Below, in pieces: positions 1 to 64,000 of a stretch of DNA of 64,000 nt. The first letter of the stretch is position 1; each line of letters opens with the position of its first letter. Under the pieces are notes generated by a model. The model was not told the DNA's origin. It searched no databases and saw only the letters and a list, made by a program, of their open reading frames with translations. Source of the stretch: Thermothelomyces thermophilus ATCC 42464 (taxonomy: Eukaryota; Ascomycota; Sordariomycetes; Sordariales; Chaetomiaceae); the NCBI RefSeq assembly GCF_000226095.1, contig NC_016477.1:1240001-1304000 (forward strand), read 5' to 3'. A program made the position numbers and the translations under genes.

Positions 1-816
1 ACATTTAGGGGCTTAGCCAATTCTGGACGAGAAGAGGTGAGTGCAAGGTATGGACCGAGAGAACAAATGAGAATGGCTGGGCTTATGGCAACACGCGAGG
101 AAGCAGGACCAATGACTCGGACGGAATCCAGGCTCGACCATCGAGGCTCCTGATAGATGGAGAGACTGAACTCGACAACAAACCATACATCACCAACCAT
201 ACATCACCAGATCCCTGAGAGGCATCATCAAAATTCTGGCTCCGAGATAAGGCTGGCTCGAAGCTTCATATAATCTCCCCGAGAATTTCACTATTAATCG
301 ACGTTCCAGGGCCACCATGAACGGCGCGGCACCTGGCTGACCTGATGATGGGCAACAACTCGAGGAAGAAAAAAAGGAGGTCCCTAGAGGAGCAGATCAT
401 CTGTGATGGTGTACGGACGTAGACTCCACTCTTGTGCGCACACGGAACCCTAGGTAGTTTTCCTTTCTATATAAGTTAAATACTCTAAACTCATATCATT
501 AATCCTTGGAGTATTCTGTGCTCAATTTCTGTTACTTTTCTGGTTGCTAGGTAAACATAAGCTCAGAGGGGCAGTTCAGGGGTAAGCTTAACCTCCTTTC
601 ACATTAAAACAAACATCAGCACCACTCCACCACAGTACGGACGTATGTACATACAAGTACGGATTAGTTGTCTGCTGTCTTGCGTCCCCACCCTCCGAGG
701 GGGGGTGGTGGTGAAGGGTAGTAACAAGCCCTGACGTGGATCCTGTTTAGTACCCACCGCACAACCATTCCTGTCCACAACTCATAGGTGCCAGCGATTA
801 TCCCCTCCCTTCAACA
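1..816. other. Intergenic region at left edge
   Basis: No supportable coding region is seen on either strand. The stretch holds a modestly AT-rich patch around 460-520 and short TACGGA/GTAC-type words around 410-420 and 635-665, like those in other intergenic parts of the window. The last bases are the upstream flank of the tRNA gene at 817. Confidence 0.5.
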
Positions 817-932
817 GGTCCGCTGGCTCAATGGCAGAGCGTCTGACTACGATTCCTTCCCTTGGGTCCCCTGGGATTCTGAGGGTTGATCAAGTAATCA
901 GGAGGTTCCAGGTTCGACCCCTGGGTGGATCG
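817..932 (+). tRNA. tRNA-Arg (anticodon ACG) with a 44-nt intron
   Basis: A full cloverleaf folds by eye. The 7-bp acceptor pairs 817-823 with 925-931 and has two G-U pairs. The D stem is GCTC/GAGC, the anticodon stem TCTGA pairs with TCAGG (898-902), and the T stem CCAGG/CCTGG encloses TTCGACC. The loop reads C-T-ACG-A, so the anticodon is ACG (read as ICG after A34 editing), which decodes CGN arginine codons. A 44-nt intron, about 853-896, lies after position 37, the usual site for nuclear pre-tRNA introns. The mature tRNA is 72 nt plus added CCA. A T4 tract at about 953-956 could be the Pol III terminator. The intron boundary may shift by a base. Confidence 0.93.
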
Positions 933-1367
933 ATGCGATGGTTGAAAGAACCATTTTAAACATTTCGGCTTCTTATTTTGCAATTTTTTTTTTACTTGGA
1001 TATATATGTAATCCGTACCTCTTCTTCGCTGCCCTTGTCCGTCCGTCCGTTTACGATTGATACATAAGTTTATATTGTATCGGGTCTACTTCGTACTGCT
1101 GATGGGAACAGTTAAAACTCGAGCACGCATCTAGATGGCTCATTGAGCCCCGAAAAAAGGCGTAACAGGCAGCCAAAGTTTGTGTGTGTGTGTGTGTCAG
1201 GGCGTAAACGCGCACCCTCGGAAATAGAGCACTAATCAGTTGCAGTGGACGCAGCGCAGCACCCAAAAACACAGCAGTTCTTCATCAGTAAAAAAGGGCA
1301 TTAAAAAGCAACTGTATTGCCCCGAAGTTCAACCAGTTCCAGGAGCTGGACTGGCAAAAGCTAAGGC
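933..1367. other. Spacer between the two tRNA genes
   Basis: No gene is seen. The spacer includes a T-rich stretch near 980-995 and a short (GT)n microsatellite at about 1180-1197. An AAAA run at 1355-1358 is a T4 tract on the minus strand, placed 10 nt past the end of the second tRNA, and could terminate it. Confidence 0.5.
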
Positions 1368-1451
1368 CGATCGAGGTGGGACTCGAACCCACAACCTCAG
1401 TCTGATTCCTTCTAATAGGAGGACCACACGCTACCGTTGCGCCACCCGACC
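1368..1451 (-). tRNA. tRNA-Arg (anticodon CCT) with a 12-nt intron
   Basis: On the minus strand the acceptor stem pairs 1445-1451 with 1369-1375, and the discriminator is G at 1368. The D stem is GCGC/GCGT, the anticodon stem TGGTC/GACTG, and the T stem GTGGG/CCCAC with a TTCGAGT loop. The anticodon loop C-T-CCT-A gives anticodon CCT, which reads the AGG arginine codon. A 12-nt intron at 1404-1415 follows position 37. The mature tRNA is 72 nt. It lies 435 bp from, and convergent to, the Arg-ACG gene. The two are different isoacceptors and not a recent duplication. Confidence 0.92.
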
Positions 1452-1736
1452 TTAGAACAGCTCACTGATTGAAAGCCAGAGGAGCTGGTGTGTTGGGGGC
1501 GCAGAGTGCATGTGCAGCCTATAAGCCCGAGCTTATCGGGCACAATGTGGGGCCGTTGTCTTCTTTCCAAGCCCACCTCTCTTTTAACCACACCACCACC
1601 ACCAAGCTGCGGCCTACTAGGGCCAGTAGGAATTGGGCGGTTTGTGGAAATGCCCGACCGCGCAAAGGCAGTGGGCCTGAGCGGTCTTTTCTGTTCATAT
1701 GGACCTTCGCCGTCGCTCCCACCAGCCCTCCCCATG
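1452..1736. other. Intergenic, 3' flank of the phosphopantetheinyl transferase gene
   Basis: The open frames here show no family resemblance. The stretch probably holds the 3' UTR of the minus-strand gene that ends at 1737 and the 5' flank of tRNA-Arg(CCT). Confidence 0.4.
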
Positions 1737-2519
1737 TCATGACCATATCCTCGAAAACCAAGCAGCCCAGCCCTTCCTCGGCGGCTCGCTAGTACACTGC
1801 CCTGACCCCGCCGAGCCCGCTTCGAAACCGATGCACGTTGCAGTCGCATACTCGCCGTCGTGGCTGATGCTCACCCTAGCCATCTGGTCCCTCGCGCCCG
1901 CTCCCGCCCCCTCTCCGGCCCGTATCAGGGCGACCGGCGCGGACGCACCGGGGCCGGCCAAAGCCCTCTCCCCCGTCAGCTCCTCGGCGTCGGAAGACGA
2001 GAGGATGAGTATGTCGTGGAATCCTAGCCTGAGATGCGGATGCGCCTTGAAAGCTGCCTCCTTGGCCGCGAACCTGGGACGTCCCCCAAACCCCATTCGT
2101 TTTTTTTGAGGGCAAACGTTAGCACAACTCCTTCCTCCCTCCGCGCATGCTCTATCCCTCCGCCTTCCCCGACACCCAAAAACAAGCACCCCGTCAGGTC
2201 ACAGAACTCACCGTCCCGCCATGTACGTAGCCGCACGCGCGTACGCGTCTAGGTCGCCGCCCTTGGCCTCGTCCGCCTCGTCTTCCTGCCGTGCCGAACC
2301 CTTCGCCCGTTCCTCCTCCTCCCCGGCTTGTTGGGCGGCGGCGACCCGGAGGACCTGGTGGACGGCCGGTCTGGCGCGGGCCAGCTCCTCGGGAGCCAGC
2401 ACGCGCCGGATGAAGCGCGCGCCCTGCCTGCTGCGCAGGATGTGCGCGATGCGCGCCACGCGGCAGATGTCGGTGCCGATCCGGAGAGGGTAGGGGAAGG
2501 CTAGCGGCAGGGGCGGCAT
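1737..2519 (-). CDS. ppt2: Holo-[acyl-carrier-protein] synthase (4'-phosphopantetheinyl transferase), mitochondrial type
   Basis: Two exons, 2519-2212 and 2073-1737, encode 214 aa, joined by an intron with a GTGAGT donor and CCAG acceptor. The protein moves the phosphopantetheine arm of CoA onto a serine of acyl carrier protein. Single-domain AcpS-type enzymes in fungi (yeast Ppt2, Aspergillus PptB) serve mitochondrial ACP. Family marks are GTDICRVARI near residue 15, with the metal-binding Asp, and FAAKEAAFKAH built across the splice junction, matching the AcpS W/F-AAKEA motif with its catalytic Lys-Glu. Between them is a non-family insert rich in Glu/Lys/Ala (about residues 65-90). The C-terminal half holds the expected SISHDGEYATA strand. 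The start at 2519 is the first Met and places the GTD motif normally. The mitochondrial location is inferred from family type. Confidence 0.85.
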
Positions 2520-3207
2520 CGTGGGTTGATGCTTATTATTATTATTATTATTATTTATTAGAGGCGGAGGAAACTTTTAAAGAGTAATACAACGTAGTAC
2601 TACGGAGTACGGAGGTAACGGAGGTACTGCATGGGCCGCTGATGAACTGCAGTGTAGGTGCTGGGACGTGCCCCACCTTCCTGTAGAAGTTGGCTTGGGC
2701 CAGAAACATCAGATTTCGGCCAACATTTCAACAATGGGCCAGCTTCCTTAAGCTTTCATCCCACCCAGCTGTTCCGGTACCTTTTGCACGACACGGGAAA
2801 TTTTCAGGTCCCAATTTGATGAATTTTGTCCAAGTATTACATCGCCCCAACCGTCTTGACCCTCAAAAAACCACATCTTGCAAATTTAGAATACATGGTG
2901 TTGACATCATCAAAAGCTACGTTTTGATCTTACAAACCAGGCGATGCCTGCCTTCAGATGCAATCCAACAACAAGACCTTTCCAAAGAGGCAGGCCAACT
3001 GTCATGTCCCAAACAACCTTGATACTTCCAAAACGCCTGGCGAGACAATCTGTCCCGAATACCCTCCTTCATGTTGCTCTCCCGCAGCAACCTCCTCCAC
3101 TTTAGGCCCTCCCCCCCCTCCTTCCTGCACCCACCTCTTTCTTTCTTCCACTCCCACCACACTCGTCTCCAACCAACGCCCATTCACCGGAACAGCTTCC
3201 AAAGCAC
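2520..3207. other. Intergenic region
   Basis: No gene is supported. An (ATT)n microsatellite lies at about 2535-2562. TACGGAGTAC and close variants cluster at 2596-2630, just upstream of the phosphopantetheinyl transferase start, so this is the promoter side of that gene. The right part is probably the 3' UTR of the DUF1774 gene. Confidence 0.45.
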
Positions 3208-4538
3208 TTACTCGTTTAGCAGCGGCGCGCGCTCGGCGTCGGTCTGCTGCCGCCTCTCGGCTCTGCCACCCCACGGGGCCTGCCTGCCCGCCCAGGCGGG
3301 GAGGGCCACGACGACGGTCAGGACAAACAGAACAGCCATGATGGTAAAGGCAAAGATCCACTGCAGCGCCACGATCTGGCGGAGGAACTGGGCGACCCCC
3401 AGCGACGCCGACAGCACGCTGAGCGCGAAGCCCATGGTGTAGTCCTACAGTTGGGAAAAGCCGGTCAGCCAGTCATCCCAGATTAATATGACCCCCTCCC
3501 TTTTTTTTAGAAAAAAAAAAAGTTAACCCCCTTATCCCGTCATTTCCTATTGCGGAGGGGAGGGGCTGAAAGAGATGACGATAGAAGAAGGAGAGTTTTA
3601 AAAGACGTACCCTGTAGAAGACGATGAAAAACAGGCCGTAGCCGAGGATGGACCACACAAAAATGTTGGCAAAGACACGCGCGACGAGGCTGTTGTGGTG
3701 CGGCACCATGATGGCGCCGTTCCAGTAGATGGCCACGAAGGTCCAGGCCAGCGGGCCCGAGACGGCCGGCAGGTGGACGGACAGGCGCGGGTGGGCGCTG
3801 TGGCGGAAGTAGAGCGACGTCAGGTTGGCGAAGTTGAGCAGGAGCAGGACCTCGGCCCAGACGAAGTGGGAGCGTACAAAGAGCATGACGAAGGCGAAGT
3901 GGAGGAGGTTGTTGACGATGAAGTCTGTTCATCTCCGTTCCGTTCCGTTTCGTTTGGGTGTTCCTTTATCAGTCCACGTTCTCTTGATGATTCCTTCTTC
4001 CCTTCCCTTCCCTTCCCTTCCCTTCCCTTCCCTTCTCTTTTTTTTTTTTTTATTTCCAAGTATATTCCCCTTTCTGTTTCTTCTTGTTCATTGAAATGTG
4101 AAGGGTGTAGAGCGAGAGGGGTAACGTACGACTGCCTACGGAACATGCTGCGTTGACGGATTCCGTCTTGGACGAGAAGAGCTGCGAGATATAGCCCAAC
4201 TGAAGGAGGAAGAGGACGATCCTGGCACGGCTGGTGTTAGCTTTTACTTCTGATGTGACGAGGAAAGAAAGGAGAGTCCAAGCGGTGCAATAGAGAGAGA
4301 GAGCAGCAACGAACCAGTAGATAGAAGTGATGACCGGGTTCAGAGAGAAGCCCGAGGGGTGGCGGTGGTTCTGGTGCCAGATGGTTCCGCGATGATACTT
4401 GCCATCCTGCGGCCGCTCAAGGGTGTAGTAGACGGTAACGACCACCGACAGCAGCCAGGTGATCAGAGTCAGGACCTTGTACCAGACGATCGATCTGGCG
4501 CTGTGCGACTCTCTCTTCGCAAACGGGTTCACTAACAT
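3208..4538 (-). CDS. DUF1774 family integral membrane protein
   Basis: Four exons, 4538-4315, 4221-4130, 3924-3611 and 3444-3208, encode 288 aa. All introns have GT-AG ends (donors GTTCGT, GTACGT, GTACGT) and the joins restore a continuous hydrophobic frame, for example VGSHF-IVNNLLHFAF across intron 2. The order of motifs fits the fungal DUF1774 family: NPFAKRE at the N terminus, WLLSVVVTVYYT, SLNPVITSIYW, LQLGYISQLF, LLNFANLTSLYFRH, SGPLAWTFVAIYWNGAIMV, FVWSILGYGLFFI and GFALSVLSASLGVAQF. About seven membrane spans are expected and the C-terminal tail is charged. The molecular function of the family is not known to me. Intron 2 (205 nt) contains a TTCCC array and a poly-T run. An upstream in-frame extension to 4754 exists, but the Met at 4538 fits the family start better. 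Confidence 0.82.
3999..4050 (+). repeat. (TTCCC)n microsatellite plus poly-T inside an intron
   Basis: Six to seven tandem TTCCC units are followed by a T14 run. The tract lies wholly within intron 2 of the DUF1774 gene. On the transcribed strand it reads as poly-A then GGGAA repeats. Confidence 0.9.
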
Positions 4539-6491
4539 GGTTGGTGAGCATGGCCCGGCCAGGGCTTGTTGTTCAAGCGGCGCACTCACATTGATGAAAG
4601 CGATCCATCTTGGCGGTTGGCTGGGATGATGCTTCATTCGAGGGATCCAGAAGTTGTTGGTGGCAGTCATGGCGTGACGTGGGAAACGCGGGGACTTTGC
4701 CGGTGTTATTGTTATAGGACAAGCAAGGATGCGCAACCGACCGGGACAGAACACAGAAGACGGGAAACAGGCCTGACCACCGAGGTGTGGCGGCGTATCT
4801 TCCTGTCTCCTGCTAGCAAGAAGAGAAAATTGAACAGCCAGGTACTCTCGCCGTTACGTACTTGGATGGCCTTCGCGATGATGGCCTGCCGCAGCAAACC
4901 GAAAATCGGGGTCACTGCGTCATTGTTGCAATGCTCCCCTCAACCGTTGCTCGGTTCAATAATACCTAACCTTGTTCCTGTCCACCGCATTGAACGCCCT
5001 CCATCCATTGGCAGAATCCGTAGTTCTTCATCTCATTCACATAGTTTGAGGAATCTTCATCGGCCCTCCCTTAGATCTGAAGAGGTTCTATGCAATATTT
5101 CCTCAGTCCCACTCAACATGGTGCTTCGGAGCACAAGGATCATGGAAATCTTCAAATGCTCTACTGGAGCAAGTGGGGCCGGGAGATTCCCAGCGAGTGC
5201 GGGGAATTAATGGGCTGAGACGTTGGCATACGTCATGCTGTGGCTTGTTCCGCCAACAGTGCAAGCACCAACGAGCATGAGCCTTTTAGACTAGCCGGCC
5301 TTTTTCCCACCAAGTTCAGCTGAGTTCCTGATGTACGAAGGGCATAAGGCACATACTGATTACAGTACCTACGTACCTACCTTGTGTGTGCAACACGAGT
5401 TTGCCATGTTTGCCTAAGGCAGACAGATTGCTCGTGCTAGCTCTCTCCTGGCTGCTCCTGCCAGTCCTTCACCGATTCCTTTCGCCCCGTTTGTTTGGCA
5501 AGGCAAAGAGATCCGTTGTCGGGCGTAGCAGTGGGTCTTCTGTTGCCTTTCCAGAGCGCCATTCCGCCCCCCCCCCCCCCCCCCAAAACCCCCAACAGGA
5601 GAGAATAAGCGCCTAACGAAACCCAATAATGTAATTTAACCATTTCCACTCTTCTCCCAGCATCGAAAGACGCTAACTTTGAGCTACCTTTGAGCCCAGG
5701 TATACTCGAGCTCTAAAAAGAAGGCTACCATCATGCGCCTGCGAGGCGTCCGGGCCGTGCTTTACCATCAGACAACGATGCCTCGACCCCACCAGTGCAT
5801 GGTATCGTCGGTTACGACCAGCTACATACAACCAGGCCGAAAGAAGGATCAATTCTACGGTCATAAAAAGCATGCGATAAATGGTCCTACTCAACGGGTA
5901 AAGCGTCCACTCGAAAAGGCCACAAGAATCGGCTTTCCTTAGTCGCTTTCACCATACCTCACAGTAACGAAATAACAATTGCCATCCGAACATTGTTGCT
6001 CAACCACTGCGGGGGAAGTGCGTACATCCCCTACATGCCTGATTGGCTCACTTTCAATCGAGTAGGCATGAAGGTGCCTTAGCGAAGTGCCATGCAAATG
6101 CACATACCTACCTCTGTTCAAATGTATGTACAATTACCTTATTCGGATTGTATGTATGTATGTTATGTACTCGAGGCGTTCTCTATGCCGCTAGGGCGCG
6201 AACCGCGGAGATGCCTTCATATCCACCACCAGCAACACTGCCTCTCTTCAACCATCCATTGGGGCTGCTAAGCAATTTTTTAAACAGTACCTTAGGCACC
6301 GCATCCCGTTTCACAAGGATCCCTCCCGATATCATTTGGGCATCCTCTCCGAATGAGGTGGTAAACATGACAAACTTCGGGAATGGTACCCGCCATATTG
6401 TTGCACCCAGGGTTTCCCGATTGTTTCACAGGCAACACTCCCAATATCGATTGGGCACAGACTCTCTCCCCAGGTTGCGAAGGAAGCAAAC
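4539..6491. other. Divergent intergenic region of about 1.95 kb
   Basis: This lies between two divergently transcribed genes (DUF1774, minus; Clr5, plus), so it should hold both promoters. No coding region is supported. It includes a C18 homopolymer at 5567-5584, a TGATTGGCTC inverted CCAAT motif near 6040, GTATGTATGTATG words near 6120-6165, and the first copy of a diverged tandem duplication from about 6309 that continues into the Clr5 gene. Confidence 0.45.
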
Positions 6492-6533
6492 ATGACGAAA
6501 TTCCGGAATGGCACGCGCAGAAGTGCACCCAGG
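6309..6533 (+). repeat. Diverged tandem duplication spanning the Clr5 gene start
   Basis: Copy 1 (about 6309-6411) and copy 2 (about 6424-6533) share the same ordered words: TTTCACA, a CCCRATATCRWTTGGGCA block, CTCTCC, AAACATGAC, GGAATGGYACSCGC and GCACCCAGG. By-eye identity is about 70-75% with small gaps. The ATG of copy 2 at 6492 is the start codon of the Clr5 protein. The matching ATG of copy 1 at 6367 opens a frame that stops at the TGA overlapping that start (ATGA). Confidence 0.75.
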
Positions 6534-8062
6534 CTTCCTGACAAAGAGTGGGAGAGGATGAAGCAGGTGATTATGGACAAGTACAGGATCTTGCCGCTCG
6601 AGGCGGTCGTAAAGTACATGAAGAAGGAACACAACTTCTCTGCAACGTGAGGCTGTTTCACGACGCTGCATGATGCCGTCAGACTGACTGGTCGTCCAGG
6701 AGAAGGCAGTACATCCATAGGCTCAAGGGGTGGGGGGTACGCAAGTACAAACCGACCCATTCTGGACCCGTCCGCCGGAGCAGTCCTGCCCCTGCCACCA
6801 GCGGCTCGGATGCCCCGCCGCCCCCTGTCGATGTTGATGAGCTGTGCGTGGTGCGAGTCCGGCCCTCGTCTGACTATCCGGAACTCACGGCGAATGCTGG
6901 CTGGCCCAAGAGAGGCCGAGGCCAACCAGGGCCCCTGAGGGATTCGCTTCTCTGGCTGGCGGACATGCTGTCGCTCCTAGGAGACTTCCGCAATGTCGGC
7001 CACATAGTCACGGAGCAGTGGAAAACGAACCTGAGGAGGTACGGCGGCGACGCGTGGCTCAGTACGACTCGAGCCAAGATGGAGCCCAAAGTTGCGCGGA
7101 TGCTAGCGAGGTCCGGCGACAGGCAGCCGGTTCCGAGCCAGGACTCGTGGGAGAGATTGTGCTGGGAGTTTCGTCACGCTTATACATATTGCACTGCCGG
7201 GGGCGAGGAGACGCACGGGGAAGAACAGATAGCGATCGCTCTCGACCGCATAATCTTCCAAGATGGTCAGGGGGCCGACCGGCTCAAACAGCTCGACCGG
7301 CGCGTGTCCGGTCTCGACACCCCGGCGTACGTCCTCCTCCGCTCGGCCCTGGCGCGCTACAACTCGGTCCATCCGGACGACAAGAAGTTCGACCTTGACA
7401 ACATCATGCAGCAGTTCGTGGCCCAGCACCTGCCAACCACGACTCGCTCCGGCCCCGACATCACCTGCCTCTCGTCGTGCCTGCGATGGTGCATCTCCGA
7501 GCTGGAAAAGAACGACGCGGGCGTGCCGCCGCAGGTCCCTCGACCGCCGGGCACACGCCGCCGGCACTCCGCCATCCGCCCCGGCGCCGACGACTTCTTC
7601 ACCACTCTCTGCACCTTCTGGCATCATCTGTCGCAGGAGAGCGGCGGCATCCTCCCCTGCCGCCGAGGAGCCGGGGCGCGGGCCCCGGCCTGGGCTCTCG
7701 ACGCAGAGGACCAGCTCGGCATCCAGGCGCCGTATCTCCTGGGCATCGTGGTCTGCATGATCACGGCCGCCGACCTGCAGGAGACCTGCGGGGAGGCCGC
7801 GCGCCGCCCAGTCCTGGAGCGGGCCCTGGCCGGCGCCAAGGCGCTCAACCGCCTGCTCGACCGCGGCCAGTCCGGCAAGGACGCCCTGCTGGAGGCCTTC
7901 CTGCGGCAGGCCTGCGCCGTGGGCTGGCCGCTGACGGAGCTGCACGACCGGGACCTCGGGTGCCGCGTGCGCGACGTCCGGGTGGACGCGGACTCGATGG
8001 CGCCGTACCGCCGGTATATTGCCGAATCGCTCAGGGTCACCGACCTGTCCCCGCCGACCTAA
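6492..8062 (+). CDS. Clr5-domain protein of unknown function
   Basis: Two exons, 6492-6646 and 6700-8062, encode 505 aa. The 53-nt intron (GTGAGG donor, CCAG acceptor) must be removed to complete the Clr5 domain. That domain, about residues 15-70, reads LPDKEWERMKQVIMDKYRI, LEAVVKYMKKEHNFSAT, then after the splice RRQYIHRLKGWGVRKYK, with the Trp and W-G-V-R-K-Y signature of the family. The domain occurs N-terminally in many filamentous-ascomycete proteins. Its role in most of them is not established, though DNA binding has been suggested for relatives. The remaining about 430 residues form an Arg/Ala/Leu-rich, probably alpha-helical body with a Pro/Arg linker (about residues 350-370) that I cannot assign. 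The start lies in the second copy of a local tandem duplication. Confidence 0.8.
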
Positions 8063-8801
8063 GACTTTTCTTTCTTTCTTTTTTTTTTTTTTTACAAGAA
8101 AAAGAAGTGAAGTTTTGGGAGGGCTTTGCGAGAAGAGATGATGGGGTCAGCTCATCCCTTCAAGGAGGCGTTTTCGGTCATCTTCCTTGCCACGCCTTGC
8201 CTTCCTTCTTCTCCTCTTATCCATCATCCCTTCCGTCTCCCCCCCCCCCCCCCCCCCCGCCACTTTTTAATCATCATTCTGTTTTCGTATTCCTTTTATA
8301 GGAAGATTACTTCCCCTTCTTCTCACTCTTCCTCTCCCCCTTCTTCGTCCTAATCTTCTTCTCGTCCTTCTCCCCCTTCTCCTTCTCCTTCTTCTTCTAG
8401 CACGCTACCTCGATTCAAACGACAACATAAGGGCGTCTTCTGAGACCTATCAAGGGGACTTATCTGAGCTATACGTTGATCGGCCTTTTCCAGCTTTCTA
8501 ATTCTTCTGCCCTCTCCCTTGACGTCCTTTTCTCCACTTTGTATAGCATAGGTTAAGCGTGGAGAGCATTAGAGCGCGCCTACAAGGGTTGACCAGCACG
8601 CCGGTTCTTCGTTTACCCTACGGAATCAGATACGTGAATATCATCCAGGCCGTGCTCTCGGTTTAGAACAATCCTCAGAAACGAGAGAGGGGATGGTACC
8701 AAATCACGTCGCAGAAACCCACGAGTCTCCTGAACCCACGGGAACCACACTTAGGCCCCCTAGCTGATACATACATACATACATACATACTATATCTTTA
8801 T
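8063..8801. other. Convergent intergenic region with simple repeats
   Basis: This lies between convergent genes, so both 3' UTRs are expected here. It contains poly-T (about 8078-8093), a C20 homopolymer (8239-8258), a CTT/CCT-rich polypyrimidine stretch (about 8300-8400) and an (ATAC)n array (about 8768-8790). No gene is seen. Confidence 0.5.
8239..8258 (+). repeat. C20 homopolymer
   Basis: A run of 20 C residues within a pyrimidine-rich stretch in the convergent intergenic region. Its length is probably prone to sequencing or replication slippage. Confidence 0.95.
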
Positions 8802-10015
8802 TTACTCGAGATTCATACTGGCTCTGAACTCGTCGATGGACACGCTCCTCTCGACCAGCTCGGCCTCGTCCTCGTCCCCCCCTCCCCCTCCCTCTTCGGC
8901 GGCCGGGGCGCGCCGCCGCTCGAGCGTCCACACCTCCTTCACGCCCAGGCCCTCGAGGTAGTCGAGTCCCCTGCGGTAGTTGGTGGCGACCTGGGCGATG
9001 CCGTGGCTGTCGTCGGCAAAGGTGAAGCGGCCGCCCATGCGCACCCACTCCTCGGCGATCTCGCGCTGCGGGTACGGCTCGGCCAGGCCCTTGCGCAGCG
9101 CGCTCGTGTTGCACTCGAGCCAGCCGCCGTACCGGCGGACGCACTCGAGGTTGCGCACCACTCGCGCCCAGACTTCCTCGCCGCCCTTGCCGCTGCCATT
9201 GCCGTTGTCGTTGTCGTTGTCCTCCTCCTCCTCCTCCCACCGGCGCAACGACCGGCCTGGCGCGGAGCTAAACAGGCGCACGAGGTCAAAGTGCCCGACC
9301 ACGCGGGGGCGCACCGCCTCGAGCATGGCGAACTGCTCGTCAAAATAGGCGGCGAAGAGGGCGCGCTCGGTGCCGCCGCAGGCGCGGACCGCGTCGGCGT
9401 AGGTGGGCGCGTCCAGGTCGATGGGCACGCCGCGCGCGTGGTGGATCGAGCCGACGAAGTAGTCGACGGCCGGGTCGGCGGCCAGCGAGCGGATCAGGGG
9501 CCCGTAGGCCGGCCGGATCCACTCGCCCTCGAAGCCGATCAGGACGTGGATCTGGGAGGCGTACTTTTGCTGCAGCCGGCGCGCCTCGGCCAGGTAGGCT
9601 TCGTGTCGCGGCGCGAGCGACGCCAGCGTCTCTTCGGGAGAGGGGTCGAGCTGGATCGTTAGTCGTTGGGAGGAGGAGAAAAAAGGGGGTGAAAGGGGGG
9701 GGCGGGGCCCTAAGTAGAAGAAGGAGAAGAAAAAGAAAAAGAAGGAGGAGGAGGGGGAGGGGAAGGGGGAGGGGGAGGGAGGTGTCGTTTGTCGGAATGA
9801 GGGGAAGAAGAGGGAAGAAAGGGGGAATGTGAACGTAGAGTGAATGTACTTACCTCTTCGGGATACAGGTCGGACAGTTCAGTGCGCGGCATGTGCTCGG
9901 TGAGGCCGATGGTCTTGTATCCGACCTTGATAGCGTGCAGGATAATGTCCTCGAGCTGGTCTTTGGCGTGGCCAGGGCAGAACTGGCCCGAGTGGGAGTG
10001 CATTGTGAAGGCCAT
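8802..10015 (-). CDS. HIS2: Histidinol-phosphate phosphatase, PHP family (HIS2 type)
   Basis: Two exons, 10015-9854 and 9650-8802, encode 336 aa, close to the 335 aa of yeast His2. The enzyme removes phosphate from L-histidinol phosphate, the penultimate stage of histidine synthesis, and uses a metal centre built by a PHP fold. Visible metal-ligand motifs in order are MHSHSGQF (residues 5-12), LTEHMPR (about 37), GFEGEWIRP, SIHHARGVPID, GHFDLVRLF, LECNTSALRK and FADDSHGIAQV. All key His/Asp/Glu positions appear present. A family-atypical acidic/Asn insert (EEEEEDNDNDNGNG) sits in the middle, and a Gly/Glu-rich loop precedes the C terminus. The intron (203 nt, GTAAGT donor, CCAG acceptor) is G/C-skewed. 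Met 10015 is preferred. Met 10003 is an alternative. Confidence 0.93.
9671..9800 (+). repeat. Polypurine, G-run-rich tract inside the HIS2 intron
   Basis: The plus strand reads almost only G and A for about 130 nt, with many runs of four or more G. It lies within the HIS2 intron, so the pre-mRNA carries the complementary C/U-rich sequence. The G-rich DNA strand could form quadruplexes. Confidence 0.75.
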
Positions 10016-10784
10016 CGTGAGGGTGGTTGCTAGGCGAGCGATGTCAGGGCCGGAGGGTTCTGAGCCGTTTACGGCCGTAGTAGGTCTTATCTTCACGTTG
10101 CGTGCAAACCCCCCTCCCCCCCCCAAAAAAAAATAAAAAGAGAAGACCAAAAATAAAAAAGAGAAGAAAGTGAAGAAAAAAAGGTGAAAAAAGAAGAGAA
10201 AGAGGAAGACTACTTACACAGATCATGTATAGATTTCCACACGGAATACAAGAGACCCAGGGCGCTTCAGTGCTTTCTGATGCTCAACGGATGCAGAATG
10301 AGGATGAACATGAACGGGCGGGTTTAAGCCGAGAGAGTCGTCGGCTCAAGCGTGGGTCCCTAGATCAAACGGGCGACTTCGGTAGGGTCCACTCACATAC
10401 CCGAAACCCGGCTGTGAGAAGGACAACTTTAGTGGGGATCAACTCGGCGCTGGGAGGAGTTAGTTATTCAAAGCCGATCCGAGTGTCTCACACCTTTCGG
10501 TATCGTGTTATTATCGATTAATCACTTACTTTGACTGCCATGCTCTCATGCATGTCTCGTATTTGTATTCGAGTACCCACGAATACAGAGCCAACAACCT
10601 CCTCTCAATTACTGACTTCTCTATCAAAATATGTATGTATAACCCAAGCAGAAAGAAAAGAACCTCTCTAATCACCTCTCTCAACAGGAATGACACAAAC
10701 ACACACACACATGCACCACCCTACTTCTATTACCGATCGCAAGAAACATCCTCAATCTCTTCATGAATTACCCACCCAGGTTTA
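10016..10784. other. Upstream region of HIS2 and 3' flank of dynein gene
   Basis: No coding region is supported. The left part (10120-10210) is A/G-rich and lies directly upstream of HIS2. A short (CA)n lies at about 10698-10711. The right part should hold the 3' UTR of the minus-strand dynein gene. Confidence 0.45.
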
Positions 10785-13700
10785 TTAGGCCTCCGCCATC
10801 AATGCCTCCCCCTCATCAAGCAGATCAGTCACCTTCTTCACGTTACCAATCAGACTCTTCCCCAGCCCAACAAGCAACAACTTCTCCGCGTTCGCCGGAA
10901 GGCCCAGATATGTGGGCGGCTCGCGCTCCGGCAGCCTCTGGATCCACCCCATAAACTCCTGCAGCGACGTGCCCGAGGGCACCACCAGCTCGGCGGGAGC
11001 CTCGCCACCCTCCTGCTCGGCCGTGCTCGCCGCGACAAGCTTGTGCCCAATCTCGAACGCCGCTGGTGTAAGGAAGGTCTCCACAAGCTTGTTTAGCTCC
11101 CGGAAGTCGGCGTCGTCGTCGATCTTGCCGCCGTAGGTTTCCGTGATCAGGTAACGAATCATGTCCCAAGGGATGTTGGCGGGCGCGATGTTGGTGCGGT
11201 TCTGCGCCGCGGCATCGATCCACGTGTCGATCACAAAGGCGGAGCATTCATACTGGCCGCGTTGTTAGCCATCATAGTTGGGAAGGGAAATCTTGACTAA
11301 GTGGGCCAGACTTACATCGGCATCATTGAACTCCCAGAACCCCTTCCATCCCAGGTTCGGCGCATACCGCAGCCTCTCCTGCACGACAGCGTGCAGGAAC
11401 GAGAGCAGCAGATATAGCCTGGTCCGCTCCACGGGGCTTCTGACCGACCTCGTCGACAGCGACGACATCGAGTCCTTCATGTTGGCGCGCACGCCCGCGG
11501 GCTGCTCGTACATCAGCACGCGGCTCGCCCTCAGCAGGTTGACCGGAATCTTGGGCGACGACTCCATCGAGAGGAACAGCCGGAAGTCCTTGTTCGGATT
11601 CAGCGACTCCATGCGCTTCTCGAGGCTCTGCAGCCACGTCGGGGCGAGGTGGACGTTCTTGACCAGCACCCATGAGCCCGTCTGCGCGGCGTTGGCAATC
11701 GCCTTGTCTGCGCTGGCCACGCCCTCGTTCGAGCCCATGGCAATGTTGGTGCAGCGGACGCGCATGCGCTCGACCAGGGACTCGACCTTGTACGAGGCGT
11801 CGAAGCCCGGGCTCGAGACGAGCGCGATCGGCCGCGTGGCCGACACTTGGTCGACCGTCTGCTTGAGATCCTCGACGATGTCGAAGAGGTCGGAGCCGAA
11901 CACGAGCGTGACGAAACGCTCTGCGACGGGGACGAACCGATCAAGGCGGAAGAGCTTGACCAGGAGGAGCGAGATGAGAGCCTGGCCCGCCGGCGCGGTG
12001 CTGTCGTCCCAGACCTTGGGCACGAAGTTCTCGGCGAGCTCCTCGGTAAAGAACCTGTCCCAGTCCGCCTCCGAAACACCGTCCAGTTTCTCCTTGAGCG
12101 CCGAGATCCGCTTGGCACGCGCAAACACCTCCTCCTTGGCCGCGGTGTCCGTCGACACGTCCTTGCCCTCGATCCGCTCATCCAGGATCACATCGAGCAG
12201 CCCCTTGTCCATCTTGTACGGCGATGCCTGGGCAAGCAGCATAGCCAGGGTGATGCGATCCTTCTGTAGCAGCCCCAGCGCCGTGCGCTTGAACGTGTTC
12301 ACAAACAAGTCCTTGACGATGATGTCGCGACGCACCGTGTGGTTTGTCTCGCCGGCCAGGTGCGGGTTGCCATGTAGGACCGAGTGGAAGATGTCGAGGA
12401 AGTATTGCAGCGAGAACTGGTAGAAGTGGTTGAGGTAGTGAAGCTGCTCGAGCACGGCAAAGACCGCACTGCACGACCGCGCAATGACATTGTACTGCAG
12501 CGTGATCTCCTCGACCTCGGCCATGACGCCTTCCGTGTTGCTCATCTTGGTCGAGATCTCGGCCGCTTCCGTCTTGAGCGTCTCCAGCGTCTCGATGACA
12601 TTGTCGTCGTCGAGGATGTTGCCGCGCGATTCGTTGAGCGCCTGGAGGAGACGCTTCTCGAGCTGCCGGAGGTGCACCTTGAACTCGCCCTGCAGCTTGA
12701 TCAGATTCGAGCGGCGCTCGTCCACATCCGGCCGCTCCGACTTGAGCACCTCGGCCAGGGACTGCGTCTGCAAGCTGCTCTGCGTGACGGTGAAGTTGAC
12801 AAAGGTCGTGCGACTGCAGATATCGGGAGCGAAGGTGGCCGAAGGGTCTCGCGTGGACAGGTAGAGCCTGAAGGACGGCGAAAAATCGATCTGCTGCTTG
12901 CCGAGTTGAATGAGGACACGGCCGCCCGTCTTCTGGTACTCCTTGTTGAGCACATGATTGAGTACGGGATCGAGGTGCTCCGCGTCCTGGATGAGGATGG
13001 GGTTGCCGAAGCGGAGTGAGCTCTCGAGTTGCTTGGTAAACGAGTCGTCCAGGAAGCTTGTGACGGTGAGCCGGCGATCTTTGCACTCCCTCTGCAGGAA
13101 CTCGGTAACGCGCCCCGACGGGTCGATGATGAGCGGGTACCGGTTGAAGCGCTTCAGGATGATGGCGTTCTCTGTGCAGAGATCGTCCACCGGGAGAGTG
13201 TTTTCCTGCCAGCCGAGCCGCTCATCGGCAGTGGAGAGGTACTCGGTCACCGGGTTGGGCTGCTTGAACTGGATGCCCGAGAGGTGCAGCTGGTGAAGCC
13301 AGTCTTCCATCATCGACTTCCTGAACGTCTGGTCGTACAGACCGCTGTAGGCGAGGAACGCGGCCGCAACCAGCACGTCGCCCACCAGCGTGCTGATCTG
13401 CGTCTCGAACGACTTGCTGCCCTCCTCCCACCGGGTCCGCTCCGACGACAGGCTATCCAACAGTTTGACACTGCGATCGACCTTGAACTGGACCCGCGAC
13501 ATCTCGGCCTTGATCGCCTGCGTCTCGCTGATAAGGGACGCGTACTCGGTCTTGTACGTGGCAATGCTGGCCTCGAGGTTCTGGATCGTCTCCTCGACGG
13601 CCTTGGCCTCTGCCTTGGTCTGCAGAGCCTGTTCTTCGAGCTGCTTCACCTCTTCCCTCAGAGGGCCGACACGGTCTAGGATCTCGGCGTAGTTGACTTG

Positions 13701-16700
13701 CGCTTCGACCCACTGGACGAGCGGGCCGCAGGCCTTGCTGGCACGGTTGACCTTCTCAAAGGTGAACTCCGGATTCGCCAGGAACTCGTTGCGCATCTTG
13801 AGCCGCAGCGCCCGGGTCATTTGCTTCTCGTTGTCGAAGTTGATGATGCTGGCAATAAAGTCATCGCGGCGGACGACGGCCTGGATCGACTTCCAGTCGC
13901 TGACTTTGTGACCGATGAGCGTGCAGACCGAGTCCAAGGCAAGTCGGACGCCCTGTGGGGGGGCGCTCATGGACCGGACCTCGGTGAGATGCTGTCGCTT
14001 GATGTTGCTGACGGATGCCTTTGCCTCCTCGACAGCGGGCTCGGCGCGGGCGAGATCCCTGAGCACGACCTCCTTGCGCGACGCCACCTCCGCTTCCTGC
14101 TTCTCCAGCGCCGCTTGGATCTCGAGCGACGTAGCCTTGCGCTGTTCGGCCTCGCGCTGGTCCGCAACCATGCGCTGCAGCTTTTCGTTGGCCTCGTCGT
14201 TCTTCTGCTCGAGCTGCTTCTGTTTCTCGGCGAGGCTGGCGCGGAGATCGCGGACCTTGTCGACTGTGTCGCGGAGCTTCTCGAGACCGACGTTGAGATG
14301 GCGTTGCTGCTCCTCCAGATCCTCGCGCTTCTCGTTGTATAGCTTGACGTACTGCGCGACGAAGTCGAGGAAGTGGCGCGGTGTGAGGTAGGTAACCTTG
14401 CCCTGCTGTTTGTGCAGCTTCGCGTTGAAGCGGTGCAGCGAGTAGTGGATGTAAACCATGGAATTGATGACGGCCTCCCGGTGCGATGGAGGCAGGCTGA
14501 GTCCGCGGTAAGCCACGGGGATGGTGTCGGGCGCAACCCAGTTCGGGCGGTCCAAGTCGACCGAATGGGTGAGCTCATGGCCGACCTGGAACAGCGCCTG
14601 GTCCGACCAGTCGCCAAACCAGTTAAGCACGCAACGGTTGAAGAGCGCAGGCGACGTGGCCGCCTTGGATGACAAGCCGTCCTCGGGCGGGTTCATGGTG
14701 AAGACGACGTGCAGGTTCTTGACAATCTGCCCCGTGAACCACTTGTACAACTCCTCCTGCGAATCCAGCAGCAGACCTTGGCGCTGAGCCCCTTCCTTGC
14801 AGGCGGTCATGAGTGCCGCCAGGTCATCGCCTTCAAACAGACCGGGAACCTCCGCGTTGGCCAGCAGCGTGTTCATGCGCTCCAAGAAGCCGGAGTCGAG
14901 GACGTTGGATTCATCCATGATGAAGCAGATCTTCTCGCCCTTGCAACCGCACCGGCGGAGCACCTCCCTCAGGTCCTCGTCGAAGTCCTCGGCTGAATAC
15001 TTGCCATGAACCTTGATCTGGAACACCTTGAGACCATTCATCCAGGCCACAAAGCGCGAGAGTGTTGTCTTGCCACTGCCACTGACGCCAATCAGAATCA
15101 GATGGCCCTGGGGCTGCCTGAAAACACGATCAATGCGCAGCACATGCTCCAGAACGTCATTGAACAGGATGAGCGGCACGTCGACCTCCTCCTCGCAGAA
15201 GGTCTTAAGGCGGGCCTTGACGAAGTCGCGCAGCTGCTCGCGGTCGACCGGCATGTAGTGCTTCGACAGCCAGTTAGAGAAGAGAATTGGCCCGCCGAGC
15301 GCCTTCTGCTCGTCAATGGTTGGGAAGTACTCCATAGCGATGCGGTGCACGGCTTCGTCGGTCCACTTGCGCTCCTCCTCTGCCACGAGACGGTCTTGGA
15401 ACAGACGGAGGGCCTCATGCGCCCAGATACGAATGAGCCCTTCGACCGAGAGCGTCTCGAGGGGCTTGATAGCTTCGTATATGCCACGCACCCACCTGGT
15501 GAGCTCACGAGGACTGTAGACGTAGTGCGGCTGGATCTTGGGCGTGAAGCGCTGCTGCGACTCGAGGTAGAAGCGGACCATGGCCTGGGTGAGGGGCTCG
15601 GCGTAGCCGCGTAGTGACGGGATAATCTTGAGCACGGCCGAGTTGAAGGTGCCGTAGATTTGCATGAGCGACTGCTCGCCGGGATAGTCGACCATGATGA
15701 GCGGCGCATGCCGGAGGAAGCGGGCGCCCATGGGCGTACGGCCGGCATCAGTGGGCGGATTGCAGGCACCGACAAACTGAATCCTGTCGAGCGTGACCCA
15801 GGACTTGTCCGATGTTCTCCAGAAGCCGTTGTGCTCGACAAGCTGGCGGAGGAAGGAGATGGCGCGCTGTGTGCCGTACTTGTCGGGGGCGGGCAGATTG
15901 ATCTCGTCGCAGAAGATGACCAGCCAGCGCCCGATCTGTGTGGGCGACAGCATGACACCGTTGAGCGTCTTCTTGTATTCGCAGTACTGCTCGAAGGTCT
16001 TGATAAGGAGGTCGGGCGTGGTGGCGCTGGAGAAGTTGAGGCCGACCACTTCCATGTTGGGCAACTTGCGGAGGGCGCTGAACAGGGTCATGGTCTTTCC
16101 GGAACCAGGAGGACCGCAGAGGAGCAGCGGCTTGTGCTCGGCAAGCCACGAGTACAAGACATCCTCATGGCGGACTGTATCCAGAGTCGGGATGACCACA
16201 TCAGTCTGCGTAACCGAGTGCGTGTTGACCTCAATCGTCGGCACTTGACTCTGCCAGGGCGTCCATTCACCCCCCGGCAGGGCGACATCGAAGTCGATGA
16301 GAGAGCTGCTGCCGTCCAGTGGTGGCGAGCCGAAGCTAGCCAAGCCCGCGACCTTGTCACCAAACACCTTGCGATCTGCCAGGGGGCAGTCTCCGGTCAA
16401 AGCCCACACCATGGCGAGGAGTAACTTCTTCGAAATGTACGCCTCAACCTGCTCCGGGTCGAGCGGGAAGTCCGAGTGTTGCGCATTGTACTCGATGATG
16501 TTGCGAACGGCCTTGTTAAGCAGCGAGAACAGGGTGTTCAGAACACGAGCGACCGTGAACTCCATGATGTGGTTGAAAGACTCCGCCTGCTGCAAAGCCA
16601 AAATGATGAAGTTGTCCGTGGTGAGATACGCATGTAGAAGGTCAGCAACCTGTCCCTGAACCTCCAGAGCCTTGGCTGAGCTCTGGCCCGTCGCAACAGC

Positions 16701-19700
16701 GTCCTCATCCAGGTCCTCAAAGGCCACCGAGCGAAGCGTCTCGAGATAGTTGGTAACCATCATATCGGGCGTGACAGTGTCCTCGCTAAACCAGACCATA
16801 CCGCAGCGACTGACGGTGGCAAGAGTGGCATACTTGAGATTCTCCACTTCGAACATGATGCGAACATTCGGCGGAAGGTTGAGACGCTCGCCGTTGGGGA
16901 GGGTGAGCAGCTTGTTGTCGTCGAGCACGCTGTTGAGGTTCTCGACCCATTCGGGATCGACGTCGCCATCGAATACGATCCAGTGGCGCTTGGTGTCCTC
17001 GCCGCGGAGGTTGTCGACGATCTTGCGGAGGATGCTTGTGAAGAGACCGTCGGTCCACTCCCTTGTCGTCGAGTCCAGGTTGCCGTACAGCGCCTCCTTG
17101 GACATGACCTTGCTATCGATGACATGGGACACGCCCTCGACATTCTCAACCTGCTGCAGCGCATCCAGTAGCAACCTCCAGGCGGCCGACTTTCCGGAAC
17201 CGGAATTGCCGACCATCATGACACCATGATGGATCTTCTGGATCTGGTACAACTGGAGGACCTTGGTCATCCAGAGCTCACTGACAACCAGATGCCTCTC
17301 AGCCGCCAAGCGGCGAATCGCCTCCTCCAGCTTAGCCAGGTTGGCAGGCACGTATTTGACACCGGGGAAGCAGACTTCTTCGATGCCCATCATGATCTCG
17401 ACATCGGACTTGATCAGCTTGGGCGCGATGGTCTCACGGATGCTCTGGACAATAATCTCAGGCTCTACAACCTCCTCGGCACCCAGGTTGCCGCCGCTGT
17501 TGGTGAGCCGGGCACGCTTTAGGCCGCCAGAGCTGACCAGGACACTCTTGAGGGCACGCAGACCAAAGTCATAATGTGCCTGCTTCGAGAGTTTGACAGA
17601 ACATTGATCGAAGAAGGGCACCGTCTGCTTGGAAAGCTGCTTCGCCTGGTTGAAACCTTGCGAGTAGAGCATGACCTCGGCAATGAGCTCCTTGTCGGGC
17701 TTGGACATGGCGACACTGCGGAACAGCTTCTTCAAGTTATCCGGCAAGTTCGAACGGCCAGCATAGCCGGGGTTCATTGTGATGAAGATGCCCGTGTTGG
17801 CATTGACGCGGAGCTGGCGGCCAACGAGCTCGATCTGGGCGTTTTCGTCTTCTGCGCCGTGTTTCAGGCCGAGCTGGATATTCTGAATCTGCTGAGAGAC
17901 GGCAGAAAGGATTCTCTCCTCCAGACGGTTGAACTCGTCGAAACAACCCCAGGCGCCGACTTGGCAAATACCGAGGAAGATGCGGCCCATGGCTTGGAAG
18001 TCAAACGTGTCATCGCAGCAAAAGACCAACGTGAAGCGACCGAGCTGAACACCGAGGGCCTTGACTGACTCTGTCTTGCCGGTACCGGCCGGACCGTATG
18101 GTGAGCCACCCAGACGCTGGCACAGTGCTTGAGTGAGGGTAAGGAAGCAGCGGTCAGTGAGCGGCGTCCGGACCAGCCTGTCAGGCACTCCCAGATACTC
18201 GAAGCCGTAGCTCAGTTTGGCATTGGCCATCTTGATGTGGAGGCGCTGCAAGAAGTCGCCCTCGGGCGTATAGACGTAGCGCATTTGGAGAAGCCAGAGG
18301 TAATGGGTATTGGAGCGAGCATTGGCCTTGATGAGCTTCTCAATGACGTCCCGCTGGTGCACGCACTCGGTGATGAGCTGCTCGCACGTCTTCCGCATCA
18401 GCACCTCGAGGTCGCCCAGCACTGTGTCCGCGAGCAGGCGGAGAAGCTGCACCTCGCGGTCGAACAGGGTCTGCAGCGTTGTGCCCCCTGCGGCCAAGGA
18501 TTGGTCAACCGAAGTGGTCCAGACGACCTGGGTAGCCAAGACAACGATTTGGCTGGGATAGGCTTCCATGAACTTTCGAAGAGCTTCACGGTCGATAACC
18601 TCGCTGGCAAATATTGGGCTGAACTCGTCGATGGCCTCCGCCAGGAGCTCGGCAAGAGTCGCCTTCATGCCGTTCTCCAGCAAAGCTAGCCAATCGTTGA
18701 TCCTCGGCGTCTTGACAAGGCTGATCTCCTTCTTGAGGCGGACGACCTCGCCCTCCTTCGAAGTAAAGCCTGTGATGACGGATTCCTCATCCATCACCAA
18801 GCCAGTAAGACCAGCGAACATCTTCTTGAAATGCTTGGCAATGCGCATGGTGTCGTTGCTATTGCCGATCATTTCAAGCAAGTCCTCGTCGCCGACGAAA
18901 TAGAAACGCGGGAACGACACGCGCTCCTTCTCGAGGTACTCGCCGAGAGCCTTCTGGATCTTGTTGAGCAGCTCAGCAAGGCGCTCGAGTGACTTCTGCA
19001 CGTTAGGGATGTTGAGCACGTCCAGAACGTTGGGTTGCTTGTAAACTTTCTTCATGACAGCCGTGAACTCGCTATTGATGTTTTGGAAGCGGGAAGACTC
19101 GATGGGAAGCAGATGCTTGATGTCCGCGTTACCGGTGAACACACCCTCGAGGTACACCCATTGGCGCTGGACGTCAATCCATACGTCAAAGAGAACGTGG
19201 ACGCGGTTGAGCTTGTCCTCCCAAGAAGACGCCTCCTCTTCAAACTCCTTATAGTAGGGTGAATGCCTCATGGCCTGCAGGGAGTTGAGATTCTCGCTGC
19301 ACTTGGCGAAAAGTTCGTCCCAGCCGCGGATGAGGCGGCACTTGTTTTGGTAGTTGACAAGCTCTAGGGTGTACCCGGTCCATGTTTCGCGCACTTGCTT
19401 GAGGAACTCCTCGAGGGCCATCTCTCCCTGGGCCTGGGTAATGATATCCTTGACGATGACCTCGGTGGCAACCAGGTTGAGGTCCCAGACATCACCAAGC
19501 GTCATCGACACGGGAGAGTATCGCTTGCCAGGCTTGATCTGCTTGTAGATCTTGGTCCAGTGCCTGTCGCGAACAGCCTCCGACTTGAGCTCGGTGAGTA
19601 TGGGATTGACTTTCATGAGCTGCCGCAAAACGTTCTGGACATGCTCAAAGGCGGCATACTGGCGCATCCTGCTCGGCATTTCCTTGGTCATTTTGATGAG

Positions 19701-22700
19701 ATTGTCAATCGACGACCGGATCTTTCTCGGCTGGACACTGGTCCATAGGGTTTCGCGAAGCTCGTTCAGATTATTCCAAATGGTCGAGAGCGAGGCCCAC
19801 ACCGACTTGAAATCCTGAACCTCCTCCAGAATGATGCCGAGGGAAGTTTCAGGTGTTGGCTGCAGATCAAGAGCTTCCTTGGCTTTAGCGACCATGGCCG
19901 ACTCTTCCTGGAGTCTCGTAATCTTGGTCTCGAAGTCGCTGAGGGTGGCAGAAGCGACATCAGGGGGAATGGTGCCGGAGACAGGCTTCTCTTCATTCCA
20001 GAGATGCGCAATCTCGTTGATCTTGTCGAGGATGACCTTGTCCTCGGCAATGATCTTGGCGCGAAGTGCGTCCGTCTGGTCCTGGACGATCTTGGCCTTG
20101 CGCGCGAGGGCTTCGTTGAGAGCATCCCAAGCGCCCTCGACGTGTTCCACATGGAGCCAGTCGTTGGGGAACTGGTACCGCTGCCTGACAAGGGTCGATT
20201 CTCCTTGCCTAAACGTCTCGACTTCAGGCGCCCAAAGCTTCACCTGGCGCTTGCAGGTTTGGACGGTAGTGATGAACTGCACGGCCTGGGCGGTGGAGTT
20301 GGCCTCGATCGCCTGGCCCTCGATATCCCTGCGGGCTTTCTCGACTTCTGCATGGACTTCTCGCATGCGCGTGCCCAGGCGGCTGGCGAATTTGATGAGG
20401 ATGTCGTGCTGCCACTGGTCATACTTGGCATTGACCTTGGTCTGGACCTGATCGTAGTCGATGGTGATGTGACCAAAAGAGCGGCTAACCTCGGTAGTGT
20501 CGAAGGTTTGCCGCGTCTTTCTGATCTCCTGAAGGAGTTGCAACCACCTAGACAGCTGGTCGCCGAGAACATCATAGACATGCTCCGATTGCAGGTCCCA
20601 GAGCGACTGGAACTGGAGCCACTTGTCCACATAGGCACTAATCTCGCTGATCTTCTTCTCGACCGACGTCTGGACTCGGAGGAGAGCCGGGGTACATTCG
20701 CTGGGCAGGTCGCTGAAGCGCGGTTCATCATACACGGTCGTGCTGATAGACATCTGGTACCGCGTGGCCTTGATCTTCTTCAGGTTGCAGACGACACCGA
20801 TCCACTCCTGGAGCTGCGAAAACCAGCTAGCTCTGGCGAACTCGAGTGGCGGGTCCAGGTAGATCACTTGATTGCGCATTGTGATTTCGTGAACCAGCTT
20901 CTTGATCACGGGCACATCCGCTTTTGCACCGTCGGTGGTCTGGAGAGGCCTCCGGCGGTCGCCCGACCTCTCGAGATGCTCGTCCTCAAAAGCCTCGATC
21001 CAGGCTTGAACGGCGTGCTGCAGACGAGCAAGCAGGATAGCTTTGATCTGGCGGTTCATGCGCTCTACCCAGTAGCCGAGGTTGACATATTGCTCCAGAT
21101 TGAGCTGGTCGACCGCACTCTGGATCGTTTCCAGCCGGGACTCGAACTCGGAAACCTCGTAGGGGCACTTTTCTAACTCGGCCATCGCCTTTTGCACTGT
21201 GGCGTGGATGTTGGCCAAGGTGATGGTCTTTGACTGAAGCAACGAGACAGCGGCGGCAAACTCGCGGATGAACATGACGTGCTTGCTCTCTCCGCCCTTG
21301 AAATTGTCAAGGCCGCCGTTTGCTGTGTAGTTCTTGAAGTGCACCTCATACGTGTTTACGAACGACTCCCACTTCAGAGGGATGCCCTTGGCGATCAAGG
21401 TGTAAACCTCGTCGCGGTGGCCGCTGAGAAGAACGGCGACCTCGGACATGTCGGCAATCTGGCGGTTGGTTTGCGCAAATGTTCTTACGCTCTCCATCAG
21501 GCTCACAGCGTACGGATAAACACGCTTCGCCTCCTTCGCGACGTTGTTGATGGAGTGAGGGACAGGGAAGTTGAGCCACACCAGGTTACGTGTCTCCTTG
21601 AACAGCGCAATCACCTGGGCGTCGAAGTTGACAGCAAGTTCCAGCGTGTTTCCGGCAGACCGGATGCGGTTGATGTTGAAGAGGAGACCAGAGATTGAGA
21701 TCTGCTTCCTCTGCACATCGTGAAGCCACGCCTCGAAGATGGGCCGCGTGTCGAGTTTCTTGCGGAACAGGTCGCTCTCGCTTTGCAACCTCTGACCCTC
21801 GGCATGGAGGGCCCAGTCAGCGCCCAGCACGTCTTCAACCTTCTTCATGTACCCGTCGAGCTGCCGCTCGATCTGACGCGCCCAGATGATTGCGCCGGAA
21901 ACCGGGGGAAGATCGTGCAGCTGAGCCATGGCATGTGCCTCGGAATGGCCGTACTGCTGCTTGAAGCGCTCGTGAAGTGCGGTGATGGCTTGCTTGACGT
22001 TGTCAATCAGCTGAGTCTGGTACTCGGCGATGGCGCCGCGGATCTTGGGCCGCACGAAAAGCGCATTGAACTTGGAAAAGACGCGGAACATTTCATTGGC
22101 GTTCTTTGCCGTGGCCAGCCGGTCGCGGAGTCGGGCAATGATGGAGTTCTCCACGCGCGAGGTCCGCTCGTTGTAGATGTTCTCGGCCCGAGCCCACTTC
22201 GCAGTACCTTCGGGGGTGACATCGAGAAGATCAACATCCTTCAGGCCCTCCCAAGCCTGTCTGACCTCCTCGACAGCGTCGACATCGCCGATCTCCTCGA
22301 CGACAGCGGTGCCGTTGGCACCGGACCCGTCCGAGATGCCGTTCACGGTCGCCTTGGGCCCGAGAACATTGACAATCGTCCGCTGCAACTGCTCGTGGTT
22401 GTCACGGAAGTTACTGACGTACTTCAACCGCGCCTGCAGCTCGGCGTGCCTGGGAACGATCTTGATGGGAATGAACCTCTCGTTGCGGCGGCGGGTGACC
22501 TCACGTGCTACATTGGTGAACTCCTTGATATTCTCGTCCCAGATCCGAAAGATGTCGTCGGTTTGCTTCATCACGCGGCGGAACTCCTGATAGTCAAGCT
22601 TGACCAGTTCAGTACCGGGGAGCAAGCGGTGCAGAACCTCGTCCAAGTCACCAGAGATGGTTTCCACAAGCGGGAGCGCGCGGCGGATGGGGTAAGGGCA

Positions 22701-23947
22701 AATCCTCAGCTTCTTGTTCAGATGGGTGAAGATCTGCCCGATCGAGTCCTTGACCTTGAGCAAAGTGGTAGCCGAGAGTAGCTCATCCAGGGGAAAGTCG
22801 CGCATAAGTTGGTTGTACTTTTGCACCTTCTCCATCGCCTCCTTCAGGCCAGTATCGGCAGTAAAACTAACGGTGGCCTGGAAACGCTTGGCGTGCTTCA
22901 AGATCTCAAGAGTCAGCATAACACCCTCGCTCCTGAGCTGGTTCTCGATCCCTTCGAGCGCCGACTCCATCGAGAGCCAGAAATTGATCTCTTGTGTTGC
23001 CGTGCCGGTAGTCGGATCTCTCGTCATCTTCGTGATGACCTGAATCGACTTTATCCAGTTGTTGACCGTGGCTTGAAGGTTGTTGAGGAAGGTGCTGTCT
23101 TGCAGAACGGAGGGCGGAATAAGATCGAGAGTGGGCTTTGTGCCCCTGGCAACCGCCTCATCGAGTGCTGTTTGCACTATGGGGTGGAACGGAAGGGACA
23201 CTTCGGGAATCTCAACGTTCTGTTGGAGGTGGAGGAGGGCGAGCTCAAGCTCGGTCCACCGCTTCTTGGTGACGGGAATGCCGGTCTTAGCATCCACGTC
23301 AGCCCGCCCTCTCCCGCCACTAAGCGTCTGCTGGCTCTTCGTGCTCGCGTCGAAGTATGGCGCCAGGCCGTTATGGAGATAGAGCTGAAGGATCTCGAAG
23401 GGCGAGGCGGTGGGACCTTGCTCTCCGCCGTTTGCCGACAGGTATGCCGGGCCGGGTAAGTTGAGCATCTGAATCTGCGACGTTATCGGGATGTTGGGAT
23501 CCAGGGGCTGGGGTCGCTTGAGCAGAACGAGGTAGGCCACCGTCGTCGAGGACGAGGAGAAGTCGGAGGATATCGTGTAGGCATGCGATGGCGCCTCTAG
23601 AGCCCTGTTAGACCTACGTCGTAATGGGGGATCTTTCTTTCGGCAGTAACCATACCCTCGGCCTCACCATCTTCCACTGTGTCTGTCGGCACCAAGTCCT
23701 TCTGAACATAGAGGGCGACCTGGGTGTCCACAGCAAACCGCGTGCACCGCTGCAACGTTTCGGCGTAGCGAGCCTTGGACAGCAAACTGCCAGGAGCCTC
23801 AAGCTCCTTCCGGGTCGCACCGAGGGCGGCTTCGAGGAGGGAGGCAAGATGGTCGACAACACGGACGGGGTCGACGGCAGCGAAGGGCGTCGCTGCAACG
23901 CTGTTTCCTCCCGGACTCGTGGCCGGGGGAGAGGTAATCGCTTCCAT
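10785..23947 (-). CDS. nudA: Cytoplasmic dynein heavy chain, complete
   Basis: Three exons, 23947-23656, 23596-11316 and 11252-10785, encode 4346 aa, close to other filamentous-fungal dynein heavy chains (nudA, ro-1). The protein is the motor subunit of cytoplasmic dynein, moving nuclei and vesicles toward microtubule minus ends. After a long tail and linker, four P-loops are visible: GPAGTGKT near residue 1930 (AAA1, the main ATPase), GNSGSGKS near 2227, GPPGSGKT near 2592 and GVSGSGKT near 2934. A coiled-coil stalk begins near 3175 and flanks the microtubule-binding domain ([20 protein letters not shown]). AAA5, AAA6 and the C-terminal domain follow. Intron 1 (59 nt: GTATGG donor, CTAAC branch, TAG acceptor) joins the N terminus. 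Intron 2 (63 nt: GTAAGT, GGCTAAC, CCAG) joins the last 156 codons. Without intron 2 the frame would stop early, at 11265. Confidence 0.97.
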
Positions 23948-25124
23948 GGCGCGAGAAATCGGTCAAGGAGAGCGAATAGTATCGGTTCGTCAAGTCGATA
24001 TCACGGCTCGGTCGATGTCATGTCGCTTTCGGCGACGTACCGGTAAAGAAGTAGCAGAGCGCAGCTGAGGCGTCGCCGGTGATGTCGCAGGGGGGAAGAG
24101 TATTACGGCGCAGCAAAAAAGTACAGGTCGGAAAAAGAAGAAGCGCAAGTAGACAATCTAATGGGTATCTTGGGTATCGCCGGGAGTACCCCCCGCAAGA
24201 CGAGATCGAACGGGATGTGATGTCTGGAATGAAGGTTCAACTTCGATTGCTCCCAGAACGGGAAATTGGTGTTTCCTGACCACGTCTGGGACCTGACGCG
24301 ACTGCCGCATCCCTGTCGCGGAGCACATGCATCAGGGCCCTCCCTTCCGCACTGCTCAGCCTGTGATTGGCTCACAATATGCCCCTGTTGCCGTCCAATC
24401 AAGTGCGGTGCAGCATTAAGGTGAGCGGGCCACCCTTTTTTTCATTTCACATTTGAACGAATCCACCATCACCGGGTCCCTAACCCTCATTCATTAGTGG
24501 CCTGCACGACAAGATAGGTCTGTCGTGTGTTGACAACGACCCGCGGTGGCTAGTGTCATCTTATACTGGGCCCAAGACCGTTACAGAGATTCTGCCATCG
24601 AGGACGACTTGGACTGAGACACTGTGGTACCCTCTGTGCCGAGTGGATGTTTGTATGTACTCTGTACGTACAGACATACCTAGTACTGGTGCATGCCTGA
24701 CATGGTAGTACACACAGGCTTGGGAGTGCCTTGCATGGGGAGCTTTGGTTGGGGGTGTGATTCACGAGTGCAACTCGACGCGGGGGTGGACATAACCACT
24801 TGACGAGTCAGAGGTTCCACACCACCAACAAACCTCCCCATACTTGGACAGAGCGAGGTAGACAAAGTATTCCATAGTGCGTATACGACCACTTGATGCT
24901 AAGCTCATGCAGAATCACTCATAAGTTTCATCCTCAAAACGCTCCCTATGCCCCTTGATTCACCAAACCGCCAAACGCCCATGCTTCTCTCAGAGAGGGA
25001 AAACAATGGAAAAGAAAGAGACCCAGCCTCGCGGCCATAACCACGCCCATTACCACTTAGCGATCTCTGACCATCGCATTCCCAAGGCCACCGCGCCGAT
25101 ACCAGGGATCCAATCCCCGCCTCC
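23948..25124. other. Dynein promoter region and 3' flank of the FAR1-type gene
   Basis: No coding region is supported. The stretch immediately upstream of the dynein start should hold its promoter. Around 24640-24700 are TGTATGTAC/GTACGTAC words. The right end includes the 3' UTR of the gene that ends at 25125. Confidence 0.45.
24362..24400 (-). promoter_or_regulatory. Two CCAAT motifs upstream of dynein
   Basis: GAGCCAATCA reads on the minus strand at about 24364-24373 and CCAATC on the plus strand at 24395-24400, about 415-450 bp before the dynein start codon. CCAAT boxes with an AT-rich 3' flank are the target of the fungal CBC (HapB/C/E) complex. Assignment is by motif only. Confidence 0.3.
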
Positions 25125-27083
25125 TCAAGAGGCTGTAGAGCCTCCCGTACGGTTGTCTTCCTTGTTTGACAGGCTGACTATGACCCGCTGGTTGCATATG
25201 TCGATAAACTGCTCAAACTTTTCAATCATTTTATCCTTCTCCCGGAGCTTCGCCTTGAGTTCCTCAATCTCTTTCTCGCTGTCCTTCTTCACCTTCTCGA
25301 GCTCTTCTCGCGTGTTTGCAAGTTCCCGGCGAAGGTCGGCTCGGATGCGCTCCTCGGCTGTCGGGTGGGGCTTGCTATAGATGGCTGGACGGTTCTCCGC
25401 CAACCCCGAGGCGACCTTCTGAGGATTGCGGTTGATGGCAGCTCTTGCATTGTAGATGTCACGAGGAAGGAGAGGCACATGAGGATTCTCCTGCTGCAGA
25501 ATCTCCAGAGTTTGGCTGACCCCCACGCCTAGAAGCCCCTCGTCAGTTCAGAAACCACGGAAAGGCAGGCCATGCTTACACGTACCATCTTCCTTCAACT
25601 TTTTAACCGCTGCAACCATTTTGCTGTCGAGCTTCCTCGCTGCCGGATGCAGGAGCGGGCTCTCACTAGGGCCGTGATTGTGCTTCTTGTGACTCTCGTG
25701 GGGCCGGTACCGGACTGTCCACTGTGTCCTCTGCTCGATGGCAAAAAAGCCGAACGGGCAGTCACACTTGCGGGATGTGGTCTTACGCTTGCGCAACTCA
25801 GGGCTGACACGATTGGGGGGTTTACCAGCACGATCACAGACGAACAACACCTTTCTCAAGCCCGGGACAGTCTTCTTGGACCGGCCGATGACCACAGCAT
25901 ACCCCACAGAAGTGCAATAGCTCAGCACAAACTTGTGAACAGCCTCCAGGGTCGGAAAGCTGCCACCTTCGGGGGGAGGAGTCATCATACCGCCCATTGG
26001 TTGGCGGGGAACAAATGGCGAGCTTTCGATCAACTTAGGCTCCAGGGCCGTCTCCGTTTCGGCAGACTCGTCATGGCTCGCACCTTCCGCGTCCTCTTCC
26101 TGATGGTTCTCCTGCACGGGCTCGGCCGAGTCGCTGTGGCGAGCAGCCGGCTGTTGTTGAACCGGCTGCACTTGGGAGACTGACTGAACCTGCTGCACTT
26201 GCTGCGCCTGTGGCAATTTCTGAACTTGTTGCACTTGCTGAACCTGCTGCACCTGTTGAACCTGCTGGACCTGTGACATTGGCTGTTGTGCCGGAGGGAG
26301 CGTAGGCTGCGACGAGGGACGAGGCGTTGATTGCTGTGAAAGGATCGACCCGTCATTATGTTGAACTGAGTGGACCGAGTGGCTGATGGACTGCTGTGAC
26401 ATGGACTGCTGAGCCATAGACTGCTGGCCCATAGACTGCTGGCTCATGGACTGGGTCATGGACGGGGCCATGGGAGGCTGGCTCAGAGGCTGCTGAAGCT
26501 GTTGTCCCAGAGACTGCTGCCCCAGGGATTGTTGTCCCAAAGATGACTGTCCCAGAGACTGCTGGCCCAAAGATTGCTGTCCCATAGAAGGCTGGCTTAG
26601 CTGCTGTGGATTCATCGGTTGTGGGTTCAGGTTCTGTGGCGTCATCGACTGAGGCGCCAATGACTGCTGAGGCAGGGACTGCTGTGGCATAGACTGCGGC
26701 GGCATGGACTGCTGTCCCATGGGTTGAGAGTTCAGGGACTGGTGGAGGTAGCTGATCGAAGATGGTTGTTGCATCTGCCGAGGTGGGGGAGCCCGCTGCC
26801 GCGGCCCGGGAAGCTGTGGAGGAGCCTGGGGCGGCGGTGGTCGGGAGGCATTCTGGAGACTGGCGACGTTGGGAATTTGGGACGGGGGAGGCGTGAAGAG
26901 ATGGTGAGGATATTGGCTGGTCGGGTGTTGCTGGTGTTGATGCTGGTAGGCGTGCGGTGGGTACGGAGATGCATGTTGCGAGAGGGACGGGGATGGCTTG
27001 TTGGTCGGGTTGTGCTGTTGCGGCGGCGGGAACGACCGTCTCAGACCAAACGACAGCCCCGGATGGTTATTTGCACTCGACAT
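25125..27083 (-). CDS. Gln-rich protein with a FAR1-type (MULE-derived) DNA-binding domain
   Basis: Two exons, 27083-25586 and 25528-25125, encode 633 aa and are joined by a 57-nt intron (GTACGT donor, CTAG acceptor). The first about 330 residues are low-complexity Pro/Gln, with about twenty short units of the type SMGQQS, SLGQQS or SMPQQS. A QQVQ tract follows. The C-terminal third has a FAR1/WRKY-GCM1-like zinc-binding domain: FPTLEAVHKFVLSYCTSVGY, VLFVCDRAGKP, SRKCDCPFGFFAI, WTVRYRPHESH and HNHGPS, giving a C-C-H-H arrangement. After the splice come ILQQENPHVPLLPRDIYNAR and a Lys/Glu-rich coiled coil (about residues 570-615). This is the N-terminal part of Mutator-like transposases, found in domesticated regulators such as plant FAR1 and yeast-type Rbf1. 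No transposase catalytic core is present. Met 27083 is chosen over an upstream in-frame Met at 27188. Confidence 0.8.
26370..26725 (-). repeat. Degenerate coding minisatellite of Gln/Ser units
   Basis: About twenty imperfect units of 15-18 nt encode SxxQQS-like peptides inside the FAR1-type gene. The units vary at both silent and replacement sites, which suggests an old, actively turned-over array. Confidence 0.8.
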
Positions 27084-28127
27084 CGCGACGACAATAAAAA
27101 GAAAAGTGTGAACTTGAGCGAGCGCGTGCAAATACACTAGGTCGATCCAAGGGGTTTGGTCTGGGGTCTCGACCCTTCCGTCACCCAAGATCGCGGGCGG
27201 GCGTGTACCGAGCGAGGAGGTGTGCGTGGCTGGAGATGGAGAAAGAAGGAAGGTAAGGGGGGGAGGGTGTCAAAAAGCAGCTGGGCGGGCAAAAGCAGAA
27301 GAGGTGGGAGCGCTGGCACTGTCAGAAGTTATCGTGCATGAAATAGTTTGCACTGTGAGGGTATCTATTCGTATTGTGCAGCCAATCAGAATAATGACAC
27401 GCCATCACTTCTCCACAGCTCTGAGAACCCGCCACACACCATCGAGCTGATCCGACCCGAAGGCAGCTGCGCCTTTGACGCCTCGGAATCAAGAGCGAAA
27501 AGCACCAACAGTAGATTCTATTGTTGGAACATTAACCAACACCAGTGATATTAGAAAAAGACTGACAAATACAACCCGAAGATAACACTGTTTGCGTGAG
27601 ATATTATTTCTATACTAACTTGCGGCAAGGTACAGTTTGTCATGGAAAACAGTAGTGCTAGAGGGGTGGATGTGCTGTTTTTACGCAAAACACACCTCGG
27701 GGTGCGCGACAGTGTTTATCGACACCCCCGGCTTCCTACTGGACGTACACTAGAAAAGGTCGGGTTGCAACGATCCCCGCGAAGCATCCCTACCCCGTTG
27801 AGATGGGCATTCACCAGAAACCAAGAGCCACACGGTTATGTTGAAAGTTACAAGACGGATGCTTTGAGAGAAGAAAAAAAAAAAGAAAGAGGGGAAAAAA
27901 GGGAGTAAAGCAAAGAACTAGACTCAGATTTGCACAGCAGACAAGGGGTATAACGATCATAACGATACTACCAAGGGGTATAACGATCACAACGATACTA
28001 CCAAGGTCTCTAGCGTCAGTAAAAAAGTACGAATACCGAGCTCTCCCTTTGAACAGGCACGATGAAACAAGTCAAGCCAGCAACACACGTCCTAGTGTAT
28101 AGTAGTGTAGAGGTCCACGACCCCTAA
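27084..28127. other. Promoter of the FAR1-type gene and 3' flank of GCP4
   Basis: No gene is supported. A well-formed GCCAATCAGA CCAAT box lies at 27381-27390, about 300 bp upstream of the start codon at 27083. An imperfect 30-bp tandem duplication sits at 27942-28001. The A-rich stretch near 27870-27905 is probably in the GCP4 3' flank. Confidence 0.45.
27942..28001 (+). repeat. Two-copy 30-bp tandem repeat
   Basis: Two adjacent 30-bp units beginning CAAGGGGTATAACGATCA differ at one base, and the next CAAGG starts a third partial unit. It lies about 130-185 bp past the GCP4 stop codon, probably in its 3' UTR or just beyond. Confidence 0.9.
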
Positions 28128-30521
28128 TCAGAAACCGCCGTCATCCACTGCCCCCTCATCCCCTCCCCTTCCGAACCAGCGACCAAAGTCCAGCTTCATG
28201 AGCAACCGATCTACCCCCCCGACCCGTCTCGGCACGTACTCGCCGCGTTCCCTCATCGCCGAGTCGCCCTCGCCTTGGCCCTCGTCAGCGCCGCCCGCAA
28301 ACTCCCCACCACCACCACCACCACCACCACCACCACCCTGCAGAGCTGCGCTGCCCTCTAGCCGCCGCAGTTCCGCGATCAGCCCTTCGATGCCCTTCTT
28401 GACCCTCTCCTCCACGCTGCGGATTTCGCCCTGCACGTCCCGCTCTTCGCGCTCGAGATCGACGAAGGCGTCAACGACGCCAGCGTCCGCCTCGAGGTCG
28501 GCCGCCGTCCAAACAGAGTGGAGGCGATGGACGAGGGCGACCAGGTGGTCTATTTGAACGAGGAGCTCATAGAGCGGGTCTGTGAAGGACTGCTGTGTGA
28601 GCAGGAGACGGTGTACGAGGGCGCGGAGGTATAGGCGGTGGGCGGTCGCGAGAGTCTGCGGATCGTGGTGAAGGGAGGCTTTGCTTGTTGTCTGCTGTGA
28701 CGCTGAATTGGACCCTTCAAGCCATATGTCTTCTTCGTTGTCTTCGTCGTCTTCGTCGGTCATGTCAATGTCGTCTTTGGGCGAAGCAGGTATTGGGGTC
28801 TGTTTGCGCCCACTGTTGTCGTCGTCATGCCTTTGGTCGTCTTCGCCTGTTGTCAACCACCGGTGGAAGCCGTCCGACAGCCCTGCAACAACTTCTGTCT
28901 GGAGATAGCCTTCGATCTCGCCGAGGAAGAAGATGGCTGCGCTAGCAGTAGCCCAGGAGTTGCGCAGGATGCTGGACCGTGTCGCATATCTCTGACGTAG
29001 GAGGTGCACCCTCTCCCTCCCTCCCCGAGTGCTTCCGTAGGGTGGTCGTGGTGGCGCCGGGTGATGGCGCCTAAGTGATGTGATCTTCCATAGATCAGTC
29101 AAGCGAATGTGAGCTCTTCGGAGGGACAGGAGGTACGAGTTGATCGCGGTGTACGTTTGCACATCAGAGTGGCTGAGGAAGAGGTCGAGAGGGGACGGGA
29201 TCTGCATAGACAAGACAACCGGCACAGAGAACAGGAGGTTCCGGAATGGTGTAGGCGCTACGAGCGGCAGCCCACCTTCGGCGGAAACGGGCGTCGCGGG
29301 CGTTGTGGCTCTCGGCTTGGCTATTGATAACCGCAGGAGATCGCGAGCCAGCTCTAGACCCTCATCTTCCTCGGCATGCTCGCCTTGCATCGAACCCATG
29401 GCGGCCCAGGTCTTCGCCAGGACAGCGGCCACCTCCCCTTCCTTCACCGTGACGTTGCTCAGCCCATCCCGTCTCTCGTACGCGAGGTTCTCGGCCCGCT
29501 TCCACCGGCTCCTGATCTTCTCGTCCGCCTGCTGGGTCAGCGCCATGGCAAATTCGCCGCGGCGAAGCAGAAAGAAGTCTCGTAGCAGCTGCAGTGTCTC
29601 CAGAACCTTGCTCAGGGGTAACAAGCGCTGTAGCGTTGTCCTGGACAGGAAATGCCTGATGTCTGCGATCGTCCTCGCAAACGTAGCCGAGTCAATCGGG
29701 TGCCGCAGCGCCGATAGCCTCGTAAGCTGGGTCGAGAGATGGTCAGTGCCCCTCAAGCGGTGGTCGTCGACGCTCTTGGCCCGGATCTGGTTCAGCGACT
29801 TTCCGATGAAGAGCATCGAGGCGGCGGTAGCGGGCGTGACGAACCCGGGCAACAGCGCCGACTCGCACGCAAACTCCTCTCCGCCCTCCTCCCCCTCCGC
29901 CGCTTTTTTCACCACCACGAAGAAGTCCCGCTCGCCAAACTCGGGCAGGCGCCCATACAGGACCCAAGCGGCGACCTGCTTGACCCAGGCCGCCTCGGCG
30001 ACGCCCACCAGGCTCCGCGCCGCCTCCTCTATGTCCCGGAACCCGGTCTGCAGCTCCCCGCGCAGGAAATCCATCGCCCTCGCCCCGGTACAGCCTTGCT
30101 CCCGGACGACGCCGACGACGCGCGCGAGCCACTCCAGCCTCCTCTCCCACCCGGCAAACTCGGCCACCACCGCCGTCAGCGGCACGATGTCGTATGCCCC
30201 GACGAGCGCGGCGTCCTTGCGCAGCAGCGTCCGCTCCACCTCGAGCACCTTGCGCCGGAACGCGGCCAGGTGGAGGCCGTCGACGGCGGAGGCCACCGCG
30301 CGGCAGATGACGGAGGGGTGGGTGGCGCTGACGTGGGCGGTGGCGGTGACAAGCCGGATGTGCAGGTCGCTGAGGCGGGCGAGGGTGGCGAGGAGGGCGC
30401 GCTCGGGCGGGGAGATCACGACATCGCTGGAGAGGGGGTCGTCGGGGTTTGGCGGGGAGGCAGCGGAACGGAGGAGAGGAGAAGGATGCCCGGCGAGGGA
30501 GAGGAGGATTTCATGGAGCAT
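28128..30521 (-). CDS. GCP4: Gamma-tubulin complex component, GCP4 type (Spc97/Spc98 family)
   Basis: A single exon encodes 797 aa. GCP proteins form the lateral scaffold of the gamma-tubulin ring complex that seeds microtubules at spindle pole bodies. The start MLHEILLSLAGHPSPL resembles the GCP4 N terminus (MIHELLLALSGYPG in animals). Further family-like stretches are ALLATLARLSDLHIRLV, a FRRKVLEVERTLLRKD helix, a LQRLLPLSKVLETLQLLRDFFLLRRGEFAMAL block (about residues 290-325) and the C-terminal IDHLVALVHRLHSVW region. Two low-complexity inserts are present: an acidic one (DMTDEDDEDNEEDIW, about 590-605) and a poly-Gly run of eleven or so residues near 735, encoded by a (CCA)n microsatellite on the plus strand. 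GCP5 or GCP6 are less likely because of length. Confidence 0.85.
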   Translation of the reverse strand: MLHEILLSLAGHPSPLLRSAASPPNPDDPLSSDVVISPPERALLATLARLSDLHIRLVTATAHVSATHPSVICRAVASAVDGLHLAAFRRKVLEVERTLLRKDAALVGAYDIVPLTAVVAEFAGWERRLEWLARVVGVVREQGCTGARAMDFLRGELQTGFRDIEEAARSLVGVAEAAWVKQVAAWVLYGRLPEFGERDFFVVVKKAAEGEEGGEEFACESALLPGFVTPATAASMLFIGKSLNQIRAKSVDDHRLRGTDHLSTQLTRLSALRHPIDSATFARTIADIRHFLSRTTLQRLLPLSKVLETLQLLRDFFLLRRGEFAMALTQQADEKIRSRWKRAENLAYERRDGLSNVTVKEGEVAAVLAKTWAAMGSMQGEHAEEDEGLELARDLLRLSIAKPRATTPATPVSAEGGLPLVAPTPFRNLLFSVPVVLSMQIPSPLDLFLSHSDVQTYTAINSYLLSLRRAHIRLTDLWKITSLRRHHPAPPRPPYGSTRGGRERVHLLRQRYATRSSILRNSWATASAAIFFLGEIEGYLQTEVVAGLSDGFHRWLTTGEDDQRHDDDNSGRKQTPIPASPKDDIDMTDEDDEDNEEDIWLEGSNSASQQTTSKASLHHDPQTLATAHRLYLRALVHRLLLTQQSFTDPLYELLVQIDHLVALVHRLHSVWTAADLEADAGVVDAFVDLEREERDVQGEIRSVEERVKKGIEGLIAELRRLEGSAALQGGGGGGGGGGGEFAGGADEGQGEGDSAMRERGEYVPRRVGGVDRLLMKLDFGRWFGRGGDEGAVDDGGF

Positions 30522-31193
30522 AGCTGAGGCGGCCGAGGGGTTATCAATCCAGGAGAATGGTATTGGTCAATCCTGGACGGGGTGATGCTGGTTGGCGGCG
30601 GCGTTTCGCCGCTTGTCGGACGCGAGCCGCTCGCTTCTGGGCTCGGCGCTGGTTGATTGCCTGTAAGCAGAGGATGAGGGTTCCGAGGAGCTCAAATCGA
30701 CAGCACATAAGACGCACTAGGAGGGGCGGTGAGGGCTTTGAGGCCAATGTTGGGCTGGATGTGAAAAAAAAAAAAAAAAGCTTGCTTCTCCGAGCAATCT
30801 CCCTAATTACAATACAATCATTCTCTCGAAATTCATGTCAATTGCAAGTTGCCAGTGCAGCATGCAGGACGGGGCCCTTGCAGCGGATGCTACTGTACTT
30901 GTTAGGTGGGGTGTAGGAATGGCTTAACGCGTCCTTCCCCAGTTTTGTGACGCGGTTCTGACGCGCTCACGTGATAGCTCTCAACTTGGCCCCAGCTATA
31001 ACTCCCTGATGAAAGGCGAAGGGGTCTGAGACCGAACGTTCAGGCGGGCGAGGGTTCAGGCACAAAGCAACAAAAAAAGGTTCGCAAAGGAAGTTTCTAA
31101 AATCTAAAAAGAAAGAGAAACACCCTGATTAGACAGCATAACCCCGCCGTTTCCCAACCCAAAGGTCAACACTATGCGAAACAACTAGCAGGA
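30522..31193. other. Intergenic region between GCP4 and the senescence-domain gene
   Basis: No coding region is supported. There is a poly-A run of about 15 at 30765-30779. It should include the GCP4 promoter (left) and the 3' UTR of the minus-strand gene ending at 31194 (right). Confidence 0.45.
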
Positions 31194-32859
31194 TCACTTG
31201 TACTTTTCGTTCAGCGAGCCTGCAGGCTGCTTTCCCTCAGCTACCGTCATGCCGCTCAGCGACTGCGTGTCCTGCCTCTCCCGGTTCAGGGTAGCGACTC
31301 CTCCATCGCCTCCCCCAACAATGATGTTGTCTCCCGTCGACGTCCTGCCGACTACCATGCCCTTGGCCACGCTCTTCAGTATGGCCCTCCGCGACACGCC
31401 CGTGACGTCGATGTAGACCAATCCAACGTTCTTGACCCCACTACCCAGGCTCCTGGTCACTTCACCGGCTTCGGGTCCCCACTTATGCCCCACTACCGTG
31501 GTCGCCGCTTCCGACGTCGAGGCCAGCAGGTTGCGCCCGGCCTGCTCGACGCCGTCCATGACGGTGGAGAAAGCCATCATGCTCTTGTTGAGCAGGCCCG
31601 GCTTATATGTCGGAATCGGCTTGCCGTCCTTGTCGAAGCCCTTGTGCGGGGAGCCATCCTTGTTTTTGCCGTGACCACCGAGGGAGGCGCCCCAGTTCTG
31701 AGCCACCTTAGTGATCTGGCCAACCGTCTTGGCCGAGAGGGCTGCCGCGCTACCGGTGAAGGCGCTGATGCGCCGGATGTGCTCGCGCGTGGTGGGCTTA
31801 AACGTGAGGGGCTTGGCATCTGGCTGGACTTTCTTGGTGAAGTTGTCGGCCTGGTTCTGGAGCAGCTTGGAGAGCATGTCGGAACCAGTAATGATGAGAC
31901 GCGAGGCCGCCGAGGCGTTGGACACGAGAAACGACTTCTTGTACGCCGGATGAAGGTTTGCCGCGTACAAATCCTGGGAAATCGGGGCGACGTTGATATT
32001 CTGCCCGCCAGCGGCGGGGAGGGTTATCTCGACCGGGTCTGCGATGCATCACTAAGTGTCAGCAGTGCTTCTCAAATGCCAAAGGCGGACAAGCGCAGCG
32101 AACCTTTCGAACCCGGCTTCAGCTTGCTGTCCTCGACGACCTGATATCCATCGGCTAATTCTCCTATGACGCTGCCATCCTCCTCGTCGACGAGCACAAT
32201 CTGTCCCTTTGCGGCCCCGCTGTGGCTGCCCCGCACGTACCCCTCCCCAGGCTTGAAGTCGGCCGGGTTATATGCAGGGAGCGCGTCGCCCGCCGCTTCT
32301 GCGGCCTTTCTCGCTGCGCTCTTCTGGCTCTCGCTACCGCCTTCCCACCATTGCTCGTCCTTCCCAATCTTGGGTGGTGGCGCCCGTTCGAGGAAGGCGG
32401 TGCATTGCGCCAGGATCGTCTCGAACGTGTCGACATCCTCCTGGATCCCCTTGCGGCTCTCTACTTGGGGAAACTCGATTCTAGTGAACGCGCCGCTATC
32501 GGGTCCAAGATCCCATCGCGGGATCAGATAACTGGTCGGCGGCTGGTGGTAGATCTGTGTTGTGGCCGGGAGCGGTAGATCCAGCTCGGGCGGCAGGTGG
32601 AGGTGCAGGTAGAAGTCTTGCTCCGGCGTGGCGTCGGGGTCGATAGCGGGGTCGGCAAAGGCGGACGTCGTCGGCACCATCAGCAGCGACAGTGTTTGCG
32701 GGCCGGCGGGAGTGAGTGGCTCCTCCTTGCCATTAACGATATGGTACGCCGACACGCCATTGATGGCGTAGAGTAACTTCGGATCCTGTTGGGGTCGTGT
32801 GTCAGCCCAGCACCGGATCTCAGCGCGCGGAAATGTCTCACATTGTGCCCAGATGCCAT
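31194..32859 (-). CDS. Senescence/spartin-domain protein
   Basis: Three exons, 32859-32842, 32785-32104 and 32038-31194, encode 514 aa. The first exon is tiny (six codons, MASGHN) and ends at a GTGAGA donor. Joining to DPKLLYAINGVSAYHIV gives a continuous N terminus. The third junction (GTTCGC donor, GCAG acceptor) restores KPGSKDPVEITLPAAGG. The C-terminal half has the senescence domain (plant senescence/spartin type): AANLHPAYKKSFLVSNASAA, TREHIRRISAFTGSAAAL, KSMMAFSTVMDGVEQAGRNL and GVKNVGLVYIDVTGVSRRAI. Spartin-like proteins associate with lipid droplets and endomembranes in animals. The role in fungi is less clear. A WDLGPDSGAFTRIEFP region in the middle matches the N-terminal part of these fungal proteins. 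A predicted weakness is the 18-nt first exon, which rests on splice signals and frame only. Confidence 0.82.
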
Positions 32860-35422
32860 CTTGGAGGGGATTTCGGTGCTCGGGGTCAATTGGTTGGGGC
32901 CAGCCGAGTGCGGTTCAAGAAACCTCGCGCGAGCTGTAATGCACCGGGGTGCGGGGGCGGGGTGAACTGCAATGAACGCTCAACCTTCGCTGCCGATGAC
33001 TGCAGTGGTCTAGTTCGACAAAGATGCTCCTGAATATCAGAACTTGGGGAAGTTAAATCAGAAAAGCGCTCCCAACAGGTCTGGTTTGCAATCCCACAAA
33101 TCCGTTGCAGGCGGGGTTGGTTGGCAACTGATCCAAAAGGGTTTCAGGATAGCAACTGCCCAGCATCGCGCGACCCCAGGCGCTTAAAGACGACTCCTGT
33201 GTGGAGAAAGCGCGAGGCCTCCTCGAGCCTCTCTCACAGGATCGACGTCATTGGTGTGCCAAGTTCGGGCAAGTCTTCGCCCGCCACTGTTCCGGTCGAC
33301 GAGCCTGGCTGTGTACTTCGTATTGTACTGGTAGAGAGTTTTTAGGAGCACGGAGTGGCACGGCAAGGCTGCTCGGTGCGCTCGCCCGGAGGCCAACTCT
33401 AGTCACTAACGTAGTCTATCAGATCACCCATTTGAAAGTGATCTAGCGCAGCCCCTGCAGCACTAACCTTTTTGTTCTCCTGCGATGCGACACCACCTTT
33501 TACTTCGAGACCGGATTGACTTCGTAAACTAAGTTTTTTACTCCCGCCGGTATCGAAGTCTTTTTGGGAGGTGACTGAAAGTAGTGAACGCGCGCTCACA
33601 AATAAGATGCTGCAGAAAGGCTTTCAAATTGTGCATGGATGTAGCGGATCACCTCTTCCTACAAGTACATGAGTGCGCCTACTGCCAGCGCTGATGAGGC
33701 CGAGATGTTGGAGATACCGTTTTTGGTGGCCCATACCTCCATGCGCCCGGCAAATTCCCACTTGGAGCAGTGGAGTGGTAGGAGTTGGCTGGCCTTGATG
33801 AAGCCAGAGGAGACATTCCGCGCCGAAATATACATACAAGAACACTCTGAAGCACACGTATTCGTACTTCATACCTTACGCCTCAGGTACCCAGGTGTAT
33901 TCCGTACTTCCACGCCGAGAATGTTGCTTCCTATCCATACGAGTATCCACCAGGCTTCCCTTATCAGCTTCGGAGCTCGCAGGCCGCAATCAGGAGAGGA
34001 GAGATCAGTTCCCATGTGGGCCCACTATCCCATCTCGCGCGAGGGGCACGATCAGGAACTCGAACATTGTCAATTAATACCAACAAGAGACTAAGCAGAT
34101 TTGTCGAGGAGCGATGTCTCGCGGCTGCATTGCCTGACCTCCCTCAGAGACGGGGTGGCTCTGGGCACTGGGCGCTGCAAGTGATCCCGAACCAGCTACC
34201 ACTGCATACGACCAGTCGCGTGTTTTGCGTATCACATACATATATAGTTATAAGGTATGTCAGGGATGTATATACGGAGGTACTCCGTCCTTTCCTCCGT
34301 ATATCTACCGTAAGGTATCCTGGGGAATCTACAACCCTGAGGACCCCCGACTTGCTCCGGCAATTTCGTCCCACATTCCGAAGCGGCTAACAGGGAGCCT
34401 TTCCGGCTGCTGAGAGGGCACGACAGCCGGCGGAGCGACTTGGGACCGAGTCGGCTACAGAAGAAGACGGCCCTGGTCCTGCACCACCTTCCAGGTTTAT
34501 GACACAAGCCGTCTTTCTTTTTTTTATTTTTATTTTTATTTTTTTTTGAGATAGGCAAGCATGCGTACATTATGTAGTAGTATACACTACGGCTGAGAGG
34601 AGAGAACACCAGCCTCAATGCGCCGAGAACTGTGAATTGCGCGGTTACCTTCTAACCTAGTCCATGCTGCCCTTCACGATGTCAGGTGGGTGGCAGGACA
34701 ACCCATATGCTCAACCATCCATGAAGTTGCACCGCATCCACGAGGCGCACTTGTGGTGAAATTTCGATGGATCTAGAAGAGTGGCCACATACCAGGCAGA
34801 CAAGCTGTTGTGCTGGACCAAGGCCTAACGAGCAGACGCTGCCGGTCTCGAGTGCCTGCATCGATAATGTGCCAGTTTGCCTGTGCATCCGCACACTAAT
34901 GGGCAGCTTCGGTTTGCAGTATGTAAATCAAATCCATGCAATGCCGGTGTGCTGCAATATCTCCGTGCTCCTCTATCTTCATCTGGCATGTTTCGAACCC
35001 TTCCGGGACGGGCGATAGCAAGGTGAAGGCAACTTCTGGAGTTTCCAGTGGGAGCGAGTTCCGATGCCAAGCGAGCACCAAAGGGGGAGCCCACCCCAAC
35101 CAACGGAGCTGGCACTTGTCGGTGTCAAAAAAAAAGGGGGGGTAGTTGTTGAGGGCATAGAGCACCTGTCACAATTGTTCTGTTTGTCTGCGTTTCAGCA
35201 AGGTTGCCGATCAACAAGCTAAGTTTCAATCCAGCTACTTCCCGCAGACACAAATCGGGGTGTGTTTGACCAAAAACGACCACTTCCTGTTGAAACCGAA
35301 TGGGAAAGAAGGGTTGTGTCTCTGGCGCCTGCCCTTCCAACCGACCGGAGCTGGGGCTTGGCTCGCTTTCACCGCCTGCCCTACCTCCAATTCCAGACAG
35401 GACACCCGGTAGTCACTGCATA
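32860..35422. other. Large intergenic region
   Basis: About 2.6 kb with no supportable coding sequence. Open frames here are short, have no GC-ending codon bias and no family resemblance. A TACGGAGGTACTCCGT palindrome-like cluster lies near 34272-34288, and T/A-rich simple sequence at about 34515-34548. The left end is the promoter side of the senescence-domain gene. Confidence 0.45.
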
Positions 35423-36551
35423 TGTAGTTAGAGTGAATACTTAGGTATCTTAGGTATTGTTCCTGCCTGGTAGGTACACTAGCTCAACCCACGCAGCACC
35501 GCGTTAGTTCCTTGAGGGGCACCTTCCCCGTTTTCCAGGCCCTCAAGAATAAAGCCCACAAAAACGCTTATTCCCTGCGACCGGAACCTACCAAGACACT
35601 CCGTTGATCTCGTTTGCGTCCGACGTACTCTGCACTTCATCCGAGCTCAAATCCTTGACTGTTGAAATCAAGCTCGGCCGATCCAGACCCTGGCAACGGC
35701 CTGCCACAACCATATTCGAGTCGCCCACTCATACCAAGTACCCTAGCAAAGCACCCACCCGATCCCGGCACAGGGACCTGGCTGCCGACGTTACCGACTT
35801 GCACCGACGGCTACCGACGAATCGCCTGCCCTTGTGCGTAGTGCAATCCGCATCCCGCGTTGCCGCCCACCGCCCGACTCAGCCGTCCGCCTCGCTTAGT
35901 TACTGCACACGGCAGAGTCAACCCTGTACCGCCGAAACTCGCGTCCTGGAAGCTGCGTAACGGCCCGGACTTTCTACCACATCCAACCTCAGCGCTCTGC
36001 TGCATTCTCTTCGCCTTCGACTGACCACATCCGCACAAACTCACGAGCCCCGCCCGCATCTTTGCGCAATCCGACAGGCATTGCCAACCAACGTTTCGGC
36101 CGTCGTCACACTGGCTCGCCCGGATAGGCACATCTTGGCGGTCGGCTGCCGCCCACTCTCGTCCGGCTACCCGCACATACGGATACCTGCACCGTCAGTG
36201 GCACTACGAGCTGTGCAAACGCCAGTCCTCCTCGTAGCCAACTTGCCGCATCGCCCCGTCCCGACCATCCCCTTCATTGCCCTCCGACAATCGAGCTCTT
36301 GCTCCGTCCATCCACCGCACTGCTTGCTGCACTGCCTTAGACCCCGCTCCTGCGACTGTTGTCACCCTCACTCGCAGAGGCGGACGTTCTGAGCCTGCGT
36401 ATTTGAGTTCGTTCTCTCGCGGGCCGCCCGACGACCCCGATCAAACGTCGAGTCTCGGCTCTTGCTTCCCGAGTCCGCATTGCTTCCGCTGAGCGGTCTT
36501 AAGCCGCCAGTCGCACTGTGTGTGGTGTGGCCGGGGAAGGCCTAGATCTCC
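35423..36551 (+). promoter_or_regulatory. ATG-free, C-rich long 5' leader of the Zn2Cys6 gene (proposed)
   Basis: From 35423 to 36747 not one ATG occurs on the plus strand, whereas the same stretch has 18 CAT triplets (ATG on the complement). The sequence is C-rich and pyrimidine-rich, with many stop codons in all frames up to an in-frame TAG at 36543. Such strand-specific ATG loss is what selection on a scanned 5' UTR leaves. The transcription start is not visible. The leader therefore probably exceeds 1 kb, but its left limit is inferred. Confidence 0.55.
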
Positions 36552-39500
36552 GTGGTGTTTGCGCCAAGGGGGGTCCCGTTGCGAGACCCAACCGCCGTCA
36601 CGATTGCTTCCCAGTTGCGTATCCAATCCATCATCTCCCCTCCCGAGCCGCCCGACGCCCACGCGGCCGCGGCAACGCCCTCCTTGGACCAGCAGAACCC
36701 GACGCCAAAGAGGAAGTTCCACCACGCCTTTACCGCGCCGGCGCCCGATGCGCCCATCGATTCGGCAGAGCCGCCTGCGCCGCCGCACTCCTTGCTCCCC
36801 CAGCGCTTGCCCAACATTCGCCAGCCACTGCCGCACGGCCCGCCACGCCCCGCCGCGGTCGGGGCGGTCCGCACCCAGGGCCACACCGCTACCATAGCCG
36901 CCGCTGCCGACGATGATCACAGGCCGCCCGCCCAGGCTCCAATGATGTCGGGTAGCCCCGGCAGCCCGGGCGCCATTGACAGCAAGAAGGGCATCAAGCG
37001 GACACCACTGCGATCCAGCATCGCCTGCCAACGCTGCCGCAAGTCCAAGATCAAGTGCAATAACACGGGCGGCGACCAGCCCTGCGAGACATGCATTCGC
37101 AATGGCAAGGAGTGCACCTACCCCGAGGTGACGCCCGCCCCGCCGAAGCGGTCCGAGCCGTCCTCGGGCGTCAAGATGGAGCAGGGCCCGGAACGGAAGC
37201 GTCTACGGCGTATCGAAGACATTGTCAAGATGGAAGGTGCCGTCCCGCCCGCCGTGGTCGCCGAAGACGTCCTCTCGGCCCCCTATCTTACCGAGACCGT
37301 GTGGAACCAGCTGTTCGACATATATCGGCTGCACTTTGCGACCGAGCTGCCCTTCCTCCACTTGGCCACCCTAAAGGAGAAGCTCGGAAACCGGTTCAGG
37401 GCGAAACCTGCCGACACCTCGCCCGAGATCAACCTCGTGCTCTTGGGCATCCTCACGCTAACGGCACGGTTCCACAGCACCCTGGTCTCGTACGTCACGG
37501 CACCCCGGAACAGCCCAGCAGGGCCGGGCGTGCCCAAGCCTCGGCAAGGCGGCCCGGCCCAGGACGCATCGAGCGCGTCAGAGTACTACGCCGATGTCCT
37601 GACCAAGGCGCTCGGCGGCCTGAGGACGAGCATGACGGTAGCCTCGGTGGAGAGAGTGCAGGCCTTCCTGATGCTGGGGCTTTATGAATGGAGTCAGGCG
37701 CGGCCCAGAGTCGGAGGGATGGCGGCGTGGATGTACGTCGGCGTGGCAATCCGGATGGCGCAGGCCCTGGGGCTGGGCGACGGCGACAAGGAGTCAGGCA
37801 AGGTGTTCCGGTCCCGGCCCGTCAAGCCCGCCCAGCAAACCATGACGCCGACCCAGCGGATAACAGCGAAAGAAATTAGGAGACGTACCATGTTCAGCTG
37901 TCTGATCTTGGATCGCTTGTTGGGCTGCGGCAAGGATCGCGTCTCCACCATTCGCTCCGAGGATTTGCAGATCCAGTTGCCGTGCGCCGAAGTCTCCTTC
38001 GACCTCTCGGATGACGTCTACACGGGCTTCCTGAAGCCGACGCCCGGGGTGGACCCCAACCGGCCCATCTCGGACAGCGTGCTCGGTCGCTTTGTCCGCC
38101 TCGTCGACCTCTGGGGCGAGATCTCCAAGTGGAGTTTCTCGGGCGGCCGGTTCACCGAGGACCACCCTCCATGGTCGCCCGAATCGAACTTCTTCCAGTT
38201 GCGTCGGAAGCTGGAGGCGTTCTACGGGGATCTCCCAGACCACTTCAAATGGTCAGACAGCAACTACTACAAACACGAAAACCACCAGGCCAGCAGCGTC
38301 TACGTTTCGCTCCACATGCTGGGTGCCGTGTGCAGGATCATGCTTCACCGTGAATATATCCCGTTCATTCCCATTCTCTGCTCCACGCCGGTCGGTCCGC
38401 TCGACGAGCCCACGTTCGCCCCGGGGCAGGAGCCGCAGGGCTTCTGGGAGGCCAGTGCCGAAGAGATCTTCCATGCTGCCAAGGACATTGTCGACCTCGC
38501 CGAGATTTGCCGCGACAAGCTGCCTATGTCCTCCCTCGTGCTCTTCGCCATCTGGACGGCCGCTTTCGTCGGCATCTATGCCGTCCACTTCCCGCACATG
38601 GATACCAAGGGTCATATGCTGCCCAAGGAGGAGACCAAGGGGCCGATCGACGTGACCAAGCATGGACCTACCGGGCTGACGTACAAGCTGCTGACGCACA
38701 TGTCGCTCTGGCTCAAGCTGGCTGAGACCTACGTTGGCTACTTCAACGAGATGGCCCGCTACTATGAGACGGTCAAACAGGACTACGAGAGGTACGTTGG
38801 CAGCAACAATAAAAGTCGCAGGGGCGGCGGCGGGCTGGAGGAGTGGAAGGAGCGAGCTTTCAAGGTCGTCAACAACGGCGAGATCCTCGTCGTCGACGAG
38901 GGGAAGAGCACTTCTCGGGACAGCACGGTTGAGCCCGGCTCCTCGGTCGGCCCGGACGGCAGCAGCCACCCGACCGACCACGCCAAGACGCCCCGGTCGA
39001 CCTCGATGTCTTTCACGCCGATCAACACGTCGCAGTCACACCAGGGCCAGTCCGACTCGGCTTCTGAAGCCGCGGCCGAGGCAGCCGCGTCCACGCTCTG
39101 GCGCATCCAGCAGCCCCACGGCCACCAGCACAACAGTCACCACCCGCACCCGCACCCGCACCAGCACCAGCACCAGCATCAGCATCAGCATCAGCATCAG
39201 CATCAGCACCAGCACCAGCAACCTTCGCCCTCCCAGACCTCGGGCGCCGTTCCGTCGCCTCAGATGGCGCAGCACCCACACCCGCACGCGAACGCGACGA
39301 TGGCGATGAGTACGATGGCGGTGCCGAAGCTGCCGCCATACGACGCCGGCGAAGTGGCGATGTACCTGGAACAGAACCAGTCGATGCCGTGGAACCTGGC
39401 GCCGGGTGGTGTCGACCAGTTTGCGCACGGTACCGAGGACCTGGACCACTTGGATCAGGGGAATCTCTTCTGGGGGAGCATGCCCGAGAACTGGACCGGC

Positions 39501-39563
39501 TCTACTACGGCCGGGGTTGGGGTTGGGATGGGGGGAATGTTGCAAGGTTATTCGGGTTATTAG
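36552..39563 (+). CDS. Zn2Cys6 transcription factor with a proposed non-AUG N-terminal extension
   Basis: One exon. The first in-frame ATG is 36942 and gives 873 aa. Coding-like sequence continues upstream without a stop to 36546, and no ATG is available there, so initiation may use a near-cognate codon (GTG 36552/36555, TTG 36579, ACG 36600 or ATT 36603), adding up to about 130 residues. The zinc cluster follows C-x2-C-x6-C-x8-C-x2-C-x6-C (ACQRCRKSKIKCNN, then PCETCIRNGKECTYP) near residue 25-60 of the ATG form. A fungal-specific transcription factor domain spans about residues 115-520, with LLGILTLTARFHSTLVSY, FLMLGLYEWSQARPRVGGMA and RRRTMFSCLILDRLLGCG. The C terminus has Ser/Thr linkers, an alternating His-Gln tract (about 725-755) and a Gly-rich end. 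It is probably a nuclear DNA-binding regulator. Its target genes are unknown, and no metabolic cluster lies next to it. Confidence 0.85.
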   Translation: MVFAPRGVPLRDPTAVTIASQLRIQSIISPPEPPDAHAAAATPSLDQQNPTPKRKFHHAFTAPAPDAPIDSAEPPAPPHSLLPQRLPNIRQPLPHGPPRPAAVGAVRTQGHTATIAAAADDDHRPPAQAPMMSGSPGSPGAIDSKKGIKRTPLRSSIACQRCRKSKIKCNNTGGDQPCETCIRNGKECTYPEVTPAPPKRSEPSSGVKMEQGPERKRLRRIEDIVKMEGAVPPAVVAEDVLSAPYLTETVWNQLFDIYRLHFATELPFLHLATLKEKLGNRFRAKPADTSPEINLVLLGILTLTARFHSTLVSYVTAPRNSPAGPGVPKPRQGGPAQDASSASEYYADVLTKALGGLRTSMTVASVERVQAFLMLGLYEWSQARPRVGGMAAWMYVGVAIRMAQALGLGDGDKESGKVFRSRPVKPAQQTMTPTQRITAKEIRRRTMFSCLILDRLLGCGKDRVSTIRSEDLQIQLPCAEVSFDLSDDVYTGFLKPTPGVDPNRPISDSVLGRFVRLVDLWGEISKWSFSGGRFTEDHPPWSPESNFFQLRRKLEAFYGDLPDHFKWSDSNYYKHENHQASSVYVSLHMLGAVCRIMLHREYIPFIPILCSTPVGPLDEPTFAPGQEPQGFWEASAEEIFHAAKDIVDLAEICRDKLPMSSLVLFAIWTAAFVGIYAVHFPHMDTKGHMLPKEETKGPIDVTKHGPTGLTYKLLTHMSLWLKLAETYVGYFNEMARYYETVKQDYERYVGSNNKSRRGGGGLEEWKERAFKVVNNGEILVVDEGKSTSRDSTVEPGSSVGPDGSSHPTDHAKTPRSTSMSFTPINTSQSHQGQSDSASEAAAEAAASTLWRIQQPHGHQHNSHHPHPHPHQHQHQHQHQHQHQHQHQHQQPSPSQTSGAVPSPQMAQHPHPHANATMAMSTMAVPKLPPYDAGEVAMYLEQNQSMPWNLAPGGVDQFAHGTEDLDHLDQGNLFWGSMPENWTGSTTAGVGVGMGGMLQGYSGY
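39120..39222 (+). repeat. CAS/CAGCAT microsatellite coding an alternating His-Gln tract
   Basis: Tandem CACCAG, CATCAG and CACCCG hexamers encode HPHPHPHQHQHQ-type sequence near the C terminus of the Zn2Cys6 protein. The alternation of two codons is unusual compared with pure poly-Gln. Copy number is likely variable between strains. Confidence 0.92.
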
Positions 39564-40688
39564 ATGCGATGCGTAAAAAGGGAGGAAGTATGTCATATGC
39601 TTGCTGCCCTAGAGCGAGGGATCATTTCGTAACTTTGGTTGGCATTGAGATGTTGATCTTTTCGGATGGCGGTCTAGTCTGTTAATATGGGATGGAGGGG
39701 GGCTTTTTCTTCTCACACTTTTATCTTTGGCAAGGTGCTCTTGGTGGGCGGGAGAGGCAGGGTGTTCTGGTGGGTGGCGATAGTCTTCTTTTCGCTCATT
39801 ATCTGGTTTTTTGAAGTGATTTTCACCTAGTGGCCCGCTCTGGTTATTTAGTATCTCGGAGGTGTGAATGTTGGAGTGCGAAAAGGGTGGTGTCCGTGAT
39901 ATCTTGTGCTGAGACGGGGTTTTGATGGAGACTGTGGGACAAAACAAACCCTGCTGCAAATATGTGATGGCTATGGGAAAGTCCGAGAGAGCTCGGCTTA
40001 GATCTGTCGGCGGTGGTGGGGGGGGGGGGGGGGGGTGGTGGTGGTGGTGGTGCTGCTGCTGCTGCCTTTCAAAGAAAGAGAAACATAATTTATTTTGTTG
40101 TTTGCAGCACCAGGTCTTTTGTCGGTCAGTTGGCTGTCCAGGTCATATTCGCTGCTCGTTCTGTTTGCTTGTCTCCTCGGTGTTCTGGACTGGGAACAGT
40201 GTATGACGGCCGGTTGCTGAGACACTGCTTGGTCAGGAAGAGGAAGGGCTTTGGTGGTGGGAGAGAGAGGGAGTGCAAGAAGTGGTCCGTGGAACCCGCA
40301 CAGTGGCTGGCTCGCTACTTTGTGAGCCGCCGGCGTGTCTGTTGCTGGCCGGCAAAGCCAGAGAAGGGAGAGCTGACAGGGTTAAGAAGACTTGATGTCT
40401 AGCATGATGGCCGAGTCGGTTGTTTTCTTTCACTTTGCGTCGGCTTCCCATTGCAAGAAAGTCAACTTTTGTTTCGAAGCGTGGATAACTCTGTTTTATT
40501 CTCCTCCTTCCTCCTTCTCTCTTCATATCACATACACCTCATACCAATATGTCCCCCCCCTTTTCTCCCCACCACCCTCAAGGGCCAAATACCGACGAGA
40601 ATGGAATCCCCCCCTTGACCACCCTGCTTGTTCCAGCTATCAAAACAAGACGATTTCGCCTTCTCTCCCCACCCTTTTTTCATCTTTG
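39564..40688. other. Convergent intergenic region with G-run and GGT repeats
   Basis: No coding region is supported. It contains a G18 run (40018-40035) continuing into (GGT)n and (GCT)n to about 40064, a striking mixed microsatellite. The left part is the probable 3' UTR of the Zn2Cys6 gene. Confidence 0.5.
40018..40064 (+). repeat. Compound G18-(GGT)n-(GCT)n repeat
   Basis: Three simple-repeat types sit end to end, which suggests point mutation and slippage from one to the next. The G-rich part could fold as a quadruplex in RNA or DNA. Confidence 0.93.
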
Positions 40689-40955
40689 TCATCTCGAGGC
40701 AGCGAAAATGTCAGAGACGACGCTCGGGCCGGTGGATGATGACGAGGAGGACGAGGAGGAGGAGGAGGAGGAGGACGATGTCCTGGTCAGCCGGGCCATG
40801 AAGAACTCCATGTCGAGGCGGACGAGGTCCGGAACGGCCCCATCGGCGGCGCTGCTCGACGACGACTGCGTGCTGCTGGACCGGCTGTGCTGGGCGTGAT
40901 GGCCCTGCTCCGGGAGCATGCCGACTGCGTCGAAGGGTGATTGCTGGGCAGACAT
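40689..40955 (-). CDS. Small Ser-rich protein, unknown function
   Basis: A single open frame of 88 aa begins at an ATG in the context AACCATGTC, with A at -3. The protein has a unique N terminus (MSAQQSPFDAVGMLPEQGHH), a Ser/Thr block with an RSSS motif, a non-repetitive core VPDLVRLDMEFFMARLTR, a run of about fifteen Ser and the end TGPSVVSDIFAASR. The core uses almost only C/G-ending codons, which supports real coding. The opposing plus-strand frame is acidic low complexity and looks like a shadow. I do not recognise a family. Alternatively it is a chance frame over a (TCC)n microsatellite. Confidence 0.5.
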   Translation of the reverse strand: MSAQQSPFDAVGMLPEQGHHAQHSRSSSTQSSSSSAADGAVPDLVRLDMEFFMARLTRTSSSSSSSSSSSSSSSTGPSVVSDIFAASR

Positions 40956-42605
40956 GGTTTGTTATACTTCTTCTCTTCTTTTCTTTTCTTGCTTTTGCCT
41001 TTCTTCCCCTTTGCTTCGTTTGGTTGGTGGGTCGCGGGCTGTGCGGGCGTCAGTCACTATTACTTGGCCTTGGGGCAAGACGTACTGTGTAGCTTTTGAG
41101 CTGCTGATGACTTACCCTCGTCAATGCTTTAGAGAGTGATGATGGTGAGAGTGATATGCGATGGTGAGTATGATGAGAAAAAGAGAGAGAGCTTCAGGGG
41201 GGGCGCAAGTCCCAAGTCATCAAGTCAACCTATCGAAAAGAGGCACGGCAGGAAGAAGATCACACAGGGCTGGTGGCCGTCTCTCTGTTCACTGTCTCTC
41301 TCTCTCTCTCTTTCTTTCTTTCTCTCTCTCTTTCTTTCTTTCTCTCTCTCTTTCTTTCTTTCTCTCTCTCTTTCTTTCTTTCTCTCTCTCTTTCTTTCTT
41401 TCTCTCTCTCTTTCTTTCTTTCTCTCTCTCTCTTGGTGCCATCGAGCGGTACTTATTCCCTTCTCCCTTCTCTCCCCTTCGACGATCGTCCCAGCCAACC
41501 CCCCCCCCCCCCTTCTTCTTCCTTTCTCCCCCCCATCCTGGGCCAATACTGTTGACATAACAGAACTCGAGGCGTTGCAGGGGGGTCGCGTGGGTCGGGA
41601 ACACGCCATTGGCCGCCTCCCGGGACCCGGATCCGGACCTCGTGGGCTGCAGCCGTCTCTTGCAGGCGGCTCGGTGTCGCGAAACGGTTGGGATCCTGGG
41701 GGGCCAGGGAGCTGATCTGGAGCCGCCCAACCAAACTACCCCCCCCCCCCCCCCCCAAAGATGGGTTGCTCTCGTGACCCGATGTACGGCCACATACATA
41801 TACATATACACGCGGGGAGGAACACTTGACCCTACACTGTAAGCAACAGGAGTATAATGCACGACAGAGGTCACGTCACGTTCATCGGTTGCGAAAAATC
41901 AAGCCAGCCATCGTGAGCCCCTTCCCCCTTTTTCCTCCTCACCTTCGATTATTGGACCATACCCGCATCTTCCCCATCTCTTTCCATCTCTAGCCCCATC
42001 AGTGCCGAGACCTTGTCGGTCGTCAGCCACGCTACATCTCGATGCATCCGGCGCCCACACGCGCGGGCGGCGGGCGGCGGGCCGCGTGTGTGAACCCCTG
42101 TCGCCGCCACGCTTACCTACCTACCAGTCGAGGTTTGTTTGTCTGTCTGCCCCCTCCTACTCCGTCGTAGGCACGCTGCTCGGGAGCAGGCACTATCACG
42201 TCTCTGGCACGGGGCCGCGCCTGTGAGTAGCAATGTAAAATTAGATTATATTACCCCCTTTGTATGGGCATGGGCATAGAGAATGTTATCTGACACCAAC
42301 AAACACCTGATCGGTTCAGATTCAGCTTCCATCGTATCTGGGTATCCATCCACACAAGTCATTCACCATACACATCAACCCCCCCCTTTTCCCCTTCTTC
42401 GACCCATCATGACTGAGCACGTCACAGTCACTTTTCAAAACAAACAGGCCACACCTGCTCCCTCTCACGCTCTCTTCTTCCACACTGCCCTTGTGGCTTC
42501 CCCCTCCCGACAGAAGTGTTGTAAGAGCGGGGTGTTTGGAAGATCCAGAGATACACCCTTCTTTCCTTTTCCCTTGGGGATGCATGCCGTTTTTTCTTTC
42601 TTTCT
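40956..42605. other. Intergenic region with a CT minisatellite
   Basis: About 1.65 kb without a supportable gene. It contains the six-copy 20-bp CT minisatellite (41301-41420), two C homopolymers (about 41499-41512 and 41739-41756), and a short GGGCGGCGGGCGGCGGG patch at about 42063-42081. Its right end should be the 3' UTR of the CSC1-like gene. Confidence 0.5.
41301..41420 (+). repeat. Six exact copies of a 20-bp CT-rich minisatellite
   Basis: The unit TCTCTCTCTCTTTCTTTCTT repeats six times without an error and is flanked by partial units to about 41434. It looks like a higher-order array built from (CT)n and (CTTT)n blocks. Long open frames on both strands through it are artefacts of the repeat. 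Confidence 0.97.
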
Positions 42606-45600
42606 TTAATAATAAATCTTCTCCTCCCAGACGGGCGGCCTCGTCTTCTCGCGGTCCCAGACCAGCCGGCCTTTCTCGTCCAGCTCGCAGCCCTCGTCCG
42701 TGATGGGGATGACGCGGCCGGAGTGGGCGACCTCCTGCCTGGAGACGCCGGCGGCGTCGCGGGGCACCCACAGCAGCGGCGGGGTGCTGGTGACCGAGGG
42801 CGGGTAGTACGCGTTGGCGGCGACCTCGTCCGGGTAGGGGTCCAGGTCGAGGCTGCGGGGAACCAGCCGGCGCAGGACGGCGTAGTCGGCGTAGACCCAG
42901 GGCTTGAGGAAGCGCGTGAACGGGTTGCCGCCGGCGGCGGCGGCCTTGCGGGCCTCGCGGGCTTCCCGCACCCGGGCCTCGGTCGCGTCGAGGTCCTCGG
43001 CGGCGCGGTCCTCCTTGCTGCCGGCCTTGTTCTCGGCGGTGCTCTCGGCGGTGCTGGCCACCGGCTCCGCGGACACGGTCTTCTCCGGGTCGAGCAGGCG
43101 GCCGGACTCCTCCTCGGCCAGGAGGGTCAGCGGCAGGTTGTAGAGGAGCGGGTTGAGGGCCGAGTTGAGGGAGATGTGGAAGAGGACGGTGAAGACGAGG
43201 CAGGCGACCATGAGGACGAGCGGGCCCGGGGCGACGGACGCGCCGTAGAGGCCGATCATGCACACCTCGGCCAGGTACAGGCCGGTGAAGAGCTGCTTGA
43301 TGGCCCGCGGGTAGATGAGCCCGCGCGTGTCGACCTGCGTGTCGGTCACGAACAGAACGTTGTAGCGCCAGGCAAAGTAGAAGAGGAACATGGCGACGGT
43401 GGCCCAGCCGAGCATCAACGGGGCGATGCACGAGTAGGTGATGGCTTACGAGATAAAAAGGTGTCAGCGAGGCTCGGCTGAAGCAACACTTCCCCCGTGT
43501 TTCCAGGGAAGGGGAAGACGGGAAGAAAAAAATAAAAAAGCGAGGACTCACCGATAACCACGATATTGGTGTAGACGGGCATGGTGCTACCCCACGAGAT
43601 GGCGCTCAGGGTGGACCATTTCTGGTAGAGGGTGCGTGGGGTGTTGGCCAAGAACTTGTACAGCAGAGTGAAGATGAAGAAGCCGACGACCTGGGTCAGC
43701 ACGCTGGTGGCAATGCTTAGGCCCTGGACGATAAAGTACGAGATATAGAAGTTGGAGGATTTGGGGAGGTTGTTGGCCAGGATGGTGGTGGCGCTTGCGG
43801 GGTTATCGACGATCTGCTTGGCGACGGCCGTGGCGGACGAGGCCAGGGTAGTGACCAGGAAGACCTGGATCACTTGAAAGGCGAAGTAGGCATTCTGGGT
43901 GAACAGCTCGACCCTGGAATCAGAAGGCTCTCCGGCCAGCTTGGCACACACTTGTCGGGGGTTCCTGTCAGCCGAGCTCATCCGTGCACAGAGGAGAAAG
44001 AGGAAAGGGAGAAAGAAAGAGGGAAAGAACATACAGCGCATCACGATGGGCACCAAGGACATCAGAACGGATAGCAAGACGGAGGGGAGCAGGCCGGTGA
44101 CGACGCCCATGATGACAGACGGGATCTTTTGCAGCCAGGTGAGGAAGGAGAGGCTCTCGAGGTAGGTGATGTTGCTGACGGCACCGACGAAGGCGACGGG
44201 GATGGCCCAGAAGAGGATCATGGCGGAGATGAAGGCGATGACGGCATAGCGGCGGATGACCTTCTGCCACCAGGGGATGGACAGCGATTTCCAGACGATC
44301 TCGCCGGGCCGGATGCCGATGTAGCCGGGGCTCATGTGCAGTCCCTGGTGGTGGGCGAGGATCTGGGCGGCGCGCTCGGCGTCCGATTGGGTCCTGAACT
44401 CGATGAAGACGCCGGGGATGTTCTTGTAGCCTCCGGCGCGGTACTTGGCCTGGGCGGCCTCGGCCTCGGGGATGAGGCGCTCGAGCTCGGCACGGCACCA
44501 GTTGATGGTGTCGACCTTCTTGCCGACCAGGCCCAGGGGCCCGAGGCGGTGGGTCGGGCGCTTCTTTTGGGGCACCCAGCGGGCGGCGATGCTGCCGGAC
44601 TCGGCGTCAGCGACGATGGGGTCCATGTCGGGCTCCTCGGCAGAGGCGCCCTTCTTCTTCTTGATGGCCTCCTGGCGGGCCTTGTGGGCAAGCTTGATCA
44701 GCTTGACCTCGGCCTTCTCGAGGCGCATGGCGACCTTGTCGCGCTCCTCGACCAGCTTGTCGAGCTCCTTGGTGTCGGCGGTGATCCAGATGTTCTTGGC
44801 GGCGGGGCCAAAGACCTTGCGCAGGCGGGCCTCGTTCAGGTACGGGTCCGGGACGGAGGTGAAGAGGACGGTGCGGGAGGAGATGCGGTTGGCGTAGAAG
44901 GGGCTCAACAGGAAGGCCTGGCGCAGGTTGATGTAGAAGATGCACTCGCGCGTGATCATGTACATGATGAAGCCGAAGTAGAGCCAGCCGACGAAGACGT
45001 GGGCGTAGTAGCGGTTGGAGCGGTTTTCCCGGTCGATGTTGGCGTACGACAGGATGTCGAGCTGCTTCTGGCCGCCGCCGCCCGTGGCGTTGACGGGGAA
45101 GAGGATAGGCCAGGTGATGCAGCAGCCGACAAGGCACATGACGAGGGCCATGCGCAGGTAGCGGATGTAGAGGTAGGCATCGAGAGACTGGTGCTGGAGC
45201 GCGTAGACATCGGGGATCTTCCAGAAGCGGCTGACCCAGTTGAACAGGCCGCTGGGCAGGGGAGGCGAGCGTTCGCTACGAGGCAGTGTTAGCGTCGAGA
45301 CGGAAACCGAGGAGAAAGGGGGGAGGATGGGAACTCCTCCTCCTCCTCCTCCTCCTCCTCCTGCTGCTGCTCCTCCTCCTCCTGATGGCGACCTACCCTT
45401 CCCGCAGGCTGCCGAGGTAGGTTCTCGGGGCATAGTAGCGTCTCTGGCTCTTCCTGAGCACAAGGAAGATGGAAATGTAGACTGCCGAGACGAGTGCGAC
45501 CGGGGCAAGGGTCGAGAGCATGCCTGTATCGGGCCGTCAGCGCGGAGCTCTCTCGATTCCCCAACTCGGTTTCGAAGAAAACGAGGGGGACGAGGGGGAC

Positions 45601-45685
45601 GAGGGGGAAGTAGGGGGAGGGCCATCCGAAAATACTCACCCGACAAGGTGCTCGGGTTCGACTGGTCATTGCCGTTGCTGCTCAT
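42606..45685 (-). CDS. CSC1/OSCA-type calcium-permeable channel (RSN1/PHM7/DUF221 family)
   Basis: Five exons, 45685-45640, 45523-45397, 45275-44035, 43950-43552 and 43444-42606, encode 883 aa. The family forms osmotically or mechanically gated cation channels of 11 membrane spans. The N-terminal span (TLAPVALVSAVYISIFLVL) and YYAPRTYLGSL lie in exon 2. RYLRMALVMCLVGCCITWP and YFGFIMYMITRECIFYINLR follow. The cytosolic PHM7-type domain covers about residues 195-395 (VLFTSVPDPYLNEARLRKVFG to GEIVWKSLSIPWW). The seven-span domain covers about 397-700, with RLCAKLAGEPS made across intron 3 and NAYFAFQVIQVFLVTTL. A hydrophilic Ala/Glu-rich stretch and a C-terminal PPSVTSTPPLLWVPRD motif complete it. 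Intron 2 contains a CTC/CTG microsatellite. Intron 3 uses the AAG acceptor at 43951-43953, since the upstream CAG would put a stop in frame. Confidence 0.92.
45334..45383 (+). repeat. (CTC)n/(CTG)n microsatellite inside an intron
   Basis: About 9 CTC units, 3 CTG units and 4 CTC units lie inside intron 2 (45276-45396) of the CSC1-like gene. As pre-mRNA it is GAG/CAG-rich. It does not disturb the reading frame. Confidence 0.93.
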
Positions 45686-47419
45686 GTTGGCGGCGGTGCA
45701 GAATCTCCGGGCTCGAGCTGGTGATTCGCTAAGGCGTTTGGGGTTGTTGTGGTGGAGTTTCTGTCCCTATCCCCTTCAAATTCGACTTAAAACAATGCTA
45801 TTGCTGCTGCTGGCCCAACAGGCTCCCTGTTCCGGCTGAGCAAATCTTCCAGCTACAGATCCGTGTGATGGCGGCGTAGTCTGCGTGAGGGCGTCGTCGT
45901 CAACAGGGCGTGACACGAAGACTTAGCACTGGGCTGGTCTTCGATTTTGGAGGGTTGGGCTCGCCCAAAAAAACACGCCCGGTTGTACGGCGTGTGCAGA
46001 ACGGGAGCGAGCAGCGGAGCTATCAATTAAATCAGTTAAAAGTAGTGCAAGAGCTAGTGTGTAAGTGTAGTGTATGGACGGAATGGCCCGTACCAAACAA
46101 ACACAATGAGACCGGGGTTACCCTCGATGGCGTCGACCTAGGCGGGGTGAGAATTTAAGAAGCAAAATTTAGGTTCTGACTTGCACCAGCCGAGTCTGAG
46201 AAGATGGTCAATGGTCAATGGGCTGCATTGCCCCGATATACCGACCAGGGACTGGCATACGGTATCGCAGTCCCTACGACAATACGCAATTGACCGCTTC
46301 ATTTTCAGACACGGGCCCTGGTGTGCGCACCTTGGCTGAAACTCTTTGACGCGCGCCATCGATGGAGTTGGCGGCGCTCAATGACGCAAAGAGCTTGTCA
46401 GTGATGGCGAGGAGATGGCGAGGAACTGGGCGAGCGCTGTGGGGCAAAGCAAAATCTGGGCAGCTGAACACCAGGGTCACGGCTGAACAAGGGTCACGGC
46501 AATCGCGCGCGATGCAACCCTGGAAATCTCACGGGTGGGGGTGGCATATCACAGGCCCGGAAAGAGGCAAACAGGGGTCCACTGCCCCGATGGGGACATG
46601 CCAATGGGGAACGGGCCCTGGTTCCTTTCCGCCTGTGTACAGAATCGGGACAAGTCTCGATCGACGACAACATCATACGAGGTACGACACCGCCAAGTTA
46701 GCTGTTTACACAGTAGTTAGCTGCTAACGCAGCGCAACCAACAAAACAAGAAAAGATTCGCTGACTTGTCGTTCACGGGTCGTGAGCAGCCCGCCTCCCC
46801 CAACACTGCTGCCTGCTGCCGCTCGCTTCGAGACAATTCTGCAGAAAAATCATTAACTCAGGGCGAGAAAAGGGAGTAATTATATTTATAAAAAAGAAGA
46901 AGAAAAGGAAAAGTAAAATTAACTACGATTTGGCTGTTTCTTTTGGGTGGGAACAGTAATGTTACACTACTGTGTGCTGCTCGGGAAGAGTCTTGACATG
47001 CCGCTGTGCAGCCACGGCGTTGGAGACCGGCTCAGCTGGCCTAGCATCACCTCGCGCGTTATGGATTAGCTAATACCTGCACTAGTGTAGTCACTGACTA
47101 GTGCAGTTCTGACGGAGCCATCGAACGCAAGGATTCCAGGCGCTATTGCAGCCTCCATGCCTAATCCGGCATTTTGTGCTCTTGCAAAGACACCTCCGAG
47201 GGCCTTTGCTTGCTGCGCACGGCAGCAACTCGCCGTCTGTCAAAAAACTTCGAGGAGCTGGAGGTGCGCAGCCTTGACGTATGAGAGGGGTAATCGGCAC
47301 AGACCGCTGCGTTCTTCCTCCAGGTTTTGAATTCCTCGCAATGATTCGAGATGACGTTCTGTCTGTGGATGAATTTGAGGTCTTTGCGTCAACCAGCGAA
47401 CGTGCGGTGGACGTGAAGG

Positions 47420-47640
47420 CAAGGAATAAAAGAAAGAAAGAAAAAAAGGAAAGGCAAGAGAGAAGAGGGAAAAGGTAAAGGAAAGGAAAGGAGAGGAAAG
47501 GAGAGGAAAGGAAAGGAAAGGGGAACGAACAAAGAAAAGGCAAGGAATAAAAGAAAGAAAAAGAAAGAAAGAAAAAAGGAAAGGAAACAGAGAAGAGGGG
47601 AAAAGGTAAACAAGTGGCGAGGGAGGGAGAGGAAAGCGAA
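47420..47640 (+). repeat. Polypurine (GAAAG/GGAAA) tract
   Basis: About 220 nt of nearly pure A/G with imperfect 5-bp units such as GGAAA and GAAAG. Two similar segments (about 47420-47470 and 47535-47610) share AAGGCAAGGAATAAAAGAAAG, which suggests a local duplication of about 115 bp period. Confidence 0.85.
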
Positions 47641-47958
47641 AACAATGACTGCTGACATGAAAATAGAGTGAAGAAGCTATCCATAATTTAAAGAGATATA
47701 GGAAAGAAGGCCTGGCAAGCAAAGGAGAACTTGCACCTAAGGTATGTTTGTTGTACTGTACGGTACGTGGTAGAAACGTGTTATAGTACATACAACTCAG
47801 AGAAGAGAGAGCGACAAATCTAGCATTATCGTTCTCCTCTGCCTGCAACACCGGTTCCATCTCCCTTGGGCCGCGACTTGGCATTCCAGTCTTCGACAAC
47901 AGGTCTGATGGACTGCCGCTTCCGTCAAACGCGGCTGCGGCCACGCCTTTGTCCCAAG

Positions 47959-47959
47959 T

Positions 47960-47993
<34 letters not shown>
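47959..47993 (+). repeat. T21-A14 palindromic homopolymer
   Basis: Twenty-one T are followed directly by fourteen A, a perfect 14-bp inverted repeat with no loop. It lies about 245 bp upstream of the start codon of the unknown coiled-coil gene. Poly(dA:dT) tracts exclude nucleosomes, so a promoter role is plausible but not shown. Confidence 0.95.
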
Positions 47994-48236
47994 TTATTCC
48001 GCAACAAAGAGCAAACAATGCAGCGGGACTGCTGGGGTGAATTCGGTTTATATGTACCCTGGGACAATGGACAAACCACCTCCCCCCCCAACGGTATGAG
48101 AGGGAGCAGATAGCCCGTCTCTCCGGCGCGCAGGGAACACAGCGTCCCGCTGTCGAGTCAGTTACGCACGAGGCATACCCGTTCAGAAGCACATTGTGTT
48201 GAGTTGAGGCTGTTGGAGACTCTCAAGAGGAAGGAC

Positions 48237-49859
48237 ATGGCCAAGCGAGACCGCAGAGGAGAGCGCAGAGCGGTCCCCTCCCATCTCGCAGAGCACGAGG
48301 ATGACGAGCACGCCGGGCAGAGGGGCTACGTCAAGGGCACCGACTATGCCCTCCCCTACTTCTCCCAGTGGTCGCGCCTCTACGAGTCCGAGCCCGAGAT
48401 CCGCGACGGCCTGCTCCGCCACGTCAACTGCGGCTACCTCTCGACCCACGGGGTGCCGCCGACCTTGCTGGCGCTCAAGCAGCACGCCCAGTCCCTCTGC
48501 GTGCTCATCCACGCGCTGAACCCGACCCTCGAGTCCGCCGAGATCGCCCCCGGCGGCAGCGGCGGCGGCGGCGACGACCCCCTGGCGCTCCGCTACAAGC
48601 TCAACGACGCCTTCGACTTCCTCGACGACCTGACCGTGCCCTACATCAACGACGACCCGGACCACCACAAGCCCCTCGCCGCGCTGGCCAACGAGGTCCG
48701 CGCCCGGGACGAAGCCGTCGGCACGACCGCGTACCACTGCCCCCTGGCCGAGACCCGACCGCGCGGGGGCGCCGGCGCCGACAAGCAGCGACCCTACGCC
48801 AACCACCACAACCTCGTCATGCACGCCAACGCCTGCCTCGAGCGCCTCGACCACGAGCTCGGCAGCACCGGCGGCCTGATGAGCCTGCTGCCCCCGGCGA
48901 ACACCTCCTCCGGGTCGGACCTGGCCGCCGCCGCCGCCCGCGACAGCCTGCTCGGCCAGTGGCTGCACTTCACCCAGTCGCTGGTCGGCCGCATGCACGA
49001 GCTGGAGCGCGCCTACGGCAGCGCGCTCGACGCCCTGGCCGGGGAGGCCGTCGTGCCCGCCGCCCTGGCCCTGTCCCTGTCCCTGTCCCAGTACCAGACC
49101 CGTTCACCACCCGCTGGCGGCGGTGGCGGCGGCGGCGGCGGCGGAGGAGGAGGAGGTCGCGAGCTGGTCTACCCGCAGGACCGCTGGGTGCTGGCCAACG
49201 CGGGCGACGACGCGTTCGAGCGCGTGCACGCGCTGCTCGACCGGCGCGAGGCGCTGGCCGCGGCGCGCGAGCGCGTCTGGCGGCGCAACGGCGTCATCGG
49301 TGACGCCCTGTGGCAACAACAACGGCCGCGGCGTGACGACGAGGACGAGGACGACGAGGACGACGACGACGAGGACGACGAGGAGGAGGATCGCGGCCAT
49401 GCGAGGGGCATCGTCACCGTCGACATCCTCACGCGGTACTACCGGGTCCGCGGGGCCGGGGGCGCGGGGTCCCGGAGCACGGTGTTCGTGGTGCCCGCGT
49501 GGGAGCAGCACCCGGGGGTGGAGTACACGCGCGAGGCGGAGGCGCGGCCGACGGTGGTGGCGTGCGCGCAGCCGCGGTTCCCCGAGCGGGCGACCGAGCT
49601 GGAGCGCAGGTTCCGCGACCGCATCAACCGGGCGCGCGCCGTCGAGCGGGACAACCTCCGGCTGCGGAACCGGATGGACGAGCTCGAGGCCGAGGTCGCC
49701 GTGCTCAGCCGCCACAACCACATGCTGGCCAAGACCAGGGACGCCCTCATCCTGGCCGTCGGCGGTGGCAGCAGCAACAGCACCAGCACCAGCAGCAGCG
49801 CGGGCGCGGACGTGGCCGAGCCGGCCCCCAAACTGCATGAACAGAGAGACAGGCCATGA
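48237..49859 (+). CDS. Protein of unknown function with a C-terminal coiled coil
   Basis: A single exon from the first in-frame ATG encodes 540 aa. The upstream in-frame sequence to 48204 lacks an ATG. The N terminus is basic (MAKRDRRGERR). A conserved-looking helical region follows (YALPYFSQWSRLYESEPEIRDGL, NCGYLSTHGVPPTLLALKQH). The middle carries several microsatellite-coded inserts: poly-Gly after YQTRSPPA, and an Asp/Glu run of about twenty residues near 375-395. The C-terminal part has a leucine-zipper-like heptad pattern, ATELERRFRDRINRARAVER and NLRLRNRMDELEAEVAVL, ending in a Ser/Thr tail. No basic region typical of bZIP precedes the zipper closely, so DNA binding is not claimed. GC-ending codons and length support a real gene. 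I do not recognise the family. Confidence 0.72.
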   Translation: MAKRDRRGERRAVPSHLAEHEDDEHAGQRGYVKGTDYALPYFSQWSRLYESEPEIRDGLLRHVNCGYLSTHGVPPTLLALKQHAQSLCVLIHALNPTLESAEIAPGGSGGGGDDPLALRYKLNDAFDFLDDLTVPYINDDPDHHKPLAALANEVRARDEAVGTTAYHCPLAETRPRGGAGADKQRPYANHHNLVMHANACLERLDHELGSTGGLMSLLPPANTSSGSDLAAAAARDSLLGQWLHFTQSLVGRMHELERAYGSALDALAGEAVVPAALALSLSLSQYQTRSPPAGGGGGGGGGGGGGGRELVYPQDRWVLANAGDDAFERVHALLDRREALAAARERVWRRNGVIGDALWQQQRPRRDDEDEDDEDDDDEDDEEEDRGHARGIVTVDILTRYYRVRGAGGAGSRSTVFVVPAWEQHPGVEYTREAEARPTVVACAQPRFPERATELERRFRDRINRARAVERDNLRLRNRMDELEAEVAVLSRHNHMLAKTRDALILAVGGGSSNSTSTSSSAGADVAEPAPKLHEQRDRP

Positions 49860-50934
49860 TTGGCTCTATCTGAGACTATGTCTGCGTACAATCTCTCTCT
49901 CTTTTTCTTTCTTCCTTTTTTTTTCTTTTTTTTCTATCGTGAAGGAATTTTCCTGTCTCATCACACTCCCGGACTTGCATCATGTCTTCTCTTTCATTTC
50001 CTTTTGTTTCGTTTCTCTTCTGACAAGCGTGGGCAAATATTTCTACTAGACTTGTTTCAGGCTTCGCCTCGATACCGGGTTTCATTGCCCTTTTAGAGCA
50101 CTCAGTTTTAGAGCACTCCGGCTAGTTTTCGGTATGACATCGCGTACATAGTAGTGTCTCACCAAGACTCAATCTGAGAGCGCTTACTACAGTACTGTGC
50201 GGTATGATCGGAGCGCTCCCCCTCTTCCCCTCCAATCAATCGATCCCCGCATCGAACGTTGCCATGGCAACTAGTTACCTAGTGCGCATCCCATCACACC
50301 CACCATCACGATCAACCCGGTGATTCTGGACACGCTGGGCAAAAACTTGCAGATACTGTTAAAATCAGAACCAATGACAGGGCTCAAATCCCAATTGCCA
50401 GTTGACATGCTCTGCGGCTGCGCAAGCTCACCGGTGAGGGACGGTCTTGGATGCGGGCCGGAGCCGGCTCCGTTTGTTGACATCCCTGAATGACCCCTCA
50501 GTTCGGACATCCCACTTTATCCTGCACTTCTTTGCCCTGATGCGAACCGCGCCCTGCCTCGTTTTTGCCCACTGAATCTGGTACCAGATCATCTCGCATC
50601 TGCCGATTCATTATTATGACACTCTGATAGCATCGTTGATATTACCAAACTGCCTTGTCTTTTCGCCCTTCTTCTTGTCTGTGTCTTTCCGGACCGGGGA
50701 CGCGGCCTTGTGGTGCCTACCCCGGGTTTCCTTTTTTTTTTTACTCCACCCTGTCGCGGAGTTGCAGGAATACGAGAGACGGGTGATCTCGTCCAACGAG
50801 ACGCCGTATCGTCATTCCAAGCGCATACACCACCCTGTCTATAGTGAACGGCCATTCAAGGGAAACAGCAATGCGGAGCTAGGCGAGGTGATCACGACCG
50901 CGGCCTAGTGTATCACCGACCAACCAGCATTGTG
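49860..50934. other. Intergenic region
   Basis: No coding region is supported. The left part (49895-49935) is T/C-rich, as expected for a 3' UTR. The sequence TTTTAGAGCACTC occurs twice at about 50090-50118 as a short direct repeat. The right part is the promoter of the kelch protein gene and includes a T10 run near 50732. Confidence 0.45.
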
Positions 50935-53900
50935 ATGCTTCGTCCCATCTTCTCCGGGCCGGCAATGCCTCCCGCGCCGAAGGGTGACGCTGCTCTCCGT
51001 TCCGGAGCCGCCCCCCGTCAAGTCGGCGCGAGGAGCCTTGCTGGTACCCGGCGCTGTCCCGGGGCCCGGCGCCGGCGAGCACGTACGGCCAGCACGCTCG
51101 TCACGGCAGTGTTGGGTCTTGCAGCGCGGGCATCTGCCGAGCCGGTGCTGCCGTACACCCCAACCACGATATTGCTGGCCCCCGACGGTGCCGCGGGCAG
51201 TGGCGCCGCCTACATCTTCGCCCCGAGCGGCGACGACCGAGATGCGGTCGACTTCCTGGCCCTCAACGTCTCCAGCCTGCGCGCCTCCGCCCTCGAGCCA
51301 ACGAAACTAACTCCCGACCTTCCCTTTCTCTCCAAAGACGCCGCCGATTGTGCTACCTTCGCGCCGACCATCCTCCGCAACGGTACCATCGTCGTCCTCG
51401 CGGGCGACTGCTCCTCCACCGCAGCCTCCACCCTCTGGAGCTACACCCCGGGACAGCCCGATGCAAGATGGACACAGCACCCCGTCGTGCCGTCTGCCTC
51501 ATGGGACAATGCCCAGGCGGGACCCTACCACCTCGGCGGACTCGTCAACTTCTCCCCTCAGCTCAGCCCCGTTCTCTCCGAGCCGACGCTCTACTTCTAC
51601 GGCGGCATGTGCCCTCGGAAGTCCTCCTCCTCCGCCGACACCTGGCAGTCCAATGCTGCCTATTCCAACCGCATGCTCCGCCTGATCCCGCCTAGCCCAC
51701 CGCCCTCCTCCTCCTCCTCCTCCTCCTACACGCTGGATTACGCTTCCGCCGGGGGACAACAACAGCCTCCCGTGGCCGAGGCGGGCTTCACCTGGACCGA
51801 GCTCACGCCGTCGCTATCCAACCGCACCATCATCACCACCACTTCCGACGGTGGCGGCAAGGACGGGGCCGGAACGGAACAGGTGACGACGAGCATCATC
51901 ATCACCCAGCAGACCAGCCACGTGCTGCTGGGGGGCCACACGCAGGGCGCCTTTGTCAACATGAGCACCGCCGCCGTCTGGTCGCTGCCCGAGGAGACGT
52001 GGACTTTTGTCTCGATCGCCCCGCCCCCGGCTGCTTCTTCTTCTTCTTCTTCTTCTTCTTCTTCTGACGACGACGACGACGACGGGAGGGCGGACCTCGC
52101 GCGGCAGCGGGAGCGACAAGAAGAGGAAGAGAACAACAAGAAGAAGCAAAAGACGAAGACGAAAAGGAGACTACGGCGGGAGGCGGCGGCTGCCGCGCCG
52201 GGGATGGTGGTGGACAGTCGGTCCGGGCACACGACCGTGCTGAGCGAGGACGGGACCAGGCTGGTGGTGTACGGCGGCTGGGTCGGGGACGTGAGCCGGG
52301 CGGCCGAGCCGCAGCTGGCCGTGGTGAGGCTCGGCGTCGGGCTCGCCGACTGGGAGTGGGAGGTCCCCGCCGACCAGGGGAGCGCCCCGTCGTCGTCGTC
52401 CGGAGGAGGAGGGGGCGTGTACGGGCACGGCGCGGTCGTGCTGCCGGGGAACGTCATGATGGTGTATGGGGGGTACGAGACCTCCGAGGGCGGCAAGATC
52501 AGGAAGAGAAGAACGGGCGGGAGCATGTTCTACAACATCACGAGCGGGAGCTGGTCCGATGTGTATGTCAGTCCGCTCGTTCAAGGAAATAGCGGAAAGA
52601 GCGGTGGTGATGGTGGTGATGGTGGCGGCGGCAGCACCCACGGCGGCGACGCGGGCGGCGACAGCGGTCTTGGCGGCCCGGCCGGGAACGGAAACAGCTC
52701 GGGCGACTGGACAAAAGCGAAGCGGATCGGTCTCGGAGTCGGCCTTGGAGTCGGCTTGCTCGTCCTCAGCATCCTGGCGTGTCTCGGCGTGTGCTGGTTC
52801 CGCCGGAGACGGCAGCGCCGGAGATCCCGCGATGAGACGCTCCGGGGTCTCTCGCAGGGACTGAACGGCCCGCTGGCCCGCGGCGTCGGGGAGGAGGACG
52901 ACGGCGAGATGCTCGAGCGAGACCACGGTATGGGCATGTCCTTCTTCCCCTGGACCGCCGCGACGGCACGGGACTGGTACATGGGCATGGGCGGGGACGA
53001 CCCCTACATGCAGGGCCGGCGCTCGCTGGGGTACGAGAGCCTCCGGGGAGGGTACCGGCCTTCTTCTTCTTCTTCTTCTTCCTCCCTGTACATGCCGCCA
53101 CCTCCTTCGGCGTCCACGTTCAGCCACCGGCCGAAGGCGGCCAAGGGCCTCCACCACCAACCGAGCAGCTCGTACGACTTCACCCCGCTCACGCGCGGCC
53201 CCAACCGCATCGAGCCCATCTACGAAGCCGACGAGGACTCGGAAGGCGACCTCGGCAAGAACTACCCGCTCGGCCCGGACAAAGAGGAGCGCGTCGGCAA
53301 CGACACCGACCACGACGACGACGACGACCCCTTCCTCACTCCTACCCTCAGCACCCCGACCGGCGGAGCTTTCCCGAGGCCGCATACCGCCAACTCGAGC
53401 CCGCGCAACTCCGGCTCCCCTACCCCTCCCGCCGCGCAACGAAAAAAACAACAGCAACAACCAGCGGAAGAAACAAAATTAGCAGCAGCAGCAGGAGGAG
53501 GAGGAGGCCAAGAGCAGCACCCGGACGTGCAAGGCTGGGTGCACGAGGTCGAGAACCTCGCCGCGGGGCCCTCGCCCTCTCCTCCCTCGCCTACCTCCTC
53601 TTCTTCCCAGCCCCCGTCTCCTCCTCCTCCTCCTCCTCCTCCTCCTCCTCCTCCTCCTCCTCCCACATCTACCGTGGCCACGGTGATAAGCCGCGTCTCC
53701 TCGCTCCGGCGCGGCGCGTCGGCCAGATCGAGCCGCCAGCCCGATTCACCGTCGTCACCACCCTCGGCGGCGGCGTCATCATCATCGTCCGGAGCGACCG
53801 ACGACGGGCGGACGGGGAGCAACCTGTCGGAGCGCAGCGCCTTCAGCTTCGTCCCCGCCAGCGGCGGAGGCGGCCGAGGCTCGGCGGGCGCGGAAGACCG

Positions 53901-55035
53901 GGTCCTTTTGTCGCGGCTGCGCACGACGCTCGCCGCCGCTGGTGCGACGGGCGGTGGTGTCGGCGGCGGCGGCGGCGGGGATGGCCGGCTGGGGAGCAGC
54001 GGCAGCAGCTCCGGCGGCTCCTCCGGTCGGAGCTACAATACGGCCCGGTCGAGCTTTGCGGTTCTCCAGGCCGAGGGGCCCCGGCTGCTCCTGGGGCGGC
54101 GCGGAGAAGAGGAGGAGGAGGAGGAGGAGGGGGAGGGGGAGGGGGAGGGGGAGGAAGAGGAGCAGCAGCAGCAGCAGGAGGGAGAGACGGACGGCGACTA
54201 CGTCTACGTGCCGGGCAGTCCGAGCAAGAGCAAGGCGAGGAGGAGCTGGTTCGGGAGCCTGAGGAGGGTGTTTAGCGGCGGCACGCCCGAGTCCGGGAGC
54301 CACGCGAGCGGGAGCAGCCTCGGGGGCGACAGTCCCACGCGAGAGGGGCTCCTCTCCGGGGCGAAAGGGGCCAGCAGCTCCGACTACGGCGGCCGGCCGT
54401 ACGGCGGCGCCGGGCTGCAGAGGCGAAGACATGGGAGGGAGGCATGGCTGGGAGGAGGGGACGGGGACGGGGACGGGGACGACGAGGAGTGGGAGAGGGA
54501 TCTGGAGAGGGCGGCCGAGCAGCGGACGGTTCAGATCATGTTCACCGTGCCCAGGGAGCCGCTGCGGGTGGTCAACGCCGAGGTGGAGAGGGAGGAGAGC
54601 GTGCTGATTGTCGACCCCGAGGAGGAGGAGGAGAAGAAGAAGAAGAAGGATGACAATGACGACGACAAGACCAACAAGACGGCACCGGCGGCGCCAGGAG
54701 ACGGCCCCCCGTCCCGGAAGGAGACGCCGGAACCCAGCGCGATTCCGGATCCTCCCCCTCCTTGGCTGGCTCCCGCTGACCCCCGGACGGAGCAGGATGA
54801 CAGGGCGGCGAACAGACTATCGACTGCTACGTCGGAGCCGCCACCGGTTGGCGTGTCTCCGTCCCCGTCGCTGCGGGCACCGTCGATCGGCAGCACCACG
54901 CTGCACACGGCCGAGGCCGTGAGGCTGGAGCGGCCGAGGACTCGGGTCCTGGAGATGGTCGAGAGCTTCGAGAGCAGAAGCCGGGAGGGGAGCCGGGAGC
55001 CGAGTCCCACGGGAAGCCCGGTGAGAAGATCATAA
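50935..55035 (+). CDS. Large kelch-repeat type I membrane protein
   Basis: A single exon encodes 1366 aa from the first ATG. A basic N terminus leads into a hydrophobic segment TASTLVTAVLGLAARASA (about residues 50-68) that fits a signal peptide ending before EPVLPYTP. The extracellular part has kelch-like blades: TLYFYGGMCP, HVLLGGHTQGAFVNMSTAAVW, RLVVYGGWVGD and GHGAVVLPGNVMMVYGGYE. A Ser-Asp-Lys insert made by microsatellites interrupts blades near residues 365-425. One membrane span, IGLGVGLGVGLLVLSILACL (about 598-620), is followed by a stop-transfer RRRRQRRRSRDE. The about 730-residue cytosolic tail has a less repetitive stretch (FFPWTAATARDWYMGMGGDD, QGRRSLGYESLRGG). It then becomes very low-complexity, with poly-Pro, poly-Glu, poly-Ser and Gly runs. 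It may sense or bind the cell surface. The ligand and function are unknown. Confidence 0.82.
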   Translation: MLRPIFSGPAMPPAPKGDAALRSGAAPRQVGARSLAGTRRCPGARRRRARTASTLVTAVLGLAARASAEPVLPYTPTTILLAPDGAAGSGAAYIFAPSGDDRDAVDFLALNVSSLRASALEPTKLTPDLPFLSKDAADCATFAPTILRNGTIVVLAGDCSSTAASTLWSYTPGQPDARWTQHPVVPSASWDNAQAGPYHLGGLVNFSPQLSPVLSEPTLYFYGGMCPRKSSSSADTWQSNAAYSNRMLRLIPPSPPPSSSSSSSYTLDYASAGGQQQPPVAEAGFTWTELTPSLSNRTIITTTSDGGGKDGAGTEQVTTSIIITQQTSHVLLGGHTQGAFVNMSTAAVWSLPEETWTFVSIAPPPAASSSSSSSSSSDDDDDDGRADLARQRERQEEEENNKKKQKTKTKRRLRREAAAAAPGMVVDSRSGHTTVLSEDGTRLVVYGGWVGDVSRAAEPQLAVVRLGVGLADWEWEVPADQGSAPSSSSGGGGGVYGHGAVVLPGNVMMVYGGYETSEGGKIRKRRTGGSMFYNITSGSWSDVYVSPLVQGNSGKSGGDGGDGGGGSTHGGDAGGDSGLGGPAGNGNSSGDWTKAKRIGLGVGLGVGLLVLSILACLGVCWFRRRRQRRRSRDETLRGLSQGLNGPLARGVGEEDDGEMLERDHGMGMSFFPWTAATARDWYMGMGGDDPYMQGRRSLGYESLRGGYRPSSSSSSSSLYMPPPPSASTFSHRPKAAKGLHHQPSSSYDFTPLTRGPNRIEPIYEADEDSEGDLGKNYPLGPDKEERVGNDTDHDDDDDPFLTPTLSTPTGGAFPRPHTANSSPRNSGSPTPPAAQRKKQQQQPAEETKLAAAAGGGGGQEQHPDVQGWVHEVENLAAGPSPSPPSPTSSSSQPPSPPPPPPPPPPPPPPPTSTVATVISRVSSLRRGASARSSRQPDSPSSPPSAAASSSSSGATDDGRTGSNLSERSAFSFVPASGGGGRGSAGAEDRVLLSRLRTTLAAAGATGGGVGGGGGGDGRLGSSGSSSGGSSGRSYNTARSSFAVLQAEGPRLLLGRRGEEEEEEEEGEGEGEGEEEEQQQQQEGETDGDYVYVPGSPSKSKARRSWFGSLRRVFSGGTPESGSHASGSSLGGDSPTREGLLSGAKGASSSDYGGRPYGGAGLQRRRHGREAWLGGGDGDGDGDDEEWERDLERAAEQRTVQIMFTVPREPLRVVNAEVEREESVLIVDPEEEEEKKKKKDDNDDDKTNKTAPAAPGDGPPSRKETPEPSAIPDPPPPWLAPADPRTEQDDRAANRLSTATSEPPPVGVSPSPSLRAPSIGSTTLHTAEAVRLERPRTRVLEMVESFESRSREGSREPSPTGSPVRRS
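53612..53664 (+). repeat. (CCT)n microsatellite coding poly-Pro
   Basis: About 16 CCT units encode a poly-proline run in the cytosolic tail of the kelch protein. Similar coding tracts in the same gene are (TTC)n near 52036 (Ser), (GAC)n near 52067 (Asp) and (GAG)n near 54108-54130 (Glu). Confidence 0.9.
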
Positions 55036-58000
55036 CCACATTCGCTTCCTACCCCCAAGAAGTGTCCAGGGCGTTCAGGGAGCGGCGTGCTATGGAACTT
55101 GGCATGCTGCGAGTGTTTTTCATTTTTGTTGTTCTTCTTCTTGTTGTTGTTCTTGATGATGATGATGATTATGGGTTTATGGATCATGATCTGGCTCGTG
55201 GATCCGGAGACGGGGGAGGGAGTTGCACTAGGCGGATGAGACTTGTGGCATACTCACTCGCCTTTCGCGTTCCCGCGTCTGGATTGACGGTATCGCTGTT
55301 TCGTGTATGCCAGGCGAGCGGCAAGCTCGTTGGTTGTGTAACTAGGCTCTCGGTGTCCAGGTTTGCAAAGTGTATTTCGTTGTACTCCCTTGCTTTCCCT
55401 TCCCAGAGCAGTGTTATCTTTCTGGTGTATCGTGGATTCACCCTGCGTGTTGTCTTGTTCCTGCATGGTAAAAGCCGGGCATGGACGTGCCGCGTGCCCT
55501 GACGTCGACGCGATCTCCATTGCGTTTCCTCAAAGTTCAATTTCCTGTCATCAAGCTACCCACGCCGAAACGCTGCCCGTTGCTCTGTGAGGTTCGTCCC
55601 CGACGTCCGCAACGGCGATCTTCATCTCTCATAGTACATACATGGATTGATGACATGCCTCCACGAGATACGCGGCGGACACTGACCAGATCAGCGACTA
55701 GCGCCGCTAGGGCTGAGCTGCGTGCCTCTCAGCTGGGCCGACTAGTGTACTGCATGTATGTACAGTACTCCGTACGTATGTATGTACAGTATGTATGTAG
55801 TGTATCCGTACACGCAGTTAAACGTGCCTACACTTGTGTTTCGACTGGGCGTCGATGCTGACGTTGTTGTTCGCTTCCGGCCTCCCCCAACTTCTCAGCC
55901 AGGGCAGCTGAATCCTCGCAACTCCAGTCGATCTGCCAAGGTAAGGAAGGGTCTGCCTTGCGGGACACGCCGAGGCGTGTGACCGTCATGACGCCAGGCG
56001 GGCAGATGAAGCCGCGAACCACAGCGGGGCAAAGGTGAGAGAGAGCAACATGAGCGATGCGCGGGTTCTTATTGGCTCTGGCAAGATCGTGAGCTGACGC
56101 TAGTTAGTGTGTGCCATTGCGTGACGCTCACACTAACCCGTACTGCGTTGCGATTGTGCGGAATAGTGACACTCGTTAGCGTCCAGATTTACTGAGTGGT
56201 TGAACCGCTCGCGTGGGCTGAGCTGAACGCTGGTGTTTCTCAAACGGGTTGGAGGCGTGCGCCGTCCGGACGTAGTACGGATTACATACAGAGTACAGGA
56301 GGTGACGTTGCTAGTCTCGTCGACGAACCAGCTGACCGGAAAGTAGCGGTGGCATGTAGTTATGTAATTACTGTACTTCGTAGGAAGGCTGTTTTGCTGC
56401 GCCTGAACACCCTTTCGGCGAGCACGGCAAAACGTCGTGCCGTAGGACGGAGAGCGAAGCGTCGATCCTCATTCTCTACACAGTAGTGTACTATGTAATC
56501 CGTATATTTGGTAGTGTAATCCGCGATGCTTATCATGGCAGCAAGCGGACCCGCGGTGCTGGTTGGTGTGGAGGGTGGAGCGGTACTAGTAGTTAGTGTA
56601 GTGTAGTGTAGGCCGGCGGATCACCTGTGGGCTTGGGATCTTGCCGAGGACCTTGTGGGCTGATTATTACTGCACAGATCTCGGCGCCCGTATCTGCGTC
56701 GGTTGAACCGAATCATCCCACGCCCCTTCCCCCGACCACCCCCGCGCTCTCTGCCGCCATCAAGATACGGCTTGGCACGGTCTTCAGTGTCTTGCCAAGC
56801 TCCCGGGGACAGAGACAGGCCTCTCGGTGACACCCGTTGTTTCCAGCGAAGCCAAGATTCGAGCTCTTTGTCATTTGCCCAACCCGGGTAGCAATCCGGC
56901 TCGAACGAGAGACAATACGGGGCGCTGATGCCGGATCTTGAAACTATGGCTGGCCGTTGCTCCTGCCATATCGTCTGCGCGCAACCTCACTGTCGCTGTG
57001 ATAGTAGGTTCCCCGTCTTTACAACTCGTATCATGCTAGGGGAGCATCGTCTCCGCCGTCTCGGGATACGGCAGTCTTTGGCCCCTCCTCTTGCCTGCAG
57101 GCGCCCCCCTCCAACTTCATTCCAACTTCCAGATACGGCTGCAAGTGCGATTGAAAAAATCGCTTGGGTGCTGCTCACGAAATGCCGGGATACGAAGGCG
57201 GCATTGTCCTGGAAGAGACCACCAGCCATTGCCGGTGAAAGTGTGTGCGCTTTGATTGAGAGGTGCAAAACCTCTGGAATTTGCCCAGAGAGACTTCCTT
57301 TATATGAACAGGGTCCCATGATATCTGCCGGATTACTCGGTAGCTAGGGCAATTTGCGTAGTTAAGCCCAGAGGTGTTCGCCAAAGGTGACACAAAATCC
57401 GACTACTTTTTGCTAGTGTGCGAAATAACACGCTGCACTAGCGACGCTGAAATACGATGCGCAGGGGTATGTCCAGGTCAGCCTTGGGAGATCCATTCCT
57501 CACATCTCTTTGTTCAGGCCATTCGTTGCCCGGAATTGCGCCGAGCATGCCAGCCACTCGGTTTCCGCGGACAGAGAGTAGTACGGAGGTACGAACCTTG
57601 CATGGTATTCGTAGCGAAGACCATCTCGTCAGACAAGGGAACAAGGAAATCAAAAGAAAAGAAGGGAATTCGGAGGCTGAATCTGGCAATAGCCTCTTTT
57701 TTTGGACTGTCGAATGAATGAGCGAATAAATGAATCAAAGAAGTAGACAGGATGCCTTGCCGACTCACGGGCCGACCTTGAACAGAGTCGTCGCTTTCGA
57801 GAAGATCGGAAAGTGCCAAAAAGGTGAAATGTGGAGGTGGTGACGCCATTCATTCGGTGGTGTTACCTCGCAGGCCCCGCTTGGGATTTCCGGGCTCCAC
57901 TGTTTCCGCTTCCCGCAATACACTACACGTACGTGTTTTGCTGCTTTCGGAGTAACCATCGATAGGTGACAACACCGTGTTTTGCGTAATGCGGAGAAGA

Positions 58001-58787
58001 AATGCAAGATGCCAATAATCTGTTGACCTGCTCCATGATCGAACGTTGGCTGTTTGGGTTTGGATTAGCGGAGGGGTTAACCGCTGACAAGGGGCCGCGG
58101 CGGTAGACGGCGCGAAACAAGGGGACTGGGAAATCCTGGAATACGGTAACTATGTACGGAGTACGGAGTAATCCGTACATACATACGTACGGGGAGCGCA
58201 GCGCAGAGGACCCGCCGCTCTTCCTTCGCCCGAATCGGTCCCCACCGGTCTGTGTTGGTTGCAGGTGTGCACTGCTGCACTTGTTTTGCAGGGGCCCGCT
58301 GTGGGTTCTTACACAGTGTTCCGTTGATTCTTTTCTGTTGCCCTCTGCAAAACCGTCGCCCTTTCCTGTGCAAACCGTCTCCCTTGCGCTCTCGTCAACC
58401 TTTCCACACTTCGCCCTGCCAACGGTGCACAGCAATTTTCGGTCCAAGGGTCGGAGGGTAGTCCTGTCGCTCCCTTAATTATTCCTCTCCCAATTTGGCA
58501 GGGCTCGCTCAGGCCTGACCTTCCCACCGGCCGTCGAGTGTGAGGACGGAAGCGTTCAGACCCCATCATTCCAGGCAGACAACCTACGGATCGCTCGACC
58601 GTTTTCTCGATCTCCGGAATGGCCGCTTAAGGTTCTGTCACGAAACGACTACCACGGGCTGGCGGGGCACAATCTTTTTACGTAGCACGTCTTGTGTTGA
58701 GGTCAAACCCGAACGACCCAGATCCAATTGAACCGGCACTCTTACTCCGTCGTCGAAGACCGTGCCAGCGAGGGGGAACCACTGGCC

Positions 58788-58822
<35 letters not shown>

Positions 58823-58854
58823 ATACCGCGACATATTACATTGAATTGCCCGCC
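55036..58854. other. Largest intergenic region, about 3.8 kb
   Basis: No coding region is supported on either strand. Open frames are below 180 codons and lack GC-ending bias. The stretch is the richest in the window for TACGGAGTA-type words: TACTCCGTA at 55766-55774, a TACGGATTA variant near 56275, TACGGAGGTA near 57582, and two overlapping TACGGAGTA at 58155-58170. AGTGTAGTGTAG words lie near 56590-56610. The right end is the promoter and leader of the WSC gene, with a (CAG)10 repeat. Confidence 0.5.
58791..58820 (+). repeat. (CAG)10 in the 5' leader of the WSC gene
   Basis: Ten exact CAG triplets end 34 bp before the start codon at 58855, so they probably lie in the 5' UTR. CAG runs can form RNA hairpins. 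Confidence 0.95.
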
Positions 58855-60319
58855 ATGGGATCGCAACACTTCGCCCCGAGATGGGCAAGCTTCGGCATTG
58901 CTGCGCTGCTCTGCAGCATGAGCCGGGCACAGCAGCAGGCAGATGGACCTTCGGTTCCTCAGGTCTATTGCGCTACCGTCAACACCGCCGATATGGATCC
59001 TCGTGAGCTCACCTCTCTCACTTTCTGCCGCGTTCTGCCGCGGGTTTCCCATGCTGACCGCTCCTTGTCTCACAGTCTTTTCCAACTGGCAGAGCGATGG
59101 ACGCTGCTACGGTAACTGCACCGACCTCAATTACGCCCTCGCTATTGTCCAGAACAAGAACTGCTGGTGCTCGAACCTGGTCCCCAACAAGGCCGACCGA
59201 AAGCCCCTCAGTGACTGCCAAAATCCCTGCCCGGGCTATCCCAGTGATTACTGTGGCGGCGATGGGGTCTTTGGCTACATGTACGCCGGCGGCAGCACGC
59301 CAACGGGAACAGCAGCTCCCGGCGGGTCTGCCACGGGAGAGCCGTCCTCTAGCACCGTGAGTACTCTCTTCCCTTTCCCTACCAGCTGACATGTGCGCCC
59401 CCCCTTCGGAATATGCCCATTTGTCTCTCGATCCTGCGTGCTGTCGCCATTCCCGTCACTCCCCTGTGGTGTCTGGGCCTGTCGGAAACCCGTAATGGCT
59501 TCCAGGTCGTCGTGAGTATAGTATAGCTGAGACTGGGTGCAGAGCAGCACGGTCCAGCGCACGGTATCCGTAACATCGTCGGAGTCGACTTCGTCGTCTG
59601 GCGTTTCATCATCATCATCATCTCCATCTTCAACTTCCTCTTCCGATTCCTCCACTGTATGCATTGCGTCCCCTCACGGGCTGGGCTGGGCTGGGCACGA
59701 CTTCTTTTTTGACGCTGCCATGGTTTTGGGTGCATGCTAACCCTCAAGCTAGACCGGCGCCACCACATCGGGCCCACCATCTGTGACAACCATCACCGTT
59801 GGCGGAACCATCCGAACGGTGACCGCCCCTACCGTCCCCACCGCCACCGATGGCACGTCCATAGGCGACGATAATGGCTCCGGCCTCAAAGGAGGCGCCA
59901 TCGCCGGTATCGTCGTCGGCGTCGTCGGCGGGTTACTCGTGCTGGCCGCCTTTCTATGGTTCTGCTTTGTGAAGCGGAGGAAAGACCGCGAGGCGGCCGA
60001 TCTCGGATTACAAACCGGGGTCGGCGGGTCCCCCGGCAGGATGGCGACGCCCAAGTCAGGCGAGATGACCGAGAGCCGGTACGGCAGCACGCCCGGCGGG
60101 GCAGCCGCGGGCGCCTGGGACTCCCAGAACAAGCGACGCAGCCACCTCATGCCTGTCGACCCCAGGCTCGACCCATTCGCGACCGGCCTCTATTCCGGCG
60201 ACCAGAATAGGAGCCGCGAGAGCCTCACTTCGCTGCAGGACAACCAGGACTATTCGAGACGCGTGCATCAGGCACCGAGGGTTTTGAGAGCCACAAATCC
60301 GGATCCAGAAGAGGATTAA
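58855..60319 (+). CDS. WSC-domain single-pass membrane protein (Wsc1/Slg1-like sensor)
   Basis: Four exons, 58855-59002, 59076-59356, 59543-59656 and 59753-60319, encode 369 aa. A signal peptide (FGIAALLCSMSRA) leads into a WSC domain (about residues 35-130). Its cysteines are seen in QVYCATVN, GRCYGNCTDLNYALAI, KNCWCSNLVP and CQNPCPGYPSDYCGGDGVFG. A Ser/Thr-rich stretch, which is likely O-mannosylated, continues through exons 3 and 4. One membrane span is GAIAGIVVGVVGGLLVLAAF (about residues 225-250), followed by KRRKDR and a cytosolic tail with DPRLDPFATGLY and a Ser-rich end. Wsc proteins report cell-wall stress to the cell-integrity pathway. That role here is an inference from architecture. 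Donors are GTGAGC, GTGAGT and GTATGC. The acceptor of intron 2 (GTGCAG) is chosen by frame and composition. Confidence 0.85.
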
Positions 60320-61317
60320 TTTAGCCACCGTTTCTTCTTCTTCTTCTTTCGGTTCTCAAGTCGAGTTGGATCCAGTGCTTCAGGAACATAGGCGGGCTCC
60401 CGCTTTCCGAACATGCATTTTGTCTGCATCATGCGAGGTTGTTTTGTTCTTTTTTTTTGCATTTGCATTTCAAGATACCACGGCGTTCAGAGGGATAGTC
60501 ATGGGAAGCAGGTTTTCTTACGTACGGGATTATTACAGGGGCTGGCTTGGTCAGCGTACCACGTACTGGGATCGAGGAGGTAAAACGTCATGCTTAGATT
60601 GGTGTGGCGGTCTCGGATCAGTTCAGCTCGGGCAGTATTTGGGTGGGAAGAGGGTGGATTGGGCTCGAGAAGAGATGCTATATCGGCCGTGTATCTCTCC
60701 AAAACGAGAGCAGAAAGGAGTATGCCGGGCGATGTCATCATCATAGGTATGATGCTTCATGGCACTTCAAGACCGCGTCTGTTCCCAAACTTTGGGGTTG
60801 GATTTTGGACGCATCTAGGGATATCACAGCAAAAGTCAAATCAATCGGTTACAACGGCAACCTTAGTGATACCCGGGAGCGCCTTGGGCCGCGTAACCCA
60901 TTCGGATGGATGCTCTCATCCTTCGACACCCCCCTGAGCTGAACCACATGCCATTTGCACCCGCCTAACTCGTGTTCGCTAAACCCACTATTACCGTTCC
61001 AGTTGTCCTGGATCAAATCCGTCTCTGTATCAAGAGAGCCGTGCCGCATCTGTTTGATCTGTTGGCCGCCGCTTAAAAAAAGCTTTTTAGTTTCGGCCGC
61101 AGAGCCGCGCCGCCTGCGTGGTGAGGGGTGGAGGCGGCGGCGCACAAAAGATCTAGCTTATTGGAGCGTTTCCGTTCGCACGGCGACCTGACTGTTCCGT
61201 ACATACATCCGTACACCAGCTGATCCTGGTGTCGGGCCGGGTCTGATGGAGCTCACTGCTGATCCCACTAGAGAGAACTGCGTCTAAGCTCTGGACTGGT
61301 TGAGAGAGGAGATTCCA

Positions 61318-61343
61318 GTCGAGTCGAGTCGAGTCGAGTCGAG
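61318..61343 (+). repeat. (GTCGA)5 microsatellite
   Basis: Five tandem GTCGA units. Pentamer arrays are rarer than mono- to trimers in this window. Confidence 0.93.
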
Positions 61344-61400
61344 ACAGTTTCAGGTCACTAACTTCAATGATATTCAGGGGTGGTAGCTCGAATATGTTGA

Positions 61401-61423
61401 CCCCCCCCCCCCCCCCCCGGGGG
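61401..61423 (+). repeat. C18-G5 homopolymer pair
   Basis: Eighteen C run directly into five G, forming a short self-complementary end. Confidence 0.93.
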
Positions 61424-62842
61424 ATCAGTCTAGATCCCTGGAGCTGTTTGGGGTCGCGTATGAACGACCGAGCCGGACACACGCTGCGTACGGCATTGCA
61501 GTCTCTGCTGTCAAAGAAAAGAGTGGTTTTGAATAGAAATAGACAGAACCCATGGCGTAGAAGGGAACTTCGATCTTGTCTCCTGACAAAAGTGCAGAGC
61601 TGTCTGGATGCAGACATATCCCGTATGCAGCCAGGGATGCGCGCCGACCAGAGAAGAGCAAGAACCACAGCAGAAATATAAAATAACCACAACCGCCCGG
61701 CGCCTTCATGATACCTGTGTCGATAATAGCACTGCGAACCAAAGACTCCCTAAAAACATTGAGAAGGGAGGAAAAGGGAGGGGAAGGGGGTTGGGTGGGT
61801 GAGGGGCACGACACGGTCATGATGAATATCGTGGCAAGACGAGAAACAATGCCCTTGTTAATAATGACTGCGAACTGCCGGGCCAAAGTCAACAGCAAGA
61901 CAGGCTCCTTCTGCCTGATTGGACATCCAGAACGCGCAAAGGCAATGATACATATGTGTGCTTCAGACCCTCAAAGAGAAAAAACAACTTGGGAACGCCC
62001 CGGGACAAATGCAAGACTTTTTTTCCTCACTCGCAAGCGCCATGATACAAACAGAAGGTATAATAAACACAACACATTTTTTACAGCACCGTCCCAGAAC
62101 CTGTATGCTCGCTCCATACTCCTTCTTCACGCCCTGCTTTGTAGTGTCTAGGAATATGCGGCAGAATAGAGAATACACGAGTGGTTACATCTTCCAGGGG
62201 ATGGAAGTCGGGTTGTTTCGCATCGCACAGTGGGCACGACATGCGCGTGCCCTCGAGGTATAAGGTATACGGCTTGAAAAAAAAAAGGCGACTTTCAAAT
62301 GCCGAGGTTAAGGCGACCGTGATGAACTGCAAGATCTGGAGAATGCAGGAGAGAGGACATGGTGTGATCGCCAACAGTCGAGGAGGGTTTTGTCAATCGT
62401 CCAAATGCTCGCATGTATCGGACGGAGGTACAAGAATTTGCGTTGACACATTATGTACCTCGGGCTCGTGAGCCGAACGTTTGTTGTTTAGCCTGGCCCA
62501 CTCACAGACGGCGCTCGGAAGAAGCGGGAGATTTTTAGAAGAAATGATAAAATGCCTCTTGTCGAAATAGTGATCCCGCCGAATAAGTCTAGGAAATCGT
62601 CTCGTCCGCCGTGTTCCCAACCTTCGATGGAGCCGACGGGCGGAAGAAAAAAGCAACTTGTGTCCGTATCCGTATCCTCCACCTTGATATGTTATGCTTC
62701 GCAATCTCGTATCCGTGGGCATTCTTGTTCCCCCCCGTTTATGTTTTATGATAATCATCCCACTGCTGACTTCGGCATGTCTTCATCCCCGGTGTAGCGA
62801 TTACCTTCCCTCGGCATGGATCGGGACCGGCAACGGTCAGAC

Positions 62843-64000
62843 CTAACGCCGTTGTCTCTTGTCCTGATGGCTCCCGCTCCCCACTTCTACACCCTCACTC
62901 CTGCGCTTCCGCGCCCTATCATCCCCTCCCCGGGGATCGCCACGCTCGTCTCCAGGTCTTGACGACCGCGAGTCTCTCGGGGGCCCATTACTCCGCGAAG
63001 ACCCACCCCGTCCATAATCGTCGCCCCCTCTTCCCCCTTCTCCCCTTCCACCACCACCGGAGCCTCCATCGCCCCTCGGGCCAGGTTCGCCGCGGTGGCT
63101 ACGATGGCTGCTCGACTCGCGCGGCGGGGCGAGATCCCTCCCACCGCCAGGGATCTGTTCTCGGCCACCGCCCGTGGACTCGCGCATCGAACGGCGCGAA
63201 TCTCTGTCGTCGCGGCTGCTGCTGCTAGGCACATTGGATGACCTCCTGTCCCTGTACTCGCGAGAATCTTTGGGTTCCCGCTCCCGATCGGGGGTGCGAT
63301 CCCGGCTGCTGCGCCCAGATGGGCGGGAGCTGCGTTCCGACCGGTGGTGCTCACGACGGCTGCGGTCATGTTCGCTTCGGCTGGACCCATAATCGTCACC
63401 GTTCGCGGGGCCCCGGCCGCTGCTGGTCTCACGGCCACCGCGGGAATCGCTAACGACCTGGATCGGCTCGGGACCGCCGCGCGGGGGGCGGTCGCTAGGC
63501 TCCCGACGAGACGAGTCTCGGAAGGACTCGGCCGGCCGTTCGTGAACCGGCGTGCTGACGGGCGATGCGCCGACCAAGATTTGGGCATCCGAGCCCGCCA
63601 GGTTGGGTCGTGATCGAGACGTTCGCGGGCCCGAGCCTCGAGCATTGTCAGCAGAGGCCTTGTCCAGGGTATTTTGTATGCCACGGAGCTGTCTTCCACC
63701 TGGTCTCATCCGGTCGTTGGCAGCGGCAGGACCGGTGGGTGTTGACGAGAAATCGGCGCTGGGGCCTGACGGCGCAGGTCGCGATCCGGAACCGGGAGTA
63801 GACATTGGCGGTCGGTCAGGCGTGTGTATCGGAGCGCGGGAGTGTATAGCAGGCCCCGGTGGCTGAGTAGCAATCTGGTTCAGACGGTCCGGATGAATGC
63901 CGGACGGCCCCGGTGGCCCGGAAGCTGCAGGAGGAGGAGGAGGAGGAGGCGGTGGGGGCGGGGCAGACGATGCTTGGCTGATCTGGCGCATCCTGTCTGG
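62843..64000 (-). CDS. tho2: C-terminal part of a probable THO complex subunit 2 (Tho2)
   Basis: The frame is open from the window edge to a stop at 62843, giving at least 385 residues. The N-terminal part is beyond the edge. THO2 is the large scaffold of the THO complex, which couples transcription to mRNA export in the nucleus. The visible part is the disordered tail: RMRQISQASSA, a poly-Pro run, GPSGIHPDRLNQIA, HSRAPIHTPDRPP, and PTGPAAANDRMRPGGRQLRGIQNTL, which fits the conserved block at the end of fungal Tho2. After that comes a long Arg/Ser/Asp/Gly-rich region with many RS, RD and GGRG dipeptides, ending DKRQRR. The conserved helical core is not in the window, so the assignment rests on those tail motifs. 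Another RS-rich RNA-binding protein remains possible. Confidence 0.6.
   Translation of the reverse strand, partial: PDRMRQISQASSAPPPPPPPPPPPAASGPPGPSGIHPDRLNQIATQPPGPAIHSRAPIHTPDRPPMSTPGSGSRPAPSGPSADFSSTPTGPAAANDRMRPGGRQLRGIQNTLDKASADNARGSGPRTSRSRPNLAGSDAQILVGASPVSTPVHERPAESFRDSSRREPSDRPPRGGPEPIQVVSDSRGGRETSSGRGPANGDDYGSSRSEHDRSRREHHRSERSSRPSGRSSRDRTPDREREPKDSREYRDRRSSNVPSSSSRDDRDSRRSMRESTGGGREQIPGGGRDLAPPRESSSHRSHRGEPGPRGDGGSGGGGRGEGGRGGDDYGRGGSSRSNGPPRDSRSSRPGDERGDPRGGDDRARKRRSEGVEVGSGSHQDKRQRR

Follow-up and report, generated by a model that had tools for sequence, protein, structure and literature searches.

A long AUG-free stretch ahead of a Zn2Cys6 transcription factor gene of Thermothelomyces thermophilus and a possible near-cognate start of its protein

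A window of 64,000 nucleotides from the genome of T. thermophilus ATCC 42464 (NC_016477.1, positions 1,240,001 to 1,304,000) was analysed, and the positions given here are counted from its first base. The features described are listed in Table 1. From its two domains, the gene under study is predicted to encode a transcription factor of the Zn2Cys6/Fungal_trans type, with the first ATGs in its reading frame being the adjacent pair at 36942 and 36945 (ATGATG). Nine matches to the protein, the gene itself included, were identified within its own genome (22 candidates scored), and these covered the zinc cluster or later parts of the protein. Matches in the PDB were weak and confined to the zinc cluster (five sequences at E <= 0.1, the best being 0.021). 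Orthologs were found to be absent from the viral, bacterial and archaeal contig collections in scans confirmed with tblastn, and peptide words of the gene gave no match in the literature searched.

Table 1. Features identified at the locus of the Zn2Cys6 gene, with positions in the window
Feature	Position	Strand	Remarks
C>G change-point range, sequence-based estimate of leader start	35316..35556 (best 35477)	+	change-point fit and skew profile
ATG-free stretch	35425..36747	+	read as transcribed 5' leader and first ~145 bases of coding extension
CUG in good context within the leader, first codon of a 93-codon frame	36111..36392	+	A at -3, G at +4; argues against a start-free leader
Candidate start, tandem near-cognates ACG AUU	36600..36605	+	context GTC ACG AUU GCT; AUU has A at -3 and G at +4
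Candidate N-terminal extension, 112 codons	36606..36941	+	without ATG or stop; open frame begins 36546
uORF A, 49 codons, +1 frame	36748..36897	+	weak context: C at -3, C at +4
uORF B, 10 codons, +1 frame	36913..36945	+	A at -3; TGA overlaps first in-frame ATG
Main ORF from first in-frame ATG, 873 aa	36942..39563	+	does not require an intron; from AUU 36603 it would span 986 codons
Zn2Cys6 cluster (Zn_clus, PF00172)	37023..37130	+	E 1.7e-9, above curated cut-off
Fungal_trans domain (PF04082)	37317..38219	+	E 2.5e-21, above curated cut-off

A first-pass annotation of this DNA had reported that no ATG occurs on the plus strand between those at 35422 and 36748, while CAT occurs there 18 times, and direct counting bore out both figures. 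Within the stretch, 11.8 ATGs would be expected from base content and 10.1 from dinucleotides, and a result of zero was obtained in none of 5,000 order-1 Markov simulations, the simulated minimum being one. Of all 64 trinucleotides, ATG showed the strongest depletion (z of approximately -4.0, followed by CCC at -2.5), and it was absent from each of the three thirds of the stretch, with the adjoining 1,125 bases upstream (34300-35424) found to be normal (18 ATGs, 16.8 expected). The annotation had taken the asymmetry between the strands as an argument against base composition. This stands insofar as the loss of ATG from the sense strand exceeds composition (0 vs 10.1) and the complement is normal (18 CAT, 16-19 expected), but the contrast of 0 to 18 is itself partly due to base content.

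RIP or AT-richness as the cause of the ATG loss was ruled out by the GC content of the stretch (0.61) together with its normal CAT count. Coding on the minus strand was also ruled out for 35424-36545, as all three frames of that strand gave scores of -0.31 to -0.52; over 36606-36747 one minus frame scored 0.142, near the 0.172 of the main frame. No Rfam family was identified at the gathering score in 34500-37000, and between 35430 and 36990 none of 40 segments, each of 80 nt, showed stable RNA structure with z < -1.5. ATC and TTG were found to be enriched in the ATG-free stretch, an observation that was set aside because expectations based on dinucleotides automatically inflate the neighbours of ATG when ATG itself is zero.

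The gap from 35422 to 36748 is the longest ATG gap within the window. It was further compared in a survey of both strands of 264 kb, consisting of the window and 20 sampled stretches of 10 kb from elsewhere in the 38.7-Mb genome, a sample of approximately 0.5% of the genome that therefore does not give a genome-wide ranking. Among the 557 ATG-free gaps of at least 200 bases in this survey, it had the highest expected ATG count (10.2, with a runner-up of 7.6), and at 1,326 it was the longest at a GC of at least 0.5, followed by gaps of 889 (inside an ORF) and 846. Sampled AT-rich DNA (GC 0.37-0.38) was found to contain runs of 1,280, 1,254 and 1,202, each with only one to six CATs; these come close to the present gap, which is longer than any run in the 200 kb sampled outside the window. 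In the 13 sampled ORFs judged likely to start with AUG, ATG-free runs leading up to the start codon reached at most 543.

An excess of C over G was found to set in near the upstream edge of the ATG-free stretch, C/(C+G) being 0.50 before and 0.65 after position 35477 (the range in Table 1 covers positions within two log units). This onset fits a transcribed leader, and such a bias is not shared by ATG-free runs in general, as C shares of 0.46 and 0.50 were found for two more of them within the window (32272-32741 and 33024-33485). It bears on the possibility that the leader is short, in which case transcription would begin around 36.4 kb or further downstream and the ATG-free DNA before that point would be promoter sequence that lacks ATG by chance. 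Taken by itself, 35425-36400 has an expectation of 7.8 ATGs and a chance of approximately 4e-4 of holding none, and the genome contains many such stretches. However, the full run is the longest at GC >= 0.5 on both strands of the 264 kb, ATG is missing from all three of its thirds, and the change point in skew falls at its upstream edge, making a short leader quite improbable. An AUG-purged leader of approximately 1.1 kb ahead of the Zn2Cys6 gene is predicted, a reading considered fairly secure. The annotation had proposed that upstream AUGs were selected against over a leader of about 1 kb. This can be inferred from a loss that is specific to ATG and to the sense strand, extends to all three thirds and begins near the C>G change point at 35477, but the end of the desert is not the start codon of the gene.

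Describing a leader of this length as unusual for a fungal mRNA was an overstatement when regulators of Candida albicans, which belongs to a different subphylum, are considered. 5' UTRs of 1.1 to 3.0 kb are cited for UME6, CZF1, WOR1 and EFG1, with an effect on translation reported for the ones of UME6, WOR1 and EFG1 (PMC6034079). These resemble the present case in the presence of a long 5' leader on a regulator gene, the leader here being deduced from sequence, and differ from it in that neither an AUG purge nor a near-cognate main start is described for them in the excerpt of the source consulted (PMC6034079). Upstream AUGs are depleted in the leaders of S. cerevisiae, which are short (mean of 84 nt), while Cryptococcus and Neurospora are described as having long leaders that are rich in AUGs and undergo leaky scanning (PMC7049704). 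The predicted leader would resemble those of S. cerevisiae in being AUG-poor and letting scanning reach the start, and its approximately 1.1 kb without an AUG therefore runs against the Neurospora trend.

The desert does not directly front the start of the gene, as had been supposed, as it ends 194 bases above the first in-frame ATG and inside a coding-like stretch that lacks ATG, with ATG 36748 opening the out-of-frame uORF A. The Zn2Cys6 frame is open from 36546, past uORF A, up to ATG 36942. Judged from context, the routes into this frame that begin at an AUG seem unfavourable: a C occupies -3 at ATG 36942, which also overlaps the stop codon of uORF B, and the AUG of uORF B itself has A at -3. 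In the open main frame above 36748, AUU 36603 was identified as the only near-cognate codon with both A at -3 and G at +4, and one codon in good context among in-frame near-cognates is not rare by chance. AUU is not known to rank with the strongest near-cognates. Four near-cognates with A at -3 and G at +4 were found further upstream in the leader, foremost among them CTG 36111 with its 93-codon frame, and the earlier view that scanning ribosomes must cross the leader intact was too strong because such codons remain there.

Scoring of the candidate extension suggested that it may be coding. Its phase score of 0.121 was found to lie between the 25th and 50th percentiles of true frames and above the 99th percentile of wrong frames, and was reached in none of 3,000 order-1 Markov simulations. 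Its codon score of 0.384, reached by approximately 0.13% of such simulations, was below the true-frame 25th percentile (0.549) and just below the wrong-frame 99th percentile (0.398). In a first scoring the extension had obtained 0.126, compared to 0.132 for the wrong-frame 95th percentile. The other two plus frames were negative over 36606-36941. Three pieces of the leader had negative phase scores, yet their codon scores were positive in the main phase (0.155, 0.037 and 0.259). Among control in-frame flanks upstream of ORFs, 2/26 scored as high or higher on both measures and 4/26 on the codon measure; the ORFs of these high-scoring flanks are perhaps internal exons. The extension was covered by none of the nine matches within the genome, and at the base content of the extension the probability of 132 open codons in a row is 0.14. 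An ambiguous phase score (0.111) was obtained for the 60 bases that separate the stop at 36543 from AUU, and the coding signal therefore does not mark AUU sharply, this codon lying near an edge that is ambiguous over 36546-36605.

These scores are relevant to an alternative in which the long AUG-poor leader is retained and translation starts at the in-frame AUGs 36942/36945, with ribosomes leaking past uORF A and arriving at the main AUG after uORF B or around it. The open frame above would then be untranslated GC-rich leader. Leaky scanning is plausible because the context of ATG 36748 is weak, and it has been described for the long, AUG-rich leaders of Cryptococcus and Neurospora (PMC7049704). 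ATG 36945 offers A at -3, and the Zn2Cys6 match starts 27 codons downstream of ATG 36942, meaning that long and short forms would both keep the zinc cluster. Against an AUG start, the 112 codons above the ATG have an in-frame coding composition, uORF B combines A at -3 with a stop on the start codon itself, and a 1.1-kb purge of AUGs followed by two uORFs directly ahead of the start would be odd. Such a start is considered somewhat unlikely.

The extension might also be coding and begin at an AUG of an upstream exon, with a long intron spanning most of the desert. The stretch from stop to first ATG was found to be longer in 10/49 long ORFs with an ATG from the sample and window (the Zn2Cys6 ORF being one of the 49), as is expected if introns hide the true start. 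However, a simple consensus scan of 36078-36960, which could miss weak sites, revealed no 3' splice site accompanied by a CTNAY branch site. The intron would exceed 1.1 kb, where 88% of annotated N. crassa introns are given as being under 200 nt (PMC3951366), and it would provide no reason for an ATG loss restricted to the sense strand. An upstream exon is thus very improbable. The chance is close to negligible that AUU is an AUG misread in the assembly or mutated in the strain, with an ordinary start there following a long AUG-free leader; in favour of this are the A at -3 and G at +4 of its context (CACG AUU GC) and the closeness of the codon to the coding-signal edge, but the assembly consists of seven contigs for 38.7 Mb and errors should therefore be rare.

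The explanation preferred here is that an AUG-purged leader of approximately 1.1 kb feeds a near-cognate start that bypasses the uORFs of the Zn2Cys6 gene, and from the sequence we consider its likelihood to be just short of even; that of a non-AUG start of the protein as such may be put at about even. Transcription would probably start near 35.4-35.55 kb, which would give the leader its length of approximately 1.1 kb, and selection would have purged it of AUGs, since any one of them would draw ribosomes away during scanning. The purge would end where coding begins, at AUU 36603 and possibly also at the neighbouring ACG 36600. Ribosomes starting at the near-cognate would pass through the two out-of-frame AUG uORFs and produce a protein with 113 extra N-terminal residues. 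Those missing it would meet uORFs A and B, which would hinder the downstream in-frame AUGs 36942/36945, resulting in little short form. We infer that regulation may occur via this arrangement of near-cognate and uORFs. A fuller version is offered more tentatively, the balance lying somewhat against it. In this version the main product would start at the tandem ACG-AUU after a wholly AUG-purged leader of approximately 1.1 kb, the uORFs would suppress the short form, and the gene would represent a second, non-bZIP case of the cpc-1 layout, with the purge marking where the hidden non-AUG frame begins.

In N. crassa cpc-1, an N-terminal extension initiated at near-cognates bypasses an inhibitory uORF; NCC5 and NCC7 (AUU), NCC6 (CUG) and NCC8 (ACG) initiate in extracts, with the near-cognate reporters being far weaker in vivo (PMC5487733). 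Shared with cpc-1 are a transcription factor gene, a long leader (putative here), a main frame open far above its first in-frame AUG, a coding-like extension (tentatively so here), and near-cognates, AUU and ACG among the candidates, located above an out-of-frame AUG uORF that is followed by the in-frame AUG. The two differ in that cpc-1 encodes a bZIP rather than a Zn2Cys6 protein, and has a short, reinitiation-permissive uORF1 (uAUG1) before the near-cognate, which has no counterpart here as no ATG occurs between 35422 and 36748. The cpc-1 layout has furthermore been shown to be conserved across species, while that of the Zn2Cys6 gene is read from one genome. In Ustilago maydis pgd1, a tandem AGG AUU initiates and is the start of the peroxisomal isoform (PMC7214817). 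This is likewise an adjacent in-frame pair of near-cognates upstream of an AUG, with AUU second; pgd1, however, encodes an enzyme whose extension is short and bears a targeting signal, and its tandem start was tested by mutation, whereas the present pair is known from sequence alone.

If the preferred reading is true, a gene model starting at the first in-frame AUG would miss 113 residues of the regulator, the level of which would depend on start-codon stringency, and the design of cpc-1 would be extended to zinc-cluster regulators. The end of a leader's AUG desert relative to the first in-frame AUG is suggested as a cheap test for hidden non-AUG starts. Among the 10 of 371 papers listed in a literature search on Zn2Cys6 and near-cognate starts, none was identified by title or abstract opening as dealing with a zinc-cluster gene that has a non-AUG start, which does not prove absence. 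The cpc-1 ortholog was identified in the genome of T. thermophilus, with an ACG having A at -3 and G at +4 (L031:406), then an out-of-frame ATG at 426 and an in-frame ATG at 886; the cpc-1 extension was weak by the phase test, with a score of -0.074 that was reached by 0.07 of simulations.

The earlier observation that no ATG occurs on the plus strand between 35422 and 36748, where 18 CAT are present, was borne out by a plus-strand count of the window, in which these two positions were found to be consecutive ATGs. For this ATG-free stretch (the desert), situated upstream of a Zn2Cys6 gene, 11.8 ATGs were expected from base content and 10.1 from dinucleotides. None of 5,000 order-1 Markov simulations lacked ATG (the minimum being one), ATG was the most depleted trinucleotide (z of approximately -4.0), and each third of the desert was without it (3.9, 3.1 and 2.9 expected). 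The adjoining upstream 1,125 bases contained 18 ATGs versus 16.8 expected. The first-pass annotation had also taken the strand asymmetry to argue against base composition. This holds for the loss of ATG, which exceeds what composition predicts; the CAT count is at its expected level (16-19), and composition thus accounts for some of the 0-versus-18 contrast but not for the absence of ATG. The desert is genuine, and very probably represents a leader purged of AUG.

A skew profile showed C exceeding G from approximately 35.4 kb onward. Change-point fitting located the C/G break at 35477 (two-log-unit range 35316-35556), with a C share of 0.50 before and 0.65 after it, and the pyrimidine-purine break at 35314 (35280-35825). 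The upstream edge of the desert approximately coincides with the skew break, which fits a transcribed leader that would begin near that edge, as far as sequence can indicate. Leaders of Candida albicans regulators are given as 3,041 (UME6), 2,071 (CZF1), 2,978 (WOR1) and 1,139 nt (EFG1) (PMC6034079). In Neurospora, leaders are characterised as long and rich in AUG (PMC7049704), making an AUG-free predicted leader of approximately 1.1 kb notable.

Rarity was assessed on both strands of the window and 20 stretches of 10 kb, 264 kb in all, counting gaps of at least 200 bases; the 20 stretches represent approximately 0.5% of the assembly (38,744,216 bases, 7 contigs), so the resulting rank holds for the sample rather than genome-wide. 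Among 557 ATG-free gaps the desert had the highest expected ATG count (10.2; runner-up 7.6), and at a GC of at least 0.5 it was the longest (1,326, followed by 889, within an ORF, and 846). Gaps of 1,280, 1,254 and 1,202 were sampled in AT-rich DNA (GC 0.37-0.38) where CAT is scarce too. For comparison, 13 ORFs that probably start at AUG had ATG-free runs of at most 543 reaching the start codon, and their 300-base flanks averaged 3.0 ATG and 3.7 CAT.

Three of the sampled stretches (L007, L015, L018) hold AT-rich blocks with long runs poor in ATG and CAT, the listed ones mostly of GC 0.29-0.38, which could originate from repeat-induced point mutation. The 846-base run (L006:5440-6286, plus strand) is C-rich (GC 0.59), with eight CAT and a stop-free frame of approximately 280 codons, and lies 250 bases ahead of a 1,752-base ORF at 6538; it may be a further leader poor in AUG, or conceal a frame with a non-AUG start. 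The window's second-longest gap (53092-53981, plus strand, 889 bases) lies within a stop-free frame of 1,395 codons with Kelch-type matches below curated cut-offs, and is therefore probably coding rather than leader.

The Zn2Cys6 gene lies in a frame that is open over 36546-39563 (plus strand), with matches to the Zn2Cys6 cluster (PF00172, E 1.7e-9) and Fungal_trans (PF04082, E 2.5e-21). From the end of the desert to the first in-frame ATG there are 194 bases. Given two out-of-frame uORFs and the start contexts listed in the table, access to the gene by way of an AUG appears impeded. A hexanucleotide CACCAG array at 39141-39220 (13.3 copies, 95% matches) encodes a His-Gln repeat towards the C-terminus of the protein and may differ in length among strains. 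A literature search for this gene, identified by its domains, found no publication tied to it, which is weak evidence of novelty.

Candidate start sites and upstream frames at the Zn2Cys6 gene
Feature	Position	Strand	Properties
CUG	36111	+	opens 93-codon frame within predicted leader
Second tandem pair, ATC TTG	36132	+	frame closes at 36390
uORF A	36748-36897	+	49 codons; out of Zn2Cys6 frame; C at -3, C at +4
uORF B	ATG 36913	+	10 codons; its TGA overlaps in-frame ATG 36942
First in-frame ATG	36942	+	C at -3
Second in-frame ATG	36945	+	A at -3

Above 36942 the Zn2Cys6 frame is stop-free for 132 codons, back to a stop at 36543; given the base content, a run this long would be open by chance with probability 0.14, and in 10 of 49 long ORFs the distance from stop to first in-frame ATG is greater (ATG-less frames left out). 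Coding-like codon usage and three-base periodicity set in between 36546 and 36606 and are kept thereafter. Over 36606-36941 this ATG-less extension had a phase score of 0.121 and a codon score of 0.384, with negative scores in both remaining plus frames. The phase score exceeds the 99th percentile of wrong frames, whereas the codon score falls slightly short of that percentile and does not reach the 25th percentile of true windows. Order-1 Markov simulations matched it in 0 of 3,000 cases for phase and approximately 0.13% for codon usage, or 0.03% and 4.2%, respectively, over 36606-36747, above uORF A. In a first scoring the codon value was 0.126, with the 95th percentile of wrong frames at 0.132, and pieces of the leader also had slightly positive codon scores. 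Two of 26 control in-frame flanks upstream of ORFs matched the extension on both scores, which might be explained if the ORFs concerned were internal exons. The coding signal is good, not decisive.

Since every frame lacks ATG between 35422 and 36748, and the main frame lacks it as far as 36942, the extension could begin only at a non-AUG codon or within an exon further upstream. In a simple scan for splice signals from 36078 to 36960, no 3' splice site was accompanied by a CTNAY branch site; an intron linking an upstream AUG exon to the extension would need to be longer than 1.1 kb, and in N. crassa 88% of annotated introns are reported to be under 200 nt (PMC3951366). As to non-AUG starts, AUU 36603, immediately preceded by ACG 36600, is the sole near-cognate (one base off AUG) with A-3/G+4 in the open frame above 36748, a single such occurrence being unsurprising by chance. 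The AUU is close to the border of the coding signal, but the preceding 60 bases are ambiguous (phase 0.111). The chances that ACG-AUU is both the start of the protein and the end of the leader are roughly evenly balanced. Four near-cognates with A-3/G+4, CUG 36111 among them, lie further upstream, so the leader would be purged of AUG, not of all possible starts.

Systems of this kind are already known. N. crassa cpc-1 is described with a leader of more than 700 nt, in-frame near-cognates above the out-of-frame uORF2 and N-terminally extended products; its near-cognate codons NCC5-NCC8 (AUU, CUG, AUU, ACG) initiate in extracts, NCC1-NCC4 not detectably, and reporter output in vivo is given as far below that in extracts (PMC5487733). 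An Ustilago Pgd1 isoform is reported to start at tandem AGG AUU (PMC7214817). The cpc-1 ortholog of the present genome (L031:193-1662, plus strand, an open frame of 489 codons) matches the layout published for Pezizomycotina, with ACG (A-3, G+4) at 406, an out-of-frame ATG at 426 and an in-frame ATG at 886. Its extension scored weakly in the phase test (matched by 0.07 of simulations, compared with 0.01 for codon usage), indicating that these tests are not very sensitive.

Elsewhere in the window, most of a stop-free frame of 4,132 codons on the minus strand (11265-23663) matched dynein heavy chain families, with DHC_N1, DHC_N2, AAA and stalk domains.
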